In this document: one piece after another, positions 1 through 64,000 of the stretch
How positions within the stretch are numbered: position 1 is the stretch's first letter
How the letters are laid out: every line of letters starts with the position of its first letter
Assembly (NCBI GenBank): GCA_030374765.1
Contig: JARGXX010000088.1
Location: 124,001-188,000, forward strand
Origin: Agarophyton chilense
Taxonomy: Eukaryota; Rhodophyta; Florideophyceae; Gracilariales; Gracilariaceae
Length of the DNA: 64,000 bases
Direction: 5' to 3'
Program-made: the position numbers and the translations under genes
The notes under the pieces: model-generated
Databases searched by the model: none
What the model was told of the DNA's origin: nothing
Seen by the model: the letters and a program-made list of their open reading frames with translations, nothing else

Positions 1-1950
1 TATAAACCGTCGATAGACGTTGACCAGACCTAAAAAGGATCGGAGCTCCGTTTGAGTACGGGGCTCCTTTGTCTCACAGAGGGACTTGATACGAACTTGT
101 TCGATCATTAACCGTCCTGGACGGATGACGTGCCCGAGATACTTCACCGTGTCGGTGAAGAACTGGCACTTCCTCATCTTAAGGGTTATTCCTGCGTCTC
201 GCAGTACGGTCATCACGTCCCGCACGTGGGTCAGGTGATCGTACAGGTTTCTGGAAAAGACAATGATGTCGTCCAAGTAGACGAGGCACGTGCGCCACTT
301 GAAACGCGACATCAGTATGTCTATTGCCCTTTGAAAGGTGGCCGGTGCATTGGTTAAACCAAACGGCATCCCCTTGAAGCGGTAGGAACCCGAATGGCAA
401 ACAAACGCGGTTTTGTCTCGGTCCTCTTCCAGGACTGGGACTTGCCAGTAGCCCCAGTTAGCATCCAGAGCCGTAAACACGGTAGCGTCCCCGAGCGAGT
501 CTATACACTCGTCCATGTGCGGAATCGGGTAGGTGTCCCTCACGGTGACGGCATTGAGGCGGCGGTAGTCAACGCAAAACCGCCACGTCCCGTCAGCCTT
601 GAGGGCCAGCACCACCGGTGAAGCCCAAGGAGATTGGGCGGGCTCGATGACTCCAGCACGGAGCATCTTTTCCACCTGAAATTCTTCCTCCTCCCGAGCT
701 TTCGGTCCCGCCCTGTAAGGGGGTTGTGCAACCGGACGTGCGTCCGGTAGCAAGTCTATCCGATGTTCGGTTGTATTGATCTCACCCAGTGAGCCGTCCC
801 ACATTGTGGTAAACTCGCGTAGCATTCCGCGTAAGCGGTCCCGGTGTGAGACCGGTACATGACTCAGGTCCAGGTCCTCGAGGGCCTTGATCGGGTCTAT
901 CTTATCGTAGCTCGTAGGCTGTGCCCTGGTGTCAGGTGTGGGAACCGACGAGGTCGGAAATGCATCCGTCTTGACGGTTTTATCGAGCGCCAACTGCTGT
1001 GCCTCCCCGGAGGTTTCTGCACCAGATACCGGGAGACCATCCTCCGTAGAGGGAGTTATTCCGAGTACTTGGGCAGCCGTCACCTTTGTAGGGAGCATCG
1101 CGAGCGGGTGCGGCGTCACAGACCCAATGACTTGGTTCTTTGCCAGCGTCTGGGGAGCCTTTCCCAGATTGGCAACCAACACCTTGAAAGGGAAATTCGG
1201 CGTGACTTGCACGATTCCGTTCGCAACGGTTAACTGAATTTTCTCGTACAACGATGGAAAGGGCTGAACAACCCGAAGACCGTGTTTACGGGAATTGACT
1301 GAAACCATAACCTGGCTCTCCGGGGGTATGGTGACTGACGAGGCAACGCGTAGCTTCGTAGAATCCCGGTTCGCCGGTGTGGGTTTCTGCGCAGCAGGTA
1401 GTGGAACGTGTTTCCTCGATGCCCGCTTCAGCGGTTGACGAACAATGGGGACGGTCGATCCGTCCTCAAGTTCCACCTGCTTAAGGCGTGGGCGGATGGT
1501 GTCGACAAACCTGTCGCAGTAGTCACATCCCAGTATAACTGGCGCGGCCAGCGAGCGGCACACAATAAAAGTTAGTTTAACCACCATCCGCCCTAGCCTG
1601 ACGACCAGGTCGATCACACCAACCGTTTTCAACGGGTTGTTATTGGCGTCTGAGACGTCGGGTACCGTTTCAGAACGGATGAGTGACCGCAATGGCGGGG
1701 GTAAAACCGATTCCACAATAAAGTTCGGCCCAGCACCTGTATCCAGGACAGTGAGATATCTCACCATAAACTGCGTGTGCAGACCAAGGTCAGCGTAAAC
1801 CTTGTAGTTACGCTTGGCCATTACCAAGACTCTATCCGGGATCCAGTTATTTCTAATCCGTATCCACGGTCGACGCAAAACAACGAGGTGTTTAGAGTCC
1901 GCGTCTGCGGTGTCCTTCCTTGTCAGGATTTTCACCGGGGAGCGAGGCAT
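1..1950 (-). CDS. pol: Gypsy-A pol: aspartic protease and reverse transcriptase (partial)
   Basis: Open on the minus strand from an ATG at 1950-1948 to the window edge (650 codons) without a stop. The retropepsin active site LDTGAG lies at about residues 69-74. The RT domain shows the WASPVV, FCVDYRRLN, GYWQVP, MPFGLTNAPATFQ and YLDD (about residues 558-561, bases 279-268) motifs, then KYLGHV and the ELRSFLGL connection region. RNase H and integrase would follow outside the window. The frame lies +1 relative to gag and stays open across the gag stop into the gag tail, so expression by a +1 frameshift is possible; the exact start of the pol product is not known. Function: maturation of Gag-Pol and copying of element RNA into DNA in virus-like particles. 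No catalytic residue seen is missing. Confidence 0.85.
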   Translation of the reverse strand, partial: MPRSPVKILTRKDTADADSKHLVVLRRPWIRIRNNWIPDRVLVMAKRNYKVYADLGLHTQFMVRYLTVLDTGAGPNFIVESVLPPPLRSLIRSETVPDVSDANNNPLKTVGVIDLVVRLGRMVVKLTFIVCRSLAAPVILGCDYCDRFVDTIRPRLKQVELEDGSTVPIVRQPLKRASRKHVPLPAAQKPTPANRDSTKLRVASSVTIPPESQVMVSVNSRKHGLRVVQPFPSLYEKIQLTVANGIVQVTPNFPFKVLVANLGKAPQTLAKNQVIGSVTPHPLAMLPTKVTAAQVLGITPSTEDGLPVSGAETSGEAQQLALDKTVKTDAFPTSSVPTPDTRAQPTSYDKIDPIKALEDLDLSHVPVSHRDRLRGMLREFTTMWDGSLGEINTTEHRIDLLPDARPVAQPPYRAGPKAREEEEFQVEKMLRAGVIEPAQSPWASPVVLALKADGTWRFCVDYRRLNAVTVRDTYPIPHMDECIDSLGDATVFTALDANWGYWQVPVLEEDRDKTAFVCHSGSYRFKGMPFGLTNAPATFQRAIDILMSRFKWRTCLVYLDDIIVFSRNLYDHLTHVRDVMTVLRDAGITLKMRKCQFFTDTVKYLGHVIRPGRLMIEQVRIKSLCETKEPRTQTELRSFLGLVNVYRRFI

Positions 1951-2095
1951 CGGCGCCTCGGGCGTCGTCAGCCTCAACTCTGAGGACGCCTCTCCCGAAG
2001 GGGAGACTCCCTCTATTCTTTTCCCTGTACAGGGTCTTGGTCGGGCGAAGGCCCGACTTCCTCGGCAACGAGGGCATGATTCCGTTGCACGGTAG

Positions 2096-4126
2096 CTACC
2101 GCAGGAGCGGATTGAGATCCCCCAGCGTGGTTTGGCGCTGGTGCAGCGCGTGCCGGCTGAGCCGGTTTGTACCGAGAATTCGGAGTGTGAGCCAATGCGT
2201 TGGGGAAGTCCGTCTTCGCGCGGAAATATGACGTGAGTGGCACGGAGCCCTAAGGCATTGCGGGGAGAGGGCTTCGTAATGATCCACCACTCGCGCCATA
2301 TCGCGTAGCGATAAAAGGCATTGCGGGGAGATGTGCCCGCGCTCGTAGCACAAGTGGCACACCAACGTCACTCCCGCGTTTCGCGGTATGGCATTCCGAG
2401 CATCGGTGTATCTTCCGGGTTCCCGGTTTCCAACCCATCCAGGGCGCTGACTTCGTGTCATTCCGTTCGAGTACGGCATACGGGGGGCCGCAGTGCAGCG
2501 GTCATTAAGAACAAAGACCTGCCCGTTCTCCGTGTCCCTTGCGGTTGAGTCAACCGAGCCATCCGTCGTAGACGGTAATTCCGTTGTCGGAATAGATAAA
2601 CCATCGTGATGGATGACATTCATATTGTCATAACCCTGTTTGGGGATGCCATCCGTCGCAAATGACGGTGAAGAAGAGTCCGACTCAAGCAGCAATGCTT
2701 TAGCGGCCTTCGACCGGGTTCCCGGATTGCGTGCACGTAGTGCATCTCCCTCTGCGCGCGCAAACTGTACGAGTTCAAGGTAGGTCACCTTCGGCTCTTG
2801 TTCCCTGTAACAGGCGACAAGAGTCTTGATGGCTGGATCCAAGCCATCATTGAACATCGTACAGCGTTCCCCAGCGGGGTATACATTACCACAACGGTGG
2901 AAAGCCTTATTCAGGCGTACCGAGTAATCGGTCTCGAGCTCGCCGGAGCGTTGTCGAGTGTCTCGGAAAGCGAGTATCGCCACTTGTATCGCGGAGTTGG
3001 TTGCGTAGGAACGCAGGAGGTACTGCACCGCCTCGGGCCAGCAGGTCACACCTCCTTCGGAGGCTCGCGACGAGCCCCGAACCGACAAAAACTGATCTTC
3101 AGCGACACCCCGTAGAAAGTAGGGTAGCGCCACGTAGGCTTGTCCTTCGTTCATTCCGAGTATATCGGCTTCCGCTACAAAGCGGTGTAGTAAATCCAAG
3201 ACCAGAATTGGATCATCCTCAGTAAACGACTGGTTACGAAGTGAAAGCTGCATCCGCTTGATGCAGTCTTTCACTTTACCCGTGTCACGCGGTGTCCGAC
3301 CTAAAGAGGAATCTTCTAGCCGGTAATACCGGTAGGACAGGAGTGTCCTGTACAGAGGGTTGGTGGGCTTCAAGGGTTTGAGGCCAGGATGTCGCCGACC
3401 CTTGGGGCGCGACTGGATGGCCCCGTAGGTGGCAGAGGACCGCTTTGAGCGGGAAGTGCGCCCATAACGATCCTGTGGGTCATCGCTCACCGACGAATCG
3501 GAACTCTCCGAGTCACTCGGTTTACCGTCCGACTCAGATGATGAGTCGGACGGGTGTCCGTGCTTACGGTTAGAATCCCGGTTCCTCCGGCTCTTCCGGT
3601 TCCGCGACTGGGTCTCTCGATGAGAGACAACCGGTCTAGCCGCGTTCGCGGGCGAGGTTAACGTCCTCTCGACCGACTCAAGTCGGCTTCGGAGACGCTC
3701 GAAGCGATTCTCCAGACCTTCTGCGAAGGAAGACGGAGCGCCAAAACACTCGAGTAGTGTATTGACGTCCGACCGCAATACGCGGATATCCTCGGCTAAC
3801 TCACTTGTAGGGGGGTTAGCGAGGCTTCCTCGTAAAGAGGTGAACTCCCTCGAGAGGGTATTGTGAGCAGCCCGCAGGGAGCGGAGCTGCTCTTCCAAGC
3901 GTACAACCCGCGCTTGGTCGACCAACCGCGGAGGCGGAGAAACCACCGTTGCGACTGTCGTTAACCCGGAATCGGGCTGCGGGTCTTCAGTGCCGGTGAC
4001 CGGTATCTCCCGTGAATCCGGTGTTGGAGCCAGGGCCTGTAGAACATCAGTGCCCCTGGCATCACCGCTTTGGCGGGAACGGCTGCGTGTTGCAGGAGGC
4101 TCCATGCTAGGCGGTTTCCTTGGCAT
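2096..4126 (-). CDS. gag: Gypsy-A gag, nucleocapsid/capsid protein
   Basis: A 676-residue open frame from an ATG at 4126-4124, just inside the primer binding site. An N-terminal region of about 70 residues is followed by a heptad-like helix (VVRLEEQLRSLRAAH, roughly residues 75-135), a basic and Ser/Asp-rich linker (about 175-220), a capsid-like globular part (about 265-450) and one CCHC zinc knuckle, CHLCYERGHISPQC, at about residue 590. The Ser/Asp block is strikingly acidic and repetitive. After the knuckle, another reading frame (2243-2013) has more natural-looking Pro/Ala-rich composition, so a recent frameshift near 2245 is possible and the last 50 residues are less certain. The protein would package the element RNA into virus-like particles. 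Confidence 0.82.
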   Translation of the reverse strand: MPRKPPSMEPPATRSRSRQSGDARGTDVLQALAPTPDSREIPVTGTEDPQPDSGLTTVATVVSPPPRLVDQARVVRLEEQLRSLRAAHNTLSREFTSLRGSLANPPTSELAEDIRVLRSDVNTLLECFGAPSSFAEGLENRFERLRSRLESVERTLTSPANAARPVVSHRETQSRNRKSRRNRDSNRKHGHPSDSSSESDGKPSDSESSDSSVSDDPQDRYGRTSRSKRSSATYGAIQSRPKGRRHPGLKPLKPTNPLYRTLLSYRYYRLEDSSLGRTPRDTGKVKDCIKRMQLSLRNQSFTEDDPILVLDLLHRFVAEADILGMNEGQAYVALPYFLRGVAEDQFLSVRGSSRASEGGVTCWPEAVQYLLRSYATNSAIQVAILAFRDTRQRSGELETDYSVRLNKAFHRCGNVYPAGERCTMFNDGLDPAIKTLVACYREQEPKVTYLELVQFARAEGDALRARNPGTRSKAAKALLLESDSSSPSFATDGIPKQGYDNMNVIHHDGLSIPTTELPSTTDGSVDSTARDTENGQVFVLNDRCTAAPRMPYSNGMTRSQRPGWVGNREPGRYTDARNAIPRNAGVTLVCHLCYERGHISPQCLLSLRDMARVVDHYEALSPQCLRAPCHSRHISARRRTSPTHWLTLRILGTNRLSRHALHQRQTTLGDLNPLLR

Positions 4127-4228
4127 TGGCCACACCGTCTCGACGGAAGAATAGAAAGCAAACCGGTGAGACGGGAGAAAACCCGTTAAACGGAAAACAA
4201 CCTCAGAGAGGACACAAACGGTCTTGAC

Positions 4229-4246
4229 TTCTAAGTCGGGAGACCA
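4229..4246 (-). promoter_or_regulatory. Primer binding site of Gypsy-A
   Basis: On the element strand this 18-mer reads TGGTCTCC-C-GACTTAGAA and lies three bases inside the LTR. The same 18-mer, differing only at the ninth base, is beside the 5' LTRs of Gypsy-1 and Gypsy-2. TGG is the complement of a tRNA CCA end. The tRNA species was not identified. Confidence 0.65.
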
Positions 4247-4249
4247 ATT

Positions 4250-5038
4250 TGTAGGACAATGCCCCCAAGGGGGAAAACCTACGAAGGCGTCCGGATCTTC
4301 CTCTCACGAGGTAGCCGCCGCGGTAGAGCCCTCCCAGAGATCGGCGCGCAATGCCGTATGTAAGCCGGAGCCGAACCGTCGCGACGGGCGCAGGGAGGCT
4401 GAAAGAAGCCGATAATATCCGCCGAAGGGGTGCTTGCGTATCCTCTGAGGAGGCAAAACCCACGAGAGTGGCGAGCACGACAGGTGTCAGTGCGAGCCGC
4501 AAGAGCGGGAATTGCCCAATGAAGGGGAGGAAAAGGGAAGGAAAATGGGAACGGAGGCAAGAGGGCGAGGTTGACCACGAGTCGCAAGAGGGGACTCGGG
4601 AATAGCCGGCACTGCCGGGTGTAGCAAATCGTATACACGGGCGGAACCACGAAAGTGAGAATAGATACCCAACACACGAAGGCTGCTTGAACGTCCAAGG
4701 GGGTTAGGGAGCCGTGCACCATGGAAAATCCCTGCGTGAGGAGTTGTTTATCCGCGCAGGCGGTTCGATCCAGAGCCAAGATCTGGAAGACCAAGATCAC
4801 CTTTGTTGGGGAGACTTTACTGGACCAGCGGCCGCGAGGCCGGCGGCCTATGTACTGTAGTCACCGTAGAATAGAATAAATAGAGTCTATCCTAAATAGC
4901 TAAATGTCTGTCTAACAAAGGGGCCAATCTGGCGGCCACGTGTCGCGCGGGCGCCGCGGCCACGTGTATGGCACCCGGTCCCGCCGGTGCATCACCGGCG
5001 TTCCGGGTGTCGCCGTGAGAACGGATTACTCCTACTCA
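4250..5038 (-). repeat. 5' LTR of Gypsy-A
   Basis: Begins with TG beside the primer binding site (plus-strand view) and probably ends in CA at 5038. It contains the ACGTGTCGCGC and ACGTGTATGG blocks and an A/T-rich stretch placed as in the Gypsy-1/2 LTRs. The outer boundary is inferred, since only one LTR is in the window. Confidence 0.55.
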
Positions 5039-5981
5039 TAACGAGGTTGCACGCCGGAGGCTCCGGAAGAAACTTAAGTCCCCAAAAACCTCCGTGGAGG
5101 ACGTTGCTCTTCAATTTATTCATTCCATTGATGGATGCAATTCTTTCAGTTTTTCTGGTTACGATCCCTGTCGGTGGAATCGACTGTCGATGGGGTTTTA
5201 GTGGTCGATCACCTGTAGGTGTTCGAAGACGACGCAGACCAGAACTGGAATCGCCAAAGGACAGCTGTGTACCACTTCAAACGTCTACGTTCAGATCGGC
5301 CTCGACTTCTTTTGCATTTAGCCTCGCTTCAACAGTCCTCTGGTCTTCGTTGGGCGGCAATCCTCCCTCTCTTGGTCGTCGTTGCCCAATTATCTTTGCA
5401 GGCAGACGTTCCTGACTAACATGCTTGAACCACGACAGGAGGTGATATCTCTTCTTATTCTTCTTTTCAAGAATAGATGGGAGCCGATGTCGGCAGAAAA
5501 GCGAGTGGCACTTAACTTGACGATTCAGCCTGAAGCGGTCACTGCAAGGTTTAGTGTGCACTCATATCCCGTTCGCTGGGGATTAATTCTAAAATATCTT
5601 TCCTGCTTCCAGTCTCGATTTTGAATCTTGCGAGTTTGTGCGTGCCACGGGGCACATCCTAATTCTCGGGAAGCTTTCCGTGATTGGTGTACACAAGCGC
5701 TGGCGGTGGGAGATCAGGAGCTTTTTCTTCTACTTGAGCCACTGGTAGTGATTCGCTCTCCTCAGGACCACTTGGTCTGTTGCCTTGCTGGTCCACCGCG
5801 TTTCCAACATCGGTTCCAACAGAGATATGCACTTCCTCTTCCAGGTCAGGTGCGACTTCCACCCTATCTCGCGATAAACTTTCTAGGTTCTTGCCTCTCT
5901 TGATAACTATGGTGTCATCATTAAATTACATCACTTTGAAGAAGCCAACCGGTATTTGAAATTACTTATGACAAGATTTCC
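5039..5981. other. Stretch without recognised gene
   Basis: Between the presumed Gypsy-A LTR end and the Gypsy-1 target duplication. Short open frames occur on both strands (for example 5219-5419 plus, 5561-5277 minus) but none shows a family motif. I see no repeat or RNA gene here. Confidence 0.5.
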
Positions 5982-5986
5982 ATGCA

Positions 5987-6442
5987 AGTAACGCAATGAC
6001 TGGTAGGTCAGCGTACCGGTCTCCACCTGGGGTAACGTGGTAGAGCGGGTCCTAAGGTTCGTATCCTTGACGACGGCACTCCGAGAGTACTTGGTGCAAT
6101 GGGCTGGCGTTTACTGCGTAGTACTACAGTTTGTAGCTGCGGAAACGATGGCTTGAAGACCAATTGATAGAACTAATGTACCAAAGAGGGTAATTTAGTC
6201 TCCTAACGGTGCCTACCTGATTCTAAGGGAGAAGCGTCACTCTAGCCAAGTAAATATCAATGGCGAGGCGCTGGGATCTTCCTGGCACTGTAAAGATATT
6301 CTATCAGAATAAATAAAATAAAATAAAATAAAATAAAAATCTAAATGTGTCCAGCTGAGGTCGCCCAGTCCACGTGGCGTTTGTACGATACTTCAGGCCC
6401 TGGGGGCTTATAAAACTCAGCCTTAATCGTTGCGCCTTCACA
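5987..6442 (-). repeat. 3' LTR of Gypsy-1
   Basis: Aligns end to end with 18048-18495 and with the Gypsy-2 LTRs, ending CCTTCACA. It holds an (AATAA)n microsatellite at about 6309-6337 that is shorter or altered in the other LTRs, a tRNA-like A-box/B-box segment at 6036-6066, and on the plus strand a TTATAAAA motif at 6408-6415. Confidence 0.9.
6036..6066 (+). promoter_or_regulatory. tRNA-like A-box and B-box inside LTR
   Basis: CGTGGTAGAGCGG resembles a tRNA D-arm/A-box and GGTTCGTATCC a B-box/T-arm, about 8 bases apart. In the Gypsy-2 left LTR the second block is a canonical GGTTCGAATCC with a four-pair AAGG/CCTT stem. The orientation is opposite to the element's genes. Pol III promoter activity is not shown; pairing of element RNA with the primer tRNA is an alternative role. 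Confidence 0.45.
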
Positions 6443-7069
6443 TATCGCGCTCTTTAGGATTCGAATGTCACGGTGAAGTCCAAATTCCCTCACATCTTTC
6501 TGAGGGTCTGGCTCTAATTGGACCTATAGGTGAACCTCCAATCTTGCCTTCGGGGTTGGAACGTCGTGAACCTCAGAGATATAATGGCCTGGACACGAGC
6601 GGTGCCGTGTCCGACATGTCGGTATCTCATGGCCAATCTGAGGGTTAGTTGCTCTCGTTACCAGTGGGCGCGACGGGGCGTCGCATCGCCACCATTCTCG
6701 AGGGTACCAGTGCGTATGAGCTGATCCGTGACGCCAGATTGGCAATTAACTCACCTAAGGTACTATGCGCGCACCGGGGGAGGGGTCATCGCCACTTTCC
6801 CAATCCCCCGCCATTCCTTTTGCGACCTTATGCGCGTCGTCCGCCGTCAACCACGGTGCATGCTTCGTTCATTCGGGTTCACGTCGGTCATCCCGCCAGA
6901 TTCGGTTCCATCTTCTCTCCTTCCCGTCGTGGTACTCTTCCGTTGGTTGTGCACGATGCTGCCCTGGTCTTATAAGCCCGTTGAATACGCCACTCCTCCC
7001 CCGGACTTTGTCGCTTCCGTCGGTTCTCCTATTCATTTTCCCGCGGACCCACCTGTGGGAATCAGCGCC
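6443..7069 (+). promoter_or_regulatory. Upstream region of the Gypsy-1 antisense gene, with TATA box
   Basis: About 630 bp between the 3' LTR and the ATG at 7070, clearly conserved with 48834-49469 of Gypsy-2 (for example GGACCTATAGGTGAACCTCC and TTGCCTTCGGGGT). CTTATAAGCCCG places TATAAG at 6971-6976, exactly 99 bases before the ATG, the same spacing as in Gypsy-2. On the minus strand the bases beside the LTR would be the polypurine tract. A plus-strand promoter is inferred from conservation and spacing. Confidence 0.55.
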
Positions 7070-9035
7070 ATGGCTTTGGACAACCAAGCAGGGAGCAACT
7101 CGGGATACCAAGTGGCTTATGAGCGCCCCAGGGACCGCTATGACCGTACCATCGAACTAAATCCGCGGGCAATGCGACATGCCATTCTGTCGTCCTCTGT
7201 GGAAGAATACCAGAGGCTTTTCCATGTGCATCTAGATGCCCGGAGGTTCGCGAAGATCCCCGATTTACGGAGGGGCACTAAAAACGCGCGCAGCGTCTTG
7301 TGGTATAACAGTTGTTTGCAATTTCCTGTGGATCCGCGTTCCACGACGCACTTTGTACCCCCATCAAAGCGGACATGCCGTACATCCGTTGTGAAAAGGA
7401 AGCCAAGTACCAATTCACAGTGAACAAACACCTTTTTGACCTATAGGAGGACTTCATCTCGCCTCATGTGAGATTTCCTCCGGCGGGACACAACTTCTTG
7501 GCACTCGTTGGCTTCCGACCATCGTATGACCGCCTGTTTTGTATTTACAATAGGGTCTATTGGAACGAGACCGACGATCCCCATGGTAGTTTGCGTCAAC
7601 CCCTGAAGATCTTCTTTTGTGGGCCCTAGGTGGAGTTTCACTACATGAGCGCAGACAAACATCCTCCGTTATATCTCTCGCCTACCCACGTGGATGAGAA
7701 CCAATGGGCCCTGTACTGGCGTATCTCGCCACTGCTTTTGGTTCTTACACAGTCCGTAGTAACGTATTATTCGTCCCAACTCATGGGCGATAACAGTGAC
7801 CGAAGGTCTTGGTCTCCCTGGCAGGTACTCTTCGTTGAGTTCGGCTTGATGTCCCTAATGGCCTTCCTGGATACCGCGAAGTACGGATTCCGTGGTAATG
7901 TCCGTTCGAATGACTGGAGAGTCTTGCACGACGGGCACATACACGGTCCTTGAGGTCGTCTAATACCGCTCCCAGACATCATGATCTCTTTCCTAAGGAA
8001 CCTAGGCATCCAAAATATCTTCCGTGGAACCCAGTTAGCTGTGGAGGAGGCCGAGGCCTTTTTAGATCATGTCCTACAGGTCAAGTGGAGCAAGAGTCCC
8101 GGGTTCCTTTGTTATGACGACGACACTGAGTTCTTCACGCCGATTCCGCTACATCCGCAGGGTCGGGATAACACTCGTACCTCTCCCGCCAAACCTTTGA
8201 AGAATCAACTATCGGACATTCAGAGGCGTTATGTGCCTGACTATTACCCGAACGCCATTGGTTTCGATCCCATGTGCTTCGAGCATGATTTGGAAGCCAC
8301 GCTTTTGGGTCCTACTGGTACGTCCGATGGGGAATACTTCGGTGAAGATCCCTTCGTCTTACCCGTGGATGGCGTCAATTCCCCAGTCGAGTCTGCTGTT
8401 GTGTTGCCGACCGCTTCTCTTACTCCAGCTCTTCCAGGCGCTGCTCCTCAGGGTGAACTCTCATATGAGCCGCCCGTCGCTCAAAGGGACATCCCCCCCG
8501 GCGAGGTTACTTTCTAAGCCGAAAGTACTGTATGTGGTGCGGTAGATCACACGCTCATTGTGGGCGTCGATATCGCTCCGTCCTCTCCATTGCCGCATTT
8601 TCCCGCTTCGGTCTCGGCTGCAGTCGCAGATCTCCGTCATGTATGCTGTACCGTTGGTATTATTGCCTTGATGGGCATTGCGACAGTCCTGAGAAAAGCT
8701 TGGTCCTGGGCGAGTCGCTCGGCGCGCTACGCCGCCGTTGTTCAGCAGGGTAAAGATCTGAAGACCGCTTTGATGAATCTCCCGCAGCAAAATGCAAAAA
8801 TGATGTCCTAGAGAGTTAATGCCTACTTCGATGCCCGTTATAGTCCAATTTGAGCGAATGGGAGGCTTCGGAGGGTGATAATAGTTTCTCAGGTGAATCT
8901 CCGCCGAAGAAGCGTGCTCGGCTCGCTCGTGCAGGTCCTATTGGTACAATGGGACCTTCGGTTGATCCTAGCTTCGGTGTCGCTCCTCCAGGTTCCAATG
9001 AGGACGACGAAGTTACTTCTGCACCGTCCCAATGA
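7070..9035 (+). pseudogene. Gypsy-1 antisense gene, copy A (unknown function)
   Basis: A gene of roughly 650 codons running against gag-pol, between the 3' LTR and the chromodomain. It starts at an ATG in ACCATGG (7070) with MALDNQAG and ends GSNEDDEV..SQ at 9035. The frame carries about two frameshifts (one between 7320 and 7430, one near 8845) and in-frame stops near 7438, 7627, 7951, 8515 and 8809. Related copies have sense codons at several of these (CAG at the 7627 equivalent and CGA at the 7951 equivalent in copy B; CAG at the 8809 equivalent in Gypsy-2), so the ancestor was open. Features: a central globular part (FVEFGLMSLMAF, ISFLRNLGIQNIF), an acidic and Pro-rich linker, a hydrophobic helix (CTVGIIALMGIATVL) and near the C-terminus a basic SPPKKRARL motif after a Ser/Asp block, which is nuclear-localisation-like. 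I recognise no domain family. Additional antisense ORFs at this position are known in some plant Ty3/Gypsy lineages, but homology to those is not claimed. Confidence 0.7.
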
Positions 9036-9108
9036 TTCCTGTTGGTGTTCGGAGGGTTTTTTAAAACCTTGGGGTCATGGCGAGGGCTGTTAGGTGTTTC
9101 CTAGTTAC

Positions 9109-10397
9109 TCAAATAGAGTAATGCTTGTGCTTTTCCAAAGTTTTTCCTGTCTTGCTCCAACTTGCGTGCCTCGAAACGGCGCCCGAACCTTGAGAGCTTC
9201 TCAGATCTTCCTCAGATGTCGCCTGAAGACTGACGTTGTTCCCTGTAGCGGGAGCTACTGCGAACAGTCGTGTGAGGAGGCGTGTTGGGAGGCGTTTTGG
9301 TATTATTCGGGTCAATGGTTGCTCCCTCCTGAATGCTGCGCTCCGTGCTGCTGATTTTGCGACAATAGCGGGCGATACAACGACCCGAAATGGTCTGAGG
9401 CTGTTGCCAAGTGTCTTTATCGGGAGAATAGCCAAACCAACGAACGCGATATATTCCATCTTCTCCTATACCGGTGGAGATGATTTGTTCAATAACTTAT
9501 TACTGTTGTTATTCCTCCTCAGGACGGAGAGTGTGGTCCAGAGGGCGAAGACATCGGAGTCTGTCGGGAGAGATGGGTCATCGTCATTGGCGTTGATTTA
9601 TGGGTCCATGTGGACAGTCGGGTCCACGGATATTGCCTAAGGAGCTGTGGCGACCTGAGCCTCGACCTGAGGTCGTGGTGATTCCGTTGGGCCAAGGGGC
9701 TGGGACATTGGTGGTCCGGAGGAATTGCGAGCTCCTCTCATCCGAACAATAGACACGGTGTCCTGTAGGGCATGAACTAATATCGTAATTGTGCGTTGAT
9801 TAGCCTTAAGGACTTTATATGGTCCCGTCGAGCGGGGTAGAACTTTCCACGTAGTATTTTTGAGGTCATCAGTGTCTTTCGGTGGCCGGTTTAGGTAGAC
9901 AAATTCTCTTTTCCCAAAGGTAGGTGGGTTCCAGACGGTTTTGTGAAAATTGACCTTGTAGCGCCGTTGAGCTTTGGTTACTACAGCTCTAATCGATTGG
10001 ATAATTCTGTCAATGCGTCGGCGCGAGTAGCGCTTCGCCTGAGTAGGACTCATCCCGTTGGTTATTTACTGGGGTATAATGGACTCCTGAAGGTCAACAG
10101 CTATCGGTGATGGCGATCTAGTTCGAGTTAAATCAAAACGTGTTGTCCTCGTGGAAGCGTTTACTTGCATGTTGTAGGCATAAACCAGTTATTCCATGTA
10201 TTCGTCCCATCCCAATTGGTGCTCCGATACATATTGTGCCAATCGGTACCGAAGGGTACGGTTAAAGCGTTCGGCTTGACCATTGGTTTGCGGGTGGTAT
10301 GCCGTGGTGGTCAGTTGTTTGATACCTCAGGTAGCATAAACATGTGAGAAGATTTTGGATACAAACTGGCTGCCGTTATCCGTGAGGAGGTAGAGTG
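9109..10397 (-). pseudogene. Gypsy-1 pol tail, copy A: integrase C-terminal half and chromodomain
   Basis: On the minus strand, integrase sequence begins abruptly near 10397 (TDNGSQFVSK-like), includes the catalytic Glu region TNGQAERFN, continues through the C-terminal domain (10053-9637, with MSPTQAKRYSRRRIDRI and VYLNRPPKDTDDL) and reaches a chromodomain at about 9490-9365 (YRVRWFGYSPDKDTW). The N-terminal half of integrase and everything upstream are absent, because the sequence is fused at about 10400-10415 to antisense-gene DNA of copy B. Frameshifts and at least one stop are present. Chromodomains of this class bind methylated histone tails and steer integration in chromoviruses. Confidence 0.8.
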
Positions 10398-10414
10398 GCA
10401 TGCCAGTTCGGGGT

Positions 10415-11295
10415 AAACAAACTGCATTAGGACCTATACGAGGACTTCATCTCGGCTCTTGTGAGAGTTTCTCCTGCGTGTCACAACCTTTTGGCGCTCA
10501 TGTGCTTCCGACCGCCGTATGACCACCTGTTTGGTATGACCAAGATGATCTCTTGGAACGAGATGCATTAGCCCGATGGTCGTTGGAGTCAATCCCTGGA
10601 GTTCCTCTTCTGTTGGTACCAGGTAGAGTTTCAAGACATGAGCGCAGACAAACGTCCTCCGTCATATCTATCGCTTCCCCGCGTGGATGAGAACCAATAG
10701 GCCCTATACTGGCGTATCACGTCGCTTCTTTTGGTTCCCACGCCTTCGGTAGTGGCGTACCATTTGTTCGAACTCATGGGCGATGAAAATGACCGAAGGT
10801 CTTTGTTGTCCTGGAAGGTACTCTTCGTTGAGTTCGGAGTGATGTTCTTTATGGCCTCCATGGATACTGCCAAGTACAGATTCCGTTGTAATGTCCGTTC
10901 GGATGATTGGAGGGTATGGCACGACGAACACATACCCGGTCCTCGAGGTCGACTCATCCCGCTTCATGACATCATGATCCGTTTCCTAAGGAACCTGGGC
11001 ATCCAGAATATCGTCCTTGGGACCCAGTTTTCCGTGGAGGAGGCCGAGTCGCTTTTGGATCATGTCCTACAGGTAGAGTGGAGCAAGACTCCCGGGCTCC
11101 TTTGGAATGATCACGATACCGGAGGCTTCCGAGGCTGACAATAGTTCCTCAGGTGAATCTTCGCCGAAGAAGCGTGGTTGGCTCGTTGGTGCCGGTCCTA
11201 TTGGTACAGTAGGACCCCCGAGTGATCCTAGCCCGTGTTTCGCTCCTACAGGTTCTAGTGAGAACGACGGAGTTACTCCTGCGCCACCGCAGTGA
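10415..11295 (+). pseudogene. Gypsy-1 antisense gene, copy B (partial)
   Basis: Starts inside the gene at the equivalent of about 7420 in copy A and ends at the same C-terminus (VTPAPPQ, stop at 11293-11295). The part from MSADKRPPSYLS to FLRNLGIQNIVLG is close to copy A (NVRSDDWRVWHDEH against NVRSNDWRVLHDGH), and a gap of about 740 bp relative to copy A joins KTPGLLWNDHDT to the C-terminal SGESSPKKRG block. The basic NLS-like motif is weakened here (KKRGW). Stops fall at places different from those in copy A, indicating independent decay. Confidence 0.7.
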
Positions 11296-11368
11296 GTCCT
11301 GTTGGTATTCGAAGCGCTTTCGCGAATCTTGAAGTCATGGCGAGGACTGTTAGGCCTCTGCTAGTAAG

Positions 11369-14300
11369 TCACAAAAGTAATATTTTTGATTTCCCAAAGT
11401 TACTCATGTATTGCTTTAACATGGGTGCCTCGGGACGGCGTCTGAACCTTGAGAGCTGCTCAGGTTTTCCTATGGTGTCGCCTGAGAACTGATGTTGTTC
11501 GTTGGTGGGGGAGCTACGGTGAACTGTCGTGTCCGGAGGCGTATCGAGAGGCGTTTTTGGAGGCGCTTTGGTATTATTCGGGCCAATTTTTGCCCAATCC
11601 TGAAGGCTGCGCTCTGTGCTGTCGACTTTGCGCCAGTAGCAGGCGATAAATTTAGCTGGAATGGTTTGAGGCTTTTGCCAAGTGTCTTCCTCAGCAGAAT
11701 AGCCAAATCGACGGACGCGATAGCGCATTATCTTATTTTGTCCTCGACTGGCGGAGATGGTTCGTTAAATAACCTATTCTGTTAGTGTTCCTTCTCCGGA
11801 AGGAGAGTGTGGTTCAAAGGGGCGAATCCATCGGATTCTGTTGGGAGAGATGTGTCATCGTCATTGGCATTGACTAATGGGTCCCTGAAAACAGTCAGGT
11901 CCACGGATATTGCCTTTAAAGATGTGGGGACCTGAGCCTCGACCTGAGGTCGTAGTGATTCCGTTGGGCCATGCGGCTGGGACTTTGGTGTTCCACAGGG
12001 ACTTGGAGCCCGTGTCATCCGATCAATAGACGCGGTGTCCTGGAGGCCGTCATTTAGTATCGTAATTGCGTGTTGACTGGCCTTAAGGACTTTATATGAT
12101 CCCGTCGAGCGGGGTTGGAGTTTTCGCGTACTGTAATAGAGATCATCACTGAGTTTCGGTACCCGGTCCAGGTAAACCGATTCTCCTTTCCCAAAGGTAC
12201 GTGTGTTCCAGACGGGGTTTTCGAAATTGATCTTGTAGTGCCTTTGGGCTTTGGTCAGTACATCTCTAGACGATTGGATAATGCTGTTGATGCGTCTGCG
12301 CAAATAGCGCTTCGCCTGTGTTGGAGTCATTTCTTCGGATATGTCCTGGTGTATGAACGACTCCTGAAGGTTAACAGCTATCGGTAGTGGCGATCTCGTT
12401 AGCGTTAAATCAAAAGGTGTTGTCCCCGTGGAAGCTTGTACTTGCCTGTTGTAAGCATAAACAAGTGGCTCAACACTAATCGTCCCAGTCCAATTGGTGC
12501 TCTGATACATAGTGTGCCAATCGGTCTAGAGGGGTATGGTTGAAGCGTTCGGCTTTGCCATTGGTTTGCAGGTGGTATGCCGTTGTAGTTACATGCTTCA
12601 TATCTAAGGTAGCACAAAAGCGCGAAAAGAATTTGGATAAAAACTGGCTTCCACTATCCGTAAGGAGGTAGAGTCGCATGACATAGGGATGTACCCAGTA
12701 GTACAAGAATTACATGGCGACATCCGTGGCTGATGTCTTTCCTAGAGGTAGGGCTCGGGTAAGCTTAATAAACTTATCGGTTAGAACCAAGACAAACCGT
12801 TTTCTGTGGGTCGACTTAGGCGAAGGCCCAAGTATATTCATTGCGACAAATTCCATCGGGCCCACGGCGGGGAAGAGTTTCAATTTGGCCTGATGGTCTG
12901 CGCGAGACCCTCGCATTTGTGCGCACGAAGTGCAGTTCCGTGCGGTTTGCCATAGGTCCTGCGCCATTAGTGGCCAGTAGAAGAGCTTCTTTAGGGTCTG
13001 GTACATACGTCGGCCTCCAGGGTGAACAGCCCAGCGAGGGAAATGGCCGAGGTATAAGAATCGCGCCCTCAATGACCTTGGTATTATTCGTTGGAGTGCG
13101 CCATCTAGTGGTGCGCTGCGACAAAATAGTACAAATTGGTCGTAGTTGAATGATCATCCAGGGGTTCCTACCAATTGGGCTGTTTCCTGGAAGTAGTCGT
13201 CTTCGTCTTGCACATGTAGGAGTCCCTCAATAGTTATAAGGAGGAGCTCTTTTTCCTCTGGGGTTATTTCATTAACCTCAGGTGGTGTCGGGCTGGGTGG
13301 TACTATCTCCCAGTCCAATAAGTATACTTCATTCTCTGTTATCTCAGAATCATCTACTTTGACCGTACCCATCAGGTAATCCGTTTCCGTACTATCCTGA
13401 GGTCCATCATCTGCGAAGGGAGTAGGAATGATGTAGTCCAATGGCGTGTCATCGGGTCCTTCGGGAATGATTCGCGAGAGGGCATCTGCTGCCTGGTGAT
13501 TGATGCGTGGCCTATAGTTACATATTACTCATACTCTGGCAGCCTAAGGCGCCAACGAGCGAGGCGACTTGATGCATAGGTCATATTGAGTAACCAGCGG
13601 GGGGAATCAAGGTCTATCATAATGGTGAACCTAGTTTCCTCGAGATATGGTCGTAGTGTTAATACGGACCATACTATGGCGAGATATTCCTTTTCGGTGG
13701 TACTGTATTTTCGCTCCTCGCTGTTGAGCGATCCGCTCCAGTATTCAATAGGTCGATAATCCTTTGGTTAATCTTGTTCCTGTAGCAGTGCACATCCCAC
13801 TTGGACATCAGAAGCGTCTGTGTCCAAGACAATGGGCCTATCGGGTTTTGATAAAGCCAATATGGGTGGGTTTAGCAATTTGTCCTTTAGGGTCTGAAAT
13901 GCTTGATAGTGGTCCTCGATAAGGTATTCAAAGTCTGGATGTGATTCATTGTTGAACATTGCATTGAAAGGGGCCGAGATTTTAGCAAATCTTTGGACGA
14001 AACGTCGGTAGACATTGAACAAGCCGAACAAGGATCATAGTTCCGTGTGGGTTCTGGGAGTTGTAACCTGGCGGGTCGCATCCGTAGTTCGTTCGGCTAC
14101 CTTTAACTTTCCTGCGAGGACGACGTGACCGAGATAGTCCACTGAGGCCTGAGAGAAGGCGCTTTTGCGTAGTTTCAGTGTTACTTCGGCGTCCTGTAGG
14201 ATTGTGAGCACCGTCTTCACGTGGCAAAGATGTTCCTTCACTGTCCATGAGAAGATTATTACGTCATCCAAATAGACCAGGGCGGATTTCCATTTGAATC

Positions 14301-15720
14301 TGGACAGTATGATGTCCATTACCCGTTGGAAGGTTGCTGGCGGATTCTTTAATCCAAAGAGTTTACGAGTAAATCTGAGCAGACCTTCATAAGTGTTGAA
14401 GGTTGTCAGCGCTTTTGCATCCTCAGCAATAGGGATTAGCCAATATCCGGAATTAGCATCCAAGGTGGTGAATACGGCTGCTTCATCTAAGGAATCTAGA
14501 CAGTCATCCATACGGGGTATTGGGTATAAATCCCTCTTGTTTACAGCATTCAGCCTCCTGTTGTAGACACAGAACCTGACGGAGCCATCCTTCTTAGCCG
14601 CGAGGACAAGGGGATTTGCCCATTCGGATTTGCAAAGATGCGCTGGCTCGATGACGTGAGCTTTGCTCATTTTGTTTATCTGGTCGGGGACAATTTCGCT
14701 ACCCTTCAGGCCTGTACGGTATGGGTGCTGAAACTGTGGTATAGAATCATCCTAAAGGTAAATGTGTTGTTTATTGGCTTTGAATTTTCCCAATCTATCT
14801 GGCTACATGGTCCGGTATTCTCTGAGGAGATCAATTATCTGGGGCTTATGGGATTCGATTTCTGCGCCGATAGCGACGGTCCCCTTCCAAGAGTCGACGT
14901 CCTCGTCAGAAGTTGTACTTGAAAAGGAATCCATTTGGGCCTCCTTAATGGCCACAGAGGTACGTAGAGTGATGTCAATCACTGTACCTTTAGGTAACCG
15001 TAGCGGCCTATCTCGAAAGTTTCTTACCGTGACCAAGGAGGGCTTGTTGGGGCGGATTTCCATTACTCCATTGGCCAGTAAGCTGAAGTGCTTCAGAACT
15101 GTTTTCGAGTGGTTCGGTATCGTCACAAGACCTGAGGACTGGGAATGGACCGATACGTTTATCTGGGTCATTGGGGGTATCTTTATGGCCTTTGACAAGC
15201 GAACCTTATTTGAATTCTTGTTTTCGGAAATAATCGCTCGTTTGCGGTTAGCTTCCGGCCCTGGGGCGGAACCAGTTATGGAAATGGAAGGTGACCGATA
15301 GAACGCGACTTTTCTAGGGCCTGGATAAATGGCCTTAATGTATCGATCGATGAAGGATGTCCCTCAGATTGCGTCAGCGCCCAAGTTAGGACATACAAGG
15401 AACCACGTGTGGACTTTGAATCGTCCTATGTGCATGTAAACTGGTACAATCCCTTTAATGTCCATTGGTCTACGTGATGCATCCGTTGTCCGGGGGGTCT
15501 TCCTTGCCTGAACGAAATTTTGCGAACCAAATGGGAGTAGCTCAGAATGGACCAAATTGGGACCAGCGCCTTTGTCCAATACTGCTGTTGCCACCCGGGA
15601 TCTGTTGGAAGATAGTCCCATGGCTACCCGAACTTTACAATTCTCCTTCCTTAGGATACAGACGGGGTCGTTACTGTCTTCCAATTCTGGTCCATTCTGA
15701 GTTCTCCAATGGTTTTGGTT
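11369..15720 (-). pseudogene. pol: Gypsy-1 pol: protease, RT, RNase H, integrase, chromodomain
   Basis: Read from 15720 downward: protease (15684-15364) with LDKGAG in place of LDTGAG, so the active-site Thr is lost; RT (14670-13768) with FCVYNRRLN, LKNPPATFQ and an intact YLDD; RNase H with an intact LDTDAS; integrase zinc region (H..H and CTSC near 12960); catalytic core with VAMNILGP (Asp to Asn), DSGSQF and NGKAERF; C-terminal domain (12510-11782); and chromodomain at about 11750-11650 (MRYRVRRFGYSAEEDTW). Many stops and frameshifts separate these blocks. The order RT, RNase H, IN, chromodomain identifies a chromovirus-type Ty3/Gypsy element. Two catalytic changes plus broken frames mean it is inactive. 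Confidence 0.85.
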
Positions 15721-15979
15721 TGTACTGGGAGGTGAGCAGCTCCTTGGCTCCTGACCGTCCGATTGGTTGAGCCATGGACTTAAAGAGGGAGGATTTGCCT
15801 CGCGTCGACCCTTTAAGCGTTTTCCGATAGGGTTTCCGTTTCTTCCTGAGTATAAGGTTCCTCTTCGGGGTCGTTTGTTACGTTTACAATCGCATGGACC
15901 TGTGGAGCTTCCACTGGTGTATCCGGAGGAGTGGCATAGTGGGAGGTTCCAGGTGTTCCTATGGCTCGTTGCAGTGCCC

Positions 15980-17922
15980 TATTAAATATTCATTCGGACC
16001 TCCTCACCTTGTAATTATCTTCACTTAAGGCTAGGAGATGTTTGCCTGCGTTTTCAGGCAGATACCTCGTGAATTCACAGTGTTGGACCATGAAAAGGCA
16101 GAGGAAGCGGGCTCTTGGTAAGCGAACGAAAAAGTCCTTGTGGGATGGAAAGGGGGAATACTTGGGTGTGGGTGGTCCAGGGATCGCTGTAGTTCTCTTG
16201 GAGGTATATGACGGAGGTCCGGACGGAGGGAACCTGAAATTATTCCCAAGATATCTCCCGAGTCGACATAATGGAGTGATGAATCCATGTTCGATTGCGT
16301 GGAGCTAACCAAATGGGCTTGGTTTGGTTTGCGTAATGGATTTGGGTGACCTCTGGGTATATCAGCATTGTGCCTTGGAGTCCGGTAATTTTTGCCATAA
16401 CCTTCGGCGTAGGTGACGAGCCGTCGGAAGGAGTGTTGTGGGCTTTCCGTGTGATAATTATGGACATGTGTCCTCATGGCAGGGAGCAATCCCGTGATGA
16501 AATGAAGTTTTAGCTTTCCTTCGGAGAATACGTTTCTACATCAGTAAGCCTTCTTCTATAGGTCGTCTGCAAAAGCCGATTCGGTCGTGTTGGAGCTCTG
16601 CCTAAAGGATATCACTTCCTGGTGGGCATCCACTATAACGTAATCTGTGGCAAAGTTTCCCAAGAGTTAATGAACAACCTGAGAATATGACCTGAGGAGC
16701 CTACGGTCCTGAGCATCCACGAGGTCATTTGTGCCAGACATCTTCGAAACCACTCGGTCACGCGCCTGTTTTGTGAGGAAGAATTGGAAAAGGTACAGAC
16801 CGGCCCCTTCGTGGACTCACGTCTGATCACAGGCTGTACGGGAACCCCTAAGAAACAAGAGAACAGTAATGGGATCGGAACCCCAGAACTTGTCCGTAAC
16901 GGTTTGTTGCATCCGTTCGGAGACCTTTCGGCCAATAGGTAATTCCGGGAGTCTAGAACCTTAAGAAAAATTTCGTTAGTTGTTTTCAGTGGTTTGAGGT
17001 CTCGAACGGCAGCCTCATTCACTCCCCAATCGGTCGTTACTTCTGAGTCGGTCGTTTCGACGGTGTTCGAATCGGAATCACTCGTATTCGAACGGTCTCC
17101 TCTTTTCCTCTTTCGGTTCTTCTTTCTCCTGCTTTCAATTCGCTTCTTCTCAGCCGAATGGGGACCTAAAGGATCGATCTCTTTATCAGATCCGATGCAG
17201 CCCTGAGGTCGCTGTACCTCATATTGACCTTTGGGTCAAGCAATCTGTCTCTCATCTAGACGAGGAGCCTCACTTCTGTTCTTAGATTGTCTTTCCATTG
17301 GATTTTCCTGATGGTGTTCCCGGCGAGGGGCGGGTCATACCGCCACTGTTGGGGGTTCTGTAGGGTGTTGACACGTGGAAGCCGGATGGTTTACTTGTAG
17401 AGTGGTCCCAGAGACCGCATTGCCGGACAGGCTGGTAACTGCTCCTTGAACGGCCTGTAGGATAAAGTATATGAATAACTCAGGTTCCATTACCTTAGGG
17501 ATGATCCGCGTAATGAGATAATCCGTATGGTCAGCGATCGCCGTAGTGAGTCGCATGTCCACAATGGAATCCACATGGGCTGAGCAGAGCTCACGGAGAC
17601 GGGACCACAGAAAGTCGGCAATCCCTGCGCGAATGTTCTCTCTAATTCCTTTGGACTTACGGGGTTCTCCTTGGGGTGTCCCTGGCCTAAACGTGGTCCT
17701 GGTGAGGCGTTCTCAAAAACGCGCTGCAACCGTGGGTTCTCAGCGAATCCTCTCAATGTCGTCCAGGGGATTCAGTACTTCCTGCGGCTGGCTTCTTGTG
17801 CTCCTGCAGTCGCTAAGGGTATCAACCTGTGGTTCAGGCAACATCGTTGGCGTTGCAGTGGCAATTGGGCCTGCCGTAGCAGTCATATGGTTGGGTCGGT
17901 TGGGTGTGTTTTTTGCATCCAT
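15980..17922 (-). pseudogene. gag: Gypsy-1 gag
   Basis: The likely start is the ATG at 17922-17920 (MDAKNTPNRPNH, matching MDAGNTPNRPDH in Gypsy-2), about 105 bases inside the primer binding site. A Lys/Arg-rich block (KRGD.., near 17100) is followed by the capsid-like part (NYLLAERSPNG, 17022-16633, frameshifted) and a C-terminal region (16489-16031). The zinc knuckle is degenerate: around 16085 the residues CLFMVQHC replace the CX2C motif still seen in Gypsy-2. Several frameshifts are present, so no functional Gag is expected. Confidence 0.75.
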
Positions 17923-18026
17923 AATGGCGGTTGCTTCTATACTTTTGGTCCGTTGAGGAATTAAACCAAAGGCTAGAATCCGGATAATTATTCTTTCCAG
18001 TGGTCTACTCAATTACTCCTGGAGGA

Positions 18027-18044
18027 TTCTAAGTCAGGAGACCA
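18027..18044 (-). promoter_or_regulatory. Primer binding site of Gypsy-1
   Basis: TGGTCTCC-T-GACTTAGAA on the element strand, three bases inside the 5' LTR at 18048. It differs from the Gypsy-A and Gypsy-2 sites only at the ninth base. Confidence 0.65.
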
Positions 18045-18047
18045 AAA

Positions 18048-18495
18048 TGTAACGCAATAACTGGTAGGTCAGCGTACTGTTCTCCACCTGAGGTGGCGTG
18101 GTAGAGCGGGTTCTAAAGTTCGTATCCTTGACGGCGGCACTCCCATATTACTTGGTGCAATGGGCTGGCGTTTAATGCGTATTCCTGCAGGTTGAAGCTG
18201 CGGAAAAGATGGCTTGAAGACCGATTGGTGGAACTAATGTACCAAAGGGGTAATTGGGTATCCTATGGGTGCCTACCTGGTTCTAAGGGAGAAGCGTCAC
18301 TCGAGCCATGTAAATATCAATGGCCAGGCGCTAGGATCTCCCTTGCACTGTAAAGCTATTCTACCACACTAAATAAACTAAAAAAAAAATATTGTAAATG
18401 TGTCCAGATGAGGTAGGCCAGTCCACATGGTGTCTGTAAGATACCTCAGGCCCCGGCGGCTTACAGAACTAATCCTTAATCGTTGCTCCTTCACA
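18048..18495 (-). repeat. 5' LTR of Gypsy-1
   Basis: TGTAACGC to CTCCTTCACA, partner of 5987-6442. The tRNA-like segment is at 18097-18127 (GGTAGAGCGGG and AGTTCGTATCC). The terminal dinucleotides TG and CA and the following ATGCA duplication fix both ends. Confidence 0.92.
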
Positions 18496-18500
18496 ATGCA

Positions 18501-19019
18501 CATCAGGTCTGTTGACGTGAACGAAAACGTGACCTCATACTCTGATTGCCGAATTTTCTCATCGCCTTTGTGCGTCACAATTTCGCTTATACCCAGACTG
18601 CTTTTGAGGTAACTTATAAGTGGCCTCTTCCACTCGGCTCATCAAGTCATTCCTCCATTTCAAAAGAGGCTTACTCGGTGTCGTGGTGTCCAATCCGTCC
18701 TTGTCTTCGTGCCCAACCGGTAGAGCCGGAGAGCTACGGGAGAGTATGAGATCCAACAGTGCAGCCTTCGTCGAATTATGTGTTGTAGAAATCTCTGGAA
18801 GGTTCCAAAATGCAACTAAAAACTGCTTTACGTAATAAAAGTATGCAAAAGACTCTAAAAGCTTCTTTAGAACTTTATATAGAAAAGGTAAGAAATATCT
18901 TAAAACAAAATTATATGCGTTTAGAACTATTTAGAAGTGGTTAAAAGTAATATAAAGGAACAGAAGAACAGAGGATGAATCGAAAAAAGACAAACTCAAG
19001 TCACTATTACACAGAACTT
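18501..19019. other. Stretch without recognised gene
   Basis: Right flank of Gypsy-1. Short open frames only; no motif, repeat or RNA gene recognised. The second half is A/T-rich. Confidence 0.5.
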
Positions 19020-20290
19020 CACGTTTGAGTGTACTTTATTTCACCAAAAGGCGCCGTTTTTGGCAAAATGCATCGTGGGATTGGCCTTACCATATTTCAG
19101 TCTCTGTTTCTGCGGTCCTCCGCTGTTTTTTGCTACTCAGCAGCTTCTGCTCATGAAGCTCTCGTCCTTGCTGTTCATCAACGGCTCACCGCGTCTCTTC
19201 TGGAGTTTGAAGAACCATAAAGATGCGAAGAAAATCTTCCTTGAGAGAAAAGCAGACTTACTTCAATCTGGACTGCCATATCTGGGATACGATAGCCCAT
19301 TCATCTACAGCAGAGGATAAATTTGCAAACTCTTTAGTCTATCTGAGTTTAATTCGAATCCTTTGACGCTTTAATGCATGTTAGGTCTGTTCGACATCGG
19401 TTCTAGTTCATATTACAGCCACACCAGCGAGTCTCTTTCATGAAGAAGCTTGAGTTCCTTACCAAAAGATACTAGCCTTTTTCGTTGCACACTTATTATC
19501 TCGAGCAAACTCTCTTTGTTTTACTTGTCAAAAGCAATGTAATCAATGCACAGCTTCAGCGATTGATTCATGCGTCGAAGAGCGGGTTTATATATCCTTG
19601 AAAATGTGGGACAGCTTTAGTCATTCCTATGAGCACCCTTTTTACCAGTACATTCCACTAGGCGTGATTACAGAACATTCCGAGTACGATTTCTTATGTA
19701 AAACAAGCTTTCAGTATCCTGATACGAGATCAATTACGTCGAAGACAGAACTGCCTCCAAAGTCTTTCATCTCGGCCTCCAAGTTGGGTATCGGCCAAAA
19801 AAAATGGCGGCGTTCAATGGATTTTACTCGATTCACTGACTGAAAATGGCTCTTCTTTTCTTTGGTACTACCGAACGTGCGCATTACAACTTTGCTCTAG
19901 GATTGGGAAATATAAAGTTCGTGTTAATCAACTTCCTGGTAAACATGCCCATGTACCTTCTGTGTGGGTTTTCTTAACTACTTACTTTCACCTGCACTGA
20001 TTCGTGCCCATCCATTACTTCTACAAGTAGTGGTTCTAGTTTTGGCTGGAGCGTTGTTTCCCAGCCTTAGTTGAAAAACAGACCTATCTCTCTTGAATAG
20101 GATTTGCATCCGTTTGCATCCACTTTGGGCCATATTATTTACCTTAGCTTCTTCGTTGAGCTTCTGTAAAGCGGCATCCAAGTATTTGGATTCATCGTCT
20201 CCAAGATCAATGTACAAGTTCTCCTTAGCAAGCTCATCATCATCTATTTTTGAAATATGATGGTGATCTAAAGTATTTGTGGACCAAAGG
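19020..20290 (-). pseudogene. Gypsy-B pol remnant, copy 1
   Basis: On the minus strand, 20217-19978 gives an acidic linker (YIDLGDDESKYLDAALQKL, NNMAQSGCK) that matches the linker of the Gypsy-B copy at 30497-30228 (FDLGEDEPADLDRSLRSL, NGMSEEG). Downstream, RT blocks are recognisable in pieces: VIDLVSGYWKLVLHKKSYSE, LKLCIDYIAFDK at the position of the LKAWIDDFNIH catalytic block, and KGFELNSDRLKSL. Many stops and frameshifts occur, and the catalytic pair of Asp residues is degraded. It is older than the copy at 29103-30713. Confidence 0.6.
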
Positions 20291-20913
20291 GACGCGATCT
20301 TTCACGTGCTGAAAGGAGACCGCTACTCTTTCAAGGTACTCATATGTACATCTTAATTTATTCTTAAAACTGCGGCCTTCGACTGTGTTCGGTTATTAAT
20401 ACCCAAAAAGTTTAATGTCTTTATGCCGAGCATCACATGCCCACAAGGGACGGCATCATTCTTCAGGTCAAGTTCCTGATTCGTAGACCTGTCCCGTGCG
20501 GGATGTCTAACTCTACCTCCACAATGTGTTTCTATTACGCAGCAATAGAAGGTGCCTAAGTATTGAGCAGTTTTCTTTTACTAAGTAGGATCTGGGGCAA
20601 CTAGGGATGCAGTGTAGCCGTCTATTCAGATGGATTCCAAGTAGTACAAAGTTGTGTTTATATGCTAAAGCGACAACTTTCATCTACATAATACAGTTTG
20701 ATTACAAATAAATTTCAAACCGGTTCCAATGTAATATCAGTTCTCTCGTGTCAGTTACATGTCTGCCACGACATCAAGACATTCATAATGCCCCAATGTC
20801 AAACAGACTGGGCGCTTCCTGAAAACACAAATTACTCCACATAAATTGTGCGTATCATTTTACAATGTGTCTTTCATGCGCCACGGAAAACATAACAGCA
20901 CAGGTGTCCGAAT
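20291..20913. other. Stretch without recognised gene
   Basis: No coding frame, repeat or RNA gene recognised; it may include the terminal region of the Harbinger-like element that follows, but I could not locate inverted repeats. Confidence 0.4.
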
Positions 20914-22562
20914 TTGCACGTGGCTTGCGGGAAGCTCCTTTTCACCACTGATATCTATTTCCTAATCGGAAGCCCAAACTGCGGGAAGCTCCTTTCCACT
21001 ACGACTAACAGCCCAAACTATGCGAATCCAGCAAAACTATTACTCCTTCTCCTCCTGCAACGTTTTCAAACTGGGAGAAGACTGACATTCCGACAGAGGA
21101 TAACAAAAGCCGCCCAACGCCGTCGTGATCGTCGCATAAATCGTATATCTCTACAACCACCTTTTTGCTCGGCGTTAGAGACTTTGTATGGATCAGGTGA
21201 TGATCAGGCTCTTATCACATTTTGTGGTGTCGACCACAGGAGCATTTGCGATCTGCTGCCACGGTTTCAGAGTATTTTTGACTCCTACACTGCGTATAGA
21301 AAAAGCGATATGATAAAAATGATACCAAACATACAGAAAAGACGGGAAGACCACGATCGTTAACTGCTCTTTAGTGCCTGGCTTTAAAACTCACCTGGTA
21401 CCGTACCCGTGGTTCTGAGATGGTACTCTGTATGATATTTGGACTTACGGCTTCCGTAACTAGCCTTTTTATTCGTTTTGGTCTTCATATCCTGCTTAAG
21501 ATTCTAGCCGTCGATCCCAGCGCGGTAATACGCATGCCAACAGATGAAGAAATTAAATCTTTTCAAAAAGCTTTTGCAGCGAAGTACTCCTTGTTGAAGG
21601 ATTTATATGCTGTTGCGGATGGATAAAAAGTCTATTTGCAACAATCCGGTGAAAACGTCATACAAAATATGTTTTACAATGGTTGGAAGCATGGTCATTA
21701 CGTAGGAAATATTTTTGTCCTTGCTCCCAGTGGAGTTGTTATAGCGTGCGCTACAAATGCCCCTGGGTCAATGAACGATTCTACTATATCTGAATGGGAA
21801 TCCGATTATAAAAAGCGGGAGGAGGATGTAGATATTCGCAATTATTGCATTAAACTGAGCATTTCATCGAAGTATGAAATAATTTATCATTCATGGTTGC
21901 AGAGGTTGCATTAGCGAATCAAAGAGGAGAGTGAATATTATTATACGTAGTTCGTGGAGAGGGTATTACAAAGCGGTACACAGTAGAGCTATCATTATGA
22001 GGGATCACCCAGAGCGCTATAAGAGCCGCTACGTCTGTGCGGCGCTCTAGTAAAGAACACCATCTTCTACAAAAACAACGAATACCGATTATCACTTCAA
22101 CACATCTGACTTCACAGCCTCGAGGAGGCCGTAGCCTGCCACACCTGTATCCCAGCTTCGAGGAAGCCGGACTACATCAAGTGGTAAGTTACCTCTACCA
22201 TGTATTTAACCAACTATCTCCAGTGTTATCTTCTCTTGTTTTCTACATGTTTCTCGACAGAGGTACATACGAAGACTGAAGGAACCAGTGTTGTCGATTC
22301 TGCCTTTTCAAGAGCACATTATCCGTTCCTTATCCAGTTGGCACAGGACATTCCATTGACAAATGTTTATGATGAAATAATAAAAGCCAGACAAGCAACT
22401 TCTGCTCGCCAGGCATCGGAGTGGAGAATGAGGCACTTTCAAGGATCATTTCTTATACTAAAGGACTGGCAGGTTTTTGAAGAAAGAGGGGAACGAAGAT
22501 TAACAAATAACTTTGTCGTTTACTTGTTCAATTACAGGTCAAGAATGGTTGGAATCAATTAG
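20914..22562 (+). pseudogene. Harbinger/PIF-like DDE transposase
   Basis: A fossil transposase of the DDE_4 (Harbinger) type. The N-terminal helix-turn-helix part is at about 21060-21330 (LETLYGSGDDQALITFCGVDHRS, LLPRFQSIFDSYT). The section MVLCMIFGLTASVTSLFIRF (21420-21626) precedes the first catalytic Asp in AVADG. NMFYNGWKHGHYVGN and GSMNDSTISEWE (21636-21830) hold the second Asp. The frame is then disrupted by about 430 bp of unrelated or rearranged sequence and resumes at 22270 with VVDSAFSRAHYPFL, and ends with QVFEERGERRL and NYRSRMVGIN at 22562. At least five stops or frameshifts are present. Such transposases act with a Myb-like partner, and a candidate partner lies convergently at 23845-22600. 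Confidence 0.75.
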
Positions 22563-22599
22563 ATCCTTTCCACGTACATGCCACATTTGAGTGTGGACG

Positions 22600-23845
22600 C
22601 AAATGACTTTCTCCTGACTACGGAGTGCTAGCTGTAATAAATTTGAGTGAAAACTATACCTCCTTTCCGAAGCTTTGGTTCCCTTTGGACTGCCATGCGT
22701 CCCATTTGTTCCTGTACCTTTGGCTACCAACAGCATCATCATCTGCGTAAAGTTTTCTCTACTAGCAAGTTCGTCCGCTCTGTGCAACGTTTCATCTTCC
22801 ATTTGTTGTTACCTACATTCCCCCTCGCCGGCTCTCATCTCGTCCCTTTTCTTCCATTCCTCCTCCCTGCGTTCTCTTTGTTCTATTCTTTCCCTTTCAA
22901 ACCGTTTCCTGTCTTTCTCCCGACGCTCTCTCCCCTGCACAATAGAGATATTAAAAATCCCCATCAAGTCTCCTGTTCTATCGTCGGACCGCATCGTTGT
23001 TAGACTCTTCCTGTCAAGGGGTAAAACATGTGATACAACCGAACCTGACCATGAAATTTTGTTTGCAGTATCGTTCCTGCCGCCGTCATCTTCGTCTTCC
23101 TCTTCTCAGCCACAATCATCTTCCCCATCCTCCGTAAAAAAAATAGGCCCGAAATCACTATCATCTCCTTCCCCCAAGTCTACGCGCTCCATTACAAGCT
23201 CTCTAATGCACTTCGCGCGCAAAACGTTTGGGGGAATTCTAGGGCCCCCTGCTGGCGTTCGACTGCGGTACAGCAAGGCAAATTTCCTTCGCAGCGAGTC
23301 CGGTGCTCTCTTCTCTTCTGGAAAACTGATGATGTGCAGCTGCGCTATTGGCTCCCATTCTTCCTGGCAAGCCGGAAGTGCCTCCTCTATTGCCTCAAGG
23401 AGGCACTCCACCTCATCATCTGTAAATGTTGCCCCACGACCTCCAACAGCTGTTGTGTTCCTTCTTGCTCTACCACCGCCTCTATATCTTCCACCACCCC
23501 CACACCGACCTCGAACGTTACCACTCCCTCGCGGAGATGCTCTGCTCCCCCCACTATGATTCTCGCGACCCCGACCGCGACCCTGACCAAAACTACTCTC
23601 ATGTTCCACGGTTCTATTTCCCCTACTTTCGGTGCCTGTGCCGCGTTTTTGTCTTCGCAGAACCCCCGAGAGTCCCAAGAGTTGATTGCTGCAAGCTGCG
23701 TTTGCGAAACTGGTTTCTGTGGCGAAACGGCAGCGCCCGTACACTCGTACGGTTGGTGTGGGGGGGTGTGGGAAGGGGAGGGGGGATCTGCGCTCTGCGG
23801 GGTGCTCGGTATTTTTTGATTGTCAGTGTGAGCTGCAGTTGCCAT
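22600..23845 (-). pseudogene. Myb/SANT-like Harbinger accessory protein with RGG box
   Basis: Starts at an ATG at 23845 (MATAAHTDNQ), with a probable frameshift near 23600. Then one frame runs from 23744 down to about 22600, interrupted only by a TGA at about 23106 and a TAA at about 22809. After a Gly/Arg-rich segment (GRGRGRENHSGG, GGGGRYRGGGRARRN) comes a trihelix/SANT-like domain: FTDDEVECLLEAIEEALP, EEWEPIAQLH, RAPDSLRRKFALLYR, IPPNVLRAKCIRELV. An acidic block (EDGEDDCG) and a highly charged helix (RRREKDRKRFERERIEQRERREEEWKKRDE-type, within 22994-22809) follow. In Harbinger elements the Myb-like protein binds transposon ends and brings the transposase into the nucleus. The convergent layout with the transposase supports that role. 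The RGG box is an unusual extra. Confidence 0.7.
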
Positions 23846-24119
23846 TTTGGGTTGTGGAAGGTGCTCGTGGGCGGCGGTGCTTTGAATTTGGTTGGGGCGG
23901 GAGTGGTGGTGAAGTAGGGCGGTCGTAGATTTTTGGTTGGAGGTTATGGTGGGTGGCCGAACCGTACAATGTGGCGTTGTGTTTGCGCGAAGTGGGTGGA
24001 ATTTTCTGCGCTAAGCATATGGGAGTTTGAAGCCTTCTTGGGAAGGGCAGGGTTGGGAGGTGGCGATGGTTGTGGAGCTTGGTGTCGGGAGTAGCGGTTG
24101 GGGAGATAGAAAGTTAGAA

Positions 24120-25040
24120 TGGGTCACTTTGTGCGTCTGCCGTGTGAGGGGCAAAGTGAGGTGGGAGTGCTTCGCGATGTGGCAGAACTGAAAAAGAGAG
24201 TTGGGGCAGTGTGGCGGGATGCGGAAAAGGGAGTGCCGCAGAATGGAGAACGGTCTGCGGCGGAACAGGGAAGAGGGAGTGCGGCAGAAGTCAGAAAGGG
24301 GTGCGGCGGTGTGACGGTGTGGCGGAAAGAAAAATGGCCTTTGTTGCGGAAGGGTGAAGGCGCCCCGCGGCGGTGCAACGGTCCAGCAGTACGGCGATGC
24401 GGCAGTACAGAGCAACGGAGACGAGAGGTATGTGGGGGTGCAGTGCAATTAAAAACTGAGGGTGTGGCTGTGAAGAGGAACAGAGCAAGAGGGTACGGTG
24501 GTTGGCGCAAGAGAAAAGCGCAGTGGTGAGGTGCACTACAAGAGAAAAACGGCGTTGTGACGATGGCGGCGGAAGGAAAAATAGAAGGTGCGGCGGTGCA
24601 CCGAAAGAGAGAAGATCGATGAGGTTTGGCGGCGGTCAGGAGCAAGATACGAACAGGGTGCGCCGGCACAATGAAAGGAAAGGGGCGGTGTGGCGTTGCA
24701 GGGTAAGGAAGAAATGAAAGTTCGCTGGTGCTTCAAAAGGAAAAAATATGATGCGGAGGTGCTGAAGTGCAGAGGTGCGGTGGTGCGGTGGTAAGGTGGT
24801 GCGATGGTGTGGAGATGCGGAGGTGTGAACGTGAAGAGAAACTGTGGAACAAGGGGCGCTGGGGTGGTAAAAGGGAGACGGGGCGGTGCGGAAATGCGAA
24901 GGAAGAAAGAAGGGAATTTGCGGCGGTGCGGCAAAAGGTAGAAGAAAGAGACTTTGGTTCGGCGGTTTCGCCGAAGAAAAAGGTTGGGTGCGGCGATGCG
25001 ATGGTGCGCCGGGGTGGACTGGAGCGTGGGTTTTAGGGAG
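24120..25040. repeat. GCGGTG-rich low-complexity tract
   Basis: Plus strand strongly purine- and G-rich, built of irregular units such as GTGCGGCGGTG, GGTGCGGAAA and GCGGTGCGG separated by A-rich runs. Long open frames appear on both strands here (24669-24124 minus, 25099-24536 minus), but these are the predictable result of a missing-stop composition, not evidence of genes. The region could be a degenerate minisatellite and has many short G-runs. Confidence 0.6.
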
Positions 25041-25060
25041 CGGGGTTTGTCGGGGGGATA

Positions 25061-27009
25061 TTTGAGGGAGCTGCCGGAACAGTGAGGTTGTGTACGCACA
25101 ATGGTAGTCTAGTCCGTGCATCAGGCTCGAGCAAAGGAGTGCGATAAGCGTACAAAATTGACCCAGACTGCATTGATTTTGATTGTCTTTGTCTGTGCAC
25201 ATTTTGTGTTTTTATGTTTTAAGGAAGCGCCCACTGTAGAACTCGATAGGCTTCACCTTCTCAACATTTTGACTCAATCTCCCTTCCTCATCTCCCTCCA
25301 TACTTTCAGCGATTTGCAGTTCACTGCCGCACTTCGAGCAGTCGAAAACACACATCTATTTTGTCCGAGCTGCTCTGTACAAAGTGCCAAACACTACTGA
25401 ACTCTTCCCTCTTGTAATGGAAATAGAGAATTGATTCTTTTATTCTCTCTCTGCGCCTTACGAATGCCTGATTAAGTATCTTTTTTGTCTCCTGCAGGAG
25501 TTTTTGTGCAGTACTTTAACTTATCTCTTTCTCCACGGCACGTCTCTGTATTCGAACTCAGAGATATCACGCCCTGACGCCTATTGTAGCCATCTGTGCA
25601 GAGATTCTTCTTTTTATCAGAATGAAATTCTCTCTTTATAGAGTTACTCTTATTCTTACTAATATTAAGCTGAAAAACATCAGTGTTTCTATTGTCACGA
25701 AAAGTACATTGCATGTTTTCTGAACATGCCTGCTCAGTGACTTACGCTTCTGTATTCAATTGTTTGGCATGTCCGCAAAAGTCATTTGTTTCTATCTTTG
25801 TCGTACGCGTCATCGGAATAATTTCTTCCATGTGATTCCATTTCCTCCTTGGTTGGGTACGTGTGCGAATAAAAAGGATGGTAATCTTAGAGCATTCTAC
25901 CATGGCTGTGGTGTAGCCTGCTTTCTAATGTGCCTCCTTGCTAGTAACAACCAACTGCCAGACGCGACTTTTAACATCTTAGAGCTTCAATAGTTCCAAC
26001 TTTGAATGCCTTTCCAAGCACTTGTAAAGCGTTAACTATGTTATATCTTCTACCTAGGTCACAGGTACATATTCACCATCCACAAGAATTCCTAACATAT
26101 TGTCCGTTATAGAAGCTTTATTCGAAGTTCTGACTTGTGACTTGAATCCAGGTTCCTTGCTTTTTTCCTCAACGTTTACTTCGTAGATCTTACGATCTTT
26201 TTAAAATGTACATTTTTAGAGAACCCCAATGTCCTGAAGCAGCGGAGCTTCCAATCCTACAATAGTTGACTATAAGACATTGGCCGGGTTTTTCTACATG
26301 AATTTCTCCTTCGATTTCGGTTCGTTGGGACAAAAGCAATCTGCTCTCCCGAAGTAGTTAATATGCCATATCGCGTGTCATTGCAAAAAACCGGCATCAT
26401 AGGAGTAGTCCAGACTCCCTCCGATAAGCGATCTTGTGATCGGAATGCCTTTATATCCAGTTTGTTTTGAATATATACCGTTAGAGCCGACAGTTCTAAT
26501 TAATGGAGCTTCTAGACAAAAATCTTGGATCCCACGTAGATGTAAAGCCATAATTAAAATGACAAAAGTGCGTTAAATAAAAGTAAGTTGTTCTATGAGT
26601 TGAGCAACAATGACACTGCCCACATGGTATTACTAATTGAATGGAAATTCAGGAGTAGAAACGACAACATTGTTTTAAACTGCTATTTACTATAGTCAAT
26701 ACTCTTTAAATTTCAAAGCCAATAACTACTTTTAAAAATAGTCATTGCAAAAAATCTCAATCTACCTGATGTCTTTAACAGCTCTCTAAAGACCGCTTTC
26801 CCTTTCAAGCTCATTGCAAACACAAAATTGCACCTGCAACGAATCCAATAACTCTTTACCACGCAACAAAATCAGTTGCCAATATACATGCGGCGGTCAT
26901 GAGGCGTGAATCAAATATACTGCAGTACCCGAGTAACTTTACCAAATTTGAATCAAACGAAAACAATTATTCTCGTACACTTATTTAGGATTTCTTTTAC
27001 TTTCAGAAT
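25061..27009. other. Long stretch without recognised gene
   Basis: A/T-rich DNA with only short frames. 25116-25400 could encode a short protein with one hydrophobic segment (LILIVFVCAHFVFLCF), but nothing supports it as a gene. No repeat, RNA gene or LTR recognised. Confidence 0.5.
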
Positions 27010-28735
27010 GGTTCACAGATTATTATGGAAATGACTAATTTATCTTCGAAAGAATTTAATCTGCTTCAGGTGTTTGTAGAAGGAATCGTTGATACAAAAA
27101 TTGAATGTTGGTCGGTGACAAAAAATCTTCTTCTCTGCAAAAGAAATTTATAACTCTCAAAGAACCCAAGCATTCCAGAAAGTGGGATATGCTGGAGAAT
27201 ACTTTAAAATCTAATGGAGCCACTTTTGATCGATTGACCATGACGTTCATCAGCGTTTAAAGCTTGGAAGCATATGAACTGTTCGTCGAACACGAAGACA
27301 AAAACTGGCCCATGAAGAAACAAATGCAATAAAACCTTTAACATTCAAAACATACAAATACTGCCCATACCTCACTGATGAGACATTTAAACAGTCCTAT
27401 CGTCCTGCAGGAAGTATGCTGGAAGGCAAAAAGTATTACAGTGGAAACCATAAACTGCATGGCTATAAAATCGAAGTGTCTGTCTTACCGAATGGCTTTT
27501 GCTTTGTTGATCTTCATGCGCTCTCCGGAATCAAGAGCTGATGTTGATATTTTTTTATACATATGTGGGTGGATCTTCAAAAAGATCTTTTGCAAACTGT
27601 GAGCGTCAAAGCTGACTTCTCAGTCGATGACCAGAGTCTGCTTTGTGCCGGGCTTTATATAGTTCCAAAATGCAGTGTAATAATTTCCTAGTTATCATCA
27701 AATTCTACATCCTAAGTGTCTTATACGCATAGACCATTATAGGGGAAAGACACGCAAGATGTCTTTTCAGATCATCCTTAGGAATCCTTGAGGATGTACA
27801 GAGTTGATCATAGATGTCGCCTGAATGCGACATCGTCCTTGCAGCACGCAAGCGTTTCCATTTCTGCACACACAGATGCCCAGTTTGTCAAATAAAATAT
27901 TCCACCATTCCATTTCCTTCTCGCTATTTCTCCACATTCTTCAAACGGCTCCAAAACTTTATAATGCATATTTAATTTTGGTGATTTATTAGATGAATAC
28001 GAAAATTGGTGGAATGTTTTCATGGAAAAAGGGTATTAAAGAGCTTCAGAACATCTTAGAGCACCAACACCAAAAAGAAAACCGCAGCGTGGAGTAATGA
28101 AAGGGGTAGGACTAACAACACTCGACGGTGCTACAAACAATACGTTTACTACGCAGCGGTACTTCTCGGCTGAGGCTCCCTTCTTTCGCTGCGGTGTTCG
28201 CAGACCATACGACTTAAGTAGACTGTAGACCGCAGATCCCCAGGAATATCTAACTATGGAAACATCTGTGAAACTCTACAGTACAGACCTATCCGGCGTG
28301 TAGGCTATTCGGGTTGCATACGATCATTATCGATACTGTATATTATACCATTAAAGATGCATTATCGATACAGTATATTATACCGTAAAAGATGTGCATC
28401 GGTTTTCGCAACCTTCCACACAGGACCTTACACAGGATTACTGTCTGGCAACGGTGAAGAACCTAACCGTAAAAAGACACCCGATCGCATCATTGTCGAA
28501 AATCATTTTGGGCATTTGACGCAATTGTGGATTGATATTTAAAAGATATTTTGTTGGGGTGAAAAATCTTATGATGATATGTTATTTGTTTGTTTGGGTA
28601 TAGTTAATTTTTATTTGAGTTGGCATCCACTTCGTGGAAGAAATGGCGATTTTTATGGCAGAATTCGTATTCGTTTATACTCCATTGGGGACGAAATTGT
28701 TCAAAAACCTCTCCCGGCGCAAAGAAAATGTAACG
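27010..28735 (+). pseudogene. Second Harbinger/DDE_4-like transposase fossil
   Basis: Recognised from scattered blocks on the plus strand, in order: YKYCPYLTDETFKQSYRPAG and GKKYYSGNHKLHGYKIEVSV (27350-27480), DEYENWWNVFMEKGY (near 28000) then RAPTPKRKPQRGV (28070), DRIIVENHFGHLTQLWIDI (28480-28540), and YDDMLFVCLGIVNFYLSWHPL to RIRLYSIGDEIVQK near 28570-28720. These follow the order of DDE transposases in which ENYFGR carries the catalytic Glu and WHPL precedes the C-terminus. Stops and frameshifts lie between every block, and there is a 35-bp tandem duplication inside. It belongs to a different family from the transposase at 20914-22562. Confidence 0.6.
28326..28395 (+). repeat. 35-bp tandem duplication
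   Basis: Two adjacent copies, 28326-28360 and 28361-28395, each starting ATTATCGATAC and ending AAAGATG, with three or four differences. It lies inside the transposase fossil and lengthens it out of frame. Confidence 0.85.
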
Positions 28736-28739
28736 TCAA

Positions 28740-29102
28740 GTGATAGATGAGAGTGAGCTCAATGTTCAACGATCTTGGATTAGATAAAGACACGATCCAT
28801 CCAAACATCTAGTAATGAACAATGTGTTTTATTGATAGTTATGTGGATTGTTGTTTTCTATGCAATACAATGTAATTTTCGTTGACTGCTGGTCTTCAAA
28901 AGCATTATAGGAACTGTGCTAATTTTTACCTTCGATGTATTTGTGACTTATTTCTGTGGGAACAACATGGTAATGGAGGTACTGACTTTGTCTTTGGGAG
29001 ATCTATAGTCAGTCACGGAGCATTCTGTCTGTTTTAATTAGAATCTACAAATTGCGCTTCGCTTCACTTCTTTGGGGAACACAAATCGGTCGGCACCGAG
29101 CT
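28740..29102. other. Stretch without recognised gene
   Basis: Between the transposase fossil and the Gypsy-B fragment. Nothing recognised; it may include the 3' end of the DNA transposon. Confidence 0.4.
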
Positions 29103-30713
29103 TCTGTCAACTGTGTCAACATGCTCCTGTTCCTTTACAGGTTTTTGAGACCTTCCGTATTGAGCTTCGTTACAACCGCAGCCCAATGGTTGTTAGAAGC
29201 ATCCGTATAAACACACAGTGCCTTTCTTCGTCGGGGGTAGGATAAGAAGACGGCATTACGCAAGCTGTCCTGTAGATCTCTGAAGGCCTCCTTGTGTTTC
29301 TGGGCCCAGGACAGGGTGTGCAACGGCATCCCCTTAATTGCCCGCTTCTCTCTCTTTGCGGCCTTCGTATATGCTTCCTCGAGAACTGTAACCAAGGATG
29401 CAACTCGTCGTTCAAATTCGGGGACCGAGATTGCCATCCATCGGCAACAGTGTATGAATTCACACCATTCCTCCGCGAACTCCGGTTCTTGCATATCTTT
29501 CAGACCATGCATGTTGGTTGGGTCCATGCTGTATCCGTCTTTGTTTGACACTCTTCCACACCATCTTATCTCGCGGGCAAACAGCTTGCACTTTTTGCCG
29601 AAAGAAAGAGATGGATTTCCTTACATATCTCGAAGAATCGCCCCAGGGTTGAGAGCAACTCCTTTTCATCGCGCCCATGGATGTTAAAATCGTCGATCCA
29701 TGCTTTCAGTTTCTTTCGTAGCTTTTGAAAGACAGGTTCTATGGTTGACTGAAAATGGGCTGCTGCATTCGTCAACCTGGGTCTGACTCTTGTTGAGGAG
29801 TAAGTTCCGTCTGGGCAGACAACACCACAGGACTCATATGAGTCTGTATACAATGGGAGCTGCCAATATCCATGAACATAGTCAATTACTTCGAAGCAAT
29901 TGCTCGCTTGTAAGTCCTGTATTTCGGACTCCAAGTACGGCATTGGCGAAGCCTGCTTGAACGTGGCAGCATTCACAGGTCGAAGGTCAATCGCACATCT
30001 GTCCTGCGCTTTGGAGCCATTCTTTGGCACCAACAAAGACGCTGCTTGCCATTCTTCGTGGGGGTTTGGTATAAAAATGCCTAGTTCCAGCAGTTTTGCA
30101 ACGTATGCTTCTAAGAAGGCTCCTTGCGGCGCTTCATATCTGCGCGCTTTTACCTTCACCGGCCGCTTCTCTGTTTGTAACTTGATACGAATTGGGGGCA
30201 CTCTAGCTGGGTCAGATTTCCCCACCCTTAATCGAAAATCGGTTTGAACTCGTCGATAAGCTTTTCGAGCTCCATTAGTCCCTCCTCAGACATTCCATTT
30301 TCTTTGGCCTGATCAACGAGCGATCTCAGGGATCTATCGAGGTCTGCAGGTTCATCTTCGCCTAGATCAAAGTAAACATCGGATTCCTCGAGCTGATCGT
30401 CGTTCTCTCCTCCCTGGCTGTGGTACACGCCATTAATACGTATAGAGGTTATCCTACTGAATTCTTGGGATATGCGTCGTGCGGCGTCGTCCTCCATCGC
30501 CTATTGTACATTGATGACCCCTTTGTATTTGTCACACGCAGCTGTACGAAGCACTTTGTTGTCGCAACCAATGGCTTGTAGTACATGCCTTCTGATAATA
30601 ACACTTTCAGATTCCACATTCGCAGTTTTCCACGGGATGGATCTCATGACCAGTCTTGTACCATGTCGAATACGGAAGTGTACATCCATGACAACCTGGT
30701 GGGTATAGCACAC
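29103..30713 (-). pseudogene. Gypsy-B pol fragment, copy 2: protease tail, RT, start of RNase H
   Basis: From 30713 down: a protease-like tail (CYTHQVVMDVHFRIRHGTRL, QAIGCDNKVLRT), an acidic linker (DVYFDLGEDEPADLD), RT with YEAPQGAFLEAYVAKLLELG, EWQAASLLVPK, CAIDLRPVNA, VIDYVHGYWQLPL, AAAHFQSTIEP and the catalytic LKAWIDDFNIHGRDE. These are followed by ECCEFIHCCRWMA-like connection motifs and the first RNase H strand CVYTDASNNHWAAVV. It stops at about 29103 without integrase or LTR. A few stops and frameshifts break it. The DDFN form of the RT active site sets this family apart from the YLDD/YIDD elements elsewhere in the window. It is directly abutted at about 30715 by Gypsy-C in the opposite orientation. 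Confidence 0.8.
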
Positions 30714-30721
30714 TTCCCCAG

Positions 30722-31956
30722 GGTCTCTTTCCGAAGAAGCAAAGGACTATGATTCTGTTAAAAAGACTTTGATTAACCGTTTTGGTGAAGTCGAAGAGCC
30801 TGAAGAAGATATCCGATTAGCAATCTCGGCCAATTTTGATTACGGTGACCTAGTTCGTTCAATGAATTTCATGGATAACCTTTTCGAAAAAGCTGGATTC
30901 AATTCCAAAGCGAAGTTCGGCTTATTGAAAAAGGCCGTTATGGATAAAGCAGATCTTGCCCAGTTCATCGTTTTTCGAGGTGCAGAGGATTATGATGAGT
31001 TCAAAGTTCAAGTAAGAGCATTCGACTTTGCCAAGAAAACGATGAGACACCATGTCTCATTTGTGACATCGCCCAAGCAAATTATCCACAATCCTAGGTC
31101 AAACGGAGGTCCTTCCTCTTAAGGTTTCGAGTCAAAGGTCGACAGGTTAGCAGATCAGTAGGCACAGTTGTCTCTTATGGTTAAGAAGTACCAAACGGAT
31201 CGCCGGGATCTAGATAAGTCTTGTTCATACTGCAAAAAACCGGGACATTTTTCCTCCCAATGTGATTCAAACCCCCATCGTGATAAAAGATGCGACGGGT
31301 GTGGAAAGATGGGACACACTGAGATGACCTGTTGGCGTTAGGTCGGGCCCGGAGAAGCTCGGAGATTACCCAATGGCTGAGAAAACAAGATAGGGCATTC
31401 GAACCAGTCAAAAAGCGGGACTGAGCCTGTTTCAATTGTAACGGAGAATCTGGGGACGGGCGGTGTTGTGGCTACCGCAGAACGAACTGTGGACGGACAA
31501 GCCTTCCCAAAGCAACCCCGCTCGGATGGCAGAGCCCCCATTCCATTCTTGTTGAACCAGCCTCGTTACGAAAGATTGCATCATCAGAAGAGTGACGAAA
31601 AGAAGCCCAGAAAGTCGAAACCAAGAAATTCGAAGAAAGAAAATATACCCGACCATGAAAGCAAGTATAATGTGATAACGGAATTGGCAAATGCCTCTTA
31701 GGGGATCACGTTTGGTCAGTTGATTCGTGGAGATGCCGATGATGCTAAGAAACAAATCAGGAAGCCGATCAGCCGCCAGAAAGCTCTTCGTCGACCTTTT
31801 GTTGGCCCTGTAGGCAAACATCCGAGACGTCTTAATGTCGCCCCTGTTGGAATCTTTGGGACCGAAACTGAGGCGTTAATGTATTCCGGCGCTGTTCCTA
31901 ACTTAATATCAACAAACTTATGTGACAAATTATCCTTGGATCCAACCGAAACTTGA
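30722..31956 (+). pseudogene. Gypsy-C gag and protease region
   Basis: A capsid-like part (TLINRFGEVEEPEEDIRLA, MNFMDNLFEKAGFNSKAKFG) is followed by two CCHC knuckles, CSYCKKPGHFSSQC and CDGCGKMGHTEMTC, at 31229-31332. A basic linker (KKPRKSKPRNSKKEN) comes next, then the protease at about 31850-31956, whose active site reads YSGAVPN instead of DSGAVPN, so the catalytic Asp is lost (TAT). In-frame stops occur at 31120, about 31158, 31339, 31378, 31699 and 31954. The same frame continues into pol at 31996, so Gag and Pol were a single reading frame in the ancestor. Confidence 0.75.
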
Positions 31957-31995
31957 AAAAGAATCACCATAGCCAATGGGGATAGCGCCCTTTTA

Positions 31996-34608
31996 ATGGG
32001 AGCTCTCCACGATTTGCCGGTTTCATTTGGAACTATGACAGTTCCACTAGAGTTCATTTTCATAGAAGGACCACCTTTCGATGTCATAATCGGGCTTCCA
32101 ATTTTGGAAATGTTGCAGGCCTGCCTTGACCTCAGGAATCAGCAAGTGAAAATGAAGATCGCCGGACAAAGATTTTTACTTGGTTACGACTATGCACGTG
32201 TTAAGGTTTTAGAGGAAGAAGACTCTGAAACAGACAGCAATGACTTTACATCTGATTCTGATGCTGCTGTTGATGAATCTGATTCTGAGGATGAAGAACT
32301 AGTTTTAGCTCTTACAGAGAATGCCAAAGCCCGAATGAAACCAGACCTGGACGCCTCTGGATCTAATCCTCAGGAGAATCTTCTGTTTTCCAAGCTGTCT
32401 CATTTACCTACGGAACGAAAGGAAGAAATTGTGTCGTATCTGACGGAGGCCAACTTAATCGCTTGGAAACTGACGGATCTACGTTATGCTGAGGTTCCAT
32501 CATCACATTCTTTCGAGCTCACGACCACCGAACCTATATATTCTAGTTCTAGAAGAATGTCTCCGCAGCATAACGACTTCATACGGAAGGATATCGACCT
32601 ACTACTTGATGCTGGTATCATTACACCTTCGGCATCGGCATGGTCCTTTCCCGTCGTAGTTGCAACCAAGAAAGATGGGAGTCCCCGATTCTGTGTATAC
32701 TACCGGGAACTCAACAGGGTTATGAAAGCTGACCGTTGGCCACTTCCTCGAATAGGAGAGATCTTTGATGACTTAGGAGGATGCTGTTTCTTCACAACGC
32801 TAGATCTCTTCTCTGGGTACTGGCTAGTGAAAATGTCAGAAGAATGCAAAGAGATGACTACATTCGTATGTAGATATGGAAATTTCATGTTTGAAGTTAT
32901 GCCGTTTGGTCTTATGAATGCCCCTTCCTCTTTTCAGCGTATGATGGATTTTGTCCTCTGCGGTGTTTCCTTTGTCCGGGTCTATATTGACGACGTTTTA
33001 ATTTTCTCGAGGAGTCTTGAAAAACATTTGAAGCACATCGAACTCACTTTAGAAAGGATTAGGAAGCATACTCTTAAGCTGAAATTATCAAATTGTTTCT
33101 ACGCTCTTTCGAAAGTATCGCTACTCGGTCACGTCATTGACAAAAACGGTGTATTCGTGGATCAATCGAAGATCGAAAGAATCCAAGAAGCACCGACACC
33201 TTCAACGACCACCGAACTGAGGTCATTTCTTGGTCTGGCTGGGTACCATCGTCGCTTTATCAAGACCTTCGCCGTGACATCAGCTGTGCTTCACAGTGCT
33301 ACATTCCGGAACAAGAAGCTGACGTGGACAAATGATATGCTGGAAGCGTTCCGTGAGTTGAAAGAGAAGCTAACCAAACCACCAGTCTTATCATTTCCCG
33401 AGTTTGAGAAGCCTTTCGTTTTGGAAACAGATGCATCAAGTGTTTCGTTGGGAGCTGTATTGTCGCAGAAAAAGGTGGATGGTAAGGTCCATCCATTGCA
33501 ATATGCTAGTCGTACGATGAACGCAGCGGAAAGGAACTATTCAGCCTCTGAACGAGAAGCTTTAGCAGTCATATTTGCGCTGACGACGTTCAGGGTGTAT
33601 CTGCTGTCATCTATCCCTTTCAAAGTTGTTACCGATCATATGGACCTTCGATATGCTTTCCAGAAACGTGACATACATGGGCGTCTGGCTCGATGGCTTG
33701 ACATTCTCGCAGAGTATGACTTCGAAATAGTTTATCGGGCTGGAAAAGACAATGGTGCAGCAGACTATCTCTCGAGAATTGAACATGGAGAACAGATCAG
33801 ATCACACGAAGACGAAGGAGACCTCGTTTGTCTCACTGCAGACGCCGACCAGTTTTCTGGACTTGAACCATTGTATGCGAACATTTCTCGCTACCTTTGT
33901 ATATTGCCGTTGAATGAACTAGACGTCTCTGTTACTCAAGCCGTCAAACGGAATGAAAAAAAGGTCCTGGTCTGGGAAGGAAAAATGTTTCGAAGAACGG
34001 CGAATGGCCTACGAGTCGTACCTGATCTTATTCAGAGAAAGGACATTCTGCGATCTTTTCACGATGAAATTGGACTCTGGGATGTGAAAGCTACAAGAAA
34101 GTTCATAACCGAAAGGTTTCGGTGGCGTAATATGTATCGGGAGGTAGGTGAATACGTGAAAAGTAGTGACGCTTGTCCGAGAATGGCTCTACTCCCCCGG
34201 TACTACATCAATCTTCGCACACCGGTCTCTTCTCTCTTTGACATATTTTCAATTGACTTTGCAGGACCATTTCAGAGAAGTAAGGCTGGGAATCGATTCC
34301 TCTTGGTCTGTGTTGAGCATCTCACTTGTTGGCCGATTGCTGCACCAACAAAGGGTTCAACGTCGAAATCTGTTTTGGATTTTGTGAAGAAGGGAATTAT
34401 CTTTCCCTTTGGCCTTCCTCGGATCATAGTGTCAGCCAATGCAACCTGCTTCACATCGCGGTCACCCACATCATTCATGGAACAGAAAGGAATCATATGG
34501 AGAACGGTTCTAGCTTACGCACCAATATCAAATGGTAGGGCAGAAAAAATGGTTGGTACACTTAAAAGAGCCCCTGGAAAGATGGTTTTGGCCAATGGTT
34601 CAACTTGA
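31996..34608 (+). CDS. pol: Gypsy-C pol: protease end, RT, RNase H, integrase core
   Basis: An 870-codon open frame starting inside the protease (FDVIIGLPILE near residue 30-40) at an internal ATG. An acidic Ser/Asp linker is followed by RT with WSFPVVVATKKDG, FCVYYRELN, GYWLVKM, MPFGLMNAPSSFQR and the intact YIDD at residues 330-333. RNase H has LETDAS near residue 478, SEREALAV and RAGKDNGAADYLSR. In integrase the zinc site is damaged (FHDEIGL for a GH motif, SSDAC for CDAC). The core shows SIDFAGP (about 753), Ala at residue 814 where the second catalytic Asp is expected (SANATCF), and Glu at 850 (NGRAEK), giving the D,D-35-E spacing. RT and RNase H therefore look chemically competent, but integrase does not. 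Confidence 0.85.
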   Translation: MGALHDLPVSFGTMTVPLEFIFIEGPPFDVIIGLPILEMLQACLDLRNQQVKMKIAGQRFLLGYDYARVKVLEEEDSETDSNDFTSDSDAAVDESDSEDEELVLALTENAKARMKPDLDASGSNPQENLLFSKLSHLPTERKEEIVSYLTEANLIAWKLTDLRYAEVPSSHSFELTTTEPIYSSSRRMSPQHNDFIRKDIDLLLDAGIITPSASAWSFPVVVATKKDGSPRFCVYYRELNRVMKADRWPLPRIGEIFDDLGGCCFFTTLDLFSGYWLVKMSEECKEMTTFVCRYGNFMFEVMPFGLMNAPSSFQRMMDFVLCGVSFVRVYIDDVLIFSRSLEKHLKHIELTLERIRKHTLKLKLSNCFYALSKVSLLGHVIDKNGVFVDQSKIERIQEAPTPSTTTELRSFLGLAGYHRRFIKTFAVTSAVLHSATFRNKKLTWTNDMLEAFRELKEKLTKPPVLSFPEFEKPFVLETDASSVSLGAVLSQKKVDGKVHPLQYASRTMNAAERNYSASEREALAVIFALTTFRVYLLSSIPFKVVTDHMDLRYAFQKRDIHGRLARWLDILAEYDFEIVYRAGKDNGAADYLSRIEHGEQIRSHEDEGDLVCLTADADQFSGLEPLYANISRYLCILPLNELDVSVTQAVKRNEKKVLVWEGKMFRRTANGLRVVPDLIQRKDILRSFHDEIGLWDVKATRKFITERFRWRNMYREVGEYVKSSDACPRMALLPRYYINLRTPVSSLFDIFSIDFAGPFQRSKAGNRFLLVCVEHLTCWPIAAPTKGSTSKSVLDFVKKGIIFPFGLPRIIVSANATCFTSRSPTSFMEQKGIIWRTVLAYAPISNGRAEKMVGTLKRAPGKMVLANGST

Positions 34609-35070
34609 GATGACGAAGTGTCATCATTTCTCTATGGTTACCGACGTCGACACCTTGAATGTGTCATCACGCCCTTTGAGGTACTTTACGGAGTGAAACC
34701 CCGTATGCCATCGCAAGACTCTGGCATAACGGCGTGCTTTGATAGCTCATCCAAGACGTTCAGGACTATAGAAAATTTGGCGGTATGTAACCCTCGGGAA
34801 GGACGCACAGATTTACGAGTCACCAAAGATCGCTCGGGGAAGACAAGGAGATATCATATTGGATACCAAGTTCTCGTAGCAAAGAGGAAATAACTGAATG
34901 CGACAGTCAAATGGTGGCCAGCCTTCTCCTCAAAGTTCGATGGACCATGCCGTGTTGTTCGAGCAGATCACCCCAGGTATATTCTGGTCTCGCAACACAA
35001 CCGATACACTCGTCAAGGGATACATGCACGTCGTTTAAAGCGCTATATCGCGCAACCACTGGATGCTTAG
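34609..35070 (+). pseudogene. Gypsy-C integrase C-terminal region
   Basis: Continues in the pol frame after a TGA at 34606-34608, and again after a TAA at 34891-34893. Contains SSFLYGYRRRHLECVITPFEVLYG, typical of the integrase core end, and a C-terminal barrel-like segment FDGPCRVVRADHPRYILVSQ and GIHARRLKRYIAQPLDA ending near 35070. No chromodomain signature is seen. Confidence 0.7.
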
Positions 35071-35247
35071 GACTTAAGGTTGTCGCGGCGTAGCAACCGT
35101 AAGGTATGCTGCGGTGTAAGTCTAGTAATGCGTACAGTGTTCCGGAATTGCTGGAAACACGTTTATGGAGTGCCAGCAGGATCTTCACTCTGTATTTCAC
35201 CGCTGGCGTCGAAAGCCATAATGGCGCATTAGGAAAAATAATATAGT

Positions 35248-35447
35248 TGTTATAATTATATTGGTTAGTGTGCTGCTTTAAACGCTTGTAACAGCGATTA
35301 GAGTAACCTAGAAGCACATAGTAGTAACAATCGAGTAGTAGTGCGTTTTGGCTCCTTTTTTGAGGTTCTAGATCTCTATAAAAAGGGCTCTGATGTCTCC
35401 GAGTTCTTTCTCGGACAACTTCATCCAACAATTAACACCAAACAACA
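35248..35447 (+). repeat. Probable 3' LTR of Gypsy-C
   Basis: Starts TGTTATAATT after a purine-rich stretch (AGGAAAAATAATATAG) and ends ACACCAAACAACA, about 200 bp, with a TATA box CTATAAAAAGGGC near 35376. The 5' partner is missing, so the boundaries rest on TG/CA ends, polypurine tract and TATA alone. Confidence 0.5.
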
Positions 35448-35487
35448 TTATTTTCCTTTGGCTTCGAGCCCTTCAAATTTATCAAAA

Positions 35488-35612
35488 GGTGAGGCGTTTG
35501 CCGCCTGGGGTCCAGTGAGGCGACTGCCGCTGGAAGAGCAACCCCATACAATACAAAAACTCTGTGAGGCGTTTGCCGCAGTACAGGGGTCCAGTGAGGC
35601 GTTAGCCGCTAG
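35488..35612 (+). repeat. GTGAGGCGTTTGCCGC interspersed minisatellite
   Basis: Four copies of a 16-bp unit GTGAGGCG(T/A)(T/C)TGCCGC-like at about 35488, 35516, 35565 and 35595, alternating with GGGGTCCA linkers. The open frame across it (35341-35772) encodes EAFAA and EALAA repeats but shows nothing else gene-like and starts inside the LTR. Confidence 0.7.
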
Positions 35613-35772
35613 GCAGAGCACCCCCTGTCAGCCCCCTGCACCGGTTGAAGCGCCCTCGGCGTGGACGGGAGACGGTCTGTGTGTACCAACGGTACTGGGT
35701 CTGTCTAGAGAGGCCCCACAGAGTGAAAAGCCTGTGACGGTCGTAAAGACTTGGTGGCGATCTGGAATCTAG

Positions 35773-37520
35773 TACTGAACGGGAAGCTGCCGCAAGTGGT
35801 GCCGCGTAACCTTTCCCGCAAAAGGCCAGCTTCGGGTATAGATTGAAAACATATCCTCTTGTTATTATCTCTCCTCGAAAAGCCTTGTAGGGATTTTACA
35901 CTTCTGCTTCTGGATAACGCAGAAGTGGGAAGTCTGAAGAAATCGTTACATATCCGGAGTTTCTGAACGAAAGCCAAGGTGTCTGATCCCTAGTGACTAT
36001 TGACATAAGTCTTTGGTTGCGTTGGTTTAAGAAGTTTGAGAAGTTTATTTCAAAATACTTATGTCTCATTTCATCAATCTGGGCAGTTCAGTAACGGAAA
36101 AGGCTTTATTACGCCGAAGTTTACTGTAACGTTAAGCCCACAGCGTCACACCAATGATGGCGCCCACAAATTTAATATTGAATAAATGGAAAAATAGTAG
36201 TGGAACTGACAGATTTATACGTCATGCGTCATGCCGAGAAGTAATTTTGAAAATCGTACCACTTTGCCTACAACTTTCTTGTCACCATTGCTCGTATACA
36301 GTGCAGCCATTTGGGTATTCTACGTAAGATCTTGAATGTAACAAATCTGCACGAAAGATCTTCGTGCACTTGATACATTCCCTTTTCACTAAATTGAAGT
36401 TGGAATATCTTTCCTTGTAGTATATATAGAAACATATATTAATTAGTTGAAGGACCTCTGTAACAACATCAAATTTATGTTGATATTTTCTAAAAAACTT
36501 CAGTCAGTGTCATATAATAAGCATTAAAACACGTGATATATACCACTTTTTGTGATATATATCACCACTTTACACCGAGATCATCTCTAGTAGTTATTTT
36601 TTTAAAAACGAAACTTTTAAATGTCTTCCTGTTATAAAAGTACTACTAACATACAAAATTTGCACTTCTTCAACTAATTGGAGAGCAAGATAATCAAAGT
36701 TAAATAATAGGCGCAACGTCCAAGTAACCGGCTGTTTTGGGGGCTGCAGAAGATTTTGTACTCAATTCTTGCTATTTATTGAAAGTTATTGTGTGCAAAT
36801 TTCACTGAAATATTTTGCTGTAATTGAAGTAAGTTATTTCCCTTTGAAATTCACGGCCACGCTATTTCACTGAACCCTTAAAATAAAGTAAAATATACAA
36901 GCTTTATTCTAATTCGAATAAGAGCCTGTCGATGATGTTTTTCTGCATTTAGTGCGAAAAACCTGTTGTGAACTATTTCCCGCATCTTCCTGTGGATGAA
37001 AAAACTACAGATTAGTGTTGCGATAGAAAAGGGAACATAGTGACTGTAAATAATGGGCCCTTGTGATGCTGGCTACAAATGATCTTCTCCTCTTGCAGGG
37101 TTTACGGAAAATAAAAAAACCTTTTACCTCTTAAACCGGGAATAAATACCGACTGTTTTCATGAACATGTTGAGTCAACATTTGTTGAGCAGTTGCTCTT
37201 ACAAGGGTTGTTAAAGTTCTACGCATAAAGATTGGCTGCTTCAAGCAGAGGCGCCACAAAGCTGCACTGCCACTGGCTGTGTCCATGAACTGTTCAGAAG
37301 TCACTTATATTTATCTACTTATATGCAGAACAAGTAAGAAAAATAAAACCCATCTTACCAAGGATCTAATGATTGTTTGGAATACTCCTACAAGGATAGT
37401 CCAAGGTTTCCGAACTGTGCCGCGACCAGAGATTTCCCAATGATGTATATCTCATTGCGAACCCAACTTGATCCACAGAATGAAGAAGGTGACTTTGATA
37501 GAATCAAGATCAGCATATAG
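35773..37520. other. Long stretch without recognised gene
   Basis: A/T-rich, no coding frame of note. A 14-bp perfect palindrome GTGATATATATCAC sits at 36552-36565, with an imperfect copy just upstream (GTGATATATACCAC, about 36534). Nothing else recognised. Confidence 0.5.
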
Positions 37521-37524
37521 TTAT

Positions 37525-37860
37525 CTAGAAGGATAGGAACTCGTCTCCTCCATTACCTCCCACACCACCAATATCCCCTTCACGAAAGCCGCCCATGAGA
37601 ATGGCAAAGCCACCATTCCCACCATGGCCAGCGACAATACAATTGCCACCCTTTCCACCTCTGCCTTCGATCGCCCCAATACCAAAGTCTCCGTAGAGTG
37701 CCCCACCTCCACCAGATCCCCCATCGCCTCCCTTTCCAAATAAGTACTTATTCCCTTTCCACCCTTACTTCTAAATCTGTAGTTATCACCAACGAAAATG
37801 AAATTGTCTCCTTGATCTGTGTTGGGCAACACAATCTGGCGTGTGCTCCATGATACGTTC
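37525..37860 (-). pseudogene. Glycine-rich protein fragment
   Basis: On the minus strand a segment ending TDQGDNFIFVGDNYRFRSKGG runs, after a one-base frame change near 37745, into a Gly-rich region with irregular GGxGG repeats: GKGGDGGSGGGGALYGDFG, GRGGKGGN, AGHGGNGGFAILMGG, GGVGGNGGDEF, ending at a stop near 37530. Codon choice in the Gly repeats is mixed (GGA, GGT, GGC, GGG), so this is not a simple DNA repeat but a decayed coding sequence. Its family is not recognised; cell-surface or structural Gly-rich proteins look like this. No start, signal peptide or partner is visible. Confidence 0.5.
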
Positions 37861-37959
37861 TTTATGACTCTCTTCATTCTCGATTCTGATCTCATGGCCA
37901 AGACCAAGCACACTGGCGGAGCTTTCCTTGAAAAACGTCGACGAACAATGCGAAGCACT

Positions 37960-39660
37960 CTAGTAACAGGACGGAAGCGAAATCAACAGAGTCACGTCTC
38001 TGGTTGCATTCTGTTGGCTTGCGGCTTTGCGATTGTATTCGAAGGACTTCGGAGTGAGATTCTATTTCCGAAGACCAGACCGGCGTTCCTCCGAACAGAT
38101 ATCCAATAACCAAGCATGGGAATCCTGAAGATTAGTCCACGATTCTAGCGTCTCCAGACCGTCTTTCGAACGCCACGTCCTTCAAAGTCGACTCCAGTCT
38201 TCGTCTTCATTTCCTTCACAGAATGGTTGGAATGGATGAGTGCTGAACAATCTATCATTGAACTCCCATAAATACATCTGGAACGGAATAGAACCAAAAT
38301 CTTTTTCTGATAGAGAGGAGAACTGGATGAAGTATTGCATATTTAAGCGTGGATGCAGGAGCAACCATAAGAGAGACATCTTCAATCGTAAAAATCTAAC
38401 CGTTCAAGATGGTTGTTAATACGACTTGGAGATGAATGGTTACCTTCTTCTGACGGAAGAGCACTGGAATTAACGATCTTCGTATTGGTCTATACCTATT
38501 TTTAGTGGACTACGTCTATGTAGACATAGATCTGAACTGTTCTAAAAACCTTACAGCGTGTCTATTGAATTTCAGGTCTCATACAGTTCGTCTTATTACA
38601 TTGTCTCTCAAGCCAAATTTCGTACTCGAAGTCTCAAACGCTGCGTATCCGTTGTTTTCCTCGGTGTCACAGACAAAAAACCACTCCTGAAACATAAAGA
38701 ACAAAGACAGTCCTGTATTTGAAGTCTACTAGAGCTTTAAGCTTGGCTCATGCGATGCTTTCGGGAACATAGTTGATCACACTTCTCGTCCTCGAGCATG
38801 CGAAGCGAAACGCACATCAAACGTGAAACAAATAGGACGGCAACTATGTTTTCTTTCGAAACTCAGGGGGCACATAAATATTCATACAGGCGGGTGCGCC
38901 TTGGAAATCTCAAAACTACGCCCGGAAAGACCTATGTAAGCCACAGTGTCGTCACGACAATCGGTGATTGGAGTGCATCCCGTAGCTGTGCTTCGAACAT
39001 GGATGGTAGATGTCACGGCAAGCAATAACAGAGAGCTGAAATATTCTAAGAGCTGTTTGGAAACAGCTCATGTCAGCACTGCGAGGCCCTGTAGAGCAAT
39101 GTTTTTGACCATGCGAAAGGAGAACGATGGCTTAGAGGGATGAAACTACGAAGTCATTGCGGAGCGGGGCAACTGGTCCGAGCATTTGACGCTCAATTTC
39201 GCGGTTTGTTGGACGCATAAATGTAGCTATCAATAATGATAGAAGACAGAGGTGAAGGTGGTGACGGGTTCAAAGAAAACTATGCGTTGAGTAATTTGAG
39301 CTGTATGTCGATTGTTTCACACCATCTGGGCGGGTATGGTGCTGATGTTGGCGGTAAATGTGTGGGGTAGAGTCTCTTAACTGATATGAATCGGATCTGT
39401 CTTGGTGTATCTGTGAGGCGTGTAAGACGAACGAGTGAAACGCGTGCGGCTTCGTCTATATGAACGTAAGCGACGCGCATCGGTCTTACAGTTTCACTCA
39501 ACTAATATAGTAATTAAGCTATTATTTGGACGGAACGCTGTAGAAAGAAGATTTATTTAGAGCCACGATTCAGTACGACGCAAATGAGTTCTGCGTCGAG
39601 TAAGGTGCGTAATTAAAACAGACTGGCCGGTACCGGACAGGACGCGGCACAAATTCTTGC
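37960..39660. other. Long stretch without recognised gene
   Basis: Only short frames. Nothing recognised apart from scattered short direct repeats (for example GCTCATG and GTAGAT). Confidence 0.45.
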
Positions 39661-39684
39661 TTCGACTTTTTTCCACATTGTTTT

Positions 39685-39689
39685 TATAA
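39685..39689 (+). promoter_or_regulatory. TATA box upstream of the zinc-finger pseudogene
   Basis: TTTTTATAAGGCC about 290 bases before the proposed ATG. Its role is inferred from position only; the spacing implies a long 5' leader. Confidence 0.3.
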
Positions 39690-39978
39690 GGCCGACCTCA
39701 GTTGGCTCAGAATAACTATGGTTCAGTCGGCTCCACAAGAACGGATCACCACACCACATTTATCACCAAAACTATTTCTTAGCACAGTTCATACCTCTCT
39801 TACCATCATACCTTCTTTTCTTTTTCTACGTGGAGATTTGGTACGCCTTGTACCACGACTGCACCGATTTTTTCTGCGAACACGTCACTAACGTAAAAAA
39901 GTTACGGACCTCTTGTTTTAAATGAAAACCTCTTGACACAGCGTCAGGCTTACACTCTACAACATTTGGTATTCTTTC

Positions 39979-40978
39979 ATGAGTAAGTGACTTTCACTGC
40001 TCTTTTCGTATATTACGCAAGTATTGATTTTTGTCTGTCTTTCGTATAGTGCCAACCTCTGCAATTTCTGCGAGCCAAAATTCAACTGCGAAGGGTTTTG
40101 ATTCGGAAGTGGAAGACTTCGGTTTCACAGAGGAAGCTACCTCCCCTACCGATTCTTCACCCGTTATCTGATCCTTAAGATACTTGCGCGCCCGTCACAT
40201 CCTTGGAGTCATTGTTCAGCGTGAGAAGCGTCGTCGCCGTCGTCCATCCCGTTAACTCTTTCTGAAGCGCTGTGCCGTTTGCAGCATCAAGGAGCAGAGC
40301 CACCGTCCATTGGAGGTCCACCAATGCTTTCATAAGCTCCAATCCACACTACGACGCGCTAAATACAAACATATTGAAGTCTGGTGCGGTAAATGCCATA
40401 TAAAGCTCCCCGAAGCTCACGATCTCCGAGTCCATTGTAATAGTCGTCGTCATCGTGCCAGCGTCAGAAAGGAAAACAATACTTTTTTCTGTAACGTTTG
40501 CGATGTATTTATTCAGTCTCCACATCGTGTTATAGGCTTTAACACATTTCATTTATTACATCTCACCTTTTTACCGTATCCACCGACTGCCCCATATTTA
40601 TTGGTCATTTTATCATTCGCACTGCCTACCCCATTACACGCCTTTTTTCTGTCGTCTTTCCTTGACTTCTTTTTTTGCCCTATCCTGGGCTTGTACTCTC
40701 GAGAACATATCTACTACTTGTGTCATCTTGGGTTAAAGCCATCCCCGTTGTGTCCTCTAACTAAATTTGATCGGATATGACGTTTGCAGTACTGTTACGT
40801 TTTCTTTGATTCAAAGAATGCTTGTTGTATTTACACTTGCCAAGTGCCCGTTTTGGTCAGAAGAGAACTAGCAATTCCTTTTATCCCATTTTAGCCCCAA
40901 CAACAAGAAGTTCATCGCCAACATGAAAACGTTAAACATGGCCCATCCAATGCAGAAATCCATCACTTTTACACGTAG
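39979..40978 (+). pseudogene. C2H2 zinc-finger gene, intron-containing, decayed
   Basis: Proposed ATG at 39979-39981, first exon coding for four bases only (ATGA), then a 67-bp intron 39983-40049 with GTAAGT at its start and a pyrimidine-rich TTTCGTATAG end. The joined frame runs without frameshift to about 40524 and carries two stops (TGA 40169-40171 and a TAA just before LFLKRC). Domains: acidic N-terminus (SEVEDFGFTEE), a basic KRRRRRP motif, finger 1 CAVC-X12-H-X3-H, finger 2 CGKC-X12-H-X5-H, and the start of finger 3 (CNVC). The histidines of finger 3 may be on another exon beginning at 40897 after TTTTAG (QQQEVHRQHENVKH), implying a second intron with a weak 5' site. A nucleic-acid-binding nuclear protein is inferred. 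The origin may be a host gene or a transposon-borne one. Confidence 0.6.
39983..40049 (+). other. Spliceosomal intron, 67 bp
   Basis: GTAAGTGACT at the 5' end, pyrimidine-rich tract and GTATAG at the 3' end. Removing it joins ATGA to TGCCAACC, giving an open frame of 39 codons from the ATG to the first stop (TGA at 40169) and the same frame as the downstream zinc fingers. Unspliced, the ATG meets a stop after two codons. Confidence 0.6.
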
Positions 40979-40980
40979 GG

Positions 40981-42759
40981 AGGTTTCTTTTTGCTCGGCA
41001 TCAGTCGCCTTTTGGGCCGGAACATATTCCGTCTCCCACCATTAGCCTTGTCGCCAATCAAACAGAACGGTAGAAAAACCAGATGCCGCACAAAGATAGA
41101 AAACGAAGCAGGACAAAGATACAAAATTTTTATTTTGATGAATGCTAGAAGACGGGAGCCAGTATGCACGTGAGAGATACGCCTGGGTTAGAGTGATAAA
41201 CAAATCAATGAGAATCTTCAGAAAGCCAAACAAAATATAGCATTCCGGATGCATCTGAGTTCGACCGTTCGAAATACTACGAAGTCGCGATACGGCATTC
41301 ATAAGCTATTGCTTGGGCTATACTCGATCCCGAGAAGTTATCAAAAGAATTACTTCACGGAAAGGTTTGGACAGGAGAAATTTAATTAGGAAGTACTGTA
41401 TTTAGTGTACACTGTAAGGTACCATCACCAAATATTTTATTTGGTATTATTTAGATAGTTATGTAGTGGCACGCCACGTGTATTCATTACTGTACAGTAC
41501 CTGTTTTGCCTCTTGGCACATTAAAGGGCACAAGGCCCGGGTGACGACGGCGGAAGGCCAATCCACAACCCACCAACCTAAGCACCATCTTGGTGAATCC
41601 TAGAAATCCTACAGTGGTTTACCACAAAGAGGTACCTATAGTATCAGTTCTTAACCATTCTGAGCTATAGCTCTTGTTCCGAGGATAACCTCTACTGTTT
41701 CGCGTTTACCGTCCTTATTCTACAGCTTTCTGTGTGTGTGTGTTTGGTTTTTTTGTTGTTTTCTCTACTGTTACTTGGCTATTTGTGTTGTCACAGGGGT
41801 TGTAGAGCCGATCTCGTGTGCATTACGTACCGCCGCCTCTGTACATCCGCCGCTTGAATACACGTATTATCTCCATTGTTCAGGCACACCTGGCTGCTTC
41901 CCGCACACTCTCTTCTTATCTAAGAACCGTCGCTCGCAAGGCGACACCCACTCTCCGTGGTTATTTCTGTGGATACCGACTGCCCCGAGACCTCTACAGT
42001 CTTCAGTGGACTACCACAGACAAATATACAAGGAGGTAGCGGTATCCAACACAGCCACTGAAGTCTTGTTTGGAACGCAGGCTGAAGTTTGGCAAAGGAA
42101 ACGATCTCAGACGCCCAAACAACCAACACCTTCAATAATTCCAAGTCCAGTAGAAGACACATCTTTACGAATGACATGAGACAAAGATCAGCAGATTCCG
42201 TGGAAAGCGTTCCTTGCATACCGGCAAACAGTATTGACGCAAAAGAAAGTACAGTCTGCCATCCTATACCTGGTCCGTTTGGACCAGTAGACGAAGAGGT
42301 CCTTGTAAGATCTTGCAGTGGATTAGAAAGATTGTCCATAACGAATAATAGAGTGAAGACCAAAGTAAAGAAAAACTTTGAACAGTGAAGAGCCAAAATG
42401 GATTACCCGGCAAAGGGGAAATGCTGCTAGAATGATAGAATCAGAATAGAAAAAAGGGTCGAAGAGAAACACTAGCTTCTCTGAACTTTCTTGTGCCATA
42501 CAACCATTTTCCACGAGACAACATGATCACGCACAGGTTCTTATCAGATGGAAAGCGAAGTTATAAATGTTGGCAGTTAGAGACAGGATGCCATGTAATG
42601 TGCACGCGAGCCCTCAGGTGCTCTAACGCCCGCTCTGACATGCATTCAGAGTTAGTGCATTTACATGATCATTTACCATTGTCTACATAAACACAGGAAG
42701 ATGACTAAGCAGTTCATCTAACTACCGAGCACCGACTCGCACTCTATTTGTCTCAAAAA
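40981..42759. other. Stretch without firm gene, probable Copia-1 leader
   Basis: The 5' LTR and primer site of Copia-1 should lie here but I could not define them. A 100-codon frame at 42089-42388 (GPFGPVDEEVLVRSCSG) may be the degraded start of Copia-1 gag; this is weak. A (GT)n run sits at about 41732-41744. Confidence 0.35.
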
Positions 42760-44010
42760 CATTGCTACAGTTGTTACCCCGCTCAATACTTATTTGTCCA
42801 CCCCGAACCAGCCTTATCTTCTCCCACGCCCAGCCGTCCACGATTTTCATGGAACCTTAAAAACGTCCAGTGGACTGATGAAAAAGACAACCAGAAAGAA
42901 CATGCTAAGTATGTGGCATTATGGACTTTGTTCCACGAGAAATTCCTCGACTAAAATTCGAACAAGATAACCTAACCGCTTTGAGGCCTAATACTGAAGA
43001 CTCAGCTGTATAAAAGGGCTCGGTATCTGTGGAAAATGTTGCTTCAGATTGAAGAGTCAGAAAGATCGCCAAAGCCGTCTATAACAGAGATTTTATGTCC
43101 GTTTTCAGCGAGGTTTATGGGAACTTCACCACGCTTCTGAACGTAAAGCGCTTTAGCCATGCAAAGTTCATTAATTCCGAACGTAGATTCGACGCAAAGG
43201 CGTCCCGGTTAAATGCCCAATCTGTATCCGCCAAGGTACTGTAGTCGCTAACAGCCTTCATGCTGGTAAACAACTCAGCGGTCGACAATGGACATCGTGT
43301 CTCGTTGTTTGCGGCGGCATGAACCAACAGCGCTTTGAATGCTACGGTGATGGCGAGGTATTACCTTAACACTTCATCGTATGAGAAAAGAACCGCCCGA
43401 CTGTGGCAACAAGGGTGCATCGTGTCTCTTTGTTGGCGGCAGCATGAACCAACAGGGCTTTGAATGCTAGGGTGATGAAGAGGTAGTTCCTTAACATTTC
43501 ATCGTATGAGAAAAGAATTGCCCCGACTGTGGCAACAAGGGTGCATCGTAGTCCATGCGCAATCCTTGTGACATTTTCCAGAAGGTTGGTCACCGGAGAC
43601 GGAACCACAATTTGGATGGATCCTAACACTCACACATTCGCTGCCTCGACTGCAAGGCTCCGTCGCAGAACATACCACCGCAGAATAAGTATGAAAAGCA
43701 CACGCAGAATGATGCCCCGAAGAAGACTGTCTCATTTAACTGTTCCATGCTGGCCATTTTGACAGCAGCTGTCTCCGCAAAATACGCGCCCGCTCGTTTT
43801 GGTACTCTTCTAGATGATGGCGCACCGTACAGGGCCATGGGACAAGTCGAGATTCATTTCCCGTTTAGAAAACTCGGATTCGCTCCTCACACTCGACTTG
43901 AACCGATTTCAGCATCGCTCAACGTCCATACCGGGTGGCAGTATGGCGTGGGTGCTCATGCAAGCCCCCAGCGCAATGTTCTTGGCTCGATAGTCCTGCG
44001 CGCCAAGTAG
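42760..44010 (+). pseudogene. Copia-1 gag and protease
   Basis: The gag part includes FMSVFSEVYGNFTTLLNVKRF, SERRFDAKASRLNAQS and NNSAVDNGHRVSLFAAA (about 43090-43320), then a zinc-knuckle-like region (CPDCGNKG and GHRRRNHNLDGS, about 43518-43625) that is preceded by a tandem duplication. The protease (43747-44010) shows LLDDGAPYRAMGQVEI, equivalent to the LDSGAPYSAIG active site with Ser replaced by Asp, and later YGVGAHASPQRNVLGSIVL. Several frameshifts and stops occur. Gag packages RNA and the protease matures Gag-Pol. Confidence 0.65.
43284..43550 (+). repeat. Tandem duplication in Copia-1 gag
   Basis: Two adjacent copies of about 130 bp sharing CATCGTGTCTC, GCATGAACCAACAG, GCTTTGAATGCTA, ACTTCATCGTATGAGAAAAGAA-type (trimmed) and CCGACTGTGGCAACAAGGG. 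Unit 1 is about 43288-43410 and unit 2 about 43415-43545. The copies have diverged, so it is not recent. Confidence 0.75.
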
Positions 44011-44442
44011 GATCTCGGAAATGACATCAACATCACCCATTAAATGATCGGAGGCTCATGACAATGGGTGATCCGGAGAAATGTCACCCGCAAGACGAAC
44101 ATTGTCGTTTTTGTATAAACGCTTTGTGCTTCGATGCTGACGGCGCTAACGATTCCCTAGCAATCGTTGATGACAGATTTCTATCTTACATCCCTGTAGA
44201 ACGCTTTGTATCATCCAAAAAATACATTGGATCTACGCTCTACTCTCTGTACGCCGTTACGCTCGAGAATTCGCCGTGGGCCGATGTGAAAGGTATCATT
44301 GACAAGGTGCAAACGCATGATTGCGGCCATGCTTGCTTCGTCGGAACTTAAGCTGTTGCTTTAGCGCAACAAGCAGTGGAACCGCACTGTCGCCAAGTAC
44401 GTGGATGACATGGTAAAAGATTGCGCGGGCTGTTGGTCTACT

Positions 44443-45131
44443 GTGTAGTAGAGGGTGCTTCGCCATGGAACTAATGATGCCACGTGGTAGCCCTGGATAG
44501 TTGCCGGCATGCGCCGTGTACTACAGTGGTTTAGTTATCAATTATTATAGCTTTTTGCTAAGTTAGTATTAGATAGATAGGATTAAGTAGATAGGGAGGC
44601 ACACCTCAAATACTCCTCCCCGTGGTCACGTGGCGCAGAGCGCCACAGTAGGTCGGGTGGCCGGTGATATATATATCTTACCCGAACATCGCCACCCCGG
44701 TCACTATTGTAAATTCAATCACCTACTAGACTACTTTTACCCCTTTAGGTTTCTACAGTCGACCATGAAGGGAAACCTAGTGTCCTTGCGGGTTTCCAAA
44801 CCCGCATGCGTTGTGCATCATCGTCTACCAACGTGGTCTCAGTAATCTAGCCGTTCCTGGTGCACCCTTCAGTGGCTAGGGCTGCCACACCGAACAGGTA
44901 TATTCAATCTCAGCCTCCCAAGTCGTGTCCGTTGCGCGCCTCCTCGAACGGAAACTTCTTACACCCCCGCTCCTGCTTTGGTTTATACGAGATGCTGGCC
45001 ATTCCTGTTGCACCCTTCAGGGGCTGGTGCTGCCACAACTTACAGTTTTCTTCAATCATATCCTCCTCGGTCGAGCCCGTTGCGCACTTCCTAGAACCAA
45101 CAGGTCTTACACCCCCGCTACCGTTTTGGCT
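44443..45131. mobile_element. Solo LTR-like insertion in Copia-1 integrase
   Basis: About 690 bp that interrupts the integrase frame between DCAGCWST and DTAVPPPT. It starts TGTGTAGTAGAGGG and ends TATACCA, contains a TATATATATC TATA-like motif near 44668, and has no coding capacity, consistent with a solo LTR. Flanks TCTAC and GATAC agree at only three of five bases, so a target duplication is unconfirmed. Confidence 0.5.
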
Positions 45132-45143
45132 TATACCAGATAC
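44851..45143 (+). repeat. Tandem repeat of about 146 bp in the solo LTR
   Basis: Units 44851-44996 and 44997-45143 share TTCCTG-TGCACCCTTCAG-GGCT, GCTGCCACA, TCAATC, CGTTGCGC-CTCCT, CTTACACCCCCGCT and TTATACGAGATGCT/TTATACCAGATACT. The copies are clearly diverged. Confidence 0.7.
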
Positions 45144-46040
45144 TGCCGTTCCACCTCCAACGAAATAGGTGTCGATGAGCTCGTGGAACACGGCATTCAA
45201 CGACGTACTACGCATTGACCACTTGTCTTTGGATCACGTTTGCGTGCTACATTTGATGGACAACGTGTCTACCTACTTCATTGCCCACGTAGGAAAGTCC
45301 ACGTCTATGCGGGAGGCAGATACGAAGTTCAACGAAATTTGGGTGGCTCAATTCTGGGATCCACAAGCATTAGAAGAGACAAATCGTTTCTCTTTGGAGC
45401 ATTCGGAGATCCCTGAAAGAAGCTTCACATACCGCTCCATGCCGTGTCACCCCGTCGTCAGGCTGAAAACGAAGTTTGCTCAAAGAATAACATCATTCGC
45501 AGTGTTTTCTAGAGACTCAAGTCGGCAGCCGGCGCAGACATCAACGCTGAGCGCTCTGCTGACATGGCTGTAACAATAAGCAATGACTTATATGGAAATG
45601 ACACCATGTTCGCATTCGAGATGGCCAAGGGCTACATCAAACTCATCAATAGCGGGCCACATGAAAATGTGCTCCCAACAGACGTGGGGTATTACGGCGA
45701 TGTGTTTGTCGCTCGTGGCAAGCTCCAGCGCATCCTTAAGTCCAAGACTTACAACGACAAACAATTCACTTCCGGTGAGCCCGTCGAAGTGTATGTTAAA
45801 AATGCAGATGGAGAAGCACGGATTGTGGTCGATCCCCAAGACTGTGACATCAGTCAACGCCGACGGCCGCATTGTCACTGTGACTAGCGAAGCTGGCATG
45901 GAAATGACAGCCACATCTCAGGATGCACGCGTCGCACTCCCTGAAACCAGATTCGAAAAGTTTGTGCAAGACGATATTGATGCCCTGAATGACACGAATG
46001 GCATCGAACTGCCACAAGAGTACAATGAAAACTTCAAATC

Positions 46041-46251
46041 TGGGCAAGACACGCTTGCCCCCTGGCACAATGCCGCCGGCGCTGCATACTAAACCTCACC
46101 CTTGCTCCACCCCGAGAAACTGGGAACTGAGAGGGCAAGGCGGTACACATGGTGCCCATTGGACTTTCCACGATTCGACGACGCGCTTTGCGAGCGCACA
46201 ATACAATTTAACAAAACAGCCCTCGCGCTCTGCGTAGGACTGCTTCACATA
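46041..46251 (+). repeat. 5' LTR of Copia-2
   Basis: TGGGCAAG to TTCACATA; aligns over its full length with 61696-61906 at roughly 80 percent by eye. Its beginning was chosen because the Copia-1 frame ends here with AAATC and because the 3' copy starts directly after a polypurine tract. Confidence 0.75.
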
Positions 46252-46265
46252 GTTATGGGCCTAGC
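46252..46265 (+). promoter_or_regulatory. Primer binding site of Copia-2 (half initiator tRNA-Met type)
   Basis: GTTATGGGCCTAGC is complementary, with one mismatch, to the anticodon stem-loop segment of eukaryotic initiator tRNA-Met (GCTGGGCCCATAAC). Priming from a tRNA-iMet cleaved in the anticodon loop is known for Drosophila copia and its relatives. Confidence 0.7.
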
Positions 46266-46334
46266 GTCAGGAGCTTTTATGACTTTCTATCCGACATATC
46301 CCCCAATGTTTGATCCGACCAAGGAGCCAAAAGA

Positions 46335-47390
46335 ATGGCACTGCAACGTTTGTCGATGGGTAGACACAATTCTACTGCTGCGAACAAGGGCACCGATCGT
46401 CGTTACCGAACATTCTTTACAACTCTAGGCCTACAGCTGCACCGCAAAGCTCTACCTAATGCTCAGAAATCCGTGTTCAACGAAGCCCATGAAAAAAAAA
46501 TTGTCGATTACAAGCAGGAGCGCCGAGTGAAAGTGGTATGCCAAATCGTTGAGCATATCGCAGTCGACCTTCCAATTGCTGTTGTCTCTCGTTTGATTTC
46601 CTGCTTCAATCGTGTTACAAACTGCCGTCCACGCAAGGATGAGCCTCTGGCTAGCTTCGTATCACGTTTCCGCGGCTAGGCTGCCGATGATCTCCTGCAT
46701 GGTGGACTATCATCTTCGTCTGAGGTTGTAGAAGTTTTGGCGATAACGCTACTCGAAAAATCATATTTGAGTGAGGAGACGTTGACCAATGCCAAACTAC
46801 AACTTATCTCTCTCGCCGAAGCCCGCATGAAAAGTGGAATCCACACTCGAGATACCCAGCACCAAATTAATCTTGTAAAGTTTCAGGAGTCCGTTGACAA
46901 CCTCTGTGAAATGCTATCGAAGCTTCAAATAAAGATTTCGAGGCGCGATAATCACAATATGACGAAGTCAAAGCTTTTGGTAAGCAATAGAAAGATCAAC
47001 GAAGCAGTCGTTGAGTTTGAGATAAATCTAACAGACACTCGCTGAAAGACCTTCCCAAATTTCTCTATGAACAAGCTCCTTCAGTTTACCCGCAGATGCC
47101 GTCTAAATCTGGACGACACCGTTACAGTCATACGGAATCTCTCTTTAAGTTCTTCGAGCTCTGCTGCTCACTATACAAGGGAAGAACTCAAAAAATTCGT
47201 GGGTCAGAAAGTCCAAACTGCCTTATATGCAATTTCTCAATTCAACCAGAGCGTACTAACTCGCTTTAGAAATAGGAAGGAGGGAAATGCATCAACCTTG
47301 TCTTTCAAACCAGGCACTGCAAAGAGGAGGCGCACCAATGTAAAGGCTGGGAAAGGTGGAAAGTCGTTCTTCTGATTCGATTGTGGTGAT
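46335..47390 (+). pseudogene. Copia-2 gag
   Basis: From an ATG at 46335 (MALQRLSMGRHNSTAANKG) through SVFNEAHEKKIVDYKQERR, ASFVSRFRG, SSSSEVVEVLAITLLEKSYLSEE, EARMKSGIHT and GQKVQTALYAISQF, in two frames with stops at 46677, 47043 and 47373. The last of these, TGA at 47373-47375, falls exactly on the first Cys of the zinc knuckle (F-stop-F-D-CGDAEHMSGNDLC), leaving the rest recognisable. The C-terminus is Lys/Arg-rich (GTAKRRRTNVKAGKGGK). It would have packaged the Copia-2 RNA. Confidence 0.7.
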
Positions 47391-47392
47391 GC

Positions 47393-48062
47393 CGAGCACA
47401 TGTCCGGCAATGACTTGTGCCCAAGTCTCTCATTTCTGACAACGAAGAGGAAGCTCGGAAGCCAACGCAATGATTCAGACGGTAGTTCCACAGCTCCTCG
47501 TCGTGGGGTAAGACATCCAGGAAATGATGCCTTAAGAGAACGAAACCGTGGATCTAACGCCGATTTTACGCCAGGCTCCGCCACATTGAAGCGCAATCAT
47601 GCCTGAAGTCTTGGGTTCGGGCGCCTTCTGATGTGGTTAGTGGAACGCAAGATCCTAAACCCATCATCGACATTGGATTTCTACGTAGTGTGGGATGCAT
47701 AGAGTCTGCTGCTGCATTATCAATCGAAATGGGCATCCAAATTCATGTTAAAGACCTCGACTGTGACACCCTTTTATCCCGGTTTTGGTCGAAAATGTTC
47801 GAATCCAAAACTGGTATTTGTATCTTCGAGGTTGAAGATCGAAAGACTCGGCGATGTGGAAGCAGGCATTAAGTTATACACTACGGAAGGCGACGGTCTT
47901 CTGCTTCAGGGTAGTGACATAGTGTCCCGTTCGGGCCTTATGGGCTTGGACAACAAGCTCGTAGTGCCCGTTTCGGTCGGAATCTCTTGGAATGACGCAG
48001 TTCTATAAACATACGTCCTAGGAGAAGACATTGACCGCCGAATACACCTATTCGTCGTTCTT
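47393..48062 (+). pseudogene. Copia-2 protease region
   Basis: After the knuckle, a basic linker (TTKRKLGSQRNDSDGS, LRERNRGSNAD) leads to a retropepsin-like segment: PIIDIGFLRSVGCIESAAAL (47660-47720) with the Asp of the DIG/DTG active site. It continues, after a frame change near 47800, with YTTEGDGLLLQGSDIVSRSGL, LDNKLVVPV (47870-47970). It ends before the integrase zinc domain. Stops and one or two frameshifts break it. Confidence 0.6.
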
Positions 48063-48386
48063 TTGATAGCAAAGTCGTTCAAATCATTCTTCTCTTCTCA
48101 TTCTTCTTTTCTCTCTAGGAATCCTCAGCCGATCGCCGAACTATCTCGCAAGGACGATATGAAATCAACGCATGCCCACCGCTTCGCCACAACTCTTCAC
48201 AATCATTCCCATCTCTCTTTCAAGTACATGAAAAAGCATTGCAGTCGAGCTAGGATACTCAATGGAACTCTTGTTGATGAGCTCGAACACGCCTACAATT
48301 TTTGCATTTCGTGCAAAAGGTCTGGCCGCCCCCTATATTACCAAAAGATATCACTCAACAGGATAGTGGTTGAGTTCAACGAGCAC
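48063..48386 (+). pseudogene. Copia-2 integrase, N-terminal part (left of Gypsy-2)
   Basis: Zinc-binding domain with HAHRF...HNHSH, MKKHCSRAR, ELEHAYNFCISC and GRPLYYQKISL, ending in EFNEH where Gypsy-2 inserted at 48387. The frame continues at 57302 on the far side of Gypsy-2 once the AGCAC duplication is counted once. The interruption is a few codons before the first catalytic Asp. Confidence 0.75.
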
Positions 48387-48833
48387 TGTAACGCAATGAC
48401 GGATTTGGTCAGCGTACGGGTCTCGAACGGTGATAGCGTGGTAGAGCGGGTCCTAAGGTTCGAATCCTTCACTTTGGCACTCCCAGAGTACTTGGTGCAA
48501 TGAGCTGGGGTTTCCTGCGTAGTTTTACAGGGTGGAGCTACGGAAAGGATGGCTTGAAGACCAAAGGGTGGAACTAATTCACCAAAGGGGGTTATTTAGT
48601 ATCCTAACGGTGCCTACCGTTCTCTAAGGGAAAAGCGTCACTCGAGCAAAGTAAATAGTACTGGCGAGGCGCTGAGATCTCCCTGGTACTGTATTGTTAA
48701 TCTATTACACGAATTAAATTAAATTAATAATCTACATGAGTCCACCTGAGGTCGATTCGTACACGTGTCATCTGCAAGATCCTTCAGGGCCCGGCGGCTT
48801 ACCGGGCTCAACCGTTATTATCGCTCCTTCGCA
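48387..48833 (-). repeat. 3' LTR of Gypsy-2
   Basis: Contains the best-preserved tRNA-like segment of the family at 48434-48467: GTGGTAGAGCGG, then AAGG-TTCGAAT-CCTT, a T-arm-like stem with a seven-base TTCGAAT loop. Confidence 0.92.
48434..48467 (+). promoter_or_regulatory. tRNA-like A-box and B-box in Gypsy-2 LTR
   Basis: TAGCGTGGTAGAGCGGG fits a D-arm/A-box and GGTTCGAATCC is a perfect B-box, only 7-8 bases apart (tRNA genes have 30 or more). The plus orientation points toward the antisense gene. The partner is 56898-56931 in the other LTR. Confidence 0.5.
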
Positions 48834-49469
48834 TATCTCCCTCCTTAGGAGTCGACCGTCACGGCGAAGTCCAGATGGTTTCATAACTGCTCCAGGGGAC
48901 CTGGCTCTAACTGGACCTATAGGGGAACCTCCAATGTTGCCTTCGGGGTCGGAACGTCATGATCCTCAGCTTCCGAATGGTCTGGACACGAGCGGTTGCC
49001 GTGCCCGACATGTTAGCGTCTCATGACCATCCCCGGGGGTTAGTTGTTCTCGTTTCCAGTGGGCCCGACGGGGCGTCGCATCGCCACCATCCTCGGGGGT
49101 ACCAGTGCTTAAGAGCCGACCCTTGGCGCCAGGTTGGCAATTAGTTCACCTAAGGTACTGTACGCGCACCGGGGGGGGAAGAGGTTCCTTTCCGCTTTTC
49201 CTATCCTTTGCTATTCCTTTGGCGACCCTACGCGCGATGTCTGCCGTGAACCACGGTGCGCGCTTCGTCCATTCAAGGTCACGTCAGTCATCCTGCCAGA
49301 ATCGGTTTCATGTTTCCTTCTTCCCTTCGCGGTATTCCTCCATTCGTCGCGCGCGATGCTGCGTTCGCCTTATAAGCCCGTCGGATATGCCATTCTCCCT
49401 CCGAACTATGTCGCTGCCGTCGGTGTCCCTATCCATTTCCCGGCGTACCAACCTGTAAGCAGCGGCACC
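48834..49469 (+). promoter_or_regulatory. Upstream region of the Gypsy-2 antisense gene
   Basis: Conserved with 6443-7069. TATAAG at 49371-49376 (CCTTATAAGCCCG) is 99 bases upstream of the ATG, as in Gypsy-1. The first bases after the LTR read, on the element strand, CTCCTAAGGAGGGAGATA, a good polypurine tract for plus-strand priming. Confidence 0.6.
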
Positions 49470-49980
49470 ATGGCTTCAAACAACCAAACGGGGAGCTTCT
49501 CGAGATACCAAGTGGCTTATGAGCGCCCTGAATGCCGCTATGAACAAACAATCGGACAAAATCCACGGGCAGTGCGTCATGCCCTTCTGCCGTCCCGTTG
49601 GAATTAATGCCTCTATGGACATTGCGACAGTCCTAAGGAAATCCTACTCCTTGGCGCGTCTCTCGGTGCGCTACGCTGCAGTTGTCCAACAGGGTCAGGA
49701 TCTAAAAACCGCCATGGTCAACATTCTGCAGCCGAATGCGCAGGCGATGTCCCAAAGGGTTACTGCCGACTTGGATGCCCGGTATGGTCTCAATTTGAGT
49801 AGCCGGGAGATTTCCGACGGTGACAATAGTTCCTCAGCAGAATCTCCGCCGAGGAAGCGTGCTCGGCTCGCTGGGGCTTGTTCAGTTGGTCCTGTTGGCT
49901 GCTCGGGTGACCCTAGTCCCGGTTTGGCTCCTACAGGTTCCAATGAGGACGACGGCGTTACTCCTACGCCGCCTCAGTGA
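49470..49980 (+). pseudogene. Gypsy-2 antisense gene, internally deleted
   Basis: ATG at 49470 in ACCATGG. The N-terminal 45 codons (MASNNQTGS, YQVAYERPECRYEQTIGQ, RAVRHALLPS) match copy A of Gypsy-1. Then about 1.46 kb present in copy A is missing, and the gene resumes one frame over at MDIATVLRKSYSL with AAVVQQGQDLKTAM, LDARYGLNLSS and the C-terminal DGDNSSSAESPPRKRARLAG (NLS-like) ending TPTPPQ at 49980. The deletion joins the halves out of frame, so only a short N-terminal peptide could be made. The C-terminal exon-like block is open and well conserved. Confidence 0.7.
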
Positions 49981-50107
49981 GTCCTGTTGGTGTTCGAAGC
50001 GCTTCCCCAAAACTTGAGGTCATACCGAGGGCTGTTAGGCTTCAGTTAGTTACTCGATTAAGTTAAATAAAGTAGTGCTTGTGCTTTCCCAAGGTCTTTC
50101 TTGTATC

Positions 50108-52500
50108 TCAAATGTGCGTGCCGCAGGACGGCGTCCCATTTTGAGAGCGTCCCGGGTCTTCCTCAGGTGTCTCTGATGGATTGAATTTGTTCCCTGATGC
50201 GGGAGCTACGACAAATCGTCGTGCTCCGGCGAACCGTCGTGTCGGGAGGCGGTTTGGGAGGCATTTTGGGATTATCCGGGCCAATGGTTGGATTATTCGG
50301 ACCAATGGTTGCCCCCTCTTGAAGGCCGCGCTCCGAGTGGCTGAATCTGCGCCAATTGCGGGCGATAAAATTAGCAGGAATGGTTTGAGGCTCTTGCCAA
50401 GTATCTTCCTTAGGTGTGTAGCCAATCCAACGGACGCGATAACGCAAAGTTCCATCTTCTCCCCGACCGGCGGAGATGATGCGCTCAATCACATATTCCG
50501 GGTGGTATTCATTCTCCGGAAGGAGAGTGTGGTCCTGAGGGGCGAATCCATCGGAGTTGGTTGAGAGAGATGGGTCCTAGTAGTTGGCATTGACCATCGT
50601 GTCCGTGGGGCTAGTGGAGTCATCGGGAACTGCCTTAAGGGGTGTGGATACTTGAGTGTCGACCTGAGGTCGTGGTGCTTCCGTTGTACCAAGGGGCTGG
50701 GACGTTCGTGGTCCGGAGAAACTGGGGGCTCGTGTCACGCGGTCAATGGACAGGGTATCCTGTAGGCCGTCAATGAGTAAAGTGATGGTGTGTTCATTGG
50801 TCTTAAGGACTTTGTATGGTCCCGTAGAGCGGGTTAAGAGCTTTCGCGTAGTGTCCTCGAGTTCCTCACTGTCCTTCGGTGGCCGGTCCAAGAAAACCAG
50901 ATCTCCTTTCTTAAAGGTCGGTGTGTTCCAAACGGCTTTGTCGAAGTTGGACTAGTAGCGCCGTTGGGATTTGGTTAGTACAGTTCTAGCCAATTGAAGA
51001 ATACGGTCAATGCATCGGCGCGAGTAGCGCTTCGCCTGGGTAAGAGTCATCCTTACGGTTATGTACTGGGGTATGATAGACTCCTGAAGGTCAACAGCTA
51101 TCGGCGACGGCGCTCTCGTTAGCGTTAAGCCGAAAGGCGTTGTCCCTGTGGAAGCGTGCACCTGCGTGTTGTAGGAATAAACCAGTGGCTCAACGTATTC
51201 GTCCCAGTCTAATTGGTGCTCCGAAACATAGTGCGCCAATCGTTCCAGAAGGCTGCGGTTGAAGCGTTTGGCTTGGCCATTGGTTTGCGGGTTGTACGCC
51301 GTGGTGTTCGCATGTTGGATACCTAAGGTAGCACAGACATGCGAGAAGAATTTGGATACAAACTGGCTGTCGTTATCCGTAAGGAGGTAGAGTGGCAAGC
51401 CATTTGGATATACCCAGTTGGACATGAAGGCCATGGCGAAATCCGTGGCAGTTGTCTTTCCTAGGGGTAGGGCTCGGGTAAGTTTGGTAAACCTATCGGT
51501 TATAACCAAAACGACCCGTTTCCCGTGGGACGACTTAGGCAAAGGCCCAAGTATATCCATTGCGACAAATTACATTGAACCTGGGGCAGGGAAGAGCTTC
51601 AGTTTGGCCTGATGGTTGGCGCGAGACCCTCGGATCTGTGCGCACGATTCACAGTTCCGTGCGGGTTGCCATAGGTCCGGCGCCATTAATGGCCAGTAGA
51701 AAAACTTCCTTAGGGTCTGGTACATTTGTAGGCATCCAGGATACCCAGCCAAGTGGGGGAAATTGGCGAGGTATAGGAATCGCGCCCTTAGCGTAGTTGG
51801 TACTACCGGTTGAAGTGCGCCATCCAGCGGTGAGCGGCGACATAGTAGTCCAGATCGGTCATAGTCGAACAGGCATCCTGGGGTTCCTACCAATTGGGCT
51901 GCTGCCTTGAAGTATTCGTCTTCGACCTGCGCCTGTAGAAGTTCCTCAATAGTTATAGGGAGGAGCTCTTTGTCCTCCGGGTTTATTGCATTAACCTGAG
52001 GTCGTGCCGAATTGGGCCGTACAGTTTCCCAGTCCAATAGGTATACTTCGTTCTTCTTTACGTCAGCGTCCTCTGATTGAAACTTACCCATAAGGTCATC
52101 AGTTTCCGTACAGTCCTGAGGTCCATCATCTGTAAAGGTGGTGGGAATATGGTCGTCCAATGGGTTGTCATCAGTTCCGTCGGTAATGATTCGCGACAGG
52201 GCATCTGCTTCCTACTGCTTGATGCCTGCCCTATAGGTTATCTCGAGGTCATATTCTGACAGCATGAGGCGCCACCTGGCGAGGCGACTCGATGAATCGG
52301 TCATATTGAGTAGCCAGCGGAGTCAGTCATGGTCTGTCCTAATTGTAAAACTGGTTCCCTCGAGGTACGGACGGAGTGTCAATACGAACCATACGATGGC
52401 TAGGCATTCCTTTTCGGTCGTACTGTTGTTTCGCTGCGCGCTGGTGAGTGTTCTGCTCCAGTAGCCAATAGGTCGATATTCCTTCGGTGATTCCTGTTCC
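50108..52500 (-). pseudogene. Gypsy-2 RNase H end, integrase and chromodomain
   Basis: From 52500 down: the RNase H remainder; the RNase H-integrase linker (52160 on, MDDHIPTTFTDDGPQD); integrase zinc domain (HFPHLAGYPG-type H..H, CESC) ending at a stop at 51570; catalytic core (51560-50952) with MDILGPLPKSSHGKR (first Asp), LTDNDSQFVSKFF (second Asp) and NGQAKRFN, where Lys replaces the catalytic Glu; C-terminal domain (50891-50577, MDRPPKDSEELED); and chromodomain 50492-50350 (MIERIISAGRGEDG, YRVRWIGYTPKEDTW) with a Pro/Thr-rich tail. Integrase inserts the cDNA, and the chromodomain would tether it to marked nucleosomes. Confidence 0.85.
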
Positions 52501-52511
52501 TGTAGCAGTAC

Positions 52512-53891
52512 TCAACCCTCTTGGACATCAAAGGCAACTGTGCCCAGGATGAAAGGCCTATTGGGCTTTGGTAAGGCCAATACGGGTGGGTTCAGCAATT
52601 TGTCCTTTAGGGTCTGAAATGCTTCGTACTGGTCGTCCGTAAGGGCTTCGAACTCCGAAGGTGTTCCCTTCTTCAGCATGGCTTTTAGAGGGGCCGAGAT
52701 CTTGGCAAACCCTTGAACGAACCGTAGGTAGCCGCTGCACAAGCCCACGAACGGTCGTAGTTCCGTGTGGTTCTTAAGAGGCTTAGCCTGTCGAATCGCA
52801 TTCGTTGTCCATATAGCCACCTTTAGCTTTCCTGGGAGGACGACGTGACCCAGATACTCCACTGAGGCATGGAGGAAAATGCATTTGCGGAGCTTCAGAG
52901 TTACTCCAGCGTCCTGTAAGATTGATAGCACCTTCTTCACGTGGCGAAAGTGTTCCTTTACGGTCCGTGAGAAGATCATCACGTCATCCAAATAGACCAG
53001 GGCAAACTTCCATTTGATTTTGGACACTATTATGTCCATTACCCGTTGGAAAGTGGCTGGTGCATTCTTCAAACCAAAGGGCATACGAGTAAATCTGAAC
53101 AGACCTTTATGGGTGGTGAAAGTTGTCAGCTCTCTCGCGTCTTCAGCCAAAGAGATTTGCCAATATCCCGAGCTAACGTCCAGTGTGGTAAATTCGACAG
53201 CTTCGCCTAAGGAACCCAGACAGTCGTCCATGCGGTGTATCGGGTATGAGTCCCTCTTGGTTACTGCGTTCAGCTTCCTGTAGTCGACACAGAACCTGAC
53301 GGAGCCATCTTTCTTCGCCACAAGGACAAGGGGACTTGCCCATTCGGATTTGTTTGGAGGCGCCGGCTCCATAACTTGAGCTTTGCACATCTTTTCCATC
53401 TGGTCGGCGACAATCTCTCTACCTTTAAGGCCGGTACGGTATGGGTGCTGGAACTGTGGTCTAGCATCATCCTGAAGGTTAATGCAGTGTGTAGCGGCTC
53501 TGATTGTGCCCAATCTACATGTCCACATGGCCTGGTATTCCCTGAGGAGATCAAGTACCTGGGGCCTGTAGGATTCGAATTCTTCGCCGATGGCGACTGT
53601 CCCCTCCCAAGAGTCGACGTCCTCGTCGGGAGTTGGCGTTTCAAGATTATCAATTTGGGCCTCCATAATGGTCACGGGAGCAGGTAGAGTGATACTAATC
53701 ACTGTACCTTTAGGGAACCGCACGGGTTTATGTCGGAAGTTGCTGATTGGGACCAAGAAAGACCTGTTGGGGTGGATGTGCATCACTCCATTGGCCATTA
53801 AGTTAGGGAGCTTCAGGACACTTCTCGGGTGGTACTGAATCGTTCCGAGACCAGAGGACTGGTAACGGACCGATACAGCGATTTGGGTCAT
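52512..53891 (-). CDS. pol: Gypsy-2 reverse transcriptase (open fragment of pol)
   Basis: A 459-codon open frame, the longest intact piece of Gypsy-2. It starts at an internal ATG in the protease-RT linker (DEDVDSWEGTVAIG near residue 98). RT motifs: KSEWASPLVLVAKKDG, FCVDYRKLN, TTLDVSSGYWQIS, MPFGLKNAPATFQRVM and YLDD at residues 300-303, then SVEYLGHV and ELRPFVGLCSGYLRF. It ends in the first strand of RNase H, where ILGTVAFDVQEG replaces ILDTDASDVQVG of Gypsy-1, so the catalytic Asp is Val, followed by a stop. RT itself looks complete, but there is no intact frame joining it to protease or integrase. Confidence 0.85.
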   Translation of the reverse strand: MTQIAVSVRYQSSGLGTIQYHPRSVLKLPNLMANGVMHIHPNRSFLVPISNFRHKPVRFPKGTVISITLPAPVTIMEAQIDNLETPTPDEDVDSWEGTVAIGEEFESYRPQVLDLLREYQAMWTCRLGTIRAATHCINLQDDARPQFQHPYRTGLKGREIVADQMEKMCKAQVMEPAPPNKSEWASPLVLVAKKDGSVRFCVDYRKLNAVTKRDSYPIHRMDDCLGSLGEAVEFTTLDVSSGYWQISLAEDARELTTFTTHKGLFRFTRMPFGLKNAPATFQRVMDIIVSKIKWKFALVYLDDVMIFSRTVKEHFRHVKKVLSILQDAGVTLKLRKCIFLHASVEYLGHVVLPGKLKVAIWTTNAIRQAKPLKNHTELRPFVGLCSGYLRFVQGFAKISAPLKAMLKKGTPSEFEALTDDQYEAFQTLKDKLLNPPVLALPKPNRPFILGTVAFDVQEG

Positions 53892-54082
53892 CGGCGGTAT
53901 CGCTATGGCCTTTGACAGGCAAACCTTATTGGACTTCGTGTGTGCGGATACAACCGCCCGTTTGCGGTTAGCTTCTGGCCCTGGGGTTGTACCAGTTATG
54001 TAGATGGAAGGTGCGCGGTAAAACGCGACTTTCCTAAGGGCCGGATAAATGGCCTTAAAGTATCGGTCGATAAAGGAAGTCC

Positions 54083-54463
54083 CTAGGATTGCTTCATAAG
54101 GAACGACTTGCCGACTTTGACTTGTCTTGCCTGGAGGTAAGGTGGTACTATCCCTTTAATATCCATTGGTCTACGAGACGCATCAGTAATCCTTGGGGTC
54201 TTCCTTGCCTGAACGAAATCTTGCCAATCCAGTGGGAGCAGCTTAGGATGGGCCAAGTTGGGACCAGCGCCTGTGTCCAATACAGCTGTCATCACTCGAG
54301 AGTTGTTGGAACGAAGTCCTACGGTTACTCGAACTTTATAGTTCTCTTTCCTGAGGATACAGACGGGGTCATTACTGTGTTCAGATTGTGGTTCATCCTC
54401 AGTGGTCCATGGTGGGTGGTTTGTATTGGGAGGTGAGGAGCTCTTTGGCTCATGACCGTCCAA
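54083..54463 (-). pseudogene. Gypsy-2 protease
   Basis: MTAVLDTGAGPNLAHPKLL shows an intact retropepsin active site, followed by ARKTPRITDASRRPMDIKGIV as in Gypsy-1. A deletion of about 19 bases relative to Gypsy-1 near 54090 shifts the frame and ends it before the flap-to-RT linker. Confidence 0.75.
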
Positions 54464-54513
54464 TTGGTTGAGGCAGGGGCTTAAAGAGGGAGGATTTGCC
54501 TCGAGTCGTCCTT

Positions 54514-56726
54514 CTAGGCGTTTTCCGATGGGGTTTCCGTTTCTTTCTGAGGATAGGGTTCTTCCACGGGGCCGTCCGCAGGATCTACAATGGCGTGGAC
54601 CTGTGAGGCTTTGATCGGAGTGTCCGGGGGCGTGGAATATCGTGAGCTTCCAGCGGTCCCTGTGGTTCGTTGCTGTGCCCTATTATACATTCCCTCGGAT
54701 CTCCGCACCCGTTAATTCTCTTCCCTTAAGGCTAGGAGGGTTTTACGTGCGTCCTCAGGCAGATACCTCGTACAGTCACAAGGTTGAGTCAGTGACAAGC
54801 AGAAGAAGCAGGCCCTTGGGGAGCGAACAGAAACGTCCTTGCGGGGCGGAAAGGGAGAGTAGTTGGGTGTGGGGGGTCTAGTGGTCGCTGTAGTTCCCTG
54901 GGAGGTGTATGATGGGGGCCTAGACGGAGAAGCAATGAAATTGACCGCGAGGACATCTCCGGAGTTGGCGTAATGGAGTGAAGCATCCATGCCCGACTCA
55001 GTGGAGCTAACCGAATGGGCTTGGTTGGGTTTACGCAATGGAGTTGCGTGTCCGCTGGTTATGTCAGCGTTGCGCCTGGAGGTTCTGTAGGTTTTGCCAT
55101 ATCCATCGGCGTAGGTATCGGGCCTTCGGAAGCAGTATTGCGGGTTTTCCGTGTAGTAATTGAGCACATGAGTCCGAATGGCATGAAGCAATCCCGTGGT
55201 GAAGTGACGTTCAAGCCGTCTTTCGGAAAACAAGTTTACACATTTCTAAGCCCTCATCCATAGGTCGTCTGCGAAAGCCGATTCGGTCATGTTGGAGCTC
55301 TGCCTAAAGGATATTTCTTCCTGGTGGGCTTCCATTATAACGTCATCCGTGGCGTAAGTTTCCAAGAGGTAATGAACAACCTGAGGGTATGACCTGGGGA
55401 GCTCACGGTCTTGAGCATCCACGACGTCAGTTGTGCCAGATTTCTTCGAAACCACTTGGTCACGCGCCTGTCCTGTAAGGAAGAATTGGAAAAGGTACAG
55501 AGCGGTGCCCTCTTGGACACCGTTGTAATTGCAGGCCGTACGGAACAAAATGAGAATCGTAAGGGCAGCAATGGGATCTGAACCCGAGAACTTGTTCGTA
55601 ATGGTTAGTTGCATCCGTTTGGCCCATTTGGCGACTCTACGAGCCACCGAACAAGAATATTTCGCGGATTTGTCGGCCAGCCGGTAGTGTAGGTATTCTA
55701 AAACCTTAAGGAAGAGTTTGTTTGTGGTTGTAAGTAGTCTGAGGCCTCGAACGGCAGCCTCATCCACTTCCGAGTAGGTCGTTTCGGTCGAGGCCAATTC
55801 GGAATCACTCGTGTCCGGATAATCTCTTCTCTTGCTTCTTCTTTTCTTCTTTCTCCTACGGTTGCTTATTCTCTTCGTTCCAGCGGAGTAGGGACATAAA
55901 GGATCGATCTCTCTATCAGATCTGATTGAGCCCTGAGGTCGCTGTACCTCATATAATCCGTCGGGTGGGGCAAGCGGTCTCTCTTTTAGACGCGGAGCTT
56001 CTCTTCTGCTCCTTGCTTGTCCCTCCCTTGGATTCTCCTGCTGGGCAACCTGTCTCTCATCTAAACGCGGAGCTTCTCTTCTGCTCCTAGATTGGCCCAC
56101 CGTGGGGTTTTTCTGATGGTATTCCCGGCGAGGGGCGGACAACGCCGCCACTCTTGGGGGTTCGGTAGGGGGTGGTCCTAGGGACGAAATTGCCCGCCTG
56201 GCGGGTGACGGCTCCTTGAACGGCCTGTTGAAGGGAGTCTACGAATAAGTCCGACTCCAATACCTTAGGGACGATTCGCGCGATGAGATAATCCGTATGA
56301 TCAGCGATCGCCGTAGCGAGTCGCACGTCCATAATTGAATCCACTTGGGTTGAGCAGAGCTCACGGAGAAGGGGCTAAAGAAGGTCGGCAAGACCTGCGG
56401 GCAGGTTTTCTCGAATTCCTTCGGTCTGGGGGGTTTCTCCTTGAGGTGTCCCTGGCCTAGAGGTGTCCCTGGCCTAGAGGTGTCCCTGGCCTAGAGGTGG
56501 CCCTGGTGAGGCGTTCTCGTAAACGCGCTGCCACCGTGAGTTCTCGGCGAATCTTTTCAGGATTATCCAGTGGGGTCAACACTCCTTGCGGCTAGCTTTT
56601 TGTGCTTCTGCGGTCGCTAGCGGTATCAACCTGAGAATCAGGCGACAGCGCTGGCGTTGTAGTCGCAATTTGTCCTGCCGTAGGAGTCCTATGGTCGGGT
56701 CGGTTAGGTGTGTTTCCTGCATCCAT
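54514..56726 (-). pseudogene. gag: Gypsy-2 gag
   Basis: Probable start ATG 56726-56724 (MDAGNTPNRPDH). A frameshifted N-terminal part is followed by MDSIMDVRLATAIADHTDYL (56344) and a long frame 56151-55246 with repeated Arg/Glu units (SRREAPRLDERQVAQQE, SRREAPRLKERPLAPPD), a basic block KRISNRRRKKKRRSKRRD, and the capsid-like part (YHYRLADKSAKYSCS, ATDDVIMEAHQEEISFRQ). A C-terminal frame 55233-54712 ends in a Cys-rich knuckle remnant CFFCLSLTQPCDC, which has Gln where CCHC has His. A short Pro/Thr-rich tail (54708-54514) is frameshifted. The two SRREAPRL units are a short internal duplication. Confidence 0.8.
56403..56500 (-). repeat. Triplicated GAGGTGTCCCTGGCCTA unit
   Basis: Three to four tandem copies of a 17-bp unit (GAGGTGTCCCTGGCCTA) at about 56442-56500 in the gag N-terminal region; Gypsy-1 has one copy (near 17675). 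The 17-bp length shifts the frame with each copy and explains the break between the gag start and 56344. Confidence 0.8.
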
Positions 56727-56829
56727 AATCGCGGTTTCTTCTGTACTTCTGGTCCGTTGGGGAACTAGACCAAATGTTAGAATCCGGATAATTCTTCGTT
56801 CCGGTTGTCCGTTCAATTATTCCAAAGTT

Positions 56830-56847
56830 TTCTAAGTCTGGAGACCA
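56830..56847 (-). promoter_or_regulatory. Primer binding site of Gypsy-2
   Basis: TGGTCTCC-A-GACTTAGAA on the element strand, three bases from the LTR, the same 18-mer as in Gypsy-A and Gypsy-1 but for one base. Confidence 0.65.
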
Positions 56848-56850
56848 AAA

Positions 56851-57296
56851 TGTAACGCAATGACGGGTTTGGTCAGCGTACGGGTCTCGACCGGTGGTAG
56901 CGTGGTAGAGCGGGTCCTGGTGTTCGAATCCTTGACGGCTGCAATACCAGAGTACTAGGTGCAATGGAATGGCGTTTACTGCATAGTCCTACAGGTTGGA
57001 GCTACGGAAAAGATGGCTGGAAGACCAAAGGGTGGAACTAATATACCAAAGGGGTAATTTAGTATCCTAACGGTGCCTACCGTACTCTAAGGCAGAAGCG
57101 TCACTCGAGCCAAGTAAATAATACTGGCGAGGCGCTGAGATCTACCTGGCACTGTAGTGTTAATCTATTACACTAATTAAATTAAATTAATAATCTACAT
57201 CAGTCCACCTGAGGCCGATCCGTACACGTGTCATCTGCAAGATCCTTCAGGGCGCGGCGGCTTATCGGGCTCAACCGTTAGTATCGCTCCTTCACA
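56851..57296 (-). repeat. 5' LTR of Gypsy-2
   Basis: Partner of 48387-48833. The tRNA-like segment is at 56898-56931 (GTGGTAGAGCGGG, TGTTCGAATCC). Confidence 0.92.
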
Positions 57297-57301
57297 AGCA
57301 C

Positions 57302-58066
57302 CTTCAAGTCGATTTCGTGGTCAATCGCGAGGTTGTAAACCTCCCCAATCTGCTTATGAAGGATGTATTCAGGAGTCTCTCTGACACTGTCTTGATGCTT
57401 TCAAGGGGTATGACTGATACCGCTCGTATGATTCTCGTTCATTTGTTTGATGTCTTTGGGCCTCCATCAAAGTTATCAGGAAACCCAGAGTTCAATAACG
57501 ACTCCATTCAGCAATTGTGTGTCGATAATCACATATCACTCGAACCGCGTCCTGCTCGACGCCACAACAAAATTGGAAGCGTGGAATCGAGCACCGAGAC
57601 CATCCGTACATTCGTACAAACGCTCCTTCTCGACGAACTCCATCTGAGGGAAATTCGTAAAGTCTATCGCACACACTTTGAGATCCTCTCAAAAGCAACA
57701 TTCCTTAAGAATGTGCTTTATGGTAACAAGTCATTCAGCAGCATTGAGCTTTTTCACGGCTCCACTCCTTCTGTTTGTGGTTTACCCAAGCAGATGCTAC
57801 CAGAGAAGCTCTTCACTTCCTACCACGAACAAATTTCCGGGCGTGCCGTACACACCTTACTTCGTCCCATGCAATCGTATCCTTCATCAAAACACCTTCT
57901 GACACCAACCACTCCGGTATACGTCTTCAGGAGGGTTGGAAAATATAGAGCCCGGTACAAGACATTTGTGGTCACTACTATTGACCGTATAGTGTCGGTT
58001 TCTCCAAGCAAAACTCTTCAGGGACCGAAGCATCAGACCGCCTACGAGGACGTAAGGTTAGTCTAG
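57302..58066 (+). pseudogene. Copia-2 integrase, catalytic part (right of Gypsy-2)
   Basis: Continues the frame from 48386. LQVDF carries the first catalytic Asp. LVHLFDVFGPPSKLSGNPEFNN has Asn where the second Asp (SGDPEF) is expected. IGSVESSTETIRTF carries the Glu. Then SKATFLKNVLYGNKSFSSIELFHG and a C-terminal part (VYVFRRVGKYRARYKTFVV). Open over 250 codons to a stop at 58064, so only the substitution and the Gypsy-2 insertion damage it. Confidence 0.75.
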
Positions 58067-60060
58067 CGTTCCTCCCTTCTACAGCAACTGGACAAACCGG
58101 AGCTTGGATACTCGTGCTTCGCGGACACTACAGACCAAGAAGAACCGATCCAAATCCCTGAAGAAAGAAATGATACCGAGTGCTTTCTCCATCCGCTTCT
58201 CCTAGATGAAGAAGTCATAGACCTTCTGTGCAGCATACAAGACCTTTTAAGTTTCTACCCAAACATATCGGACGAACCAAACTTGTGGTCTCTCCACCCG
58301 TTCTCTTCATACCTCTTTGCATCACAGGGAGACAACACGGCTGTTTATGTACCCTCAATGGACGTCCGGAATCCTCAACTTGGAAGAGATGTTGGAGACA
58401 CCTCGCTTAGGTTCTTTACCACAGGGGAAAGTCTATTGTCTTCGAAGCAAAGGATTCTCGAGCAGATGAAAAAGGTCATGGGAAACTAACCAATCACAGA
58501 AGTTAAGCTTCAGTTCGCCCTGCGATAGGTAATTGACAAAGCCATCGAAAAAGAAAAGAGAAACTACTCGGAAGGCGAGGCATACAAGCCGATCTACATC
58601 AAAGAACTCCCGCTAAATGCAAATACTACATCCTCCCATCACTTCTTCCTAACGAAGTTCGATGGAGAGAGTGGTAAGCTCAAGCTCAAGAGCCGGCTGG
58701 GGCCCTCTGGGAATCGAGATTCCCAAAGGGATACCATTCGATCTGACACTTCCACGGCTCAGTTCACCAGAATCAGACTTCTGCTTTCCCTTGAAACTTT
58801 TCTACGCTTGCCCTTTGAAAGCCTTGACATCTCTATAGCATATTCTAAATCAGGCGACCTCTAACGAGATATATACAAGCGGCCTCCAAAGGGATGGACA
58901 AAGTTCGTGGACGGTGTATGGAAGCTACTCAATCCCGCGTATGGCCTCGTAGAGTCCGGGCGTCTCTGGCAGCTGTGAATCGAGGAATGGATTTGTGACT
59001 ACGGATTCCGTACATTCTCTGGTATGCTACAGATGTTCATATTGTCGGACGACCACGGGCGTATATCTCTACTTCTGGCCAAATTGGTGGACGATCTTCC
59101 CCTTGCCGGATCAAAGAGTGAGATGAACACCTTCCCCAAGGCTCTCTCAGCTCGCTTCGTGGTTGACAGAACTTTCTTCAAGAACAAGATTATCTTCAGC
59201 GGCCTTTGGATTCGGCAATACGAAGACTTCTTGATCGAGATCTCCATAGCAGAGTTTATGGAAAACTCGACCTCATTCCGATCTTAAGAGATAGAAGGAA
59301 GCAGTCTGATGATCTATGCCCCGAACAATAATTCAAAGAAGTACAAGAAGTCCAGTCTCTTGCTGGAAAACTCAACTCCCTCAGCCATGGTGTGCTACGT
59401 CAAGCCGCGTACGCCTCTAGCTTCCTACAGGAGTTGGTCCCATGGATGCGCGTAAGGCATCTCTTGCAGACAAATTAGATTCTCAACCTCTTCCTTAAGC
59501 TCCGTCCGGTCGTGAAGTACAAGGCTCCAAGATAAAATGAACGCTTGCCACATAGTCACGTTCTCTGACGCCAGCACTGCAAAGTCTTCGTACGGTCAAA
59601 CTGGCTGCATCACTGGCATCATCTTCTCCCATAGCCAGGACGTTTCATACCACATCGTCGACTGGCATAGCCCGAAGCAAGGACGCATATCTTTTAGTTC
59701 AATTGGTGCGGAATTACTTGCGGCAGCAGAATCTGTAGACAGATTCTTACAACTTAGGGAGTGCATGGAAGTTCTTATATCGGTTTTCGGTTCATTTTTC
59801 TTTTAGGGCGACTCATTTGGTTTTTAATCGACGATTACTACCCTTCACGAATGCCGAGACTACCGATTGCGCCCATCCTTGTCGCACCTTCGTTAATCGT
59901 TCGAAGCTGGCGGCATAACCTCCATGCGCTGGATAGCAAGAAGTCTGAAATTAGCCGACGCTTTGACAAAGAGCAATCATCATTTATTTACTTAATTGAA
60001 CCAAGCTATGGTTCAAAGTATACTAAGCAAAGGTATCATATCTACTATAGGCCACCATAT
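58067..60060 (+). pseudogene. Copia-2 reverse transcriptase and RNase H
   Basis: A linker with several short frames is followed by RT: KPIYIKELPLNANTTSSHHFFLTKFDG (58590-58670), ESLDISIAYSKSG, IYKRPPKGW (58873), NPAYGLVESGRLWQL (58935), the active site KLVDDLPLAGSKSEMN (59080-59130, both Asp kept) and DRTFFKNKIIFSGLWIRQYEDF. RNase H (59537 on): TFSDASTAKSSYGQTG, VDWHSPKQGRISFSSIGAELLAAAESVDR, and the ADALTK-like end near 59950. Stops at 58864 and 58977, with frameshifts around 59290 and 59800, break it. Confidence 0.75.
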
Positions 60061-60105
60061 TGGGGCATGGAACCCTAAGGCTTAGGATCCAATATGGCAA
60101 AGCTT

Positions 60106-61423
60106 TCAAGCTCTGTTCGAGGAACCTTCTTGGTGACGACTTTTCCTCCCACGGCGAGTGCGTTTTCCATCCTTCCTCTCTGGGAGCAAGAGCATTATGG
60201 GACAATCCGCAATGTGACTAAGAGAACGGTCTGATCCAACACAGGACTCCAGGGCAACCTGCATGAGATTCATGTGATACTTCTCCACTGGATCAATAAT
60301 CATGTTGCGCTCCCCATCTATTCAAATCCCATGAAGGTATCCTTCAATCGCCTGAAGACTTGCAAGGAAGACCTTTCCGCTATCGACTAAGTTATCCAAA
60401 TTGAAGATTTCTTCTCGGTGCTCAGTCCCATCGCGAAGGTAATCGAGGTTAATAACGCGGGTCTGTTCCCGAACGAACCTCTGCATATTTTTGAGGTCCC
60501 GGAACACTACTCGGACCTCTCCTCGCGCATTCCGCTTCCAATGTTCGAGCTCAATAACATCACCAAGCCCAAGACCTGCAACGGCGTTCAACTATATCCC
60601 ATTATTGTCCGCGTTCCTCCTAACGCGATCGACGTGATACTCCCAACACTCAGCAGCCTTATCGGAAATAATGATGATATCTAATGCATTTCCTTAAGAA
60701 GCTTCAAGGCACAGAATCGTCTCGTAGAGAAACTGCACGGACATATGACGGAGATGAAAACTTCGGACACCAGATAATGGCGTCCACGCTTCGGGTTGAA
60801 GCAATGTGAGCCTTTCACCTGGCTTTGGGCTGCAAGTAGCCAAGATGCTCTTGATCGCTTCATACCTGTCTTCGCCTCCCCAATGAAGGGTTCCTTCTGC
60901 TCCTTCGCCACCATAAGTCACCTTACTTCTTGACGCACCATCTCCGACTGCCTGACTGTACTCAACTCGGAAAGTACGCATATCTATGCGGCACACTACG
61001 TTAGTGCTATGCACCAGAGCATAAAATTGGTTCTTAATCTCACCACGACATCCTCTCGACAACCATACCTTTTCGATCATCCAATCGTTGTACTCTATTA
61101 TTATGTCAAGATTTTTGTCGTCATCATAGACCTCCGTAAGGCCCAATCAAAACAGCATCAACCCTCCAAGCTACCCTGCGCCCCAGCAAAAGAATGGCTT
61201 CGTTTTGGCTAAATCGCACGAGTTTGTTGCTGTCTCTGAATGTAACTTCTTTGGTTTTTCTAACGGCACGTTGCTGTTTGGAAAAGAAAATCCTGACAAT
61301 ACTTTTGTTAAAATGTTGGTCAAGATATATTTTGCTTGTAAGTCTCGCCGCTTCGCCCGTGAGCTGGCGTCGTGGGGCTTTTAATCCATCGGTTTTGCGA
61401 GACGTCTGCTTAGTGCGAGCTAT
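60106..61423 (-). pseudogene. Copia-2 antisense gene with histone H3 N-terminal tail
   Basis: On the minus strand, codons from 61423 read ATA then ARTKQTSRKTDGLKAPRRQL..EAAR, clearly a histone H3 tail (H3 begins ARTKQTARKS). The H3 start ATG is ATA, so the start is lost. H3-like residues Lys4, Arg8, Lys9, Lys14 and Arg17 are kept; Lys18 is Arg. Similarity to H3 ends after about 27 residues; the histone fold is absent. The frame continues through VRKTKEVTFRDSNKLVRF to 61140, shifts once, and then stays in one frame to 60106 with only three stops (about 60694, 60592, 60322): LTEVYDDDKNLDIIIEYND, WGGEDRYEAIKSILATC, ALDIIIISDKAAECWEYHVD, LKNMQRFVREQTRVINLDYL, ending RRGRKSRHQEGSSNRA. About 440 codons in all. 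I recognise no domain after the tail. It lies between RNase H and the 3' LTR, against gag-pol. A recruited H3 gene 5' end fused to an element-borne antisense gene is the simplest reading. Confidence 0.7.
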
Positions 61424-61501
61424 TGATGTATTCAACCGAGCGAAAATCGTCCACGCTGTCGAAAGAGAGGTGATACGTCGAGTTCTGCGTCAAAGTTTCA
61501 C

Positions 61502-61526
61502 ATTTATAGATGGAAGCAATGACGTA
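61502..61526 (-). promoter_or_regulatory. TATA box and TGACGT motif upstream of the H3-tail gene
   Basis: On the minus strand TCTATAAATG (61509-61502) lies about 80 bases before the first H3 codon, and 11 bases further upstream is TACGTCA (TGACGTA on plus, 61520-61526), an ATF/CREB-type core. The arrangement resembles a compact histone promoter. Function is inferred. Confidence 0.5.
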
Positions 61527-61684
61527 GCATATTTGGCGTTTTGGCGCGTGCTCTGTGCTCGAAAGAAAAAAAGAGGGTCAATCGCAAAAGAATGAGGGCA
61601 CGGAGAAGAGATTTGTTGACATAATTCGCCTGCGAAGAAGATGCTCGAAAAAGTATCGCGGTTAGCGTCTTATTGTATCTCGCC

Positions 61685-61695
61685 AAGGCGGGGGG
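61685..61695 (+). promoter_or_regulatory. Polypurine tract of Copia-2
   Basis: AAGGCGGGGGG directly before the TG of the 3' LTR at 61696; the expected primer for plus-strand DNA synthesis. Confidence 0.55.
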
Positions 61696-61906
61696 TGTGC
61701 AATAAATGATTTCCACACGGCACAATGCCGCCGGCGCTGCATACTAAACCTAACCCTTGCCGCACCCCCAGACACTGGGGATAGAGAGAACAAGGGGGTA
61801 CACCTGGGGCCCACTGGACTTTACCCGAATCGACGACGCGCTTTGCGAGCGCATACTACATTTTAACTAAACAGCCCTCCCGCTTTGCGTACGACTAATT
61901 CCCATA
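61696..61906 (+). repeat. 3' LTR of Copia-2
   Basis: TGTGCAATAAATG to TTCCCATA, partner of 46041-46251, followed by GAATC and the resumption of Copia-1 at 61912. Confidence 0.75.
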
Positions 61907-61911
61907 GAATC

Positions 61912-63873
61912 GACTTCTGACACTGTGGCTACCGACAATGATTTTGGCACAGATGCAGAAGAAGAAGATGTCACTGCCAGCGTAGTTGACAGAGTGAAAA
62001 TCTTTTGGCCGTCTGATGACCAGTATTATCCCAGCACTGTGGATTCTGCCGCGGAAGACTGTCTCGTCAATTTGCACTATGACGACGGCGGCAAAGAAGT
62101 GCTGGACATGGCCAAGGAGGTTTGAAAATTTCCCAATGCCATTCCCTCCGGGACATTCACAAGTACAGTGCCGCTATCTGTTGTCAGTCAAGAAGCTTTA
62201 ATGCTAGAGCAAATGCTGGACATCTTTTGTAACAAGACATTCCTTCAGTATCAAGCTCAGGACTTTGAGCAGTATCTAGTATACAATGCGGATGCCAAGA
62301 AAGAAGGAAGCTTCCTCAAAACCGCCCAGCCTGTGCTTCGTCCCCATTTCTCACCTAATGCCAACATTATTTTCAGCCATAACTTCTTTAAGGTGCAGCA
62401 TAAGGGCGACGGTTCTTTGAAGCTGAAGGCCAAGATTGCCCCACATGGGGATGAAGACAACCTGAAAGACATGCTGAACAAGGACTGTACCAACTTCCCG
62501 CCCACATGTTTGAACATCCTAGACAGTATCGCCTCCCTGCAAGGCTGGATGAACTACAAGGATGACGTCTACGCAGCCTTTCTCCAAACTCGTAAAGCGA
62601 AGCGCGAAGTTTATGTTCGCCCGCCAAAGGATAATGAGATGAAGTAAATGCACGTCTGGCTATGCACTTCTGGCTTCTTCGTGCGTCTGCCCAGGGTATG
62701 GTAAACGCCAATGCGAAGTGGTAGTACGTACCGGAAGAAGTAATGAAGAACATTGGTCTGATACAGTACACTCATATCCCGCAACTCTTTTATCAGAAGG
62801 CTGATGGCAACCTGGTGCTCAATGTAGCCAAGATTTTGGGCGACCTCAAAGCAACCGGCGCCGATCATCGTACAAAACGCTTTCTAACTGAATTCAACGA
62901 TCGCTTTAAGTTCGGTGTGGTCTAAAATGGTCCAGGGAAGCTTAGACTTTTCGACATTAACACCATTCAGCGTGAAAACTTCTCCACTGAAACCAATGCT
63001 TAAGATAAAATGAATGGTATCACGGAGTACCAAATCACCGGCATGAACCGCAAAGAGGCCGATCGGTCCATGAGAACAATCGAGAAAGCTGCGTTTGCAT
63101 CCATCAAAAGCTCTTTGAGCTGGATTCCAACAGCTGCCTCCCCACTGTGTTTCTTGAACAGTACTCACTAAGAGCAGGAAGCCCCCGAACTTCGCGTTTC
63201 GCAAATCGCGGAACAATTGACTATTGTTTGGAAGCTGAAGAATCTGGATACTGTGATCACATTCTTTCGCTTTGATGACAGGCGTGACTACGACCAAAAT
63301 GTTCCAGTGTTCTCGGATGCCTCTCGCATTGTCGACCTCGGTCAACTCGGGGTTTTAACTGGTCTTCTCGTTTGTTCCTTGAAAAAGGATGTTATCTACC
63401 ACTTTATGTCGTGTATATTTCACAGAGCCAAACAACCGATGAAGATCGTACCTTCGGCTGAGATACTCGCGGTAGGGGAAGGGATGGACTAGGGAAAGAA
63501 CATGCGCAGTGCTCACACTAAGCTGCAAAACGTCGAGGTCAAGCTCCGCATTCTGGTTGACTTTCAAGATTTGGTTGCGTCTATGTCGACGAAGAAAAAT
63601 TTTGTGGACTACCCAGTAAAAGGTGTTTTAAGCAGCATTCAGTTCAAATTCGAGACTGGCAGCGTGAATTCCATCTCGTGGATCCCAGGTTCTGTAAATC
63701 TCGCTGACACTCTGACTGTTATCGAAAGCCTTATATCGAAGACTTGTACCACTACACTATCGATACGTCCTTTCTTCTATGAACTAGACTATCGACACGC
63801 CCAATCGTCTACGCAGCATCTTTTCCACTTATCTCTGATAGAGAGAGTCGTGGTTCTTTCTCCTAATCGGTAG
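61912..63873 (+). pseudogene. Copia-1 linker, reverse transcriptase and RNase H
   Basis: Linker with DTVATDNDFGTDAEEED and a Tudor/chromo-barrel-like segment (VDRVKIFWPSDDQYYPSTV, LHYDDGGKEVLDMAKE). RT (62168-62647): SHNFFKVQHKGDGSLKLKAKIAPHG, ILDSIASLQGW, YAAFLQTRKAKREVYVRPP. After a frame break, QLFYQKADGNLVLNVAKILGDLKATG (62770-62860), where the active-site pair is Gly-Asp instead of Asp-Asp. RNase H: VPVFSDASRIVDLGQLGVLTG (63302), IVPSAEILAVGEGMD, ILVDFQDLVASMSTKKN and INLADTLT-like VNLADTLT at 63696. It ends at 63871. Stops at 62123, 62645, 62923, 63001 and 63490. The polymerase is inactive by both substitution and frame breaks. Confidence 0.78.
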
Positions 63874-64000
63874 GATTTGTTTTACGCGACATTAACCCGT
63901 TCACGCTACTGACCAGGGTCTGTACACTAGCGCTCAGTTCTCTTCTCCTGTCCCCGCGGACACCCGGAGAACCTGCGTGCTTCGGTAGGCACATAACCGG

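What the first reader, a model, noticed from the sequence alone, without database searches (positions are those of the whole stretch)
60106..61423. Retrotransposon antisense gene headed by a histone H3 tail
Seen: about 440 nearly continuous codons (one frameshift, three stops, lost ATG) on the strand opposite Copia-2 gag-pol, between RNase H and 3' LTR. The first 27 codons are unmistakably H3-like (ARTKQTSRK, KAPRRQL, AAR), and the histone fold is replaced by an unrelated sequence. Known: H3 tails are read by chromodomains, PHD fingers and methyltransferases, and tail mimicry is used by some pathogens. Inference: the element carried a protein presenting an H3 tail mimic, possibly to sequester silencing factors or dock on readers. 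I know of no described LTR element of this kind.
Basis: partly seen in the sequence, partly recalled or inferred. Interest (0 to 1): 0.92.

Follow-up and report, generated by a model that had tools for sequence, protein, structure and literature searches.

The report
Retrotransposon antisense gene wearing histone tail
In a red alga, a family of jumping genes carries a backwards-read gene whose protein begins with a copy of the histone H3 tail, the part of chromatin that cells read and mark, joined to a domain that resembles a cysteine protease, which hints at a decoy or passkey aimed at the host's gene-silencing machinery.

Summary
The window carries an old Copia-type element (46046-61906, split by a nested element). 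Antisense to gag-pol, between RNase H and the 3' LTR, lies a decayed ~440-codon gene headed by an H3 tail. The tail recurs through the host genome: of 43 matches to the host H3 tail, 3 are H3 genes, 8 belong to a second repeat, 32 to this kind of locus; 29 of those 32 have the same body beside them. ATG is present in 22 of 27 readable starts. dN/dS is 0.42 in this frame (34 loci), 0.55 in the tail (0.45-0.66). K4, K9 and K23 are mostly kept; K18 and K27 are gone in every readable copy. The host is a red alga, probably Gracilariaceae. The body is homologous to antisense genes of sister Copia families and shares an ordered Cys-His-Asp signature resembling papain-like peptidases; one sister gene occurs in a transcriptome. 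Best explanation: an antisense accessory protein that presents a free H3 N-terminus to chromatin readers or writers and carries a peptidase-like domain, probably against silencing. Binding, activity and expression of the H3-tailed gene are untested; no fully intact copy was seen.

The parts
46046..46251 (+). 5' LTR of the Copia-type element that carries the gene
   Evidence: blastn with the 208-bp LTR of L071 (76.7%); 85.6% to the window's 3' LTR over 188 bp
46252..48386 (+). 5' internal part (gag/protease region) of the element
   Evidence: L072 160-994 and L071 1-1603 align to window 46040-46876 and 46783-48386 at 82-84%
48387..57293 (-). Nested second element (gypsy-type by eye from its frames; not run through Pfam) that splits the Copia element
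   Evidence: L071 is colinear across this gap: 1-1603 to 46783-48386, 1596-4400 to 57294-60088; long minus-strand frames
57294..59806 (+). Integrase-RT-RNase H part of the element (broken frames)
   Evidence: 80% identical to L071; in L071 integrase (rve E 7.1e-5) lies before RT (RVT_2 E 0.058), both below Pfam cut-offs
60106..61423 (-). Antisense gene (decayed: start ATA, 3 in-frame stops, 1 frame-shifting gap)
   Evidence: family
61340..61423 (-). Start codon place (ATA) and histone H3-like tail, residues 1-27
60712..61339 (-). Middle region between tail and peptidase-like domain
   Evidence: poor model
60709..60711 (-). Putative catalytic Cys codon (..LCLEAS..), retained
60331..60333 (-). 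Putative catalytic His codon (..YLHGI..), retained
60292..60294 (-). Putative catalytic Asp codon (..MIIDPVEKY..), retained
60109..60180 (-). Basic C-terminus (ERKDGKRTRRGRKSRHQEGSSNRA), NLS-like (inference)
59983..59988 (-). AATAAA downstream of the antisense stop (sequence only; not tested in other copies)
61424..61684 (-). Upstream region of the antisense gene inside the element; ACGTCA at -102; TATAAAT at -85 in this copy, TATA not conserved in the family
   Evidence: ACGTCA in 17 of 27 copies; TATAW in 5 of 27
61685..61695 (+). Polypurine tract (AAGGCGGGGGG) before the 3' LTR
   Evidence: sequence
61696..61906 (+). 3' LTR

Best explanation
An antisense accessory gene of a family of Copia-type LTR retrotransposons in a red alga, probably one of the Gracilariaceae. 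It encodes a protein of about 450 residues with four parts: an N-terminal H3 tail (residues 1-26), a middle region, a peptidase-like domain with a Cys-His-Asp signature, and a basic C-terminus. Shown: the tail sits on the same body in many copies, starts at ATG, and was kept by purifying selection while the elements multiplied; the gene is inherited together with its Copia element; the body is homologous to antisense genes of sister Copia families that lack the tail at the places read. Inferred: the start Met is removed, so Ala1 is free as in real H3; the tail is bound or marked by host factors that read or write H3 around K4/K9 (K18 and K27 being lost narrows the choice); this brings the peptidase-like domain to chromatin or to those factors and weakens silencing of the element. 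The peptidase assignment rests on motif order and on a model of a relative.
For: Multi-copy: 58 and 62 matches for two pieces. Of 43 matches to the host H3 tail, 32 are loci of this kind, 29 of them with the body beside the tail. ATG in 22 of 27 readable starts. dN/dS 0.42 in frame against 0.97 and 1.02 in the two shifted sense frames (34 loci); tail 0.55, bootstrap 0.45-0.66, against 1.16 and 0.85 in shifted frames. Host H3 against element tail: codon positions 1, 2, 3 agree at 20-22, 22-23 and 6-12 of 27 (6 copies x 3 H3 genes). Tail residues kept (of 28): K4 25, K9 25, K23 24, R8 23, R2 21, K14 20; K18 0, K27 0 of 29. Gene and RNase H-side distances correlate (r 0.57, 0 of 2000 permutations, 16 loci). 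Body homology: hhalign probability 98.5, E 2.5e-15 between H3-tailed and other copies. Cys 25/28, His 21/25, Asp 22/24 kept. Model of relative L088: pLDDT 76, pTM 0.72, with C34 near the start of helix 32-47, H121 in strand 119-126 and D134 after strand 131-133. A sister antisense gene (L092) equals a transcriptome protein at 210 of 210 residues.
Against: No copy seen has a complete frame. Expression of the H3-tailed gene itself is not shown, and the sister transcript has no strand information. The tail is less constrained than the body (0.55 against 0.41), and among the 24 closest pairs tail dN/dS is 1.8. The opposite-strand frame that shares third positions also scores 0.52. The catalytic positions are not outstandingly conserved among decayed copies (ranks 77, 155 and 63 of 341). 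No known peptidase family matched by sequence, and no fold comparison was obtained. The H3-tailed protein found no match in 5.8 billion proteins.
Confidence: 0.6

Rival explanations
1. The tail is only a nuclear/chromatin address or a nucleic-acid-binding basic arm: K- and R-rich, tolerated and mildly conserved, with no specific reader. The active part is the body.
For: Tail dN/dS is higher than the body's. Sister antisense genes with the same body lack an H3 tail where I read them (L084, L085), so the tail is dispensable for the body's role. The C-terminus is also basic.
Against: A mere basic arm would not keep the order ARTKQTARKS from residue 1, including A1 26/28 and Q5 24/28, with third positions near random against host H3.
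Confidence: 0.22
2. Passive capture: an H3 gene fragment was swept into an element by chance and copied as a passenger without function.
For: Passive H3 capture does happen in this genome: a second repeat (7 loci, L073-L079, 84-90% alike) carries the first ~43 H3 codons; in 5 of 7 a frame shift falls at about residues 13-15 in the same direction, and 2 lack the first part.
Against: That repeat is the contrast: the Copia tail stays in frame with a long body, at an ATG, with dN/dS 0.55.
Confidence: 0.06
3. The antisense transcript, not the protein, matters: it pairs with the gag-pol RNA and regulates the element.
For: Antisense transcription with regulatory roles is discussed for LTR elements (PMC7264820, passages and section 5 read).
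Against: It does not explain protein-level selection, nor homology of the protein across divergent Copia families.
Confidence: 0.07
4. A host gene family of peptidase-like proteins was captured by the elements and still acts mainly in cis on the element's own proteins (for example processing), with the tail as a tether to chromatin near the insertion site.
For: Relatives with open frames that I did not place in any element exist (L085, L086, L088), so cellular origin is possible.
Against: Several of these are multi-copy themselves, so they may be mobile too; no substrate is known.
Confidence: 0.05

Closest known systems
Antisense additional ORFs between pol and 3' LTR (aORF-3R): maize Grande gene23, rice RIRE2, Silene Retand, PvRetro13, Boty (PMC7264820: abstract, passages and section 5 seen)
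   Same: Same place and orientation, present in most copies, conserved at protein level, own upstream region; nuclear location reported for Grande GENE23.
   Different: Those named in the passages are mostly from plant gypsy-type elements (label partly recalled) and had no clear similarity to other proteins apart from an SMC domain in PvRetro13; no histone tail is mentioned ('histone' occurs 0 times in that paper). Here: Copia-type, red alga, H3 tail plus peptidase-like body.
Influenza NS1 histone mimic (ARSK, binds CHD1; PMC10612106, passages seen)
   Same: A mobile genetic parasite presenting an ARTK-like sequence to H3 readers.
   Different: NS1 has 4 residues at a C-terminus without a free N-terminal amine; here ~26 H3 residues stand at the very N-terminus. 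Binding is shown for NS1, not here.
SNAG-domain proteins such as GFI1 that mimic the H3 tail to bind LSD1 (recalled; only a listing seen)
   Same: N-terminal H3-tail mimicry for recruiting a chromatin enzyme.
   Different: Host transcription factors, short and divergent mimic.
Chromoviruses, gypsy elements with a chromodomain that reads H3 (recalled; listing only)
   Same: An LTR element exploiting the H3-mark system.
Papain-like cysteine peptidases and deubiquitinases (recalled)
   Same: Order Cys - His - Asp, Cys at a helix start, His in a strand (model of a relative).
   Different: No sequence match to a known family; activity unknown.

Membership tests
aORF-3R (antisense accessory ORF of LTR elements) | Antisense to gag-pol, between pol and the 3' LTR | tested here: met
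   L071 element C92:555260-562291; gene between RNase H frame and PPT/LTR
aORF-3R (antisense accessory ORF of LTR elements) | Present and conserved at protein level in the copies of a family | tested here: met
aORF-3R (antisense accessory ORF of LTR elements) | Transcribed from an antisense promoter | tested here: inconclusive
   Only a sister gene is in a transcriptome, strand unknown; ACGTCA in 17 of 27 upstream regions, TATA in 5 of 27
Copia-type (Ty1/copia) LTR element | Integrase before RT/RNase H; LTR direct repeats | tested here: met
   rve before RVT_2 in L071, both below Pfam cut-offs; LTR pair 92% in L071, 86% in the window
Histone H3 | N-terminal tail sequence | tested here: met
Histone H3 | Histone fold | tested here: not met
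   No histone Pfam match in the pieces or in L069; the window locus is not among the 13 PF00125 matches
Papain-like cysteine peptidase | Ordered Cys, His, Asp/Asn | tested here: met
Papain-like cysteine peptidase | Sequence match to a known peptidase family | tested here: not met
Papain-like cysteine peptidase | Fold match to a solved peptidase | not tested
Papain-like cysteine peptidase | Peptidase activity | not testable with these tools
H3-tail mimic | Tail sequence placed so that a reader could bind it (free N-terminus) | tested here: met
   Tail begins right after ATG in 22 of 27 readable starts; Met removal before Ala is established knowledge, recalled
H3-tail mimic | Bound or modified by H3 readers, writers or erasers | not testable with these tools
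   -

The most novel reading that the evidence does not exclude
The element makes a histone-tail-guided peptidase: the captured H3 tail, stripped of K18 and K27 but keeping K4/K9, is read or methylated as if it were a nucleosome, and so delivers a cysteine peptidase to the silencing complexes that would shut the element down. This would be counter-defence by wearing the substrate.
Probability: 0.3. Interest if true: 0.96.

Novelty: new variant of a known kind. Interest (0 to 1): 0.88.

Why it matters
Antisense accessory genes of LTR elements have been known for decades without a role (PMC7264820). This one carries a clue to its target in its own sequence, the H3 tail, and a candidate chemistry. 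It would be a mobile element mimicking a histone with a full-length N-terminal tail, in red algae, whose transposon silencing is little studied (recalled). The natural variants (K18R, K27 to I/V, T11 to V/D, T22 to G/S) form a ready series for asking which H3 contacts matter. The second repeat with a passively captured, frame-shifted H3 piece in the same genome is a natural control.

Tried and rejected
Single chance insertion: rejected. A separate ~1.9-kb mobile unit or a gypsy LTR: considered because L069 and L070 have another element joined to the gene region; rejected because in most of the 60 fetched loci similarity runs on into the Copia RNase H side and ends at one common outer edge, the 3' LTR, and the 208-bp LTR also occurs upstream of gag. 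TATA box of the antisense gene: present here, in only 5 of 27 copies within 140 nt, one of them at -5; dropped. Pfam, NCBIfam and PDB sequence searches for the body: nothing above cut-off. First structure model of the whole protein: pLDDT 49.6, not used. Viral contigs: none of 18 pattern stretches confirmed. Protein database with the H3-tailed protein: nothing (646 candidates; 8000 scored); with the domain profile: 5 proteins. Of five sister Copia loci read, L083 and L084 show the antisense body by tblastn, L080 only a C-terminal piece in a later search, L081 and L082 none. Literature: searches (0 papers; 191 papers, 20 listed; 2; 37, 8 listed; 0): titles and abstract openings only. A search for the TSA accession found nothing.

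Counting notes: the selection tests use 34 loci: the 30 cut out plus 8 new places among the 30 (22 repeat places), minus 4 near-identical copies (L019-L022); one extra alignment piece of L034 was dropped. The 28 and 32 remaining matches were not cut out and not used. Search tables are lower bounds where candidates were capped.

Full report
What is in the window. The minus strand 61423-60106 holds the decayed gene as described. It belongs to an LTR element that runs from a 5' LTR at 46046-46251 to a 3' LTR at 61696-61906. The element is split at 48387-57293 by a nested element on the other strand, and the window's two LTRs are 85.6% identical over 188 bp, so this is an old insertion. A better copy, L071 (C92:555260-562291), shows the order LTR, gag/protease region, integrase, RT/RNase H, antisense gene, polypurine tract, LTR, with LTRs 92% alike. 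Pfam supports integrase before RT only weakly, below its cut-offs.

Host. The 79.8-Mb genome has 13 matches to the phycobilisome-linker family, 6 of them on one contig (C39) that I take for the plastid, and its relatives in the protein collection are named Agarophyton chilense and Gracilaria domingensis. A red alga, probably Gracilariaceae, is an inference from these.

The tail is a family feature. Two pieces of the gene find 58 and 62 places in the genome (matches, not loci). The host's own H3 tail finds 43 places: 3 H3 genes, 8 rows (7 loci) of a second repeat, and 32 rows of the present kind. In 29 of those 32 the body lies next to the tail (compare). At the two C105 places the match runs past the tail but no body row appears. 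At C128:816889 only the tail matched, and I could not read that place. ATG stands before the tail in 22 of 27 readable starts.

Selection. Over 34 loci, dN/dS is 0.42 in the gene's frame, 0.97 and 1.02 in the other two sense frames, and 0.90, 0.52 and 1.06 in the three opposite frames. The 0.52 belongs to the opposite frame whose third positions fall on the gene's third positions, which I read as an echo, but it is a control against a naive reading. The tail alone gives 0.55 (bootstrap over loci 0.45-0.66) against 1.16 and 0.85 in shifted frames; the rest gives 0.41. The 24 closest pairs give 1.8 for the tail and 0.60 for the body, as expected if recent changes are decay after insertion; the sample is small. 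Against the host's three H3 genes, six copies agree at 20-22, 22-23 and 6-12 of 27 first, second and third positions: the protein was kept while silent sites went to near randomness. This ratio does not say on which lineage the silent changes fell.

Which residues. Without end trimming (28 loci): A1 26, R2 21, T3 20, K4 25, Q5 24, R8 23, K9 25, S10 20, K14 20, Q19 24, L20 23, K23 24, A25 24; G12 23 of 27; but T11 0, K18 0, T22 0 of 28, and K27 0 of 29. Similarity to H3 stops at about residue 26.

Co-inheritance. Distances in the gene and in the RNase H-side flank correlate over 16 loci with both (r 0.57, 0 of 2000 permutations); the gene changes faster than that flank (mean 0.198 against 0.135).

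A built-in contrast. A second repeat, L073-L079, carries about 43 H3 codons with a little 5' sequence (80-85% like H3 gene L001 in most pieces, 92% in one). In 5 of 7 loci the frame shifts at about residues 13-15, and the other two lack the first part. That is what passive capture looks like here.

The body. Sister Copia families (RT about 37-45% identical) were read at five loci: two (L083, L084) carry an antisense relative of the body (E 5e-6 and 2.8e-9), and a third (L080) only a C-terminal piece. Searches with L084 pieces give 44 and 92 places, at least ten of which lie on the strand opposite a Copia RT listed (for example C100:26809/28067, C11:218361/219619, C96:607781/609245, C80:588644/589908). 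Relatives not placed in an element include open frames of 471 and 477 codons (L085, L086). H3-tailed and other copies are linked by profile comparison (probability 98.5, E 2.5e-15, 16% identity). The shared signature is Cys (..CLxASLxNA..), then His-x-[IV]-x-[IV]-[DN], then Asp; H3-tailed copies keep Cys in 25 of 28, His in 21 of 25, Asp in 22 of 24, though these positions rank only 77th, 155th and 63rd of 341 in conservation there. A model of relative L088 has pLDDT 76 and pTM 0.72, with the Cys near a helix start, the His in a strand and the Asp after the next strand, which is how papain-like peptidases are built (recalled). No sequence library named the domain and no fold comparison was made. 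N-termini read for L084 and L085 are not H3-like, so the tail looks like a later addition in one branch.

Expression. The sister gene L092 equals, at 210 of 210 residues, a protein predicted from a transcriptome contig (P0003, GEZJ01004105.1). This shows transcription across a sister gene, not its strand, and not the H3-tailed gene. Upstream of the H3-tailed gene ACGTCA is found in 17 of 27 copies (0.05 per 140 nt elsewhere in the flank; copies are related, so not independent), a TATA box in only 5.

How it most likely works. Antisense transcription from the 3' end yields the accessory protein; Met removal leaves Ala1 free; the tail engages H3 readers, writers or erasers at K4/K9; the basic end favours the nucleus; the peptidase-like domain acts on proteins met there, to the element's benefit. 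The first two steps are supported by sequence only, the rest is inference. Compared with known systems: place and orientation match the aORF-3R class (PMC7264820, passages and section 5 seen), whose roles were given there as unknown; presenting H3 to readers works like influenza NS1 (PMC10612106, passages), with a longer and N-terminal tail. My searches for a described H3-tailed retroelement found none (listings only).

Noticed in passing
L073-L079 (C113:928500, C7:761800, C77:408600, C31:408300, C75:632200, C75:728200, C7:650600): A second repeat family, 84-90% alike between copies, carrying the first ~43 codons of H3 with a little 5' sequence; frame-shifted in 5 of 7, first part missing in 2. 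Apparently passive capture.
   Followed up: partly
window 48387-57293: An element on the minus strand nested in the integrase region of the Copia element; L071 shows the uninterrupted arrangement.
   Followed up: partly
L085 (C92:376000-377900), L087 (C100:127200-128700); C4:1729359: Multi-copy relatives of the peptidase-like protein with long open frames (471 aa), and shorter 276-aa versions lacking a middle block that includes the Cys; may be an active mobile family or host genes.
   Followed up: partly
L069 and L070: The same other element (93.9% alike) sits inside the antisense gene region at two different points and in the same relative orientation in two copies, perhaps a target preference.
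   Followed up: no
C81, C82 (two places), C14, C106 (loci L018-L022): Five near-identical copies of one decayed element, suggesting recent segmental duplication or repeated contig ends.
   Followed up: no
window 61907-63873: Another decayed Copia-like stretch (by eye) follows directly after the 3' LTR, so the element may have inserted into an older Copia copy.
   Followed up: no
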